IMG/VR virus record: IMGVR_UViG_3300032396_000038
Location: 1 to 39,700 of that record
Length of the DNA stretch: 39,700 nucleotides
Source: a virus
Direction: 5' to 3' (one strand)
The notes beneath the pieces were generated by a model that was not told the origin of the DNA, made no database searches, and saw only the letters and a program-made list of their open reading frames with translations. This document shows positions 1 through 39,700 of the stretch, piece after piece (within the stretch, counting starts at the first letter, position 1; each line of letters begins with the position of its first letter). Position numbers and translations under genes: made by a program.

Positions 1-280
1 ACCGAGGAAAACATCTAAGCCTTTGGTATTCATCCGTGATGTCAAAGAGAAAAAGAACGCTGACAAAGTATTTTTTAAGAAAGTGGAAAAGACGGTTTAC
101 GAGACGAAAGAGGAAAAGCACAATCCTGCGGAGACGAAGGATTTCTCAAACATACCAATAAGCAAGCTGAAGGCTGCAATAGGAGAATATTCTGTTGCTG
201 AATTAACAGAGTTATTGAAAGATGAGAGAGTAAGTGCCGTAAGGCTCGCACGTGAAGAACTAAAGAGACGTGAGGGTTGA
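1..280 (+). CDS. Small post-capsid protein, 3' part of a gene spanning the circular junction
   Basis: This is the C-terminal part of a 113-residue protein whose ATG is at 39498. Joining 39498-39559 to 1-280 gives one open frame. The TTG at 23 is therefore not the start. The protein is basic at the N-terminus and charged in the middle. It ends in a helical motif, YSVAELTELLKDERVSAVRL, of a kind often seen at the C-terminus of small head-region phage proteins. It directly follows the major capsid gene after a hairpin terminator, and its stop overlaps the next gene by 11 nt. The function is unknown; a head accessory or capsid-decorating role is only an inference from position. Confidence 0.75.
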   Translation, partial: PRKTSKPLVFIRDVKEKKNADKVFFKKVEKTVYETKEEKHNPAETKDFSNIPISKLKAAIGEYSVAELTELLKDERVSAVRLAREELKRREG

Positions 281-1031
281 ACAGATAAGAGTGAGCCGTA
301 ATGTTAAATTCTTCGGACCGCGAATGATCCGGAAATTTAACCTAATGCCTTTTGATAATCCCGCAGAGCCGGTAGTCATGTACGGGATCTATAATGAAGA
401 TGACTACAAGTTCTTTGAAACATTTGAGCCAAATATTATCGCACTGTGGCGCGGAACTGACGCACTTGTAACTAATCCTGCACGTGCTGCCAGGATCCTG
501 AAGAAAACCAACTGTAAACATTATGCAGTCAGTAAGGACGTTCAGAGAAGCCTTGCACGGTGGGATATAAAGTCAGAGATCCTTCCAATAACATCAACAG
601 ACCCACGGATAAAACGGGAGGGCCGGGGCAACTGGGTTTATTGTTACATATCATCCAAAAGCCCGGTTATGGCTGCCAAATATAAGCTTAACATCCTGCA
701 TAAACTTGAAAGGGATTTAAGGAGGAAATTTGTTTACACCACGCTTCACGGGCTTCCGTATGAAAAGCTCTCACAGGTTTACAAAAAATGCTTTGTCGGC
801 ATCCGTCTTCTTGACCATGACGGTATGTCAAATTCGATCCTTGAAATGGGATTGATGGGGCGAAGGACGATAAGCAATTCCGGGCTGCCTTATACTATTC
901 CCTGGACAAATTATAAATCGATCCGAAGGGCAATCGAAAGGGAGTTTAAGCACAGGATGGAGGATAATTCAGAGATCAGCAGCGCATATCGTAAACTGAT
1001 AGACATAGGCGACGCATGGTTGGAATATTAG
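270..1031 (+). CDS. GT-B-like glycosyltransferase (GT4/GT1-type C-terminal half)
   Basis: The protein has 253 residues and a GTG start overlapping the previous gene by 11 nt. The C-terminal half has the GT4-like arrangement: a segment LSQVYKKCFVGIRLLDHDG followed by SNSILEMGLMGRRTI. This resembles the E-x7-E nucleotide-sugar binding region, where an acidic residue contacts the donor. It is short for a complete GT-B enzyme (usually 350-400 residues), so the N-terminal acceptor domain may be reduced. It is the first of five genes with overlapping ends that encode sugar- or methyl-transferases between the capsid and connector genes. The likely substrate is a virion protein or an attached glycan (inference). 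The family assignment is from motif pattern only. Confidence 0.6.
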   Translation: MRVEQIRVSRNVKFFGPRMIRKFNLMPFDNPAEPVVMYGIYNEDDYKFFETFEPNIIALWRGTDALVTNPARAARILKKTNCKHYAVSKDVQRSLARWDIKSEILPITSTDPRIKREGRGNWVYCYISSKSPVMAAKYKLNILHKLERDLRRKFVYTTLHGLPYEKLSQVYKKCFVGIRLLDHDGMSNSILEMGLMGRRTISNSGLPYTIPWTNYKSIRRAIEREFKHRMEDNSEISSAYRKLIDIGDAWLEY

Positions 1032-1831
1032 CAAATAATGCTGCTTATGGCAATGCTGCTGCCCTTGCCGAAGGGATGCGGAAAATAACCGATACCGTTG
1101 TATATTTCCGAAGGGATGACCCGAAGGGATTTCATAAACAGACTGAATCGGTAAAAAAAGTACCCGACTGCGATATGTACGTTGTGATGGGTGCTATTTC
1201 ACTGGGACTATTGCCGAAAAAGAAACGTAAGGCGTGCCTGGTACTTACCGACAGTACGTACATGGATAACCCAGCAAAGTATAACAGGATGATCCAGGTG
1301 AATAAATGGAAAGTCTTTGCGATGCCGGACCTTGCACCTCTTTGCGGTACCAAAAATATCTATTACCAGCCTTTCATCATGCCCGCGGTCGATAAGATAA
1401 AAACAGAACTGATCTGTCACAGCCCTTATAACGATGCGAAGGCGAAGCAGAAAGGTACTACACTGATTGCCGCTGTATGTGCAAAGAACAATCTTCCGCT
1501 GACAGTCATTAAAGGTCTGTCATGGCAGGAGACAATTAAATTAAAGGCAAGGTATTTGATCTGTATAGATCAGCTCTTTCGGGGCATAGGCAAATCGGGA
1601 CTTGAGGCGATATTACTTGACTGCGTTGTGATGACAGGAGAAAAGCCCCGTGGTGATAACCTTCCCCCGGTAGTTTGGACAGACAAAAACAGATTAAGTG
1701 ACGATTTGGTTGAACTGATATTTAACCGGGATAAAAGGGAGGAAGTTATTTACAATCAGAGTACCTGGGCAGCAAAGAATTTAAACCCGGAATATATGGC
1801 CGGGAAAATATACGAAGTGTTATGCGGATAG
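1016..1831 (+). CDS. Second GT-B-like glycosyltransferase
   Basis: The protein has 271 residues. Its ATG overlaps the preceding gene by 16 nt. The N-terminus, VGILANNAAYGNAAALAEGM, looks like a Rossmann-type strand-loop-helix. The C-terminal part, ICIDQLFRGIGKSGLEAILL, followed by CVVMTG, matches the donor-binding region of GT-B enzymes (a conserved S/G-LEA pattern with an acidic residue). It overlaps the following methyltransferase by 10 nt, so the block is translationally coupled. Donor and acceptor cannot be read from the sequence. A TDP-glycosyltransferase or a capsular-type transferase would be alternatives. Confidence 0.55.
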   Translation: MVGILANNAAYGNAAALAEGMRKITDTVVYFRRDDPKGFHKQTESVKKVPDCDMYVVMGAISLGLLPKKKRKACLVLTDSTYMDNPAKYNRMIQVNKWKVFAMPDLAPLCGTKNIYYQPFIMPAVDKIKTELICHSPYNDAKAKQKGTTLIAAVCAKNNLPLTVIKGLSWQETIKLKARYLICIDQLFRGIGKSGLEAILLDCVVMTGEKPRGDNLPPVVWTDKNRLSDDLVELIFNRDKREEVIYNQSTWAAKNLNPEYMAGKIYEVLCG

Positions 1832-2352
1832 ATAATTCATTTGAGCGTTACAGGAAATCAGGGAATGACCGGTATGAATATTCCGTATCTCATTTGTTTG
1901 GTTCGGTTTTGGATGTTGGTTGTGGCGATGGGTATGGAATAGTTCTTATGAACAATCAATCTGCTATCAAAAAAATAACAGGAATAGATATTCAGTCAGA
2001 AGCAATACAGGCAGCAATGACAAATCTACATGGGATTGACGCAATAGTTTTGACGGCAGAAGCCGAGAATATTCCCTTTCCGTGCAATTCTTTTGATTCA
2101 GTTCATTGCGGACAAACACTGGAGCATGTAAAAGATGACGAGAAGGTATTAAAAGAGATTCAGCGAGTTGTAAGAAAGCGAGCTGTAATTTCGGTTCCGA
2201 TAAATGGTGGGTTATCCGAACAGCATGTAAGGCAATATAAGAGCGAAAGGGAGTTCAAAGACAAAGTAAGTAAATATTTCAAAGTTGTTGATAGTAAGAT
2301 TTTTATTGATGAAAAGAAGCATAAACGGGTAGTTTTGATCGCAGAGAAATGA
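1822..2352 (+). CDS. SAM-dependent class I methyltransferase (type 11-like)
   Basis: The protein has 176 residues. Motif I, SVLDVGCGDGYG at about residues 28-39, is a textbook SAM-binding loop. It is followed by an acidic post-I residue in ITGIDIQ and a motif IV-like stretch, FDSVHCGQTLEHV, typical of Methyltransf_11 proteins. The family is known for methylating small molecules, sugars and proteins. Here it sits between glycosyltransferases and an FkbM-like gene, with a 4-nt overlap with the latter. Sugar O-methylation of a glycan made by the neighbours is the simplest inference. Confidence 0.85.
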   Translation: MRIDNSFERYRKSGNDRYEYSVSHLFGSVLDVGCGDGYGIVLMNNQSAIKKITGIDIQSEAIQAAMTNLHGIDAIVLTAEAENIPFPCNSFDSVHCGQTLEHVKDDEKVLKEIQRVVRKRAVISVPINGGLSEQHVRQYKSEREFKDKVSKYFKVVDSKIFIDEKKHKRVVLIAEK

Positions 2353-2918
2353 GAAATATCTTTATTGATATCGGAGGTTGGACCGGAGTAAGTGTAGAGT
2401 TTTTTCTTGCTACACACCCGCGCGCGCGCGAGTTTGATATATTTACTTTCGAGTGTGACCGGAGAAATATCGAAGTTATCGAAAGAAAAAATCTCCCGAT
2501 AACACTGGTTAAGAAAGGAGTCTGGAGTTGTAATGGTAAAGTGCGATTTTATTATGCCAATGGTGGGACAAAAGCAGGAGGTACGATGTACCCTGGAAAG
2601 AAAACAGGCCATGTCAGCCGTGATAAATACTATGATGTTCAATGCATTGATATTGCGGAATTTATAAGGTTTTTCGATGAGGGGGATTATATCATTATGA
2701 AACTTAACTGCGAGGGTGCAGAATATGAGATTATACCGCGACTTGCAGAAGAGGGATTACTTAGCCGGGTGAGTAAATGGTATATTCAATGGCACTGGGA
2801 TAAGATCGGTTTAAGCAGGGAAGATCATAATCGGATATCGGGCATGATCAAATGGTTCCCATGGAAGGCTCAGATGAATGCAAAGAATTTTAAAGAAGAG
2901 TTTTTAAAGACTATATGA
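2349..2918 (+). CDS. FkbM-family methyltransferase
   Basis: The protein has 189 residues. It starts with IFIDIGGWTGVSVEFFL, a motif I variant of FkbM enzymes. It carries the C-terminal FkbM hallmark IIMKLNCEGAEYEII at about residues 115-129, where MKxxxEGxE is conserved. FkbM proteins are O-methyltransferases often found in polysaccharide and glycopeptide pathways. It is linked by an ATGA overlap to the methyltransferase before it and by a 4-nt overlap to the large glycosyltransferase after it. A (CG)6 tract at 2419-2430 lies early in the gene and encodes Arg-Ala-Arg. Confidence 0.85.
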   Translation: MRNIFIDIGGWTGVSVEFFLATHPRAREFDIFTFECDRRNIEVIERKNLPITLVKKGVWSCNGKVRFYYANGGTKAGGTMYPGKKTGHVSRDKYYDVQCIDIAEFIRFFDEGDYIIMKLNCEGAEYEIIPRLAEEGLLSRVSKWYIQWHWDKIGLSREDHNRISGMIKWFPWKAQMNAKNFKEEFLKTI

Positions 2919-5158
2919 GGCATCTACTTGTAACACGGCTTTGGTTCGATAGCGTTACCCTGATGGATAAATACCTGGATATTGCTTTGCAGACCTTTAT
3001 CCCTACGTTAAAGGCACAGACATGCAAGGATTTTGAATTTGGGATCTTACTAAAGAAAGAACATATCGACCATGTACGCTCGCGAATAGGGATGGATTTC
3101 ACGCCATTTACCGGGGGTATAGAAACATTCAGGGATGAGGTTGTAAAAGGCAAATATACTCTTCAGACGCGCCACGACATTGATGACTGGATGGCACCTA
3201 CATATATCGAAGAGATACAGAAGGTTTACAGGTCGAATAAAGATAAGTATGATTCATTTGTGATATTTGCACAACCTATTAAAGTCGAGTTGCCCTCAGG
3301 TAAGAAATCCGAAGTTGCGCCGTATCATGCCAGGCGGATATCCATGTTCGCCACGTTGTACCAGAAAAATCCGAAATTTCCAGTCTATAAGGGCTCACAC
3401 GGCGCACTCTGGAAATATGCAGATACCGTCTTTGAGCTTCCTAAAGGATTGGTCCGATGGGTTCAACATCCATATTCTGTTACTAATGCCCGGATGAAAC
3501 AAAAAGGAATACAACAGGTCGGCAATATGAGGTTATATGATGAGGATCATAACTGGATATCGGAACGCGCTATTGATCCGGTAATCAATATTCTTACCCG
3601 CACGTTTAAAAGGCCGGAGTCATTTAAGAAATGCCGTGAATCCGTTCTTTCACAAACGTATAATAAAAGCGAAGGTAAATTCGGCGACCGTCAAAGACTG
3701 ATAAATCATATTGTCGGGTCGGAAGTCGAATGCCCGTATTGTCCTGAAGCGATAAGACTAAAGAAGAAAGAAGGTAAGTTCTTGCCTTGGAACCTTCATC
3801 TTAATGACCTCGGAAAACAGGTAAAAACCGGATGGGTAATGTACCTTGATGATGATGATATGTTTATGTCACCAACATCGGTACAGGAAATTGTTGACGA
3901 AATAACAGATGAAGATACACTACTAATCTGGAAAGTGAAAATATCTACATGGACGGCACCTAATGACAAACATTTTGGGAAGGTGATTAAAAAAGGCCAG
4001 GTATCAGGGATAGGGATATTATTTCATTCAAAACATCTCCCTGTACCATGGAAAGCTATTCCGGCTGGAGATTTTCATGTTATTGAATATTTGAGTAAGA
4101 AATTAAAAGTTAAATGGGTGAATAAGATACTTACAGGTACACAGGAGGGACGGAATCATCACGGTAAAACGCCGGATTGTGAAATCGTTAAAAACAATCC
4201 GCGATTAAAGCTGGTGCCGGTAAAATCAATTAAGCCGGAACTTGTTAAAGGATTGGTGACTGTTGGAACGCCAACATGGAACAATGGTGATATATTCTGG
4301 ATCAGCATAGAATCGTTATGCAGACAGAGAACATCATTCCCTTGGGAATATATTGTTCACGAATGCCCGTCACCTAATCCGGTCGGAGAAGCTTTTATAA
4401 TGAAATACAAAGACCGGTTAGTACATGCCGGATGTGTGCGGATACAATATATCAATCAGGGTAAACGGCTCGATCTTTCAACTAAATGGAAACAAATAGC
4501 GGATGCAGCGCGCGGGGAAATACTCGTAATGCACGACTCTGATGATTATACCCATCCGCTTCGTATTGAGCGAACAATGGAACTGATCGGGGACAAACCC
4601 TGGTATGATACCCGTTATGCCTGGCACTATTCTATTCCTTTGAATAAACTGATCTTGTATGATTACCAGATCACAAAGAAGCGATGGAAGACCGGATTTA
4701 ATATTGCACTCCGAACTGATATCTTGAGGCATATTCCTGATCCGCATAAGAACGCAGGTATGCACCGATGGATGGTCGATTACGTCAATGACAAGATTGT
4801 TGACAGTACTAAATATCCATGTGTAGCCACAACAGGGATGAATACCGTGTCGCTTTCACGGACAAGACAGTTCAATCACCCTTCGCCGCCGTTTGTAAAG
4901 ACGGAACACACTATCAAAGACATAGGATTGCCGGAAGATATTGTAACGGCTCTTGTTAAGAATAAGACAGTAACAGCACTGGATATTCAAAGGGCAGGAG
5001 AGAAGGTCGAGGTAATATTCACAAAGGATTACTGCCGGTTATACAAGAAAGGAGATGTTAAACGCATACCCCGGCAGGCTTATGACATACTTGTAAAGAA
5101 ACATCATTGCAAATTATTGAAGGAAGATGTTCTGGACCCTGTAAATGTAGAAATATGA
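2915..5158 (+). CDS. Large glycosyltransferase with three tandem GT-A-like domains
   Basis: The protein has 747 residues. Domain 1 (about 1-215) resembles the putative rhamnosyltransferase family, with HDIDDWM at about 87-93 as the likely metal/donor DxD. Domain 2 (about 222-430) opens VINILTRTFKRPESF and has YLDDDDMF at about 310-317. Domain 3 (about 445-650) opens LVTVGTPTWNNGDIFWIS and has MHDSDDYTH at about 539-547. Each domain therefore carries its own acidic metal-binding motif. The last ~50 residues, with LYKKGDVKRIPRQAYDILVK, look like a small add-on module of the kind seen at the ends of other phage head-region proteins. It ends by ATGA overlap with the connector gene. Three linked activities suggest stepwise assembly of a short glycan. 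Confidence 0.8.
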   Translation: MRHLLVTRLWFDSVTLMDKYLDIALQTFIPTLKAQTCKDFEFGILLKKEHIDHVRSRIGMDFTPFTGGIETFRDEVVKGKYTLQTRHDIDDWMAPTYIEEIQKVYRSNKDKYDSFVIFAQPIKVELPSGKKSEVAPYHARRISMFATLYQKNPKFPVYKGSHGALWKYADTVFELPKGLVRWVQHPYSVTNARMKQKGIQQVGNMRLYDEDHNWISERAIDPVINILTRTFKRPESFKKCRESVLSQTYNKSEGKFGDRQRLINHIVGSEVECPYCPEAIRLKKKEGKFLPWNLHLNDLGKQVKTGWVMYLDDDDMFMSPTSVQEIVDEITDEDTLLIWKVKISTWTAPNDKHFGKVIKKGQVSGIGILFHSKHLPVPWKAIPAGDFHVIEYLSKKLKVKWVNKILTGTQEGRNHHGKTPDCEIVKNNPRLKLVPVKSIKPELVKGLVTVGTPTWNNGDIFWISIESLCRQRTSFPWEYIVHECPSPNPVGEAFIMKYKDRLVHAGCVRIQYINQGKRLDLSTKWKQIADAARGEILVMHDSDDYTHPLRIERTMELIGDKPWYDTRYAWHYSIPLNKLILYDYQITKKRWKTGFNIALRTDILRHIPDPHKNAGMHRWMVDYVNDKIVDSTKYPCVATTGMNTVSLSRTRQFNHPSPPFVKTEHTIKDIGLPEDIVTALVKNKTVTALDIQRAGEKVEVIFTKDYCRLYKKGDVKRIPRQAYDILVKKHHCKLLKEDVLDPVNVEI

Positions 5159-5586
5159 AAGTAGTTATAACGACAGATATTACACTTGAACCCTTAACCC
5201 TGGAGGAAGTCAAAGAAGCTTTGAAGGTTACGGGTACGGGACATGATACTGAATTATCACGGCTTATTACCGATGCACGTCAATATATCGAAAGAGCTAT
5301 TGATACCTCGGTATCTACGAGGACAATCGAAGTAACTTCTGATATCGAGCTGGAGGAATGGGAACTTCCGCTGGGGCCGGTTTCAAACCTTGTTGAGACA
5401 ACCGATGCTGATGATAACTACGTTTATACTTATACGGGCGGGGATACAACTTGTTCGGCTGATATTAAACGACTAATAACATTTTTGATAAAGCACTGGT
5501 ACGATATTGATGATGAGGCAAAGGCATTACCTGAATCAATTCAAAAGCAGATACTGTTAAGAACACGTCAACCAATGGGGATATGA
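5155..5586 (+). CDS. Head-tail connector, HK97 gp6-like
   Basis: The protein has 143 residues. The ATG at 5155 is chosen because it overlaps the upstream stop as ATGA; an upstream in-frame ATG at 5107 would add 16 residues inside the transferase gene. The sequence LTLEEVKEALKVTGTGHDTELSRLITDARQYIERAI (positions about 19-54) has the typical gp6-like start: an alpha-helical connector that forms a ring beneath the portal. The C-terminus, KHWYD plus acidic helix and LPESIQKQILLR, also fits the family. It begins the connector series 5155-6755, in which each stop overlaps the next start. Confidence 0.8.
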   Translation: MKVVITTDITLEPLTLEEVKEALKVTGTGHDTELSRLITDARQYIERAIDTSVSTRTIEVTSDIELEEWELPLGPVSNLVETTDADDNYVYTYTGGDTTCSADIKRLITFLIKHWYDIDDEAKALPESIQKQILLRTRQPMGI

Positions 5587-5924
5587 AACTTCAGGACCGT
5601 GTAACGATATATGAAAGATTAAGCACTTCGGACGGTGCCGGGGGACGAACTCCGGGTACGCTGTCTCAGGTAACCTGGACATGGGGAAACGTTAAGCCGA
5701 TGTCAGGGTTTATCGGTATGACATTTCAAAACATTAATGGTACACAGGGATATGAGGTTATTATCCGGACTGATTTCGATTTCCCGCCTGAAAAGACTTA
5801 TTACCTCGGTTACGAAGGGATATACGGCGAAGTATTATTATTGATACATAGTGTTCAGATTGACAAATACTATACTAAACTAACTTGCAAAAGTGAAAAT
5901 AAGCCTGCAGTTCAAACAACCTGA
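5583..5924 (+). CDS. Head-tail adaptor/joining protein (SPP1 gp16/HK97 gp7-like)
   Basis: The protein has 113 residues and an ATGA start overlap with the previous gene. The opening MKLQDRVTIYERLSTSDGAGG followed by VTWTWGNVKPMSG is characteristic of the beta-rich head-tail joining family (stopper). The tail of the protein, with YYLGYEGIYGEVLLLIHSV, supports this. It acts at the neck, closing the capsid until the tail attaches. Length and gene order (gp6-like, this gene, gp10-like) match the family. Confidence 0.8.
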   Translation: MKLQDRVTIYERLSTSDGAGGRTPGTLSQVTWTWGNVKPMSGFIGMTFQNINGTQGYEVIIRTDFDFPPEKTYYLGYEGIYGEVLLLIHSVQIDKYYTKLTCKSENKPAVQTT

Positions 5925-6309
5925 CCTGGCAAAGAGATACAGGAAGATGAAGCCGGAACTTGAAAAAGAGGTTAAGGATGCTGTTCTTATTGCTACACGG
6001 CAAACGAGCTACAATGCAAAGAGTTTTGCTGCGGTGGATAAGTCGGCGATGAAAAACAGTATCCGTCCTTTTAATAAAGGTCTTACAGGTGAGGTTATTG
6101 TCGGTGCAGAATATGGGCCTTATGTTGAGTTTGGTACAGGATCAGGGGTCGTTGTTCCAACAGAGCTAAAGGATTATGCTATTCAGTTCAAAGGCAAGGG
6201 GATAAGGAAGGTCAATACACGGGCGCAACCATATCTGTACCCTGCATTTTTTATTAACCGTGACAAATTTATAAAGGCTTGTGACAATATACTGAAGAAA
6301 GTATTATGA
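5893..6309 (+). CDS. Tail component, HK97 gp10-like
   Basis: The protein has 138 residues. The first start in frame is GTG at 5893, overlapping the adaptor by 32 nt; an ATG at 5947 is an alternative. The helix EKEVKDAVLIATRQTSYNAK, then IVGAEYGPYVEFGTGSG, is the hallmark of the gp10-like family (the xxYGxYVEFGTG motif). Near the end RAQPYLYPAFF is also conserved in the family. It likely sits at the head-proximal end of the tail. Confidence 0.8.
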   Translation: MKISLQFKQPDLAKRYRKMKPELEKEVKDAVLIATRQTSYNAKSFAAVDKSAMKNSIRPFNKGLTGEVIVGAEYGPYVEFGTGSGVVVPTELKDYAIQFKGKGIRKVNTRAQPYLYPAFFINRDKFIKACDNILKKVL

Positions 6310-6755
6310 AAGATTGCTTTTATCAATATCGTAAAGGACTTTATATTAATCTAAGTACACTCACTTATCAGGGACAACCTATCCCGGTTATGGAATATGC
6401 CCCGAAGAATGAAGTACCGCCATATATCCAGATACTTAATATGTCATCCCAATTTGAACGTGATGATACAAAGGAATGCCAGAATGTAACCACAGATATT
6501 ATGGTCGTGACATCGCATTCGGGCGAGCCTGGGGAATTTGGATCAAAGCAGTCCGATGATATTATGAACGATATAATGGAACTGTTTATAACGAAAGGAG
6601 TTACAGTTTCAGACCGTGCGAAGCATATTGTAATGGCAGATTTTGAAGATGCAGGATGTTTTCTATTGGCACTTAATTACAATCCTGAATTTGACGGGGC
6701 GAAGACAACTATAAGAAAAGTATTAACAATTCAAACACAGATAACAGAGAAATAG
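6306..6755 (+). CDS. Tail completion/terminator-like protein
   Basis: The protein has 149 residues and a 4-nt overlap with the previous gene. It has the expected position (between gp10-like and major tail protein) and size for a tail terminator of the DUF3168/lambda gpU type. The pattern PVMEYAPKNEVPPYIQIL followed by TDIMVVTSHSGEPGEFGS fits such proteins, in which an oligomeric cap stops tail-tube growth. No active-site motif is expected. The assignment rests largely on gene order. Confidence 0.6.
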   Translation: MKDCFYQYRKGLYINLSTLTYQGQPIPVMEYAPKNEVPPYIQILNMSSQFERDDTKECQNVTTDIMVVTSHSGEPGEFGSKQSDDIMNDIMELFITKGVTVSDRAKHIVMADFEDAGCFLLALNYNPEFDGAKTTIRKVLTIQTQITEK

Positions 6756-6778
6756 GTTTAATTTAATATTTATGTAAA

Positions 6779-7171
6779 ATGGCAAAAATCAAAGGTTACA
6801 ATGTAAGGCTTTATCTGGGGGCTAATATTCTGGCCCATACCACCGAGGTATCAATAAACCTCACAACTGATACAGAGGAATTGACGGATGCGGATAGCGG
6901 GGACTTCAAAGAATTTGGCCCCACGCTTAACAGCGGTACTGTTGATGTTTCAACATGGTACAATAATGCTGTCGGTGCCGGTGAGGCTGATTTCCAGGAT
7001 GTTCTTGATGCACATCTTGCACAAACACTACTTACGCTTGTAGCGGAAGTCGAAGCGGGCGTTGAGATATCCGGAAGCGGTTATCTTACTTCGCTGACTC
7101 CTTCAGGCGGGACGGGTGCGGGATATGTCAAGTTCGATGCTGGATTCATCTTTACTGGGGAATATTCCTAA
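6779..7171 (+). CDS. Major tail (tube) protein, TP901-1-like
   Basis: The protein has 130 residues. It begins MAKIKGYNVRLYLGANILAH and continues with TEVSINLTTDTEELTDADSG, typical of the TP901-1/phi13 major tail protein family. The rest is beta-rich and ends in YVKFDAGFIFTGEYS. It has a separate AT-rich leader (6756-6778) rather than the overlapping starts of its neighbours, as expected for a highly translated tube subunit. It is immediately followed by the tail assembly chaperone pair. Confidence 0.85.
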   Translation: MAKIKGYNVRLYLGANILAHTTEVSINLTTDTEELTDADSGDFKEFGPTLNSGTVDVSTWYNNAVGAGEADFQDVLDAHLAQTLLTLVAEVEAGVEISGSGYLTSLTPSGGTGAGYVKFDAGFIFTGEYS

Positions 7172-7536
7172 TGGTTGACACGGTTGAGATAAAGAGGCGA
7201 TTTCGCAGCGTGGTGGGATTTCGTTTCAATGCCCTTGCCGGATACTTATTGTGTCAGCATTGGGGCGTTGATTTGAACAGCATGGATAAGATCCCGGCAG
7301 ATGAATACCTGTCATCATACCTATGGTGCGCCCATCGATCATTCTCCATGATGCGTTATCGCAAACCTGTTATCCGGACTCCGGAAAGGATGAAATGCTG
7401 GATTGAGAACTTGCGTAAAAACAAATGGGATGTCATTGTCAAAGCTATGACTGAGGCGAAGGGCGAGGCCGGAGATGATAAAAAAAAAGTTCCAGTTGGG
7501 CAGAACTCTTCACCGCAGGATGGAGGGCAGGGATAG
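7171..7536 (+). CDS. Tail assembly chaperone, short form (gpG-like)
   Basis: The protein has 121 residues in the zero frame, starting one base inside the stop of the tail protein. It is located between the tube gene and the tape measure gene, the universal place for tail chaperones. It is helical, with a charged Gly/Lys/Gln-rich tail after residue 100. The frame passes through a run of nine A at 7480-7488 encoding Lys-Lys-Lys, 15 codons before the stop. A -1 shift there enters a 114-codon frame that ends exactly at the tape measure start. Confidence 0.85.
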   Translation: MVDTVEIKRRFRSVVGFRFNALAGYLLCQHWGVDLNSMDKIPADEYLSSYLWCAHRSFSMMRYRKPVIRTPERMKCWIENLRKNKWDVIVKAMTEAKGEAGDDKKKVPVGQNSSPQDGGQG

Positions 7537-7832
7537 CAGAGAATGATCTGCTTCAACTATCTTTTGCCCAGATAGGAAGGTTATTTGAAGGTTATTTATT
7601 AAGACAGGAGGATGAATGGCGAAAGTTCCGACTGGTAGCTTACGAGACATGGCGGCACGGTGCAAAGAACGCTCCCGGAATTGAGTCTTATATGCCAATT
7701 GGAAAGGAAGATAAAAAGCCGGAGATGACAAAATCGGAACTTGATGATATCTGGAAGAAATACGGCAAACTGGATAAAAAGAAAAAACGGGTAAAGGTTC
7801 AGAAGTTTTTAAGGGATAAGATGAGGAAATAA
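7171..7832 (+). CDS. Tail assembly chaperone, -1 frameshifted long form (gpGT-like)
   Basis: Translation through 7171-7488 (106 codons), a -1 slip, then 7488-7832 (114 codons plus stop) gives a fusion of about 220 residues. The second frame reads SSWAELFTAGWRAGIAENDL just after the slip and ends in a strongly basic tail with RDKMRK. It has no convincing start codon of its own, so frameshifting is the natural way to express it. Its TAA overlaps the tape measure ATG by one base. In lambda-like phages the T domain recruits tail tube subunits while the G domain coats the tape measure; the same role is inferred here. Confidence 0.85.
7480..7488 (+). promoter_or_regulatory. Programmed -1 ribosomal frameshift slippery site
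   Basis: Nine consecutive A, read AAA AAA AAA in the zero frame, form the A-AAA-AAA heptamer. The -1 frame stays open downstream to 7832, while the zero frame stops at 7536. Coding potential and position both match the tail chaperone frameshift of long-tailed phages. I did not identify a strong stimulating pseudoknot just downstream. Confidence 0.85.
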
Positions 7833-9886
7833 TGTCAGAACAAGAACACAAAGCGAAGTTTACTGCGGATACCAGCGGTTTTGAGAAGGGGGTTGATAAG
7901 GTATCAAAAAAAGCAACTGGACTTAGTGATCATATTAAGAAACTGGGTAAGTATTTTGCATCAGCTTTTGGTATTACGGCGGTAGCATTAAAGGCGGTGC
8001 AATCTATCAAAAGCATTATTGCCGCTAATGTTCAGTTTGAGAAGTCTCTTGCAAGCCTCAGCGCCATAACAGGGGTAACAGGAGATGACTTAAAGTTTTA
8101 TGGCAATGTTGCCCGTGAGATAGGTAAAACAACAACTATCAGTGCCAATGAAGCAGTAGAGGCATTTAAGCTTATGGGTTCTGCCCGTCCTGAATTGCTA
8201 AAGAATAAAGAAGCATTAGCGGCAGTTACAAGAGAAGCTGTTATTCTTTCCGAAGCATCAGGTCTGGATTTGCGTACCTCGGTGGAATCACTTGCCAATA
8301 CAATGAACCAGTTTAATATCCCGGCAAGTGACGCAGCGAAAACAATAAATGTACTTGCAGCAGGAAGTAAGGAGGGCGCAGAAGAAGTCCCCGGCCTTGC
8401 AATGGCTATAACAAGGATGGGGACCGCTGCTGCAATGGCGAATATTTCTCTTGAATCCTCGGTTGCGATGATTGAAGTCCTGGCCGAGAAAGGGATAGAC
8501 AGCGCAAAGGCTGGTATTATGCTGAGGAATGTAATTATCAAATTACAATCCGGTACAGATAAATATAATCCGTCCATTGTAGGATTGAACACAGCATTAA
8601 CTAACCTGTCTAAAGCAAACCTGTCGGCAGCTGAACTGACAGAGATGTTCGGATTAGAGAATCTGAACGCTGCTGCCATTCTGATTCAGAGCAAAGATCG
8701 GATAAATGAATTGACTACTGCTATAACAGGCACTAATGTTGCTTACGATCAGCATTCTAAAATGGTGGATACCGTTGAAGCACAGTGGAAGATATTCATT
8801 AATACGCTTAAGGACGTAACAATAGCAAGTGACGGCTTTACCAATTCATTAAAGACAAGCCTCAAAGCAGGTACTGATTTCATACAGGGATTACAAGAAG
8901 TAAAGAATACTGACAATCTGAAGTGGTGGCAGAAAATTGCTATTTTATTTAATCAGGCAATTCCCGGCGGTATAAAATATACAAGAGAGGAATTGGACGC
9001 GCTGACACGTTCGGGAAAATATGCAAGCAAAACAGAAGAGGGATTAGCTGCTGATACTGAAGCGGCAGCAGAGGCAGCAAGAAAACAAGCGGAGGCAGAA
9101 GCAGAGTCAGTAAAACAGGCAAAAGCACATTCTTTAACCGTCAAAGGATACCGGGAGAAGATAGAAGAATTAACCGAGAGTCTTGGTAATCTGACAATAG
9201 GCCACGGAGAAGAGGCCGAAGCAATAAAAAATGAGATTGCACAATTACAAGCTTTAATTGACAAGACTCTCAATTATAAAACAATAATAAAGACTCCTGA
9301 TGTTGCAGATACAGGTTTTACGGTCGGGATGGAGCTTATGCAGGATACGTCTGCACAGAAAGAACTCGATGATATCCTAAAGCAAGTTGACGAAGATTTA
9401 AAAACTATAAAGCCGGAACTTACAGCAGCCCAACAGGCCGCCAAATCCTTTGGTGATGAATTAATGCAAGCCGGTATTCAGGGAAGTAATTCCATGAAAG
9501 AATTTGCGAGGGTCGCTGTGGATGTTGCTGAGAAAGTTATTGCCACGTATGTTGCAGAAGCCGTTGCCGGGGCTGTTAAGTCTGCATTGGTTGGTGTCCC
9601 GTTCCCGTTTAACATAGCTGCTGCGGGTATTGCCGGGGGGTTGGCTGCCGCTGCTATTAATGCTGCTATCCCTGAGTTTGCTGCAGGCGGTGGTGTTTCG
9701 GGCCCTACAATGGCAATGATCGGCGAGGCTCCAGGGATATCACGGTCAAATCCTGAATACATAGGTACTGCAAAACAGTTATCACAGATGGGCATAGGAG
9801 GAAAAGCATTGAGTTGTCGTGTTAGTCGTGGTGATTTATTATTTGTTCTTAACGAAAGTCAGGCATCTTCAGGGAGGAACTTTTAA
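7832..9886 (+). CDS. Tail tape measure protein (TP901 family)
   Basis: The protein has 684 residues and is the longest helical protein in the tail region. The N-terminus has ADTSGFEKGVDKVSKKATGL, typical of tape measure proteins. It is followed by the TP901-type core: long helices, GKTTTISANEAVEAFKLMGS, then SVAMIEVLAEKGIDSAKAG. A coiled-coil segment lies around residues 410-490. A hydrophobic Ala/Gly-rich stretch at about 570-615 (AAAGIAGGLAAAAINAAIPE) is likely to insert in the membrane during DNA ejection. At the usual length ratio it predicts a tail of roughly 100 nm (inference). The start is fixed by the one-base overlap with the chaperone frame. Confidence 0.9.
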   Translation: MSEQEHKAKFTADTSGFEKGVDKVSKKATGLSDHIKKLGKYFASAFGITAVALKAVQSIKSIIAANVQFEKSLASLSAITGVTGDDLKFYGNVAREIGKTTTISANEAVEAFKLMGSARPELLKNKEALAAVTREAVILSEASGLDLRTSVESLANTMNQFNIPASDAAKTINVLAAGSKEGAEEVPGLAMAITRMGTAAAMANISLESSVAMIEVLAEKGIDSAKAGIMLRNVIIKLQSGTDKYNPSIVGLNTALTNLSKANLSAAELTEMFGLENLNAAAILIQSKDRINELTTAITGTNVAYDQHSKMVDTVEAQWKIFINTLKDVTIASDGFTNSLKTSLKAGTDFIQGLQEVKNTDNLKWWQKIAILFNQAIPGGIKYTREELDALTRSGKYASKTEEGLAADTEAAAEAARKQAEAEAESVKQAKAHSLTVKGYREKIEELTESLGNLTIGHGEEAEAIKNEIAQLQALIDKTLNYKTIIKTPDVADTGFTVGMELMQDTSAQKELDDILKQVDEDLKTIKPELTAAQQAAKSFGDELMQAGIQGSNSMKEFARVAVDVAEKVIATYVAEAVAGAVKSALVGVPFPFNIAAAGIAGGLAAAAINAAIPEFAAGGGVSGPTMAMIGEAPGISRSNPEYIGTAKQLSQMGIGGKALSCRVSRGDLLFVLNESQASSGRNF

Positions 9887-12800
9887 ATGGCATGGGCGGT
9901 CAAATATAGTAAGAAATTTCAGCGGATGGGCGTCACGGCCACGTACCGGATAGATATTCTCTCCGAAGCCGGGGGGCCGGTTATTACACCTTGGAAGATG
10001 GGTGCCGATCCATGCCAGTTAAAAACACTGGGAGCCGAAAGAGATGAGAATAAAACGGTTATCGGCTCTGAATTAACATTTGAATTTGTCCTTCAAAAAC
10101 GAATAGGGGAAGCAAATTATGACGCCCTATTTCAATCGGAATACCGGGAACATATAGTCAAGTATTATAATGATGACACTTCGACACTTCTCTGGCAGGG
10201 ATATCTTCAGCCGGAGAATATGTATAAATCGATATTTGAATCTAACCTTCACATTTATTGTTCTGCTACCGATGCACTGAAAGACCTGGCAGATTTCAAA
10301 TTTCTTAACGGTGACGACTTAATAACCGGGCATGTATCAGGGCTTCAGATATTAAAATACTGCCTTGCAAACCTTGATACAGGGTCACAATTCCAATATA
10401 ACTTCATTGTTAAGCTCGGTACTAAACATGCCGGTCAGGGTGCCAATGATACAGCACTCAAAGATGTGACGCATGATACAAGGAGATTTTACAGGCTATC
10501 GGACGGGAAAACAGAGATAGATGACTGTCTGACAGTTATCGAGAAAATCCTTAAATCATATTCTTGTACCCTTCAGCAATGGGGCGGGAAATATTACATT
10601 TTATCAAAACACGAGGCTGCAACTAATTATTATACTTATAATTGGGCCTTAGCTTTCGTGAGCAAAGCCGCTTCCAGTGATTCTATTACGATCGATAATT
10701 ATAAGTTCAGCCGGGATGCTGATAAGAGTTATCTTCCGCCAATTAAAGAGGCAACCGTCCGGCTATTAAACCGTAATATCGGCGATTGCCTTGTAGCGAA
10801 TATTAATGATTATGACGGCGGGGCGTGGGATTATTCAAATTATACCGGGGCTTATGATGATACTCAGGCGGTCATGGAGCTTACCGCCGAAGCAGGAATT
10901 GCGCCTGTTGATAATGGTTATGTAACGCTTGCCGCTGACGAAGCGATCCAGAAACTTACCGAAGGGGATTATTTGAAGATAACATTTAAGTACCGGACAA
11001 TTACACCTACACTTGGATCAAATAACCCTCATTTCAGAATAATAGCAGTCAAAGACGGCGTTGATTATCCGGGACTGGATTACATTATTACCGAGGCATG
11101 GGCAACGTATGAATCTGAGGTATCGGCTGCGTTCAAATTGATCGGGGGTGTGGGAGATACTTATGACTATAATTTTAAGTTACAGGTATATTCCGAGGAT
11201 GGATTAACAGATTTTGAATTAGAGCTTTATGATTTCAATTTTACCCGTGTAGTATATATCGAAGAAGACAGCCAGGAAGATGTGACGTTCGATTCATTTT
11301 ACAGAGGAACGATTACCCAGGGGAAGCAAATCAGGGAAACAGAGGATTTGTATTTTGGTGATTCCCCGACAACGGGCGATTTTGCAGGGCTGATATATGC
11401 AGCAGCGCAGACTGATGAATGGAACCGGGAAGGATCGGCTGATGCTCAATCACTGATATGGTGCTGGCTCAAGAATTATCTTATTTCAAGACAGAACTAT
11501 ACCGAGTATGTTATCTGCAATATAAAAGATTCAGGGGACAATATAACGCCGATTAATTACATAATCTGGAACGGGAAGAAATATCATATTGTATCTTATG
11601 ATAAGTCATGGCGCAGGTCGTGGATATCATTGCACCTGAAGGAATGGATTACAGACGATATCGCTATCGGTTACGAAGCTATACCGCTGACTTCTATTGA
11701 TGGGGAGAGTGCTGCCGGTACTTCGACTATTCTTTCCGCAACGCCATTCACAGATCATAACTCATCGACAGGCAAGCAGGGTGGTGCTGTCGGGCAGTAT
11801 TATCATTTAGATGCAGCAGATTATACCGAGTTGCATAACTGGCTGGATAACGTCACGCTTGGGGCAGACGGAAGTACTACGCTTGTCGGTGTAACAACTA
11901 TCAATGGTAGTGTCAATGAATTTATTACTGTTAATGCTACCGGGACGCCTCATGCATTGGTTATTAATCGTACAGATGCTGGCAATGTTCATCTATCATT
12001 TACCAACCCGACAACCGGAACGGGATTAGCTTCTGGCACTGACATTGGTATAGAAGCAGACGGCACGGCACGGATCAGGCAGCAGGAAAACATGCCACTG
12101 GAGTTCTATACTAATAATTTACATAGGTGGACTATTCTGGCAAATGGCAATCTTGTTAGTGAATTGGCAGGTGCCGGTACTGAAGGTATAACCACAGCCG
12201 GGGTGATACGGGCCGGTTCTCTTATAGTTGACGACTTGACAGATGGGTATATCCCATATCAAGTTGCAGCAACTGATAAGTTAGGCAACAGCCCTATTTT
12301 TACAGATGGGACTAATATAGGAATTAATAATGCCAGTCCATCTAAAAGATTTGTAATAGGAGATAGCACTTCAGTTGACCAACAGCCATTAGTAGTTTGG
12401 GGAGTCTCTCAAGCATTTTCAACTACACAAGGAACATTAGCTATTAATAGTACTACTGCACAAGCTGCTGATTTAGGGGGTAGTATAGTGTTTGGAGGAA
12501 ATGATGGGACATTGACTGATCGTACTTTTGCTGCCATTGCTGGACGTAAAGAAAATTCTACAAATGGAAATTATGATGGTTATTTTGCAATAGCTACTCG
12601 GTCTAATGGAGGGGTACCGACAGAAAAATTTAGAATAACAAGTGGTGGTAATGTAGGTATTTTGACTACTACGCCGACAGTATCATTACAAGTAGCAGGT
12701 ACGGGTATCAAATCTGAAACAGTACAGAGCATAACAACTTATTCTACAGGCTTTTTCGGTGACGGTTACAAAATAATTGAAACAGGCGGTAAAACAACTG

Positions 12801-14314
12801 CCGAGTTTGATAATCTGATTGTAAGAAACTTACTCAAAGCCTTCACATTTGAAGTAGATAAGATCGATGTTGTCGGAGGGAGTCTGGTTATATCTCCGGC
12901 AAGTGGTACTGCTTATTCCGTTGCTGGTAATATCGGCGAGTACAGGACATGGCACAATACGGCTTATGAGACATTTGTTTCTTCGGGATTGGATTTAACG
13001 AGTGTAATCAATTCCGGAGGCGGGGGAGGATTGGCTAATATAGTAGAAATGTATGAAGCCATCGCAGGAGAGACAATTACAATTGTTGGCAATATAACGC
13101 TTAATTCAGGGACACTTCCTGTTATAAGGATATACGAAGATGGAGGGGCTTCGTCTTATGATTATGCACTGGCTGCCGGGGCAAATACTATTAATCATAC
13201 AGTTATAGATGACAGTGATCCGATAGAGATAACGCTTCTTTCGGGGATAGGAGTTGATTGTAATTTCTCAATGTCAGGCGTTGCTATCACATCGGATATA
13301 CCGAGAATAGTTTTTGACACAAATAATAATACAAACCCGATTCAGTTTGTCGTAGGTGATTACATCGCAGCCCAAACATGGAAGGCTTATGACCATACTG
13401 TTGTCGATAGTTACAGGGCGCATGTAACAAAAGTTGTACAATCTGCAACACTTGGTAATGCTTATATCCAGGTAGAAGCAGAGACCGGTACTGCATGGAC
13501 AGGTATGAAACTGGCTCAGTTCGGTAGTTCATCAGATGCTGCGCGGCGCAACCTTCTATATTTGACATCATCCGATACGAACAATCCCTTTGTAGAAGGA
13601 CATAGCGGGGTCACAGACGGCACGTTCTCAGCAACAACAAGGAAGTTCAGGCTTGGTAATCTGACAGGTATAACCGATCCTGTACTTGGTGCTTTGTCGG
13701 GCTTTGGGATCTATACACAGCATGGGTATTTTACAGGTATATCGGCTTTTGGTACACTGGCAGGCCTCGATCCCGAGACGGTAGATACCAATAATGTATC
13801 TATTGTTGGATGTCAGATATATGAAGGCACACGGAATGATGACACTGGGTCTTTATATATTAATTCAATAGGATACCAGGGAGGGGCAACAAAATATCGT
13901 AATACTTATATCGGCGATGGCAAGTATGGTTATCTTTTACAGGGAATAGGATCGGCGGGAACAATTTCGATTATGAAATCATTTTCTTTTGTTCCTTATA
14001 CATTTGCAAACGATCTCACCCCCTCAACAATAACTAATGTATTATTTATCTTTGCCGGACCGGGAGCAGCAAAGACTTTAACGTTGCCTGTTGCTGCAGA
14101 CGTTGTAACACAATTTGGAGCGGGTAAGTCGGGGACAAACCCTATCTGTATCGTAATCAATACAGATGCAACTTATAATCTTAACATAACAACTGTCGGC
14201 AATGCAGATACATTTTGGTACAGCGGATCAAATACGAAAACTTATGTACTTGCACCGCATAGGTCAATAATTATGACGTTTGCTGAAAATGAATGGTATG
14301 TAACAGAAACCTAA
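9887..14314 (+). CDS. Large tail-tip/tail fibre protein
   Basis: The protein has 1475 residues and starts directly after the tape measure stop. About residues 1-600 look like a tail-tip scaffold (distal tail and hub-like), with VTATYRIDILSEAGGPV near the N-terminus and a beta-rich middle. From about 620 it changes to fibre-like sequence: GQYYHLDAADYTELHNWLD, repeated collagen-free beta segments, and NIGINNASPSKRFVIGD, a pattern common in trimeric tail fibres. A Gly-run, GGGGG, lies near residue 1047. There is no S74-type autoprotease at the C-terminus. It probably carries host recognition. Positions about 12290-12700 look richer in A+T than the flanks. Confidence 0.75.
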   Translation: MAWAVKYSKKFQRMGVTATYRIDILSEAGGPVITPWKMGADPCQLKTLGAERDENKTVIGSELTFEFVLQKRIGEANYDALFQSEYREHIVKYYNDDTSTLLWQGYLQPENMYKSIFESNLHIYCSATDALKDLADFKFLNGDDLITGHVSGLQILKYCLANLDTGSQFQYNFIVKLGTKHAGQGANDTALKDVTHDTRRFYRLSDGKTEIDDCLTVIEKILKSYSCTLQQWGGKYYILSKHEAATNYYTYNWALAFVSKAASSDSITIDNYKFSRDADKSYLPPIKEATVRLLNRNIGDCLVANINDYDGGAWDYSNYTGAYDDTQAVMELTAEAGIAPVDNGYVTLAADEAIQKLTEGDYLKITFKYRTITPTLGSNNPHFRIIAVKDGVDYPGLDYIITEAWATYESEVSAAFKLIGGVGDTYDYNFKLQVYSEDGLTDFELELYDFNFTRVVYIEEDSQEDVTFDSFYRGTITQGKQIRETEDLYFGDSPTTGDFAGLIYAAAQTDEWNREGSADAQSLIWCWLKNYLISRQNYTEYVICNIKDSGDNITPINYIIWNGKKYHIVSYDKSWRRSWISLHLKEWITDDIAIGYEAIPLTSIDGESAAGTSTILSATPFTDHNSSTGKQGGAVGQYYHLDAADYTELHNWLDNVTLGADGSTTLVGVTTINGSVNEFITVNATGTPHALVINRTDAGNVHLSFTNPTTGTGLASGTDIGIEADGTARIRQQENMPLEFYTNNLHRWTILANGNLVSELAGAGTEGITTAGVIRAGSLIVDDLTDGYIPYQVAATDKLGNSPIFTDGTNIGINNASPSKRFVIGDSTSVDQQPLVVWGVSQAFSTTQGTLAINSTTAQAADLGGSIVFGGNDGTLTDRTFAAIAGRKENSTNGNYDGYFAIATRSNGGVPTEKFRITSGGNVGILTTTPTVSLQVAGTGIKSETVQSITTYSTGFFGDGYKIIETGGKTTAEFDNLIVRNLLKAFTFEVDKIDVVGGSLVISPASGTAYSVAGNIGEYRTWHNTAYETFVSSGLDLTSVINSGGGGGLANIVEMYEAIAGETITIVGNITLNSGTLPVIRIYEDGGASSYDYALAAGANTINHTVIDDSDPIEITLLSGIGVDCNFSMSGVAITSDIPRIVFDTNNNTNPIQFVVGDYIAAQTWKAYDHTVVDSYRAHVTKVVQSATLGNAYIQVEAETGTAWTGMKLAQFGSSSDAARRNLLYLTSSDTNNPFVEGHSGVTDGTFSATTRKFRLGNLTGITDPVLGALSGFGIYTQHGYFTGISAFGTLAGLDPETVDTNNVSIVGCQIYEGTRNDDTGSLYINSIGYQGGATKYRNTYIGDGKYGYLLQGIGSAGTISIMKSFSFVPYTFANDLTPSTITNVLFIFAGPGAAKTLTLPVAADVVTQFGAGKSGTNPICIVINTDATYNLNITTVGNADTFWYSGSNTKTYVLAPHRSIIMTFAENEWYVTET

Positions 14315-14320
14315 TATATT

Positions 14321-14668
14321 ATGAAAATATCATTATCTGTAATTGAAAGAATGAAACTGGCCATAGCTGTTTCGATGATCAACCAGGGAAAATTAATCGA
14401 GATGGAGATGGTCCGTAATATCAGTGCCAAATTAAGATTCTCACCCGCTGAGATAGAGAAATATGAACTCAAGGATCTGCCGGGGGGAAGGGTTGGATGG
14501 AATCCTATTAGATGTGAAAACAAGAATATTTTATTTGAGACTTCGGAGATAGATGTAATTAAGAAAGGAATCGATCTCTTATTGACAGAACGTGACAAGA
14601 AAGGAGAAGTAGAGATATTCGATCTTAATTTAAGAGACCGGTTTGCTGATTTTAAAACTAAGAAATAA
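14321..14668 (+). CDS. Hypothetical protein of the tail-fibre region
   Basis: The protein has 115 residues. It is charged and mostly helical, with MKLAIAVSMINQGKLIEMEM near the start and LRDRFADFKTKK at the end. No signal or membrane segment is visible. It lies between two fibre genes, and its stop overlaps the next start by one base. Its size and place suggest a fibre chaperone or a connector of fibre to tail tip, but nothing in the sequence shows this. Confidence 0.7.
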   Translation: MKISLSVIERMKLAIAVSMINQGKLIEMEMVRNISAKLRFSPAEIEKYELKDLPGGRVGWNPIRCENKNILFETSEIDVIKKGIDLLLTERDKKGEVEIFDLNLRDRFADFKTKK

Positions 14669-16026
14669 TGACAGCATTAAAAGACGTATTAAGGCCCGTT
14701 CTAAGGCCGGTTGTTTATCCGGTCAATAATGATAGTGCTTTTTCGTGGCAAAGTTACTGGATGAAACGATTTGACTTCTTTTATATAGGGGGTCTGTCGG
14801 GCAATAATCTTGACGATATTACTTCCAATAATTTTGATATTACAATAACTGGGAAGGATTTCTCAGGTGATTATATTCCATATACTTCTGCCGCTACATT
14901 CCAAGCTCCAGATAATGCTACGCTAAAAACTGATGATACAGACTATCTATGGTTTGACCGTAATGGGGTAGTAAGAAATGTTGAAGTAAGTGAATTGGTA
15001 GGTTATGACTTTGCCCGGACAATAGTTAAATATGACAATTCTGCTCCTTATCATATACGGTTTATTGGAATCCTGAAATCAGGAGAGACTTTAAGCGAAG
15101 CTGAATTAACAAAATTATATTCTGATTTTGAGTTAAGTCAATTCTGGTCAGGTGCACTGGATGGTCGTGGTGTTATCAAGGGCAATCGTGCAGGAGCACA
15201 ATCCGTTTGGCCGGTTATCAGTCAGGCAGCACTCAATTATTCAGATACTTATAAGACCGCCGTTGAAGCTGATGGTGGTGTGATAATCAGTATGAAGATG
15301 GTTCAATCTGAATATCAGAGATTAATAAACACCGGGAACATTCTTTCCTGCTGGTATGCTTATCATTATCAATGCGGAGTTAAAAAGGCTGTTGTTGATT
15401 ACGGTGGCGGTGTAACGGGAGATATGGTATCCAAGTGGTACAATATGTCTCCGGTTGCCGGAAGATTTGCAGCAAGTGTTGCTCCATATTCAGTGGCTCC
15501 AGGGACAGATGCAAGACCGGAATATACTGCATTGGGATTAAGGTTTAGAACGACAAACCTTGATGGAGGTGTAAGGTGCGGTCTTGAAAATGCAGCAACA
15601 GTGTTAACAAATAATACAGGGAAATTAAGATTTAATGCCACTGTAACTTCATTAGGTGCTTCACCAATAGCAGGAAAGGGTTTTTCTGCTGGGACGAATG
15701 GGATAATAATGATACAAGATGTGGTAACAACAAGAAAAATATCATTAACATACTCTGTGGCTGATACTGCTTATGCCCAACTTTCAACAGCTGCTTTTTT
15801 TACTGATGGAGTAGAGACAAGAATAGGACTATATATAATTTACGGGGCTAATGATTCGGTTGCAATATACAAAGATGATAATCTTGTTGAAACATTAGCT
15901 GCAACCTTTGGCCCAAATTCTCAATATCCGCAGGTTAGCTATGGCGATATGATAGGCTGTATAAGAGTAAGTGGACGGTCTATGTTTAATGGTTATATCA
16001 AACAAATTGAATTATTTACTCTGTAA
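14668..16026 (+). CDS. Tail fibre/receptor-binding protein with LamG-like C-terminal domain
   Basis: The protein has 452 residues. The N-terminus, MTALKDVLRPVLRPVVYPV, contains a short repeated LRPV motif, a pattern seen in anchor segments of fibre proteins. Residues about 230-452 are beta-rich with alternating Gly/Asn/Asp and end GDMIGCIRVSGRSMFNGYIK plus IELF, which fits a LamG/concanavalin-like jellyroll that can bind carbohydrate. The gene abuts both neighbours by one-base overlap. The role in adsorption to host surface glycans is inferred. Confidence 0.6.
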   Translation: MTALKDVLRPVLRPVVYPVNNDSAFSWQSYWMKRFDFFYIGGLSGNNLDDITSNNFDITITGKDFSGDYIPYTSAATFQAPDNATLKTDDTDYLWFDRNGVVRNVEVSELVGYDFARTIVKYDNSAPYHIRFIGILKSGETLSEAELTKLYSDFELSQFWSGALDGRGVIKGNRAGAQSVWPVISQAALNYSDTYKTAVEADGGVIISMKMVQSEYQRLINTGNILSCWYAYHYQCGVKKAVVDYGGGVTGDMVSKWYNMSPVAGRFAASVAPYSVAPGTDARPEYTALGLRFRTTNLDGGVRCGLENAATVLTNNTGKLRFNATVTSLGASPIAGKGFSAGTNGIIMIQDVVTTRKISLTYSVADTAYAQLSTAAFFTDGVETRIGLYIIYGANDSVAIYKDDNLVETLAATFGPNSQYPQVSYGDMIGCIRVSGRSMFNGYIKQIELFTL

Positions 16027-17552
16027 TGGCTACTGAAAAACACATACTTGTAGAATCCGTTTATGGACTTCATTGTATCAATCTTGAGAACGGGGAAAAG
16101 CTATGGACGTTTACCAATGATGGGATAGATGCAGTAATACAGGGAACGACTCCGGCTGTAGACCAGACTAATGGTTTTATTTATTACCAAGCAAATAACA
16201 GACTTTATAAGATAAATGCTCTTAATGGGGCAATGATCGCTAAAAAAGTAGTTGCTTCCCCCGCTCAAGTTGCGTCAGGCAATACAATTCTTGTAAATGA
16301 TGCTCACGGGTATCATATCCTTACCTTCTGGTACACCAATTCAGCCTATTCGGGAACCATAAGATGTTATGATATAAACCTTAATCTTGAATGGATTGTG
16401 ACAGGCTTAAATTCAACATATAAGAATTGTATTACATATTATGATGGCGTTGTTTTTAACGGTACTGGTGACAACTTTGGTGGTGATCCTGAAACATGGT
16501 ATGCCGGGCTTCAGGAAGATTGCAAAGTAATTGCATATAATATTGCTGATGGTTCTGTTAAATGGACAACCGTGTTGAGTGATCCGGTTGATAAGATATA
16601 CCAAGCAATGGGTTATGGCGTGATGCAATCTATTTATTGTAACGGATATTTGATTGTAGCACAAGAGTCAGCAAGGACAGATTGTCCGACTAAAATATTA
16701 GTGTTAGATGCCTCTGATGGTTCAATTGTTAAAAGTTATACTGCTTCAAACTGGTCAGGTGCGTGTGGTCATCCTGCTTTTTCTTACGGGAGATTATTTA
16801 AGGGTGATTTAAGGACAAATAAAGTTCTTGGCTGGCAGATAGGGACAGGTGATAAAAACGATTTTGCTCCATTTGGTACTCATAAGTTAAATAGCGACAA
16901 TGCACCTGATACGGCACTGGCGGCCTTAGACGCTAATATAACAGCCCTTTCTTCTATTTCTGGCGGAACACAGGGGGGTATAATTTATAATGGACAGGCA
17001 TTTTTTAATAATGATGGCCCCGGAAATGGAGTTGTTTGTTTTGATATTGAAACCCTTGCAGTGATCAGGAATTATACAAGTGATACTACATGGGATTCCT
17101 CTCCGATGGTGGTAAAGAACGTAGCTGATCAGGATGTCTTGCTCGTAAAAGAAAATACTAATAAGAGGGTTAAGGCAATGCTTGTCAGCGATGGCTCTAC
17201 TCTTTGGTATAGTGATGCTGACATGGAGGGTAATCTGTTCTTTGGCTTTACATATTATGAATCAAGTTTTGTCAATATGATTGACGGCATGACTTCCGCA
17301 GAATATATTGCCGGACTTAACGATAATTTCACTGCCCTCAATTCACTTGTCGGAGACGCCGCAACGCTTACAACAATAACAGATGATCTTATAGGACAGG
17401 ATCTACTTGATGCTGTTAATGATAATATTGCTGCCCTTAATGCAGAACTCGGAACTCCCGTTGCGTGGACAGACATAGTGCTGGGAGAACTGGGGTCAAG
17501 TGCAAATACAAAATTGAACAATTTTAATATAGCTTTTAAATTAGCAGTTTAG
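16026..17552 (+). CDS. PQQ-like beta-propeller tail protein
   Basis: The protein has 508 residues. Repeated blade motifs of the PQQ/quinoprotein type are visible: GLHCINLENGEKLWTFTNDG at about residues 14-33, NRLYKINALNGAMI, IAYNIADGSVKWTTV, ILVLDASDGSIVKSY and VKAMLVSDGSTLWYSD. Two insertions or tails have a different pattern: LAALDANITALSSISGG at about 298-314, then LNDNFTALNSLVG and VNDNIAALNAELG in the C-terminal 90 residues. The propeller lacks obvious dehydrogenase cofactor residues, so a binding role is more likely than catalysis. It is the last gene of the tail module, consistent with an adsorption protein. Confidence 0.7.
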   Translation: MATEKHILVESVYGLHCINLENGEKLWTFTNDGIDAVIQGTTPAVDQTNGFIYYQANNRLYKINALNGAMIAKKVVASPAQVASGNTILVNDAHGYHILTFWYTNSAYSGTIRCYDINLNLEWIVTGLNSTYKNCITYYDGVVFNGTGDNFGGDPETWYAGLQEDCKVIAYNIADGSVKWTTVLSDPVDKIYQAMGYGVMQSIYCNGYLIVAQESARTDCPTKILVLDASDGSIVKSYTASNWSGACGHPAFSYGRLFKGDLRTNKVLGWQIGTGDKNDFAPFGTHKLNSDNAPDTALAALDANITALSSISGGTQGGIIYNGQAFFNNDGPGNGVVCFDIETLAVIRNYTSDTTWDSSPMVVKNVADQDVLLVKENTNKRVKAMLVSDGSTLWYSDADMEGNLFFGFTYYESSFVNMIDGMTSAEYIAGLNDNFTALNSLVGDAATLTTITDDLIGQDLLDAVNDNIAALNAELGTPVAWTDIVLGELGSSANTKLNNFNIAFKLAV

Positions 17553-17572
17553 TGACAATGGTTTCAAACTCT

Positions 17573-17589
17573 ACAAACATAGTATTAAC
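17573..17589 (+). repeat. 17-nt leader repeat, copy 1
   Basis: ACAAACATAGTATTAAC lies 16 nt before the ATG of the proline-rich microprotein. An identical copy lies 17 nt before the major capsid start (38027-38043), and a 10-nt part (TAGTATTAAC) is at 39438-39447. The matching distance to the start codon suggests a translational or transcriptional leader element used for selected late genes. Confidence 0.6.
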
Positions 17590-17605
17590 TTAAAAAACGA
17601 AAACA

Positions 17606-17704
17606 ATGAGTCCTGTCGATCCAAATCCTCCAAAACCACCGCCACCACCTCCGGGAGAGGGCGAAAAGACGACTGTGAAAAAACCTAAGAAAACCAAGAA
17701 ATGA
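17606..17704 (+). CDS. Proline-rich, lysine-tailed microprotein (32 aa)
   Basis: The frame is ATG to TGA, 32 residues, and its stop overlaps the next start as ATGA. The sequence has a run of PPKPPPPPP followed by an acidic/basic tail, VKKPKKTKK. It is preceded by the 17-nt leader shared with the major capsid gene, which argues that it is really expressed. There is no membrane segment. It sits at the boundary between tail and lysis genes. The function is unknown; a flexible linker or an adaptor binding a partner through polyproline is possible. Confidence 0.55.
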   Translation: MSPVDPNPPKPPPPPPGEGEKTTVKKPKKTKK

Positions 17705-18084
17705 AGAAATTAAACATGATAGAGCTTATTTCTTATGTGATCAGCTTGCTGTTTGCATTAGCGATAAGTCTTTATCATGTCTCCTATGATGGTTACCTGG
17801 GTTTGTCAGAAAGTACATGGGGGTCAGTGTGGGCCTTATCAGAAAACGGCTTCTCGCTGACCCTCTGTGTTATTGTTTTTCTGTTTACCTTTGGAATACT
17901 GAGATCATTGTTTAAGTATGTTTTTATTCCTTATTTTACGTTGAAATTGATATATCATATCAGTTGTTATTCCGGGATATATATCTGTTCACCCGATACT
18001 TGGATCTATATCTGGAGTTCTGTTTGTGTCCTGCTTTTTATCTGTGGATTGACTATACTCTTAATAAAGAAGCCCTATGTATGA
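17701..18084 (+). CDS. Polytopic membrane protein (about four TM segments)
   Basis: The protein has 127 residues and four hydrophobic stretches at about 6-28, 50-69, 76-95 and 101-123. There are few charged residues outside the ends. The context is just before the endolysin gene with two other membrane proteins, so a holin or pinholin role is plausible. Its ATG overlaps the proline-rich gene, and its end overlaps the next gene by 8 nt. It matches no family I can name. Confidence 0.65.
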   Translation: MKKLNMIELISYVISLLFALAISLYHVSYDGYLGLSESTWGSVWALSENGFSLTLCVIVFLFTFGILRSLFKYVFIPYFTLKLIYHISCYSGIYICSPDTWIYIWSSVCVLLFICGLTILLIKKPYV

Positions 18085-18409
18085 GTTTTTAAAGAAAAAA
18101 TGGGTCGAATGGCTGATAAGTGTCACGCTGGTTGTGCTTACAGTTATACTAACAAATCATTTCACAGTTAAACGGGATACTAAAACCAAAATCCAGGACG
18201 AACTGAAGACTAAGGCCAGTATTGAATACGTCAACCAGCAGGATATTGCAAACAGGGCATACACGGATACAAAATTTGAAAGCGCAACTAAGTTGCTTGA
18301 ATCCCATTGCTCGGAGTCGAGAACAAATGCCGAGATGCAACTTGAATGGATGAAGTCTATTGACAGAAAATTGAATGTCATAGAAAACACGGTAAGGACA
18401 TTAAAATGA
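18077..18409 (+). CDS. Single-TM protein with coiled-coil tail
   Basis: The protein has 110 residues: a short basic cytoplasmic start (MYEFLKKKW), one TM segment at about 12-29 (WLISVTLVVLTVILTNHF), then a long hydrophilic helix with heptad-like spacing to the end. Such architecture occurs in phage holin-associated proteins and in i-spanins. The gene overlaps both neighbours. It probably works in lysis together with the endolysin two genes downstream (inference from position). Confidence 0.65.
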   Translation: MYEFLKKKWVEWLISVTLVVLTVILTNHFTVKRDTKTKIQDELKTKASIEYVNQQDIANRAYTDTKFESATKLLESHCSESRTNAEMQLEWMKSIDRKLNVIENTVRTLK

Positions 18410-18660
18410 AAGATGAGATGAAAGACTGGTTATTGAGTATTCTTTTAAAAATAAGCATCCTTGTTTTACTATTATGTGTCGGTATGATCGTTAAGAATTT
18501 ATTTGAAGATATTAAATACAATAAGGAATTTAAGGCTGAGGCTGAACGGATAAGCACAGAGGGATTTTCTCCTGTCACCCGTAGCGCAAAGGATGTACCA
18601 CTGGATTCTATCAGACTAAAACAAGAGGAAGATCGAATAAATAAATTACTTGGAAAATGA
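18406..18660 (+). CDS. Small single-TM protein preceding the endolysin
   Basis: The protein has 84 residues. The TM segment is at about 8-28 (LLSILLKISILVLLLCVGMI). A hydrophilic C-terminal part follows, with VTRSAKDVPLDSI and a closing basic helix. It overlaps the previous gene by 4 nt (ATGA) and the endolysin start by 4 nt. Topology and position suggest a lysis accessory protein. No family is recognised. Confidence 0.65.
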   Translation: MKDEMKDWLLSILLKISILVLLLCVGMIVKNLFEDIKYNKEFKAEAERISTEGFSPVTRSAKDVPLDSIRLKQEEDRINKLLGK

Positions 18661-19103
18661 ACCATTTTTCAGAAACATCAAAACAAAGGCTCCTGACCTG
18701 TCATAAGGATTTGCAGATCATCTTTGCTCATGTGATCATTGATTATGATTGTACTATTGTCTGTGGCCACCGGGAAAAAGAAGATCAGGATAAGGCTTTT
18801 GCACAGGGATTATCTACGAAACAATATCCGAACTCAAAACATAATAAGATTCCGTCACTTGCTGTCGATGCTGCGCCATATGAGAAAGGAACAGGTGTTG
18901 ATTGGAAACCCAGGCAAATGGCTTTCTTTGCAGGATATGTTAAAGGGATAGCAGATCAGTTATACAGGATCGGGACTATCTCACATCGTATCAGGCTGGG
19001 GATCGATTGGGACGGCGATGAAGATATTGACGATGAAAAATTTATTGACGCACCACACTTTGAACTTGTACTAAATGAAAGGGATATTCAAACACATCAT
19101 TGA
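18657..19103 (+). CDS. M15-family peptidase endolysin
   Basis: The protein has 148 residues. The M15 zinc-peptidase signature is clear: SKHNKIPSLAVDAAPY at about 60-75 (zinc ligands H62 and D71) and DAPHFEL at about 131-137 (zinc ligand H134, likely catalytic D131). The family cleaves peptide bonds in peptidoglycan (L-alanoyl-D-glutamate or D-Ala-D-Ala type). There is no signal peptide, so it depends on a holin for export. It is located inside a cluster of membrane proteins. The substrate bond cannot be told from the motif alone. Confidence 0.88.
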   Translation: MNHFSETSKQRLLTCHKDLQIIFAHVIIDYDCTIVCGHREKEDQDKAFAQGLSTKQYPNSKHNKIPSLAVDAAPYEKGTGVDWKPRQMAFFAGYVKGIADQLYRIGTISHRIRLGIDWDGDEDIDDEKFIDAPHFELVLNERDIQTHH

Positions 19104-19185
19104 GTTTTTCAAAGACTACGGTCTGATTATATTGCTGATAATCGAACTTTTAATTATAATTAACATTAATAAGATACTACAATGA
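19075..19185 (+). CDS. 36-aa single-TM microprotein nested between endolysin and holin candidate
   Basis: The ATG at 19075 lies inside the end of the endolysin gene (29-nt overlap). The TGA overlaps the next start as ATGA. The sequence has a charged N-terminus, then a strongly hydrophobic segment, LIILLIIELLIIINI, at residues 17-31. The double overlap closes an otherwise 78-nt gap in a tightly packed operon, which supports coding. A pinholin, holin antagonist or small membrane cofactor is possible. Confidence 0.5.
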   Translation: MKGIFKHIIEFFKDYGLIILLIIELLIIININKILQ

Positions 19186-19475
19186 GTTACTATTTAGCAG
19201 TTTTTTTCGGTTGTGCAATATATATATTGTTACAACTCAACGGTGTTTACAACCATCCTGACTTTAAAGGGAAGACTTTTCTACGGGCAAACTGGATTCC
19301 GACAGTCCTGAATCTTATTATCGGATGCGTCCTTGTCTTTGCAAAAGAGGACCTGGCAAATATCTATCCGATAACTTTTGTTTCGGCTTTGATGCTTGGG
19401 GTATCCGGCCAGGCACTTATTAAGAAACTTTCTGCTATCTTTGATTCTAAAGTGGATACAATCGTTGGCCTATGA
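19182..19475 (+). CDS. Holin-like membrane protein
   Basis: The protein has 97 residues. Hydrophobic segments are at about 1-18 (YYLAVFFGCAIYILLQL), 38-55 (WIPTVLNLIIGCVLVFA) and 64-83 (PITFVSALMLGVSGQALI), giving three TM spans. It has a small charged C-terminus. Size and topology fit a class I/II holin. It follows the endolysin, which agrees with a role in pore formation. The family is not identified by motif. Confidence 0.6.
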   Translation: MSYYLAVFFGCAIYILLQLNGVYNHPDFKGKTFLRANWIPTVLNLIIGCVLVFAKEDLANIYPITFVSALMLGVSGQALIKKLSAIFDSKVDTIVGL

Positions 19476-20032
19476 AAAAGTTAATATTCTTACTTGCTAT
19501 AATCCTGGTTTATAGCTGCAAGATGCCATGTATCATGGGTCAGCTGCCGAACCAGGTTGTCTATTACGATCAGAATTGTAAGGCGGTACTGGGTGATTAC
19601 AGATCACTGGCCGTTGTTATGGGTGGCTGTTCCGGGTTTACTGTCACTCAGACCCCTGCGCCGGGTACAGTTATTACAAGCAACACAACTGTGACTCTGA
19701 GGGCCATTGGTAATAATGGTAAACCGTCAAAGCCGCGAAGCCTTGAGGTTGCAGTTGCTGATACTATCACACCCCGTTTTGTCGATCCCGTTGGCATGGC
19801 TGATACGCTGTTTAAAAAAGGCAATGATCTATACGATATTGCAGACAGCATGATCATTCAGGCTGAAGTGGTTGTTAATAACACATTCCCCTTTGACAGC
19901 TTTCCCGGGATGGTCAGGGATTCGAGTTATGCAAAGAAGATACTACTAACAGCATCAAGCCCGAAGCCGGATGGGACACGGTCAAGGATAATAATGCCAG
20001 TCGATTCGATTGTTAAAGGACAAATTTACTGA
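19472..20032 (+). CDS. HYR-domain lipoprotein
   Basis: The protein has 186 residues. The signal peptide MKKLIFLLAIILVYSC ends in a lipobox with Cys16, so the mature protein should be lipid-anchored, in Bacteroidota probably in the outer membrane. Residues about 54-100 match a HYR-type beta sandwich: FTVTQTPAPGTVITSNTTV, then VTLRAIGNNGKPS and VADTITPRF. HYR domains are otherwise typical of host surface proteins. It overlaps the holin candidate by 4 nt. Paired with the following TM-coiled-coil protein it may act as an o-spanin; superinfection exclusion is an alternative. Confidence 0.7.
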   Translation: MKKLIFLLAIILVYSCKMPCIMGQLPNQVVYYDQNCKAVLGDYRSLAVVMGGCSGFTVTQTPAPGTVITSNTTVTLRAIGNNGKPSKPRSLEVAVADTITPRFVDPVGMADTLFKKGNDLYDIADSMIIQAEVVVNNTFPFDSFPGMVRDSSYAKKILLTASSPKPDGTRSRIIMPVDSIVKGQIY

Positions 20033-20033
20033 T

Positions 20034-20612
20034 ATGAATAAGATTAAGAATTACGGATTACTTGTTTTGACAGTTTTTGTCCTGATCCTGGCATGGCAGA
20101 CAAACCATTATATTAAGAAGTTTAGGGCTGAAAAAGCGGACCGGGAGAGGCTCTGGCAGAACAATCTTGAATTAACGGCCTCGGTTCGTAAGCAAACTAA
20201 CCTTATTTACACGAAAGACGAGTTTATAAGGGTAATGACTGATTCAACAGCAAAGTTGCTTAAATCGCTTCAAATTAAGCCAAAAACGGTAACAAAGATT
20301 GTCGAACATAGCATAGTTATCCGGGATACTATTGTTAAAGAAGTCCCTGTTCAGGCTATCGGAAAGAATCAGTGGCAAATAACCGATAAGGATAAATGCT
20401 GGACGTGGCAGGGCGTTGCTAATCTGAAAGGCGATTCACTGACCGTTAAGCGGAATTTGTTTGAATCAAAGAATAAAATTGTAGATATTGAGGCCCGAAA
20501 AGTAAAGCGGAAATTCTTGTTTTGGAACATCTATGATAAGAAAAAGGTTGAACTGAAAACCGTTACCGAATGTGGCGAATCCAGTACACAGACTATCTCA
20601 GTGATAAAATAA
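20034..20612 (+). CDS. TM-anchored coiled-coil protein, i-spanin candidate (DUF6549-like)
   Basis: The protein has 192 residues from ATG 20034; an in-frame TTG at 20010 would overlap the lipoprotein and is less likely. It has a short cytoplasmic MNKIKNYG, a TM segment GLLVLTVFVLILAW at about 8-21, then a long coiled coil (about 25-70) and a beta-rich domain with conserved-looking KDKCWTWQG. This topology is common in Bacteroidota phages just after the lipoprotein and lysis genes. It is the last gene before a strong intrinsic terminator. The spanin role is inferred. Confidence 0.65.
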   Translation: MNKIKNYGLLVLTVFVLILAWQTNHYIKKFRAEKADRERLWQNNLELTASVRKQTNLIYTKDEFIRVMTDSTAKLLKSLQIKPKTVTKIVEHSIVIRDTIVKEVPVQAIGKNQWQITDKDKCWTWQGVANLKGDSLTVKRNLFESKNKIVDIEARKVKRKFLFWNIYDKKKVELKTVTECGESSTQTISVIK

Positions 20613-20633
20613 ATCAGGTTATCTTATGCTTTG

Positions 20634-20658
20634 GCCCGGTGAGTTGCCGGGCTTTTTT
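20634..20658 (+). terminator. Intrinsic terminator ending the late operon
   Basis: A perfect 6-bp stem GCCCGG/CCGGGC (20634-20639 with 20647-20652), a 7-nt loop and six T (20653-20658) follow the last lysis-region gene by 21 nt. It separates the late from the early transcription unit. Confidence 0.9.
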
Positions 20659-20702
20659 ATTGCTACTAATTTAACAACCGGCTGGTAATATTTTGCTCTG
20701 TG

Positions 20703-20724
20703 ATAGTATAACTATTTTAATAGT
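20703..20724 (+). promoter_or_regulatory. Operator-like triple half-site
   Basis: Three alternating 5-bp half-sites, ATAGT (20703-20707), ACTAT (20711-20715) and ATAGT (20720-20724), form two overlapping inverted repeats. They lie in the only sizeable intergenic region before the early genes and about 95 nt before a ribbon-helix-helix gene. Proteins of that class bind short paired half-sites, so autoregulation is plausible. Confidence 0.45.
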
Positions 20725-20727
20725 CAG

Positions 20728-20783
20728 TATTTGAAATGTTAAAGTTGTTAAATAATTCATTTTTTATATTGCCATTTCAAATG
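20728..20783. promoter_or_regulatory. Pair of near-palindromic sites around the early promoter
   Basis: TATTTGAAATG at 20728-20738 and CATTTCAAATG at 20773-20783 are inverse copies of one near-palindrome (10 of 11 bases match when one is reversed). The second lies between the two boxes of the predicted early promoter. A repressor bound there would block transcription. Confidence 0.4.
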
Positions 20784-20797
20784 AAGTGTTACATTTG
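20768..20797 (+). promoter_or_regulatory. Predicted early promoter (Bacteroidota type)
   Basis: The -7 box TACATTTG (20790-20797) fits TAnnTTTG exactly. A weaker -33 box ATTG (20768-20771) lies 18 nt upstream. The start would be near 20803-20805, about 15 nt before the first early ATG at 20818. The rest of the 20659-20817 gap holds the inverted-repeat sites listed separately and no credible gene. Confidence 0.55.
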
Positions 20798-20817
20798 TTA
20801 CATTAATTTTTGATGTT

Positions 20818-21000
20818 ATGGCAAACGAAAAGAACATCCGAGTAATTATCCCAGCTGATTTCAATAAACAACTTAATCTGCATCTTATTGATATAAGGGA
20901 AGTTGGTGTCAAAACTACCAAAGCAGAACTGATCATCAAACTTGCAAGAGTGGGTTTGAGGATTGAGAAGGCAAAGATTGAAATAATGAACAGCAAATGA
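20818..21000 (+). CDS. Ribbon-helix-helix-like small regulator
   Basis: The protein has 60 residues and is the first gene of the early region. The N-terminus has a strand, NIRVIIPADFNKQLNLHL, then two helices with VKTTKAELIIKLARVGL. This is the CopG/Arc-type pattern, in which the strand enters the DNA major groove and the KT-x-AELI turn precedes helix 2. A proposed operator lies upstream. It could control the early/late switch or its own operon. It overlaps the next small gene by 4 nt. Confidence 0.6.
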   Translation: MANEKNIRVIIPADFNKQLNLHLIDIREVGVKTTKAELIIKLARVGLRIEKAKIEIMNSK

Positions 21001-21107
21001 CAAAGACAATTTACTACTTATCCGACCCGCCCTATGATATGTTCCTGGTTGGGAACTATATCCCGCCGGTTCATCTTGAACTATTGAAACTTTATTGCAA
21101 GAATTAA
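20997..21107 (+). CDS. 36-aa early protein
   Basis: The ATG overlaps the stop of the regulator gene (ATGA), and the frame runs 36 codons to TAA. Its sequence is rich in Tyr and Pro (IYYLSDPPYDMF, then YIPPVHLELL) and has no membrane segment. The overlap-coupled start is the main support. The function is unknown; small proteins at the front of early operons often target host proteins. Confidence 0.45.
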   Translation: MTKTIYYLSDPPYDMFLVGNYIPPVHLELLKLYCKN

Positions 21108-21119
21108 TACTATAAAACT

Positions 21120-21473
21120 ATGTGCTTTAAGACAATAGGATCAGCAAGGGCAATGATTGCCAAAAAAGATATTGAATGCTGGAAAGTAATCAGGAAAAAT
21201 AATACTCCTGTATATACTTGGGTACATGGTATTATGACACCTTATTATAAAAACGAATTATGCCCTAAAGTTAAACTTATTGAACATAACGGGGATGTTT
21301 ATCGCGGGTATCATTCCTGTAAAGAAAAAGACAGAGATTTAATTAGTTATGCTTGCTGGTGTGGCCCGGTTCGTCCGGATGAATTGAAAATTTGTAAATT
21401 TATTATCCCTGCCGGTACTCGATACTATGAAAACAATACAGAGTATGTTTCCGAAACAATTATAATGCTATAA
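21120..21473 (+). CDS. Cys-containing hypothetical early protein
   Basis: The protein has 117 residues. It contains MCFKTIGSARAMIAKKDIEC at the start, a central YRGYHSCKEKDRDLI, and a C-terminal KFIIPAGTRYYENNTEYVSE. The last motif resembles a small beta fold found in many phage and gut-bacterial proteins of unknown function, in which a value such as a temperature or pH is 'bounded' by IPAGTxYY. There is no catalytic motif I can defend. An A-rich leader (ATACTATAAAACT) precedes the ATG. Confidence 0.7.
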   Translation: MCFKTIGSARAMIAKKDIECWKVIRKNNTPVYTWVHGIMTPYYKNELCPKVKLIEHNGDVYRGYHSCKEKDRDLISYACWCGPVRPDELKICKFIIPAGTRYYENNTEYVSETIIML

Positions 21474-21476
21474 ACC

Positions 21477-21827
21477 ATGTCACCACAAGCACAACAAATA
21501 TTCGAACTGGCGGCACAATGCCTTCAGATGAAAGTACAGCCTCAGACAATATTCATCCCGGTCCCGACAGACGACCCGGATAAAGACGGCGAGACGTATG
21601 AAAAAAAAGGGTTTTACTACAAGTATCATTATGAACCTTCCGGCCTTTGCCCCAGGTGTGGTGAGAACTGTCTTCATAAGGCCAGTGAAAATGGTCCTAT
21701 TTACCGACAATATAAAAGTATTGATCAACTCGAGTATGGCAGATATGAATGTCTCAATGGCCATACATTTAAAGTAGAGCCTGAATCATATTATCGCGGG
21801 GAACCAATTGGAAAACAAATAAAATAA
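21477..21827 (+). CDS. Zinc-ribbon-like hypothetical protein
   Basis: The protein has 116 residues. A probable metal site is formed by CPRCGENCLHKA at about 59-70 and YECLNGHTFKVEPES at about 91-105. The first half has an amphipathic helix QIFELAAQCLQM. It lies just upstream of the Bet/RecT gene, where accessory recombination or DNA-binding proteins occur. The function is not established. Confidence 0.65.
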   Translation: MSPQAQQIFELAAQCLQMKVQPQTIFIPVPTDDPDKDGETYEKKGFYYKYHYEPSGLCPRCGENCLHKASENGPIYRQYKSIDQLEYGRYECLNGHTFKVEPESYYRGEPIGKQIK

Positions 21828-21831
21828 AACT

Positions 21832-22593
21832 ATGGATACAGCATTAACAAAGATCAGCGAACAGGTACAAACCTGGACACCTGAGGAAGTAGCGATAATT
21901 AAGAGTACTGTTGCGAAAGACTTTAGCAATACAGAACTTGCTTACTTTCTGAACGTAGCGAAGTCATACGGCCTCAATCCATTCTTAAAGCAGGTATGGG
22001 GATATAAGGATTCTAAGAATAACATTATTGTATTTGCCGGCAGGGATGGATTTTTGGCAAAGGCTCAATCAGATCCACGCTGGAATGGTATTACCTCAGA
22101 TATTGTCCGGGAAGGCGAGCCTTTCACAATGGATGCTGCAAATGGGAAGTTGACGCACGCCAAAGATATTCAATCAAAGAATAAGATTGTTGGGGCTTAT
22201 GCCATTTCAAAACCCCGCGGTTGTGAGTATGCCACAATAGAATGGGCAGACTTTGACACCTATAATAAAGGATATAATGTATGGAAAGCAGATCCCGCGG
22301 CAATGATCAAAAAAGTTGCTGAATCGCATTGCCTTGCAAAAGCTTATGGTATCACTGGTTTGGCCTCAGAGTTTGATTTTGATGTTCAAACCGGACGGGC
22401 GGTTACGATTGACCATGAAACAAAACCCTCAGTAAAGGAGATAGGTTATGCTTGCGAGCTTGTAAGAACCTGCACGGGTGATGATGATTACAAAGATATT
22501 ATGCGGTCTAAACTCGAAGATCAGGCCCTAACAAATACAGAACTTGAAAACATTATCAGCGAACTTCAGATGAACCAACCTAAAAAATATTGA
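21832..22593 (+). CDS. bet: Single-strand annealing protein, Bet/RecT family
   Basis: The protein has 253 residues. The core matches the Bet-type RecT family: LAYFLNVAKSYGLNPFLKQV, then WGYKD, VFAGRDGFLAKAQSDP and later WKADPAAMIKKVAESHCLAK. The family anneals complementary DNA and promotes strand exchange together with an exonuclease. No lambda Exo-type exonuclease gene is adjacent; the VRR-NUC protein 1.0 kb downstream is the only nuclease in the block. The start is fixed by the short spacing from the preceding stop. This is one of the most secure assignments in the early region. Confidence 0.88.
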   Translation: MDTALTKISEQVQTWTPEEVAIIKSTVAKDFSNTELAYFLNVAKSYGLNPFLKQVWGYKDSKNNIIVFAGRDGFLAKAQSDPRWNGITSDIVREGEPFTMDAANGKLTHAKDIQSKNKIVGAYAISKPRGCEYATIEWADFDTYNKGYNVWKADPAAMIKKVAESHCLAKAYGITGLASEFDFDVQTGRAVTIDHETKPSVKEIGYACELVRTCTGDDDYKDIMRSKLEDQALTNTELENIISELQMNQPKKY

Positions 22594-22594
22594 T

Positions 22595-22807
22595 ATGTCA
22601 CAACTATTAACAGCATCTATTAACCTGGATGCAATCAAAGAAAGTAAGATCATTACCGGCAAAAAGGGAAGATATGTAAATTTGATTATTAAAATCTTTG
22701 AAGAAAAAGATCGCTTTGGCAATGACGTTTCAATTGAACAGAAAACAGAGAAAGGGGAAGAAAAAATCTATTTAGGTAACGGCAGAGTATTTAAAAATCG
22801 TGAGTAA
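22595..22807 (+). CDS. Small protein coupled to the annealase
   Basis: The protein has 70 residues and starts one base after the Bet stop region. It is mainly beta-strand, with ITGKKGRYVNLIIKIFEEKD, then EEKIYLGNGRVFKN. Such a fold is compatible with a small nucleic-acid-binding barrel. It overlaps the next gene by 8 nt. It is probably part of the recombination module; no named family is recognised. Confidence 0.65.
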   Translation: MSQLLTASINLDAIKESKIITGKKGRYVNLIIKIFEEKDRFGNDVSIEQKTEKGEEKIYLGNGRVFKNRE

Positions 22808-23243
22808 GATTGAATACATAGGTATCAGGGAGAAAGACAAATCTTTCCGAGTAGTGAACGCAAAGAATTTTCGAAAGGAATTAGATTCACTTCCGGCAGG
22901 TCGTTATCGGATAACAGTTGAGAAGAAACGAAATAACAAGTCTCAGGCCCAGCTCGGTTATCTCTTTGCCTGTGTATATCCTTTGTCTCAAAAACTATTA
23001 TTAGATGCCGGATGGGAGCTCCGCGATGTAGATGAAGTTGACGCATTCTGGAAAGCAAAGTTTGCTGATCAGGAAATTGTCAACCGCGATAGCGGAGAGG
23101 TAATGAGTATTCCTGGACTGAAACGGCATTTTACCACAACAGAAATGATGGGCTATATTGAATCTATCCGCAATTACTGTGCTGAATACCTTGGCGGATA
23201 CATCCCTGCCCCGGAAGAACAAACACAAATAGAATACCAATGA
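22800..23243 (+). CDS. NinB-like recombination protein
   Basis: The protein has 147 residues with a GTG start inside the previous gene. The pattern RYRITVEKKRNNKSQAQLGY, followed by LFACVYPLSQKLLLDAGWEL and VDAFWKAKFA, matches the NinB/Orf family, in which a K-R-S-xx-Q-xx-Y-L core binds single-stranded DNA. In lambda, Orf assists annealase loading like RecFOR. Placing it next to Bet fits that role. NinB is usually near this length. Confidence 0.7.
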   Translation: MSKIEYIGIREKDKSFRVVNAKNFRKELDSLPAGRYRITVEKKRNNKSQAQLGYLFACVYPLSQKLLLDAGWELRDVDEVDAFWKAKFADQEIVNRDSGEVMSIPGLKRHFTTTEMMGYIESIRNYCAEYLGGYIPAPEEQTQIEYQ

Positions 23244-23395
23244 GCGACCCTTTAACCGATTCCGATCAGGACGACCAGCTTCGGGAAGTTGCGAAATTCC
23301 TGTCAAAAGAACAGAAGAAACTTCTGGACCTGATTGATGAGGGGCCGGATGAGTTTAGCTACGAAGCAATATTTGGAGAGACTAACAATACATAA
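23240..23395 (+). CDS. 51-aa acidic protein
   Basis: The ATG overlaps the NinB-like stop (ATGA), and TAA is at 23393-23395. The protein is very acidic at the N-terminus (DPLTDSDQDDQ) and then helical (FLSKEQKKLLDLIDEGPDEF). Tight coupling supports expression. The function is unknown; acidic phage microproteins can mimic DNA or bind host enzymes, but nothing specific is visible. Confidence 0.55.
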   Translation: MSDPLTDSDQDDQLREVAKFLSKEQKKLLDLIDEGPDEFSYEAIFGETNNT

Positions 23396-23396
23396 A

Positions 23397-23582
23397 ATGA
23401 GTAGCAGAGAACAATACAAAGGTGCTTTAAAAGACACAAAGCAAACAATTGCAAATCTTAAGAAAGAGATTCAGGGACTGAAAAATCGGATCCTACTTTA
23501 TGAAAAAGAACTGGCAATTGCCCGGCCAATAGTTGAGCGGGTTTCAAAACGCAAATGGTATCAATTCTGGATATCAAAATAA
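23397..23582 (+). CDS. Coiled-coil protein (61 aa)
   Basis: The start ATG at 23397 follows the previous stop by one base; the in-frame upstream ATG at 23334 would overlap it and is rejected. Residues about 10-45 are one long amphipathic helix with KQTIANLKKEIQGLKNRILL, a probable dimerising coiled coil. The C-terminus is WYQFWISK. The function is unknown. Its place before a VRR-NUC nuclease suggests a DNA-metabolism operon. Confidence 0.65.
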   Translation: MSSREQYKGALKDTKQTIANLKKEIQGLKNRILLYEKELAIARPIVERVSKRKWYQFWISK

Positions 23583-23588
23583 GAACAG

Positions 23589-23990
23589 ATGAGATACAAT
23601 CCTGAGTATATCCTTTGTCGCCAGATTGCGTATTACCTGAGAGCGCAATATCCAAATGTTCTCTTCCATTTCGACTATGCCGGGATGAACTTGAGTAAAG
23701 CACAAGCAGGAATGATGAAGATGATACAGGGTAAACGCGGATTTCCTGATTTGTTCATAGCAGAACCGAGGGATGTTTTTCACGGATTATTCATTGAGAT
23801 AAAACCGGAAGGAACAAGGTTGTATAAAAAAGATTCATCACCAGCCACGCCACACCTGGCAGAACAAGAAGACCGTTTATTCACATTAGAGAATAAAGGA
23901 TATGCGGCCCGTTTTGGATGTGGATTCGATGAAATTAAAAATTTAGTTGACGACTATTTAACAGGGACACGGAGAAAGTTTATAAAGTAA
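23589..23990 (+). CDS. VRR-NUC domain nuclease
   Basis: The protein has 133 residues. The PD-(D/E)XK core is visible: GFPDLFIAEP at about 51-60 (D54) and LFIEIKPEG at about 67-75 (E70, K72). These are preceded by a helix and followed by EQEDRLFTLENKGYAARFGC, the typical VRR-NUC ending. The family cuts branched or structured DNA. In phages it often sits with recombination genes, as here. It may process recombination intermediates or serve in DNA degradation. Confidence 0.85.
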   Translation: MRYNPEYILCRQIAYYLRAQYPNVLFHFDYAGMNLSKAQAGMMKMIQGKRGFPDLFIAEPRDVFHGLFIEIKPEGTRLYKKDSSPATPHLAEQEDRLFTLENKGYAARFGCGFDEIKNLVDDYLTGTRRKFIK

Positions 23991-24001
23991 AAAGTAATAT
24001 C

Positions 24002-24322
24002 ATGCCACACTTAGAGTTAGATTTATTCCATAACACAATCGAGGCATCCGGGCCAGAACTGGAGGAACATAGACTTCAGGCAGGGAAACTGAATCGCAAA
24101 GTCCTTGATTTTTTCAGAACACATAGCTATGAAAATTACATAGCTCACGAAGTTTACAAGGCCCTCGGAATTAATAATCATCTTAAATCCAGCGTCCAAA
24201 GAGCGATAACGGATTTAACATCAATGAATTATCTTGAGAAGCTTGACGGCAAAGAGGGGCGTCCAAAGGTTCAGCGGCCTGGTCAATGGAAGGTTAATTG
24301 CTTTGCATATCGGTTAAAATAA
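24002..24322 (+). CDS. Winged-helix-like DNA-binding protein
   Basis: The protein has 106 residues. The segment KVLDFFRTHSYENYIAHEVY, then HLKSSVQRAITDLTSMNYLE and KVQRPGQWKVNCFAYRL, has the helix-helix-wing pattern of a winged helix, with the recognition helix around residues 62-75. It could regulate the next transcription unit, whose promoter lies 13 nt past its stop. No enzymatic motif is present. Confidence 0.6.
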   Translation: MPHLELDLFHNTIEASGPELEEHRLQAGKLNRKVLDFFRTHSYENYIAHEVYKALGINNHLKSSVQRAITDLTSMNYLEKLDGKEGRPKVQRPGQWKVNCFAYRLK

Positions 24323-24334
24323 TTGAAAAAATAT

Positions 24335-24365
24335 TTTGCCATGTCAGAATTAAGTTATAGATTTG
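24335..24365 (+). promoter_or_regulatory. Consensus Bacteroidota promoter for the replication operon
   Basis: A perfect TTTG (24335-24338), 19-nt spacer and TAGATTTG (24358-24365) match the Bacteroides vegetative consensus in both boxes and spacing. Transcription would start near 24372 and run into the DUF6291-like replication gene. This is the best promoter match in the window. Confidence 0.8.
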
Positions 24366-24396
24366 GGGAACAAAACTCTTACTGAAGCGTTACAAG

Positions 24397-24504
24397 ATGA
24401 ACAGAACTAACTTATACAAAGATATTGCCGGCAACGGTAACGAAAGTCCTCAACGGTTTGGTAACGCTTCCCCGAGAGGATTTTTTGTTGCCTTGCCGGT
24501 TTAA
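24397..24504 (+). CDS. Possible 35-aa leader peptide in the replication-operon leader
   Basis: An open frame from ATG 24397 to TAA lies 25 nt after the predicted start site and ends 9 nt before the next gene. The same DNA holds a perfect 10-bp palindrome, TTGCCGGCAA (24425-24434), a second TTGCCGG at 24493-24499, and direct repeats CAACGGT (24432, 24451) and GGTAACG (24436, 24460). The stretch could therefore be a leader RNA with control sites instead of a gene. The composition (Asn, Gly, Pro) gives no function. Confidence 0.35.
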   Translation: MNRTNLYKDIAGNGNESPQRFGNASPRGFFVALPV

Positions 24505-24513
24505 TTTTTTGAT

Positions 24514-25260
24514 ATGGCAGAGGATAAAAAATCCATACTTGTATATGCCGACTGGAAAAACATCTTTGAGGAATTATCAGATGAGGAGGCTGGTAGATTG
24601 ATAAAACATTTCTTCAGATATGTTAATGATCTTAATCCACAGGCACCGGATAGATTAACTAAATTATTATTCGAGCCAATAAAGCAAACACTTAAACGTG
24701 ACTTAGTTAAGTATGAAGAGAAGAGGGAAAAGAACAGACAAAACGCCCTACTGCGATGGAATAAATCGGATGCGACCGGATGCGAAGGCAAAAAAGATCA
24801 TGCGAATCATGCCGATAGTGATAGTGTAAGTGTAAGTGATAGTGATAATGTAATTGATAATGGTAAAAAGAAGAAAGAGCCGGATGAACCGGCTGACTTC
24901 ATAGATCAGATAATTTCACTTTTTGTTTGCATTCATGGCGACTATGAAATTTTAAACCGGGGCAAAGAACGTGCAGCAGCTTGTAAAATTCTGCAAATCT
25001 ATAAAAAGAAATATCCGGCGGCAAAATCAGAAGGAATCCTGGCCGGGTTGAAAAGTTACTTTGAGTCATGTATGGGAATACAGGACGTGTGGATGCAACA
25101 AAATATGAGTTTGCCATTAATTGTAAGTAAGTTTAATGAGATAAATAAAATTCTTAAAAATGGAACCAATAGGAGAAATAATTCAAAAGCACCGGACGGA
25201 TCAGGAGTCGGGGACGTTATTACCGGACTTGGTAAACACCTCAATATCCCGGAAAGATAA
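24514..25260 (+). CDS. Replication initiation protein, DUF6291-like (DnaD-type)
   Basis: The protein has 248 residues. The N-terminal domain, SILVYADWKNIFEELSDEEAGR followed by RLIKHFFRYVNDLNP, is the DUF6291 pattern widespread in Bacteroidota phages and mobile elements and placed where DnaD-like loaders act. A Ser/Asp-rich linker (SDSVSVSDSDN, about 101-111) leads to a helical C-terminal domain. It probably recognises the phage origin and recruits host helicase. The gene follows the consensus promoter. A quoted motif is a pattern match, not a search result. Confidence 0.7.
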   Translation: MAEDKKSILVYADWKNIFEELSDEEAGRLIKHFFRYVNDLNPQAPDRLTKLLFEPIKQTLKRDLVKYEEKREKNRQNALLRWNKSDATGCEGKKDHANHADSDSVSVSDSDNVIDNGKKKKEPDEPADFIDQIISLFVCIHGDYEILNRGKERAAACKILQIYKKKYPAAKSEGILAGLKSYFESCMGIQDVWMQQNMSLPLIVSKFNEINKILKNGTNRRNNSKAPDGSGVGDVITGLGKHLNIPER

Positions 25261-25633
25261 CGAGATAAGTGTTTACCGTGGAAGTCTGACTGATTCAAAT
25301 ATTGTTATTGAATTGGCAAAGGCAAAAATAGCATTTCCTGCGTTACCGGTGGATTTCTTTAATATGTTATCTGACCGGCTTAAAGCTAATGGATTCACTG
25401 ATGACAGGCTTCGGGATGCGGTTGATCATGTTATTGATACCTGTCTTTACCCGACACCTACTATTGCAAATTTCATCAGCTTTGATAAGAAGATCAAGCT
25501 ATATACTTACGATGAATACTGCAAATTTTGTGCGGAAGGAGTAGGAGGCAATTATCAACCGATAAAATTTCCGGACCGGCCAAAGCCAGTCTGGATTCAT
25601 GTGAACGATATTGCACAGTACAAGATCAAATAA
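25160..25633 (+). CDS. Replication-associated protein overlapping the DUF6291-like gene (loader candidate)
   Basis: The protein has 157 residues. Its ATG is 101 nt inside the previous gene in another frame. A helical core, FFNMLSDRLKANGFTDDRLR, then AVDHVIDTCLYPTPTIANF and FDKKIKLYTYDEY, resembles small proteins found next to DnaD-like initiators in Bacteroidota phages, which are candidates for helicase loaders. There is no Walker motif, so it would act as an adaptor rather than an ATPase. The function is inferred from context. Confidence 0.6.
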   Translation: MEPIGEIIQKHRTDQESGTLLPDLVNTSISRKDNEISVYRGSLTDSNIVIELAKAKIAFPALPVDFFNMLSDRLKANGFTDDRLRDAVDHVIDTCLYPTPTIANFISFDKKIKLYTYDEYCKFCAEGVGGNYQPIKFPDRPKPVWIHVNDIAQYKIK

Positions 25634-25698
25634 CTAAGACAAACCGATGTGGCGATTAAAAAAGGTAACTTTATAAACTGATACAAACCAAATTTAAT

Positions 25699-25953
25699 AT
25701 GAGCAAAAAAGATGATCCAAGACATGCTCCAAGCCCTTTTAAGGTTAAGGATAGGGTAGTTGTTTTTGACGGTGACGAATGGATAGAAACAGGCGATATT
25801 GATGATAATTCTTGTTTTTATAAGCCAGCTATTATTGTCAAGGTTAGGAAAAACAAAGAATATCCGCATGAATGGCTCGCAGATGTGATTTTTGATGAGA
25901 GACCAGGTAAAGTAAGTCACGGACATTTTCAAGACGGGATCAGGCTTTTATGA
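25699..25953 (+). CDS. Small hypothetical protein (84 aa)
   Basis: The protein has a beta-rich sequence with PFKVKDRVVVFDGDEWIETG, then FYKPAIIVKVRKNKE and FDERPGKVSHGHF. The pattern suggests a KOW/SH3-like small barrel ('VKDRVVV...DG...G'), which can bind nucleic acid or protein. It begins 7 nt after a copy of the GATACAAACCAAA leader repeat. The functional assignment is uncertain. Confidence 0.6.
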   Translation: MSKKDDPRHAPSPFKVKDRVVVFDGDEWIETGDIDDNSCFYKPAIIVKVRKNKEYPHEWLADVIFDERPGKVSHGHFQDGIRLL

Positions 25954-25969
25954 ATTGATGTTAACCAAA
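25948..25969 (+). repeat. 22-nt direct repeat, copy 1
   Basis: This 22-nt sequence begins TTATGAATTG and ends GTTAACCAAA. It recurs exactly at 29183-29204, about 3.2 kb away. Both copies lie at the end of one gene and before another, so they look like duplicated gene-junction leaders. GTTAAC is a palindrome within them. Confidence 0.75.
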
Positions 25970-25998
25970 GCTGATACAAACCAAAAAGAGAAATAGCA

Positions 25999-26340
25999 AT
26001 GACAAACAAGGAATTAATTGAAAAGTTGGGAGATATAAAGGCTTTATTGAAAGAGATCTCTGAATGGCCTAATGATTATTCCAGTACAGTTCATAAAATG
26101 CAAGCAAAAAAACTCTTATCTGAGCTTACATCATTAAAACAAACCAAAATAGAAACGAAGGATGAATGGGTAAATGCGAAAGAAGAGTTGATTCAATTAA
26201 GCGACAATATCTATTCTAACCTACCTACTGAAAAGGTAAAAACATGGGATGTGTTAATTCTCTTGAAAATGATTAAGGATAGACTTGATGTAATAATTGG
26301 TAAGTTACCGAAAGCTCCAGATACAAACCAAAAAGAATAA
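25999..26340 (+). CDS. Helical hypothetical protein sharing both ends with the gene at 30727
   Basis: The protein has 113 residues and is largely helical with no membrane segment. It begins MTNKELIEKLG and ends KLPKAPDTNQKE. The protein at 30727-31185 begins MTNNKELIEKPC and ends IPKAPDSKQKDKQ. Both also carry SLKQ followed by an acidic stretch. The middles are different, so the two are paralogues with swapped cores. The function is unknown. Confidence 0.65.
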   Translation: MTNKELIEKLGDIKALLKEISEWPNDYSSTVHKMQAKKLLSELTSLKQTKIETKDEWVNAKEELIQLSDNIYSNLPTEKVKTWDVLILLKMIKDRLDVIIGKLPKAPDTNQKE

Positions 26341-26379
26341 CCAATTAAATCCAACTGATACAAACCAAAATAACCAACC

Positions 26380-26853
26380 ATGTTTGATAATATTCGTAAG
26401 GTAATATGTGATGGGGAGAAGGTTAAATTTGAAGACCTTTGCACAGAGTCCCGTAAAGACGAATTGGTTTATCCGCGTCAACTGATAATGTATTTTGCCA
26501 GGGAGCTTAAATGTGGTTCTCATGCTAAGATTGCCGGACACTTCGGACTTGATCACTGTACGTCTGTTCATTCCTGCAGGACAATAGAGAACTATTACGA
26601 CACTGACAAATTAAAACGATCAGCAATTGACGAGTATCGGTTCAAACTAACAGGGATCAAGAAAGTAGTTGACACAACGGAGACACTGAAGAAAGAGATC
26701 GAACCTATAAAAAACATGGTTTCAGAACTCGAACAGCGACTAATATCAATTAATATCACAATCAGATCGCTTGAATCATTTATTGATGATGTTCTTAATC
26801 CTAAGACTATCAATAACAAACCTGTCAAAACTGAATTAACTTTAACAACATAA
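26380..26853 (+). CDS. Stand-alone DnaA domain IV protein
   Basis: The protein has 157 residues. The N-terminal ~85 residues carry the DnaA C-terminal DNA-binding fold: PRQLIMYFARELKCGSHAKI at about 32-51, then GLDHCTSVHSC at about 56-66, corresponding to the DnaA signature DHTTVxHA. The rest is a coiled coil with EPIKNMVSELEQRLISI. There is no AAA+ domain, so it cannot act as an ATP-driven initiator. It likely binds DnaA boxes, either marking the phage origin or competing with host DnaA. Confidence 0.8.
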   Translation: MFDNIRKVICDGEKVKFEDLCTESRKDELVYPRQLIMYFARELKCGSHAKIAGHFGLDHCTSVHSCRTIENYYDTDKLKRSAIDEYRFKLTGIKKVVDTTETLKKEIEPIKNMVSELEQRLISINITIRSLESFIDDVLNPKTINNKPVKTELTLTT

Positions 26854-26856
26854 ATT

Positions 26857-27258
26857 ATGACACCCCTTTACATTCCTTCTCAAGCCTGGTTCTGGCTGGT
26901 AATTGGCACAGGACTGTTTCTGATCGCCGTCTTTTCTCTCGATATATGGAAGGATGAAATAGATAAGAAACGTGAAGCTGAATACGATAAACTGTACGCA
27001 GAGATCCATCACGACCTGTATAATCTGCCGGTGACATCTGAGAACTATGATAAGATTCAAAGTAAGTTAGTGAATCTTTTAAAGCTGAAATGGAAAAACA
27101 AGGAAATGACAAACTTGCTTGATCAGAATTTCAAACTCATATACCTGGATGAGAGAAACAAGCGAAACAAGGAATGGTTAAGCAGGGTTATTGATAGACC
27201 ATATAAAGAATCGAATATTAAATGGTCATCTTACGGCTGGAATACAAGACAGTTATGA
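26857..27258 (+). CDS. N-terminal TM protein with helical tail
   Basis: The protein has 133 residues. One hydrophobic segment, WFWLVIGTGLFLIAVFSLDI, lies at about 11-30, followed by a long charged helical region (KDEIDKKREAEYDKLYAEIH). It sits just after the DnaA-like gene with a 3-nt gap. Its stop overlaps the next start as ATGA. A membrane anchor for a phage or host protein is possible; no family is recognised. Confidence 0.6.
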   Translation: MTPLYIPSQAWFWLVIGTGLFLIAVFSLDIWKDEIDKKREAEYDKLYAEIHHDLYNLPVTSENYDKIQSKLVNLLKLKWKNKEMTNLLDQNFKLIYLDERNKRNKEWLSRVIDRPYKESNIKWSSYGWNTRQL

Positions 27259-27449
27259 CCCTCTTCCGCAGCAAATACCGCAGACGAATTGAGAGCAGGC
27301 TTGCTAAACTCGTTACAGAGCGGAACAAACTGAGCTTTGAACTATCCGGGATAAAGCAGACATTAAATCCTGGCGAATATTGTAAACGTTCTGTTGCAAT
27401 ATCAGATTTGGATAGACTGATTGATGAGATGAAAAAACTATTATTATGA
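27255..27449 (+). CDS. Small basic coiled-coil protein (64 aa)
   Basis: ATG 27255 overlaps the previous stop; the longer in-frame option (27222) is rejected for that reason. The protein begins MTLFRSKYRRRIESRLAKL and is strongly basic, then continues as amphipathic helix with SDLDRLIDEMKKLLL. It could bind nucleic acid. It overlaps the next gene by 4 nt. Confidence 0.6.
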   Translation: MTLFRSKYRRRIESRLAKLVTERNKLSFELSGIKQTLNPGEYCKRSVAISDLDRLIDEMKKLLL

Positions 27450-27820
27450 AAGCAAATGAATTGAGAATAGGGAACTGGTATTCTGAATATGGAATACCAA
27501 AACAAGTACTTCCATTGCAAATATTAGGCTTGTATCAAATTGAACAGGCAGGAAAAATTGTTTTAGATATGACACCTATTCCCCTGACTGAAGAATGGTT
27601 GGTTAAGCTTGGGTTTGAGAAAACAGACAGAGATGTTTTGTTCTATGAAAAAAGAAATTTAGTTGTAGAATGGCTTTTTGAAAGATGGACGGGTAGATTA
27701 TATCTCGATGCTGGTGATTCTGCTCGAATTATTGAGGTCAAATACGTCCATCAACTTCAGAACTTATATTTCGCATTAACCGGCGAAGAACTTAGTATGA
27801 ACCAACTGACTAAAGAATGA
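27446..27820 (+). CDS. Conserved Bacteroidota-phage protein (MKANELRIGN family)
   Basis: The protein has 124 residues. It opens MKANELRIGNWY, carries PIPLTEEWLVKLGFEK in the middle and VHQLQNLYFALTGEEL near the end. These three motifs are a recurring set in gut Bacteroidota phages and prophages. The function has not been assigned to the family as far as I know. It is coupled by ATGA overlaps on both sides. Confidence 0.75.
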   Translation: MKANELRIGNWYSEYGIPKQVLPLQILGLYQIEQAGKIVLDMTPIPLTEEWLVKLGFEKTDRDVLFYEKRNLVVEWLFERWTGRLYLDAGDSARIIEVKYVHQLQNLYFALTGEELSMNQLTKE

Positions 27821-28272
27821 AACGTATGATCCTAACATTTTTATTCACCCTCACAACAGCAATTCTCTCAGCCCCGAACATGGAGGTCTGTTATATTCCG
27901 GAAAGCGAGCCTTTATTTATCAAAGAGACACTGAGCTGGGCAAGTATTAACTATTGGCTTATAGAATACGATGTTAAGCAGATAGATGTTGTTAAGGCTC
28001 AGATCCGATTGGAAACGGGTAATTTGTCGAGTCGCTACTGCCGTGAACGGAACAACCTATTTGGAATGAAAAAGCCCCGCAAACGTCAAACAACAGCTAT
28101 CGGCAGGGATAAAAGCATGGCAGTATATTCTCATTTCTCAGAGTCGATCCGGGATTATGCTTATTGGCAGGACTTGTTTTATAAGGGCGGTGACTATTAT
28201 CAATTTCTGAAACGGCACGGATATGCGACAGACAAGAAGTATGTTGAGAAATTAAAACTGATAAATAATTAA
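27817..28272 (+). CDS. Secreted glucosaminidase-type peptidoglycan hydrolase (GH73-like)
   Basis: The protein has 151 residues. An N-terminal signal-like segment, MILTFLFTLTTAILSAP, suggests export. The core, VKAQIRLETGNLSSRYC followed by NNLFGMK, matches the glucosaminidase/FlgJ-type fold; E66 is the likely catalytic acid. It ends with a YWQDLFYKGGDYYQF helix pair seen in the family. It lies in the early region, away from the lysis genes. Roles could be remodelling of the wall early in infection or a virion-associated enzyme. Confidence 0.75.
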   Translation: MKRMILTFLFTLTTAILSAPNMEVCYIPESEPLFIKETLSWASINYWLIEYDVKQIDVVKAQIRLETGNLSSRYCRERNNLFGMKKPRKRQTTAIGRDKSMAVYSHFSESIRDYAYWQDLFYKGGDYYQFLKRHGYATDKKYVEKLKLINN

Positions 28273-28301
28273 ATCTTAATGTCTAACTAAAAATTAAAAC
28301 A

Positions 28302-28565
28302 ATGAACGAAAAAAGTGAATTAGAATTTACGAATTTATTTAAGTCTCTTAATGATGAAAGACAGAAAGTTGGAGAACTTTCAGCATTAATTGCTAAGAAG
28401 GTTTCACAATTCAGGGGAAATGATATTAATCCACCAAAACCTGAACCTGGAGAAAAAAAGCAAGGACATGGATTGCTTGCAGATTTAAACTCTGAGATTT
28501 CTAACATAAGGGAAAGTCGTATAATGTTAGAAAATATTATGAATGAGTTAAACCAATTACTTTAA
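28302..28565 (+). CDS. Helical hypothetical protein (87 aa)
   Basis: The protein begins MNEKSELEFTNLFKSLNDER and has a Pro-rich break in the middle (NPPKPEPGEKKQG), then a second helix to the end with ENIMNELNQLL. It looks like two helices joined by a flexible linker. A leader, AACTAAAAATTAAAACA, precedes the ATG. No family is recognised. Confidence 0.6.
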   Translation: MNEKSELEFTNLFKSLNDERQKVGELSALIAKKVSQFRGNDINPPKPEPGEKKQGHGLLADLNSEISNIRESRIMLENIMNELNQLL

Positions 28566-28571
28566 CAGTAA

Positions 28572-28835
28572 TTGTTAACAAGTTCTTTGACTATAATTTG
28601 CTTATCAGGATTGATCTTTGTATATTGCGTTCGGTTATTTGGTAGCACATTTAACAGAATGCAAGAACTACATGATTTAAGACTCTGTGTTCGTGGCTCG
28701 GTTCTAAACCAGTCACAACTGTTATTTAGTGCTACCCCGTACCACGACACAGGGTTTTATACTGTATTTTTCCCGATAGCTGATTTTATCGAGCTTAAAT
28801 CCAAAACGTACAGGGTAGGAGGCATGGAGAGATAA
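28572..28835 (+). CDS. Uncertain small ORF, possible TM protein
   Basis: The open frame starts at TTG 28572 or ATG 28659. With the TTG start, the first ~22 residues form a hydrophobic segment (IICLSGLIFVYCVRLFG). With ATG 28659, it encodes a 58-residue soluble protein, MQELHDLRLCVRGSV onwards. Neither start has a clear leader. Another frame (28819-29010) opens just where this one ends. The region 28566-28972 is the least well explained coding stretch in the early operon. Confidence is low. Confidence 0.3.
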   Translation: MLTSSLTIICLSGLIFVYCVRLFGSTFNRMQELHDLRLCVRGSVLNQSQLLFSATPYHDTGFYTVFFPIADFIELKSKTYRVGGMER

Positions 28836-29010
28836 CAAAAATTCCAGGCAACGTCCGAAACCTGACGACCTGGCAGTAATAAACAGAGATTCAAACCATC
28901 CTTTACTGATTGAGGTCGCCAAATCCCTGAGTGCTGTAAGGCAAAACAGAAGATTACTGATAAAGGTAAACTATGAAATACATTCAACTTGGAATAGGAT
29001 TAACAGATGA
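28819..29010 (+). other. Open frame without a start codon, possible frameshifted continuation
   Basis: The +1 frame relative to the ORF at 28572-28835 is open from 28819 to TGA at 29008-29010 and reads RQRPKPDDLAVINRDSNHP, then LLIEVAKSLSAVRQNRRLLI. It looks protein-like but has no ATG and overlaps the next gene. It could be a remnant of a gene broken by a frameshift, a sequence error, or chance. The stretch also has CCAGG and CCTGG arms (28843 and 28870 areas) that may pair. Confidence 0.25.
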
Positions 29011-29182
29011 ATTAGGTATCAAATCTGTGACATTTTTACATAATGATACTGATTTGGAAAGTGATTCTAAGCTGATAGAATTAATAGCGATTGCGCTCCT
29101 TAGAAGCATTCACATGAATGCGGAAGACTTAGATTTACAAGACACTTTGAATAAGATTGGAATAATAAAAGCTAAAGAATAA
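28973..29182 (+). CDS. Small hypothetical protein (69 aa)
   Basis: The protein starts MKYIQLGIGLTDELGIKSV and continues with LIELIAIALLRSIHMNAEDL, a helix-rich sequence. It has no motif of known function. Its stop is at 29182, directly before the second copy of the 22-nt repeat. It overlaps the start-less frame described at 28819-29010. Confidence 0.6.
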   Translation: MKYIQLGIGLTDELGIKSVTFLHNDTDLESDSKLIELIAIALLRSIHMNAEDLDLQDTLNKIGIIKAKE

Positions 29183-29204
29183 TTATGAATTGATGTTAAC
29201 CAAA
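29183..29204 (+). repeat. 22-nt direct repeat, copy 2
   Basis: This is an exact second copy of the sequence at 25948-25969. It forms the leader of the Cys-rich protein at 29214, whose ATG lies 9 nt after the repeat. Confidence 0.75.
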
Positions 29205-29213
29205 AATTAAGAT

Positions 29214-29426
29214 ATGAAAATTGACAATAGAGGTTATAATATTTGTGATAGCTGTGGAAAATTTATGTCTCCTGGAGCAAAAGGATCATCTTATACATTT
29301 GTTCCTGATTCTGAGGTTACACAAGAATATACAGCTATGCGTTGTCCCAAATGTACTGCTAAATTTGGTGAAATACCACCAAATCAAGGATGTGTTCAGA
29401 AATATTGTTCTTGGACAATTAAATAA
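29214..29426 (+). CDS. Zinc-ribbon-like small protein (70 aa)
   Basis: Cys pairs are at NICDSCGKFM (C11, C14) and MRCPKCTAKF (C43, C46), the classical four-cysteine zinc ribbon spacing. Two more Cys lie in GCVQKYC near the end. It follows the repeated leader. Zinc ribbons in early phage proteins may bind nucleic acid or host proteins; no function is claimed. Confidence 0.65.
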   Translation: MKIDNRGYNICDSCGKFMSPGAKGSSYTFVPDSEVTQEYTAMRCPKCTAKFGEIPPNQGCVQKYCSWTIK

Positions 29427-29433
29427 ATGAGCC

Positions 29434-29583
29434 ATGAAAGAACAGCCAGATGATTTTTATGATGATGAAGTCTATGATGAAATAATCTTAGATGAATATT
29501 GTCCTGAATGTGGCGAAGAGTATGATGAGATAGATTATGAATATCAAATCTGTCATTGGTGTGATTATGATAATTCAAAATAA
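29434..29583 (+). CDS. Acidic zinc-ribbon microprotein (49 aa)
   Basis: The ATG at 29434 follows the previous stop by 7 nt, with TAA at 29581-29583. The protein is strikingly acidic (DDFYDDEVYDEIILDE) and has a four-cysteine set: CPEC then CHWC, with YDEIDYEYQI between. It lies directly after another zinc ribbon gene, so the two may be related in origin. An acidic metal-binding microprotein could mimic DNA or bind a basic host partner (inference). Confidence 0.6.
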   Translation: MKEQPDDFYDDEVYDEIILDEYCPECGEEYDEIDYEYQICHWCDYDNSK

Positions 29584-29590
29584 ATGAGCT

Positions 29591-29986
29591 ATGGCAACAA
29601 TCAGATACATTATTGAACTGATAGACAAATATTGGAAGTTTGACGAATCTCAATATCCAATATCATCATGGCATGATAAGCAGGATTTACTTCGGGAGAT
29701 TGCAGCCCTCGACAAAGAGCAACTGGCAGAGCAAGTCCCGGAGAGGACGGCGGAGGAAATTGAAGAACTGTTTAAATCTGAATTTGGACATCAACCAACG
29801 AAAGCAAATAAATATCGCTTACAAGGCATAAAATGGATACTAAGTAAATTTGCCTCCCAGTCAGTGAATCTGAAGACTGTATTAGAAGATTTGATTACAA
29901 CAATAGAAAAGAACTCAGTTGACAATATTGCAACTATCAGCAATGTTAAGCTCTGGGCAGAAGCATGGAGAAGGGAAATAACTTAA
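29591..29986 (+). CDS. Helical hypothetical protein (131 aa)
   Basis: The protein has an all-helical sequence with YIIELIDKYWKFDESQYPIS at the start, a central ERTAEEIEELFKSEFGHQP and LKTVLEDLITTIEKN near the end. It has no membrane segment or metal site. It is part of the run of small early genes. No family is assigned. Confidence 0.65.
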   Translation: MATIRYIIELIDKYWKFDESQYPISSWHDKQDLLREIAALDKEQLAEQVPERTAEEIEELFKSEFGHQPTKANKYRLQGIKWILSKFASQSVNLKTVLEDLITTIEKNSVDNIATISNVKLWAEAWRREIT

Positions 29987-29998
29987 TAATTACGAAAG

Positions 29999-30217
29999 AT
30001 GAAATACGAAATTGAAAAAGAGAAAATGTCAGAAGTGCTCGCAGATATTAACGAGCTTGAAAAATTATTGACCGAAAGAATTTCCGATATGTATGAAGTT
30101 CCGGGAATGATGCAAGCGAGACACGCATATATTTTTTACCGTGATCGGTTATGGGGTATTCGTGATTCTTTGAAGTTTAATATCAAAGAAGTTAAATCCG
30201 GCAAAACAAGTAAATAA
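29999..30217 (+). CDS. Small helical protein (72 aa)
   Basis: The protein is one long coiled helix: EKEKMSEVLADINELEKLLT, then a short turn and RDRLWGIRDSLKFNIKEV. It starts after an A-rich leader (ATTACGAAAG). A dimerising scaffold protein is possible. The function is unknown. Confidence 0.6.
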   Translation: MKYEIEKEKMSEVLADINELEKLLTERISDMYEVPGMMQARHAYIFYRDRLWGIRDSLKFNIKEVKSGKTSK

Positions 30218-30225
30218 CCCCCTCA

Positions 30226-30549
30226 ATGGAAAAACATTACATACGAATAGACATAAACGGTGAACCGGGGAAACTGCCTGAGAAAGAAGGAATCTATATT
30301 GTATTTGTAAAAGACGAAGCAAGTATCGTTCAATGGAAATATGCACCTTTCCCGGAAGATAAAAAAGATTGGCTTGAGAATATTGACTGGTACCTCCAGC
30401 CTGTTACATCCAATGCAGATGAAATCGTAAAGAAGCAGGACGAACTGATTGAATATCTGAAAGATTATTATGATGCATGTGTATCCCCCTTAATGATAGA
30501 TAATGTTTTATTAAATCTTGAATCCGAACTTAAAGAACTGAGAAAATGA
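30226..30549 (+). CDS. Small protein with a beta domain shared with the gene at 31182
   Basis: The protein has 107 residues. The N-terminal part, DINGEPGKLPEKEGIYIVFV followed by DWLENIDWYLQPV, matches in outline the N-terminus of the protein at 31182 (FIEGKEENLPKEAGEYLIQS, then NYVLWYLLPL). The two therefore share a small domain. The C-terminal part is helical (EIVKKQDELIEYLKDYYDAC). The function is unknown. Confidence 0.65.
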   Translation: MEKHYIRIDINGEPGKLPEKEGIYIVFVKDEASIVQWKYAPFPEDKKDWLENIDWYLQPVTSNADEIVKKQDELIEYLKDYYDACVSPLMIDNVLLNLESELKELRK

Positions 30550-30740
30550 AATATAAAATTATTGGATGGTTATTATTAGCTTTGTTATTTATTCCATTAA
30601 TTATCACTCACATAATTCAGCATGGGATTATAGGGACTCTTCGTATTTATGGAATAATATTGATTGTTATTCTTTCTTTCTTTTTCTTAGCTTTTATTAT
30701 TACCGTACAATATAAATCTGATAACCATGACAAACAATAA
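30546..30740 (+). CDS. Two-TM small membrane protein (64 aa)
   Basis: The protein has two hydrophobic segments, IIGWLLLALLFIPLIITHII at about 4-23 and GIILIVILSFFFLAFIITV at about 36-54, with a short hydrophilic tail. It overlaps the previous gene by 4 nt and the next gene by 14 nt. A small early membrane protein could act in superinfection exclusion, but this is only a guess from topology. Confidence 0.6.
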   Translation: MKYKIIGWLLLALLFIPLIITHIIQHGIIGTLRIYGIILIVILSFFFLAFIITVQYKSDNHDKQ

Positions 30741-31185
30741 AGAATTGATTGAAAAGCCATGTGGAGATGTTGAATATGGTAATTGTGAGATTTGCCATAC
30801 ACAGACTTATCTGCAAAGAACTTATTTCCATTATGACATCAAATGCGAGTGTCATTCTCCTGATCATTTTGATATGGTCAGACATTGTAAAAATTGCACT
30901 CCTACAAAGCCAGAGGTAACTACCATAAAGATAAAAACATCCGAACTTGCCTCATTGAAACAAGCCGAACCAGCAGAAGTGAAGGATGAATCATTAAGTA
31001 TCGAAGAAATTAAAAAGGATGCATTAAAATATCTCAATGACAAATATCCAGACATTCCGGTAGATACTCTTGAGGGAGCTTCAATCTTCATGGACTTCTC
31101 ATTTGGTTTACAGGTTGGATATGATCTTGCCAGGATTCAGATACCGAAAGCTCCAGATTCAAAACAAAAAGATAAACAACTATGA
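30727..31185 (+). CDS. Cys-containing hypothetical protein, paralogue of the gene at 25999
   Basis: The protein has 152 residues. The N-terminus, MTNNKELIEKPC, and the C-terminus, IPKAPDSKQKDKQ, mirror those of the protein at 25999. Between them lies a Cys-rich part, YGNCEICHTQTYLQRTYFHY, with more Cys/His (CECHSPDHF, CKNC), probably a zinc finger. Then follows a helical segment, GASIFMDFSFGLQVGYDLAR. It overlaps the next gene by 4 nt. It looks like a chimera of two domains. Confidence 0.65.
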   Translation: MTNNKELIEKPCGDVEYGNCEICHTQTYLQRTYFHYDIKCECHSPDHFDMVRHCKNCTPTKPEVTTIKIKTSELASLKQAEPAEVKDESLSIEEIKKDALKYLNDKYPDIPVDTLEGASIFMDFSFGLQVGYDLARIQIPKAPDSKQKDKQL

Positions 31186-31886
31186 CAGCACAGAAAACAG
31201 GACAGACCTTCAGAAAGATATTTATTGAAGGCAAAGAAGAGAATTTGCCGAAGGAAGCAGGTGAATATTTAATTCAATCAATGTTTGGTGTACCGAAGGA
31301 AAAACTCCAGGATCAGCGTGATCCTTATTATCGTGATTTTGTTCTGGGAAAACCTGCACATATTAAATTCTGGCTTAATTATGTATTATGGTATTTACTT
31401 CCCCTCCCCTCCGCACCAAGATTGACGGATTCGTATTTAGAATCACAGGCAAAACAATATGACAGTTCTGCACACTCAGGTCAATTCGCAGGAGAGGACC
31501 CTTCTTATCATTGGTTGGCAGGAGCAAAGCATGTTCTTTATATGATAAACCAAGAAAGACAGGGCGGTACAACAGCACCAGGATTGACGGATGGTGAGAT
31601 TGTTGCAAAGGCCGAAATATTCAGTACTGAGAAAACTAAATGGGGTGAATGTGTAAATCAATCTACAAAACGTGGTTATATTAAGGGTTATAATGATGCC
31701 CGTGATCACTACGACCAGTCTGCCCTGCCAGATGTAAGGGATGCTGAGATAGCAAAACTGAAAGCGATTAACGAAAAGCAGGGTGAATTATTAGCACATA
31801 TCAGAAGAGCGGAAGAATACGAACCGTGTTCTGTATGTGAAAGACTTGAATCAGAGATTACCTCTCTCCGTGAAAAGAAAGGATGA
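31182..31886 (+). CDS. Multi-domain hypothetical early protein (234 aa)
   Basis: The N-terminal part matches the domain of the gene at 30226. The middle has two similar helical units: LTDSYLESQAKQYDSSAHSG with WLAGAKHVLY, and LTDGEIVAKAEIFSTEKTKW with GYIKGYNDARD. The C-terminus is a coiled coil with CSVCERLESEITSLREKK. This resembles mosaic proteins of gut Bacteroidota phages built from reused units. The function is unknown. Confidence 0.65.
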   Translation: MTAQKTGQTFRKIFIEGKEENLPKEAGEYLIQSMFGVPKEKLQDQRDPYYRDFVLGKPAHIKFWLNYVLWYLLPLPSAPRLTDSYLESQAKQYDSSAHSGQFAGEDPSYHWLAGAKHVLYMINQERQGGTTAPGLTDGEIVAKAEIFSTEKTKWGECVNQSTKRGYIKGYNDARDHYDQSALPDVRDAEIAKLKAINEKQGELLAHIRRAEEYEPCSVCERLESEITSLREKKG

Positions 31887-31917
31887 AAGTAAACATTCAA
31901 ATTAATAGAAAAGAGAA

Positions 31918-32175
31918 ATGTGGCACAAAACAACAACAATCAAGATTAAAAACTACGATGTAGATGTAATCAGCTACTATGATGTAGATGATAATGGACA
32001 TGGGAAAATCTGTTTCCGGGCAATGCTTAATGAGTATTTTATGACTTTTGAATTACTCATTGACGAAAGGGATGCAGAGCGAGACCTTGCTTATTCGCTC
32101 ATCGAAAACTTTCCTCTCAAAACATTAAGGGATAAAATGCTTCAATTGGCCTATGATAGTGGGGCTTTAGGTTAA
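31918..32175 (+). CDS. Small hypothetical protein (85 aa)
   Basis: The protein starts MWHKTTTIKIKNYDVDVISY and has a beta-rich first half, then helix ERDAERDLAYSLIENFPLKT. It is acidic in its C-terminal half. No signal or membrane segment is seen. It is separated from the preceding gene by an A-rich leader. Confidence 0.6.
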   Translation: MWHKTTTIKIKNYDVDVISYYDVDDNGHGKICFRAMLNEYFMTFELLIDERDAERDLAYSLIENFPLKTLRDKMLQLAYDSGALG

Positions 32176-32209
32176 TTCCCCGCAAAAGTAACGACTAAAA
32201 CAGATTGAG

Positions 32210-32431
32210 ATGAAGGTAACGAGGCAGTATAATATGGTTTGTATTTCTTGCAAAGGATCAGGAGTTATACAGGAGCCCTTCCCGACAACAACAGCTATAA
32301 CAAGAATGTGTCCAGCGTGTAGCGGATCAGGCATTGTAATTGTGAACGAAATTATTGAGGATGAGATTTGTTCTGATCCAAGTAAACCAGAAACCAATCC
32401 AATAACTTTATTACATGGAACCCAGCCCTGA
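32210..32431 (+). CDS. DnaJ-type zinc-finger protein (73 aa)
   Basis: The protein has two CxxCxGxG units, CISCKGSGVI at about 11-20 and CPACSGSGIV at about 34-43, the signature of the DnaJ central zinc domain. No J domain is present, so it is a free zinc-binding unit. Its C-terminus is acidic. Such proteins may bind unfolded polypeptides or host chaperones. The next small gene starts inside its end. Confidence 0.7.
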   Translation: MKVTRQYNMVCISCKGSGVIQEPFPTTTAITRMCPACSGSGIVIVNEIIEDEICSDPSKPETNPITLLHGTQP

Positions 32432-32507
32432 CAATACTCCTTATGTGACAATGTACGATTTGGAACAGATCGAGAACGATTTAGAAGAAAGAGAATTATT
32501 AATTTAA
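32415..32507 (+). CDS. 30-aa acidic protein
   Basis: The ATG at 32415 overlaps the zinc-finger gene by 17 nt, and TAA ends at 32507, 6 nt before the next ATG. The sequence contains MYDLEQIENDLEERELL, an acidic helix. The size is small, so support is limited to frame and packing. Confidence 0.4.
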   Translation: MEPSPDNTPYVTMYDLEQIENDLEERELLI

Positions 32508-32513
32508 TTGACT

Positions 32514-32819
32514 ATGGAACTATTCAGTAAATTACCTAAGCACATAAAACAAACATCTGAACATTTTACATCTATTGAACATTCCAGTGGAAAATATGAT
32601 TTCTTTGTCTCTGCAGGCAGAGTGGATAAAGTAAATGATTGTGTTAAGATACGTATTCTTTCTGGGTCTCCGGGGAACAAAAAATATAGTTATTGTACAG
32701 TCACTAATGAATTATTACGAGAAGACATTGCTTCAGATATTTTAATTGAAGAGCATTTGCAAGTTATCAATATATTGTTATCAGAGGTGAAGAAGTTAAA
32801 AGTTGTTAATGGCTGTTAA
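32514..32819 (+). CDS. Small hypothetical protein (101 aa), last early gene
   Basis: ATG 32514 is preferred over the TTG at 32508. The protein has a mixed fold, with MELFSKLPKHIKQTSEHFTS at the start, a beta-rich KYDFFVSAGRVDKVNDCVKI and a helical end with EEHLQVINILLSEVKKLKV. It has no recognised family. After its stop the sequence turns AT-rich and holds the predicted late promoter. Confidence 0.6.
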   Translation: MELFSKLPKHIKQTSEHFTSIEHSSGKYDFFVSAGRVDKVNDCVKIRILSGSPGNKKYSYCTVTNELLREDIASDILIEEHLQVINILLSEVKKLKVVNGC

Positions 32820-32855
32820 TAAGTTTATTTGACTTTTAATTTAATTTATTTTATA

Positions 32856-32887
32856 TTTACAGTCTAATTGATCGAGTGCTATATTTG
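32856..32887 (+). promoter_or_regulatory. Predicted promoter at the early/late boundary
   Basis: The -7 box TATATTTG (32880-32887) matches TAnnTTTG exactly. The -33 region is TTTA at 32856-32859, 20 nt upstream. The flank is strongly AT-rich. It would start a transcript near 32893-32895 reading toward the terminase. Confidence 0.6.
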
Positions 32888-32888
32888 A

Positions 32889-33107
32889 GTGTGGAATAAA
32901 TATGTTGAAGTGACTTCAGCAAATCGTTACGGTGAATACACCGATATCCCGGTCGATAAAGACTGGTGGTGTCGGTTTGATGTTTTGTCTTTACCGGAAC
33001 AGCATCGGAAGATACTCAACAGGCAACCAGTGATAAAGCATATCTTATTGAGCAACGGTATTCATATCGTTGTTTTTTTATTGGATATAAAGGTGATAAG
33101 TAATTGA
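32889..33107 (+). CDS. Possible 72-aa ORF, alternative to the RNA reading of the same DNA
   Basis: An open frame begins at GTG 32889 and ends at 33107, overlapping the terminase ATG by one base. It reads YVEVTSANRYGEYTDIPVDK, then WWCRFDVLSLPEQH. The start lies before the expected transcription start of the promoter at 32856-32887, and the terminator hairpin at 33052-33079 falls inside the 3' part. Both argue against it. If another promoter upstream is used, it could be a small protein. This entry and the RNA entry are mutually exclusive in purpose. Confidence 0.35.
   Translation: MWNKYVEVTSANRYGEYTDIPVDKDWWCRFDVLSLPEQHRKILNRQPVIKHILLSNGIHIVVFLLDIKVISN
32893..33079 (+). ncRNA. Candidate structured RNA or attenuator before the terminase
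   Basis: The stretch is bounded by a promoter and an intrinsic terminator and can fold into serial hairpins. These are 32904-32920 (7 bp, loop TGA), 32930-32943 (CGGTG/CACCG, loop AATA), 32949-32966 (CCGGTC/GACTGG, loop GATAAA), a weaker 32973-32996 pairing, and the terminator. Compact stems following each other are unusual for coding DNA here. It could be a small RNA, an attenuator of the late operon, or contain the packaging (cos/pac) site, which usually lies next to the small terminase gene. Confidence 0.4.
33052..33079 (+). terminator. Intrinsic terminator upstream of the small terminase gene
   Basis: Stem CAACGGTA/TATCGTTG (8 bp including one G-U), loop TTCA and seven T (33073-33079) form a good Rho-independent terminator. 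It is 27 nt before the terminase start, in the direction of transcription, so read-through or antitermination would be needed if the promoter at 32856-32887 drives late genes. Confidence 0.75.
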
Positions 33108-33625
33108 TGGCAGCACCAAAGGAGAACCAGTTCTGGAAATTACGTTCAAAACATGGACGTGATAAGTTATTTACAACGCCTGATCTATTATGGGAAGCCG
33201 CTTGCGAATATTTTCAATGGTGTCAAGATAATCCGTGGATGAAAATTGAACAGGCTAGGGCAGCAGGAAAACCCGGATTAGCTATTAAGGTCAAAAAGGG
33301 TCAAGCAGTAGGTATTCAGGCGACAAGACCTACTGAATTAGCAGAACTCCCGACAGCAAGGCCATATTCTTTATCAGGTCTTTGTCTTTACTTAGGATGC
33401 TCTCATCATTATTTCTATGAATTTAAGAAAACCGCAAACGAAGATTATTTGGACATCTTAACACGCATAGAGCTAATAATAGAGACACAACAATTTGAAG
33501 GAGCGACAGTTGGGGCTTATAATGCAAACATTATTGCTCGTAAACTTGGATTGACTGATAAGCAAGAAATAGAAAACAACGTTAAAGGCGAACTAACAAT
33601 AATACGCAAGGTGATCAATGGTTGA
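33107..33625 (+). CDS. terS: Terminase small subunit (gp3-package-like)
   Basis: The protein has 172 residues. ATG 33107 is chosen; an in-frame TTG lies at 33104. The pattern FTTPDLLWEAACEYFQWCQD, then RPYSLSGLCLYLGCSHHYFY and IETQQFEGATVGAYNANIIA, followed by KLGLTDKQE, is that of the DNA-packaging gp3 family of small terminases. It recognises the packaging site and loads the large subunit. It overlaps the next gene by 8 nt. The late operon begins here. Confidence 0.85.
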   Translation: MAAPKENQFWKLRSKHGRDKLFTTPDLLWEAACEYFQWCQDNPWMKIEQARAAGKPGLAIKVKKGQAVGIQATRPTELAELPTARPYSLSGLCLYLGCSHHYFYEFKKTANEDYLDILTRIELIIETQQFEGATVGAYNANIIARKLGLTDKQEIENNVKGELTIIRKVING

Positions 33626-34841
33626 CACTATTGAACTGACATATACCCCGGCACAGATGAAAATATTCTTTGAGATACCTCAAGGGATAAAGTTTCAGAT
33701 TGTGACAAAGGGCAGGCGGTTCGGTGCTACACGTGGAGCGGCCCATGCCTTTATCGAATGGTGCTTGGAAGGTAAGAAATTACTTTGGGGCGATACCATA
33801 AACGGCAATATAGACCGTTATTTTGACCGCTATTTTGCCCCGGCACTTAATAAGAATCAGATAGAGTATAACTACCAGCGTCAACAGAAACAATTAACAA
33901 TCGCTTCCGGGTATATCGATTTCCGGTCCGCTGATAAACCTGAGAACTGGGAAGGATTTGGATATGATGTTATATTTTTGAATGAAGCCGGGATAATTCT
34001 TAATAACAAATATCTATATTCTAATGCAGTCCTTCCTATGCTTATGGATTCGCCGAAGAGCATATTGATAGCTGCAGGTGTCCCAAAAGGTAAGTTTTGC
34101 AGAGGCGAGGCCCATAAAGAGGAAGAGCATCCATTCTACGCTATCTATAAAGCAGCAAAGAACAATGTACCGCGTTACCGGCTGCTGGAGTTTTCATCTT
34201 ACGATAATCCATTACTTCCTGCTGAAGAGATCAAAGAACTGGAATCGGAGATTGCCCGTATGTCACCAGGGATGGTTGAACAGGAGATATACGGTAAGTT
34301 TGTTGATAATATATCCGGGGTGCTATGGACTGCTGATATGATTCGGCACTGCACGGAGCTTCCGGATATGGAACGCATTGTAATTGGTGTTGACCCTTCA
34401 GGATCGAAAGACGGTGATGAAGTTGGTATAGTAGCTGTTGGATGTGCTAACGGCAACTATTATGTTCTCAGCGATCGTACGGGTGGATATACTCCTAATC
34501 AATGGGGGACAATCGTGAGTAATGAATACGAAGCACTGAGGGCCAATTCGGTTGTTGCTGAACGTAACTTCGGGGGAGATATGGTAAAGGCCGTGATCCT
34601 TAATACAAACAGGGGTATTCACGTTAAGGATGTTGTTGCATCCAGGGGTAAAGAGATGAGGGCCGAGCCTGTTGTCGGACTTTATGAACAGGGAAAGGTA
34701 TATCATGTTCGAGGGCTTCATAAACTTGAAAACGAGATGTTATCTTGGGTGCCAGGGCTGGGTAAGTCTCCGAACAGGGTGGATGCTTTGGTCTGGGCTA
34801 TAACGGACGGCTTTAAGAAAACTGAAAACTTTGTATTATGA
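33618..34841 (+). CDS. terL: Terminase large subunit
   Basis: The protein has 407 residues. The ATPase domain has a Walker A-like TKGRRFGATRG at about 30-40 and Walker B YDVIFLNEAG at about 116-125, with catalytic E123. The nuclease domain has the RuvC-like acidic set: VIGVDPSGSKDGDEVG (D259), VVAERNFGG (E315) and SPNRVDALVWAI (D389). The enzyme powers DNA packaging into proheads and cuts the concatemer. Length and gene order match HK97-type phages. Its end overlaps the portal start as ATGA. Confidence 0.93.
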   Translation: MVDTIELTYTPAQMKIFFEIPQGIKFQIVTKGRRFGATRGAAHAFIEWCLEGKKLLWGDTINGNIDRYFDRYFAPALNKNQIEYNYQRQQKQLTIASGYIDFRSADKPENWEGFGYDVIFLNEAGIILNNKYLYSNAVLPMLMDSPKSILIAAGVPKGKFCRGEAHKEEEHPFYAIYKAAKNNVPRYRLLEFSSYDNPLLPAEEIKELESEIARMSPGMVEQEIYGKFVDNISGVLWTADMIRHCTELPDMERIVIGVDPSGSKDGDEVGIVAVGCANGNYYVLSDRTGGYTPNQWGTIVSNEYEALRANSVVAERNFGGDMVKAVILNTNRGIHVKDVVASRGKEMRAEPVVGLYEQGKVYHVRGLHKLENEMLSWVPGLGKSPNRVDALVWAITDGFKKTENFVL

Positions 34842-36211
34842 GTATATTCTCCGTGTTTCAGAAGAAAGAAGCCCCTATCCAGATGACAAACGAGGACTGG
34901 AAATTACTCTCATCCATCCTTTACAGATATGTCAACCGTGACCAGAACATCAATACAATAGTCAATAAAACCGATTACCTTACAAAAGCATATCTTTACA
35001 ACGCTGTCATATTTGCTGTCATATCGCTTCGGGCCAACGCTGCAAAGGGCATTCCCTGGCTGGTCTATAAAGTTACTAACTCACAGAAATTCCGGCAATA
35101 CCGCAATCTGACACATAAGGATTTCAATCTTTACAATACTCTGAAGTTAAAAGAACAGGCACTTGAGGAAGTAGAGAAAGGACCGATAGTCAACCTGATC
35201 AAAGAGCCTAATCCCTGGATGTCATTTGCTGATCTTGTCGAAGGACTTTTCATTTACCGCGATGTCACCGGTGATGCTTACCTGTATCATGTAGATAATA
35301 ACTCAACAAAAGAGATTATTCAGCTTCATCTGTTACCGGCAGATAGAACAAAGATTGTCGGGGGTGAATTTCTGAATCCTGTCAAAGGCTATCGATGTGA
35401 TGTTGTAAACGACAAAATAATGTTGCCTGAGAAGGTAATGCACTGGCGATACTTCAATGCTCTATGGGATGCTGATGGTCGCTGGCTTTATGGCATGTCT
35501 CCGCTCGTTGCTGCTACGCGTATGATCAATGCAGATAATGAGGCAATCAATAATGAATGGGCCTCATTTGCCAATGAAGGGGTAAAGGGAATATTGACAG
35601 GGACAGAAAGTACAGATTTTGATTTTACAAAGGAACAGGCCGATACACTTCTGAAGAAACTAAAAAAAGCAACCGACAGGGCAAAGACAGGTGAGGGAAA
35701 TATTGCTTTTAACCGTGCGCCGCTTGACTATGTGAAAATAGGAGAGACCCCTGTTGATCTTGGTGTTCTTGGTTCAAAGAAATGGAACAAGGAAGTGTTC
35801 TGCAATATCTTCCGGCTTCATCCTGCACTGTTAAGCTCTGATGCTTCTACACTTAACAATCTGAAAGAAGCCCGTAAATCGCTGATGACATTATCCGTGA
35901 TGCCCGACATGGATTCACTGAAGGAAAGTATGAATAACATGATCCGCAAGTCATTTGGTGAGGAATGGTATATTGATTATGACATACTTGCTATTGCCGA
36001 GCTTCAGGATGATATTGAGAAGATTGCCAAGACTTATGGCTCGATGGATTGGGTGACGGTCAATGAAAAACGAGCAGCAACGGATTATGATGCTTACCCG
36101 GATAAGAACGCTGATATACTGTTTACTGATATGGGCAAGGTGCCGCTCGGTTATGGCATGGATAGTTCGTTTGATCGGATTGATGAGGAAATTGAAAAGA
36201 GAAGGAAATGA
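34838..36211 (+). CDS. Portal protein (HK97 family)
   Basis: The protein has 457 residues. Portal features include AVIFAVISLRANAAKGIPWL at about 54-73, KEPNPWMSFADLVEGLF at about 124-140, and GMSPLVAATRMINADNEAIN at about 226-245, typical of HK97-type portals. The end is acidic/basic (RIDEEIEKRRK). It forms the dodecameric ring through which DNA is packaged. It overlaps both neighbours by 4 nt. Confidence 0.9.
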   Translation: MSIFSVFQKKEAPIQMTNEDWKLLSSILYRYVNRDQNINTIVNKTDYLTKAYLYNAVIFAVISLRANAAKGIPWLVYKVTNSQKFRQYRNLTHKDFNLYNTLKLKEQALEEVEKGPIVNLIKEPNPWMSFADLVEGLFIYRDVTGDAYLYHVDNNSTKEIIQLHLLPADRTKIVGGEFLNPVKGYRCDVVNDKIMLPEKVMHWRYFNALWDADGRWLYGMSPLVAATRMINADNEAINNEWASFANEGVKGILTGTESTDFDFTKEQADTLLKKLKKATDRAKTGEGNIAFNRAPLDYVKIGETPVDLGVLGSKKWNKEVFCNIFRLHPALLSSDASTLNNLKEARKSLMTLSVMPDMDSLKESMNNMIRKSFGEEWYIDYDILAIAELQDDIEKIAKTYGSMDWVTVNEKRAATDYDAYPDKNADILFTDMGKVPLGYGMDSSFDRIDEEIEKRRK

Positions 36212-36990
36212 CCTGGCAGGAGATAAATAATAAACGACTGCCCTTCATACGCATGGGGGAGAGGCTTTTCAGGGGGATGTATTCTGAGATAAGGAAAGAC
36301 TATATTGCCTCGCTTCAGAACCTGACAACGCCGGAAGAGATAATACAGGCTTCGCATGATTTGAAGATTGACGAGACGAAAGTACAGGCGGCATTTGAAA
36401 GGTTCTATTTAAAGACAGGAATGGCATTTGCGAAATGGATAACTAAAGACGGTAATCCATCTATCGAGCGCAAACAGGCTGATATGTGGGAAGAGAAGAT
36501 CATTGAATATGTCCGGTCAAATGCCGGTCTGAAGATTACGAAGACAATCAGGACACATTACGAAGATATTGAGCGGATAACAAAGACGGCAGTAGAAGAA
36601 GGAATTAAAGAAGGCTGGGGGATGGATAAAATTGCGCGTGCTATACAGTCATCAGAAAGCGAAATGGATTTATGGAAAGCCCTTCGTATTGCCCGTACCG
36701 AGGTTGTGGCAGCATCCAATGAGGGTGTTAAAGTAGGTGCCGAAGATCTGCCAGGCAATAAGGAAAAGGTTTGGATATCGACATTTGATGAAAGATCACG
36801 AGGAGCAAAACCAACAGATACGCATGATCACATGGCAATGGATGGAGTAAGAGTCCCATTTAATGAAGATTTTATAACTCCAAATGGGAATAAATTGGAG
36901 TTTCCGGGCGATCCTAAATGTAGCGATCCGGGTGAGATAATCAACTGTAGATGCGGATATGACATAGTTGTTAGTTCAGAATATTTTTAA
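36208..36990 (+). CDS. Head morphogenesis protein (Mu F/SPP1 gp7-like)
   Basis: The protein has 260 residues. The C-terminal half has the Mu F-like hallmark: LRIARTEVVAASNEGV, then WISTFDERSRGAKPTDTHDH, MAMDGVRVPF and a Cys-containing GEIINCRCGYDI. Members are minor head proteins involved in capsid assembly or ejection. It starts by ATGA overlap with the portal. Confidence 0.88.
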   Translation: MTWQEINNKRLPFIRMGERLFRGMYSEIRKDYIASLQNLTTPEEIIQASHDLKIDETKVQAAFERFYLKTGMAFAKWITKDGNPSIERKQADMWEEKIIEYVRSNAGLKITKTIRTHYEDIERITKTAVEEGIKEGWGMDKIARAIQSSESEMDLWKALRIARTEVVAASNEGVKVGAEDLPGNKEKVWISTFDERSRGAKPTDTHDHMAMDGVRVPFNEDFITPNGNKLEFPGDPKCSDPGEIINCRCGYDIVVSSEYF

Positions 36991-37001
36991 ATCATAGTAA
37001 A

Positions 37002-37358
37002 ATGGCAAACAGAAGAATATCAGGTAAAACTTTTAAAGGTGCAATTATTGACACGGCTCCTGGTGCCTCTGGATTTTGGACTGATCCGGTACGTGCATCG
37101 GAACATAAAGTCCCTGCTTTATTTTTGTCTATCGCCGGTATCTGGAACGGTACTGTAAGATTACAATACCGCGAACAGGGCGCACCGGGATGGACAACTT
37201 ATAAAGACAAGGACGGGGATGTGAACTTTACGAATAACGTAAGGCAGAAGATTGATGATTTTACCAATTGTCAATATCGGGCCGGTGTTGAAAGTGGAGA
37301 GTTTACATCCGGGGCCATACGTGTCAGGATTGAATACCATGACGGAGAATACAGATGA
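37002..37358 (+). CDS. Small structural-region protein (118 aa)
   Basis: The protein is beta-rich, with KTFKGAIIDTAPGASGFWTD, then LFLSIAGIWNGTVRLQYREQ and GAIRVRIEYHDGEYR. The pattern resembles a small head-decoration or immunoglobulin-like protein. It lies between the Mu F-like and protease genes and overlaps the latter by 4 nt. Its leader is ATCATAGTAAA. No function is recognised. Confidence 0.7.
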   Translation: MANRRISGKTFKGAIIDTAPGASGFWTDPVRASEHKVPALFLSIAGIWNGTVRLQYREQGAPGWTTYKDKDGDVNFTNNVRQKIDDFTNCQYRAGVESGEFTSGAIRVRIEYHDGEYR

Positions 37359-38077
37359 AAAATTTTAAGTACGGACATCCATGTACTGAGATCAAGGACC
37401 TGAACCTGAAAGACAGGATTGTTCAGGCTTATTACTTCAATGCTCAGACCATTGATAGTGATAATGACATTATTGACATTAACGCTTACGATAAGAGCAT
37501 CAGTGAGCGGGGTCCGAAGTCAGCAATGCCCAGGATAAAGCACCTGTTTAATCACTGGGAAGGCACAGGCGTCCTTCAGGAACTCGGCAAGGATGAGAAA
37601 GGCGGATGGTTCATATCGAAACTTGGACGGCATCAGGTCGGTAATGATGTGCTGCTGATGTATGAGGACGGTTTGATAACAGAACATTCGCATGGTTTTG
37701 AGACAATCAATTCATCCGTTGAGACTGTCGATAGCAAGGAAATACGAAGGATCAAAGAGGGTATTCTCTGGGAAGTCACATCGCTCGACAAATGGGGTGC
37801 CAATATGAACACGCCTGTTATGAAGTCGATGGAAGATAAAAACTTCTGGACAAAGCGTATCGAGAAGCTGATGAAAGCTATCGCATCAGGGAAATATACT
37901 GATGAGACTTTTGAGAATCTTGAGATTCAATTAAAACAGATACAGGAAATGATAAGGCAGTTTGAAAAGCCGGAGCAACTACCCACCCCGCAGGGGGCCG
38001 GGGGCCAGTCCACTTTTAAATGGCCGACAAACATAGTATTAACCAATAAAAACATTTACAGTGGAATACAAATTTAA
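37355..38077 (+). CDS. Prohead protease (HK97/U35-like)
   Basis: The protein has 240 residues. The catalytic set of the serine-type prohead protease family is visible: MPRIKHLFNHWEGTG at about 58-72 (candidate His63 or His67) and LITEHSHGFETIN at about 107-119 (Ser112). It cleaves the capsid delta domain during maturation. The C-terminal ~40 residues, with an Ala/Gln/Pro-rich linker, are probably autocleaved. It overlaps the capsid start by 17 nt. Confidence 0.88.
   Translation: MKNFKYGHPCTEIKDLNLKDRIVQAYYFNAQTIDSDNDIIDINAYDKSISERGPKSAMPRIKHLFNHWEGTGVLQELGKDEKGGWFISKLGRHQVGNDVLLMYEDGLITEHSHGFETINSSVETVDSKEIRRIKEGILWEVTSLDKWGANMNTPVMKSMEDKNFWTKRIEKLMKAIASGKYTDETFENLEIQLKQIQEMIRQFEKPEQLPTPQGAGGQSTFKWPTNIVLTNKNIYSGIQI
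38027..38043 (+). repeat. 17-nt leader repeat, copy 2, before the major capsid gene
   Basis: ACAAACATAGTATTAAC lies 17 nt before the capsid start codon and within the 3' end of the protease gene. It matches the copy at 17573-17589. It fits a ribosome-loading or mRNA-processing leader for a strongly expressed gene. Confidence 0.6.
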
Positions 38078-39440
38078 ATACATCAAACTCCCTGAAAATC
38101 ATGGGTTTGATGAGGCACAGTTAAAATTCTTACAGACCGTTGACGAGGGGTTTGTGAAAAGTGCCGAAGGAATCACCAAGAAGGAAGACATTGACAAGAT
38201 CAAGTCTGAATTTATGGAGAAACTCGTTGAAATGAAAAAGGACGTCCAGTTTGAGAAGCTTCAGAAGCAGATCAATGACGTCTATGTGGAACTCGAAAAG
38301 GCCGGGATGAAGCCTGCTGTTACCAAAGAAGAGATCACTCTCAAGGAGAGGGATATGAACAGCAAGTGGATACGCGCCCTTATCAAGAAGGATGAGCCGG
38401 AGATGATGCGGATATTCAAAGAGTTGAAAGCAACGATGACTTATCCGATGGAGCCGATAATGCACCTTGGCCCTGCAACCGATGAAATTGCTCTTGATCT
38501 CACCCAGGGTGGATACCTTATTCCTTCGATGCTGCTTGCCGAAGTGAACCGGTTTGTCATCTCCGGCGGAGTGGCCCGGAGGGAGATGCGTTATCTTCCT
38601 TTTGCCGGGGCCGGGAATCAGCGTTATATCCCGACACTGCTTACCAACGTTGTTGTAAGCTGGATCGATGAGGGTGAAGAAAAACCGAAGACAAAGCCAA
38701 CAATCGGAAGAGTTGAACAGACTCTGAAGAAACTGGCTGCAATTGTTATCTTCACGGAGGAAATCATCGAAGACGCAGCTATCGATTTGGTCGCACTTTG
38801 TGGTCAGCTTCTCGGTGAAGCAATCGCTGCCGAAGAAGACAATCAGTTTTTCTCAGGAACCGGTGCGCCGTGGGTCGGGATCATAAACGATCCTAATGTT
38901 GTTTCTGTTGCTCTTGCTGCCGGCGTTGGTCCGTTGGATATGAGACCTGAGGTATTGCTTGCAATGACCGTTGCTATTCCGGAGGGTGCCGTTCCTGGGG
39001 CAAAGTTTTACATGAACCGCCAGGTATGGGCCGCTATCTGCGCCCGCAGGAGTGATGCTGCAGCTGCAAACGATACGAAGGGTAATTACCTTATCCAACA
39101 GCCTTCACAGGGATCTCCCGGTTCGATATGGGGATTCCCGGTTGTGCTTGTCGAGGCAATGCCTTCGCTCACAGACCTCGGTTATGGTACAGGTGATGAT
39201 GAATGCGATCCTGACCTTCCGTTCCTGATCTTCGGAAACCTTCAGAAATGTTGCGTCTACGGAGACAAACAGGGTATCAGGGTTAAGCTGCTTGACCAGG
39301 CATCGGTTTACGATGAGAACAACCAGTTGGTTAACCTTGCCGAGCGTGATATGCTTGCACTGAGGGTTCATAAACGTGTAGGTTATGTCATTGTGCTTCC
39401 TTCGGGGATTGCCGTCCTGTCAACAGGGCCAGTATCGTAG
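38061..39440 (+). CDS. Major capsid protein (HK97 fold)
   Basis: The protein has 459 residues with a GTG start. The first ~125 residues are a coiled-coil delta/scaffold domain (helix with KIKSEFMEKLVEMKKDVQFE), likely removed by the protease near residues 125-135. The mature part has the HK97 features: GGYLIPSMLLAEVNRFVISG (N-arm and spine), the E-loop region with SWIDEGEEKPKTKPTIGRVE, then A-domain GVARREMRYLPFAGAGNQRY. It directly precedes a terminator. No separate scaffold gene is present, in keeping with the fused delta domain. Confidence 0.92.
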   Translation: MEYKFKYIKLPENHGFDEAQLKFLQTVDEGFVKSAEGITKKEDIDKIKSEFMEKLVEMKKDVQFEKLQKQINDVYVELEKAGMKPAVTKEEITLKERDMNSKWIRALIKKDEPEMMRIFKELKATMTYPMEPIMHLGPATDEIALDLTQGGYLIPSMLLAEVNRFVISGGVARREMRYLPFAGAGNQRYIPTLLTNVVVSWIDEGEEKPKTKPTIGRVEQTLKKLAAIVIFTEEIIEDAAIDLVALCGQLLGEAIAAEEDNQFFSGTGAPWVGIINDPNVVSVALAAGVGPLDMRPEVLLAMTVAIPEGAVPGAKFYMNRQVWAAICARRSDAAAANDTKGNYLIQQPSQGSPGSIWGFPVVLVEAMPSLTDLGYGTGDDECDPDLPFLIFGNLQKCCVYGDKQGIRVKLLDQASVYDENNQLVNLAERDMLALRVHKRVGYVIVLPSGIAVLSTGPVS

Positions 39441-39451
39441 TATTAACATAA

Positions 39452-39485
39452 AGGGGTGTGAGGGCAATACCTCACCCCTCTTTTT
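39452..39485 (+). terminator. Hairpin terminator after the major capsid gene
   Basis: AGGGGTGTGAGG (39452-39463) pairs with CCTCACCCCT (39470-39479) with a two-base bulge, loop GCAATA and a following T run (39481-39485). It lies 11 nt after the capsid stop and would reduce read-through into the next genes. This can explain lower expression of the transferase and connector genes relative to capsid. Confidence 0.7.
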
Positions 39486-39497
39486 AAAATCAAAGAT

Positions 39498-39700
39498 ATG
39501 AGACCATTAAAAAGACACAGTTTACCACTGGCACCTTTCGGCGTCCGTAAGAAAATGATACCGAGGAAAACATCTAAGCCTTTGGTATTCATCCGTGATG
39601 TCAAAGAGAAAAAGAACGCTGACAAAGTATTTTTTAAGAAAGTGGAAAAGACGGTTTACGAGACGAAAGAGGAAAAGCACAATCCTGCGGAGACGAAGGA
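39498..39700 (+). CDS. Small post-capsid protein, 5' part of the junction-spanning gene
   Basis: The ATG at 39498 follows AAAATCAAAGAT after the capsid terminator. The frame starts MRPLKRHSLPLAPFGVRKKM, is highly basic, and stays open to the end of the window. It continues in the same frame at positions 142-280 once the 141-base duplicate is removed, giving 113 residues. The two halves are one gene. Confidence 0.75.
   Translation, partial: MRPLKRHSLPLAPFGVRKKMIPRKTSKPLVFIRDVKEKKNADKVFFKKVEKTVYETKEEKHNPAETK
39560..39700 (+). repeat. 141-nt end overlap identical to positions 1-141
   Basis: The last 141 bases equal the first 141, base for base. This is the mark of a circular contig whose ends were not trimmed. 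An overlap of exactly 141 is also the largest default k-mer of the assembler MEGAHIT. I therefore read it as an assembly overlap rather than a real direct terminal repeat. The unique genome is 39,559 bp. Confidence 0.95.

Follow-up and report, generated by a model that had tools for sequence, protein, structure and literature searches.

A probable virion-glycosylation locus, with a fixed three-domain enzyme and an exchangeable gene cassette, in the head module of a phage lineage

The window analysed here is the whole stretch of 39,700 nt, positions 1-39,700 of IMG/VR record IMGVR_UViG_3300032396_000038. Its ends share an exact repeat of 141 bp, so that the window closes on itself as a 39,559-bp circle. 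Five plus-strand genes span positions 270-5158 between the capsid and connector sides, and the start of each overlaps the preceding stop. The features of the region are as follows.

38061..39440, + strand: HK97-type major capsid protein, 459 aa, left flank (PF05065, 4.3e-38; phrog_10, 1.4e-52)
39450..39485, + strand: intrinsic-terminator-like hairpin with a T-run just 3' of the capsid stop (core 39458-39475)
39498..39559 joined to 1..280, + strand: gene for a small protein of 113 aa (ORF across the circle joint)
270..1031, + strand: GT1, compact GT-B (GT4-like) glycosyltransferase of 253 aa (predicted structure)
1016..1831, + strand: GT2, putative GT-B-like glycosyltransferase of 271 aa (sequence motifs only)
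1822..2352, + strand: MT1, class I SAM-dependent methyltransferase (PF08241, 9.1e-21)
2349..2918, + strand: FkbM-type O-methyltransferase (PF05050, 1.3e-5; phrog_8156)
2915..5158, + strand: core enzyme, 747 aa (PF00535, 1.1e-12; invariant acidic motifs; fold matches)
5155..5586, + strand: gp6-like head-tail connector, right flank (PF05135, 1.2e-6; phrog_442, 3.5e-13)

The unbroken chain of five genes before the connector, described in an earlier note on this DNA, was confirmed, and the core enzyme stop overlaps the likely connector ATG (5155, judged from its start context). These overlaps suggest coupling of the genes within the block, as the earlier note proposed, but do not imply that the proteins are made in matched amounts. 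The block does not follow the capsid gene directly, as had been stated; the 113-aa gene and the hairpin with its T-run intervene. The hairpin has a fold energy of -19.4 kcal/mol (z -5.0), and one with z <= -3.0 is present in 18 of 19 lineage members, which makes expression at a level equal to the capsid doubtful. This conserved element may uncouple expression of the block from that of the capsid.

The small protein has no convincing family in Pfam or PHROG. Its linker holds a conserved motif, TKEEK, and its C-terminal part is helical; the linker is otherwise loose, whereas TKEEK...ETK within it is near-invariant. Constraint at the DNA level was ruled out, since synonymous codons vary, indicating that the motif is kept at the protein level. 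In an Oceanotoga phage (L051), a 47-aa gene before the connector gave a weak match (E 0.018) to the small protein but none to the core enzyme's C-terminal domain.

According to its AlphaFold2 model (pLDDT 91.8), GT1 is a GT-B protein over the whole chain (Z 18.2, 240 of 253 residues aligned), and Foldseek retrieved SdgB, SenB and TarM; a sequence profile search of the PDB gave no match, whereas the fold search did. GT2 matched no Pfam or PHROG family. Its homologues in three relatives (L002, L006, L012) conserve the motif GKSGLEAxLLDC..TGxKP, and by such motifs we regard it as a putative GT-B-like enzyme. The two GT-B-like enzymes of the earlier note thus stand on a model for GT1 and on sequence motifs for GT2. 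Both methyltransferase assignments held, with MT1 scoring 74.8 bits against PF08241 (curated cut-off 21.2; SAM motif LDVGCGDG intact) and FkbM 25.8 bits against PF05050 (cut-off 22.7). MT1 and FkbM are fused as one ORF in L002, and in L063, a phage with an unrelated capsid, a GT1 homologue immediately follows the region of the capsid gene. We counted these two observations, with the Corndogvirus precedent, as points for the locus.

The 747-residue protein, previously described as a GT-A protein, proved to contain not one but three tandem GT-A domains (residues ~1-194, ~219-413 and ~445-680), followed by a C-terminal domain (~683-747). Domain 3 belongs to PF00535 (GT2 family; 48.6 bits, curated cut-off 23.3), and domains 1 and 2 matched the GT-A fold with Z of 12.7 and 15.3, respectively. 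The acidic motifs D88/D90/D91, D312-D315 and D541/D543/D544 are invariant in 10 sequences. The best Foldseek matches were the two-domain GT-A polymerases K4CP and PmHS2; the structure model is moderate (pLDDT 63). A recent triplication found no support, because the three domains have no mutual relation detectable by profile. Other phages have distant homologues of domain 2 in gene clusters close to baseplate-like genes, indicating that this family of domains is not confined to head modules. These homologues, the moderate model and the conserved hairpin were counted as points against the locus.

The three-domain enzyme lies directly 5' of the gp6-like connector in all 12 genomes showing both flanks, which argues against a chance gene order; within the lineage, no relative with capsid and connector genes but without the core enzyme was found. 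The arrangement between capsid and gp6-like genes that the earlier note had proposed to look for in related phages is therefore present for the core enzyme, and no copy of it in an early position was found within the lineage. Identity to the window proteins is 56-80% for the core enzyme, 55-84% for the capsid and 51-80% for the connector. Being about as conserved as the capsid, the enzyme appears to be a core gene rather than an occasional passenger. The stretch between the small gene and the core enzyme accommodates 0-4 exchangeable genes; the roughly nine sets encode glycosyltransferases, methyltransferases, GSCFA, epimerase/WbqC/DegT and an ATP-grasp-like protein (L004, L007, L010, L016), the last a weak reading (PPIP5K, E 0.09). 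Near capsid relatives differ in their cassette, and the sets conflict with the capsid tree. In L024 (capsid 43%) the sequence stops soon after the capsid gene, where presence or absence of the block is not readable.

The core enzyme, GT1, FkbM and the small protein (L005 copy) had no match in a collection of 50,697 phage records, and the core enzyme had no relative in genome_contigs. Searching the latter with the capsid yielded a single distant locus, from a bin of an uncultured member of the Bacteroidales. The phages of the lineage are uncultured and probably infect Bacteroidales-like hosts.

Gene order, domains, conservation and gene swapping are observed; from them we infer, as follows, what the enzymes do, which sugars and acceptor they use, when they act and to what end. 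The block is likely a virion-glycosylation locus, made up of a fixed core and an exchangeable cassette. Glycosylation and methylation of virion proteins is the best inference because the block is fixed in the head operon in every relative, because it overlaps the connector, and because none of the five enzymes has a predicted membrane segment in a hydropathy scan. The earlier note had proposed the same modifications as O-linked, with a capsid glycan that might aid mucus binding or antibody escape; this support does not extend to O-linkage or to either of these roles. Working in the host cytoplasm, the three-domain protein would build a short core glycan on at least one virion protein, perhaps with each domain adding one sugar. 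This glycan would then be extended and tailored by the products of the cassette genes, which lie between the small gene and that of the core enzyme. As the window holds two further glycosyltransferases and two methyltransferases, its product should be a methyl-capped oligosaccharide; donor sugars are not readable from sequence. Relatives would swap the outer part for other transferases, GSCFA and amino-deoxy-sugar genes, giving a serotype-like variety. An extended scheme seems improbable as a whole: the small protein would be a dedicated glycan-bearing virion protein (through TKEEK...ETK), the core enzyme would find the site via a C-terminal domain resembling the N-terminal domain of the small protein, and cassette swapping, aided by homing endonucleases, would switch the glycan serotype.

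The enzymes might instead be host-directed, changing surface glycans or host proteins of the infected cell (superinfection exclusion, receptor masking) and merely placed in a late operon. Many phage glycosyltransferases are classed as moron or host-takeover genes, and the cassette genes resemble surface-polysaccharide genes. We consider this reading unlikely, given the lack of predicted membrane segments in the five enzymes, the cassette families, among which neither a flippase nor a polyprenyl transferase was found, the fixed place in the head module with its connector overlap, and a core enzyme conserved like the capsid. It is very unlikely that the post-capsid gap is an insertion hotspot which gathers passenger genes via homing endonucleases, with a cassette lacking a common virion function. 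GIY-YIG-like endonuclease genes do lie in this gap, between the capsid and small genes, in L018, L035 and L006, and the cassette sets vary widely; against this, the variable genes are nearly all glycan-related (mostly of glycan-pathway type), and the three-domain enzyme is a constant, conserved member, found even in L028, where it has no cassette genes beside it. Phage glycosyltransferases can decorate hypermodified DNA (PMC12619734), but sugars placed on modified bases, with the position incidental, are hardly credible here, since no base-hypermodification gene was found among the genome proteins scanned (several small ORFs left out) and variable NDP-sugar genes better fit oligosaccharide building.

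Virion glycosylation, if true, would mean that phage particles have glycan serotypes, and would make this small locus a compact, testable model of one fixed three-domain enzyme with exchangeable tailoring genes, which a laboratory strain could express. To our knowledge, virion glycosylation of tailed phages is known experimentally mainly from a few mycobacteriophages. In the separate lineage described here, it seems to belong to the core gene complement, with the outer part of the glycan varied through gene exchange in a manner similar to the variation of bacterial O-antigens.

A literature search with partial coverage did not find the same arrangement; several known systems resemble parts of it. 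Gtr-type serotype-conversion cassettes encode membrane proteins (the flippase GtrA, GtrB and GtrC) acting on exported O-antigen, unlike the five window enzymes, which lack predicted membrane segments. The chondroitin polymerase K4CP and PmHS2 also carry tandem GT-A domains in one chain, but have two domains and make a repeating polymer, whereas the core enzyme has three plus a C-terminal domain and is encoded in a phage head operon. In chlorovirus PBCV-1, three-domain soluble enzymes (A064R, and A111/114R with A061L) and virus-encoded methyltransferases build the capsid glycan, and antigenic variants map to A064R. We draw this likeness as an analogy only, without claiming homology, as PBCV-1 is a eukaryotic virus with N-glycans, another domain mix, scattered genes and early expression. 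Mycobacteriophage Che8 (cluster F) likewise encodes its own glycosyltransferases (108-110), and gp110 is reported to be essential for capsid glycosylation (PMC12363180), but these genes lie at the far right genome end, away from the head genes. Closest in position is Corndogvirus (cluster O), in which Krili genes 32-35 encode an O-methyltransferase and three glycosyltransferases, overlapping as in the window and inside the head module. The earlier note presented the head-module position as unusual; in light of this precedent, that view is unsupported. The Krili block lies between portal and protease instead of after the capsid gene, and its enzymes are single-domain-sized; in sequence comparison by tblastn, the window enzymes reached a best E of 0.06 against the Che8 and Krili regions. 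For Corndog, experimental virion glycosylation has been reported (PMC12363180, PMC11600133), with capsid and tail tube as the glycosylated parts. Glycan genes in a head module are therefore of a kind already known from Corndogvirus, found here in another lineage.

The ends of the window carry an exact 141-base repeat, which closes it into a circle of 39,559 bp; 141 is also a common assembler k-mer, so the end repeat is not necessarily a true terminal redundancy. The head module on the + strand runs in the order small and large terminase, portal, MuF-like protein, S78 protease, capsid, a 113-aa gene spanning the joined ends, the five-gene block, gp6-like connector and head completion, followed by tail genes:

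38061-39440, + strand, capsid gene
39498 to 280 across the circle, + strand, gene of the 113-aa small protein
270-1031, + strand, GT1
1016-1831, + strand, GT2, candidate GT-B enzyme
1822-2352, + strand, methyltransferase MT1
2349-2918, + strand, FkbM methyltransferase
2915-5158, + strand, 747-aa core enzyme
5155-5586, + strand, connector gene

The block genes overlap at their ends, and the last stop overlaps the likely ATG of the connector. The earlier note had the coordinates of the block right, as well as its location between capsid and connector; the block does not follow the capsid gene directly, as a hairpin with a T-run and the 113-aa gene intervene. Downstream, the 1475-aa protein after the tape measure (9887-14314) gave no match in Pfam or PHROG, and a late gene at 16026-17552 contains a BamB/PQQ-like beta-propeller stretch (PF13360, 9e-10), possibly a tail-tip or receptor-binding protein. 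A protein with a DnaA C-terminal (HTH) domain (26380-26853; PF08299, 4e-16) and a glucosaminidase-type lysin candidate (27817-28272; PF01832, 6e-17) are also encoded.

Relatives were sought among viral contigs, with core enzyme and capsid protein as queries; they form one lineage of more than 20 contigs. The capsid-to-connector interval is unbroken in 11 (the window, L003, L004, L005, L006, L007, L008, L016, L023, L028, and L030), and a twelfth genome is counted if L018 and L002, which are opposite ends of a single 42,688-bp contig, are joined. All 12 share the order capsid, small gene, 0 to 4 variable genes, core enzyme, connector, with an endonuclease gene ahead of the small gene in 2 of them. 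Identity to the window is 56-80% for the core enzyme, 55-84% for the capsid, and 51-80% for the connector; for GT1 it spans 22 to 74%. The variable genes fall into about nine sets:

Variable gene sets between the small gene and the core enzyme
Set A, GT1-GT2-MT1-FkbM: window, L002/L018
Set B, GT1-GT2-GSCFA-FkbM: L006, L012
Set C, GT1, a PF00535 transferase and a Gly_transf_sug-like transferase: L003, L027, L043
Set D, ATP-grasp-like gene (some with GT1) and a paralogue of core domain 3: L004, L007, L010, L016, L037 (contig cut off)
Set E, GT1-epimerase-WbqC-DegT: L005
Set F, GT1 and a 94-aa gene: L008, L021 (contig cut off)
Set G, domain-3 paralogue alone: L023
Set H, no variable gene, so that none separates small gene and core enzyme: L028
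Set I, GT4-like gene and methyltransferase: L041 (contig cut off)

The capsid tree joins L004 (D) to L012 (B) and L007 (D) to L008 (F), each pair with good support; the window (A) groups with L003 (C) at 91/90. At least 11 set changes are required over 18 rows, where the possible minimum is 8. The cassette set is therefore replaced between near relatives, yet inherited in part. GIY-YIG-like homing endonuclease genes, recognized by sequence pattern, lie precisely in the gap that separates the capsid hairpin from the small gene in three contigs (L018:11393-12406, L035:7211-8056, L006:1290-1970), and could drive cassette exchange by co-conversion.

The cassette gene pool is common to phages beyond the lineage. 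L065, with other structural genes, carries in one cluster homologues of DegT (69%), the ATP-grasp-like protein (45%), domain 3 (34%) and GT1 (23%); L067 has an epimerase homologue (58%); and L063, whose capsid belongs to an unrelated family, carries a GT4 gene and a homologue of GT1 immediately behind its capsid gene and a gene of 141 aa. The L065 cluster (L065:3103-11530, in a 57.7-kb phage) comprises about a dozen glycan genes and lies downstream of a terminase gene. Distant homologues of core domain 2 occur in multi-gene glycosyltransferase clusters (L031:8240-15736; also L032, L033, L034, L013). Immediately ahead of these clusters are a very large ORF and a gene of 103/104 aa, which in L031 is baseplate-wedge-like; most of the phages concerned lie outside the lineage and are often larger.

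A hairpin past the capsid stop (z -3.0 or below against mononucleotide shuffles) is present in 18 of 19 lineage members, with differing sequences; the exception is L043, and L024, outside the lineage, also lacks it. If it works as a terminator, the block and the connector genes would be expressed below the level of the capsid and would depend on readthrough or a promoter. This weakens the joint part of the earlier proposal of late expression together with the capsid and leaves late expression itself unaffected.

GT1 has no family match. Its model (pLDDT 91.8, graded confident) adopts a GT-B fold along the entire chain (Z 18.2), and among the first Foldseek matches are TarM, SenB and the protein O-glycosyltransferase SdgB, with identities of about 9-14%, a likeness that shows fold, not function. 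GT2 was likewise unmatched in family searches, and motifs alone suggest a GT-B enzyme. MT1 and FkbM are methyltransferases by Pfam, fused as a single open frame in L002. The core enzyme contains GT-A domains at residues 1-194 (Z 12.7) and 219-413 (Z 15.3) and a third, PF00535, at 450-561, each with an acidic motif invariant across ten sequences; the whole-chain model is moderate (pLDDT 63), and the mutual arrangement of the domains is not readable from it. In the window, domain 1 shows a weak match to a rhamnosyltransferase family, and in L028 this match rises above the cut-off (8.5e-7), which gives no more than a clue to the donor. In the stand-alone paralogues of domain 3 (L004:7966-8694, L016:9628-10398, L023:6740-7537), AADN replaces the acidic motif DSDD, so metal binding may be altered or the proteins inactive.

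In 19 members the small protein keeps a linker motif, TKEEK (often with ETK after it), almost unchanged in an otherwise variable sequence. The TKEEK codons differ between members, which indicates selection at the protein level. In a single case, L050 (Bacteroidales bin), a distant capsid relative, a 60-aa gene without TKEEK follows the capsid and there is no block; a lone example of this kind carries no weight as proof. The C-terminal domain of the core enzyme (about residues 683-747) compared with the N-terminal domain of the small protein gave a single-comparison E of 0.0056 and an hhalign probability of only 6.6%, and outscored all 200 column shuffles and all 51 control segments; the resemblance is suggestive and no more.

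The reading that fits best is that, in the cytoplasm, the core enzyme would assemble a short glycan on one of the virion proteins, which the cassette enzymes would extend and cap. Candidate carriers of this glycan are the capsid, tail tube, small protein and a connector. The block enzymes have no predicted membrane segments, which argues against a system that converts O-antigen; the location of the block, its overlap with the connector gene and its conservation favour the virion as target. The host is likely a member of Bacteroidota, since Shine-Dalgarno-like motifs precede only 3 of 50 starts and the sole cellular capsid relative lies in a Bacteroidales bin. The earlier note's idea of mucus binding finds no support in these data.

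A head-module position, regarded as unusual in the earlier note, is not new, because in Corndogvirus Krili the portal and protease genes enclose genes for an O-methyltransferase and three glycosyltransferases. In work on cluster O these enzymes are said to modify the capsid and the tail tube (following Freeman et al. 2023, as related in passages of PMC11600133 and PMC12363180). Che8 has its own transferases at the far genome end. What appears novel is the combination of a fixed three-domain enzyme and a swapping cassette. In its working, the best analogue is Chlorovirus PBCV-1, with three-domain soluble enzymes, methyltransferases, a capsid glycan and antigenic variants.
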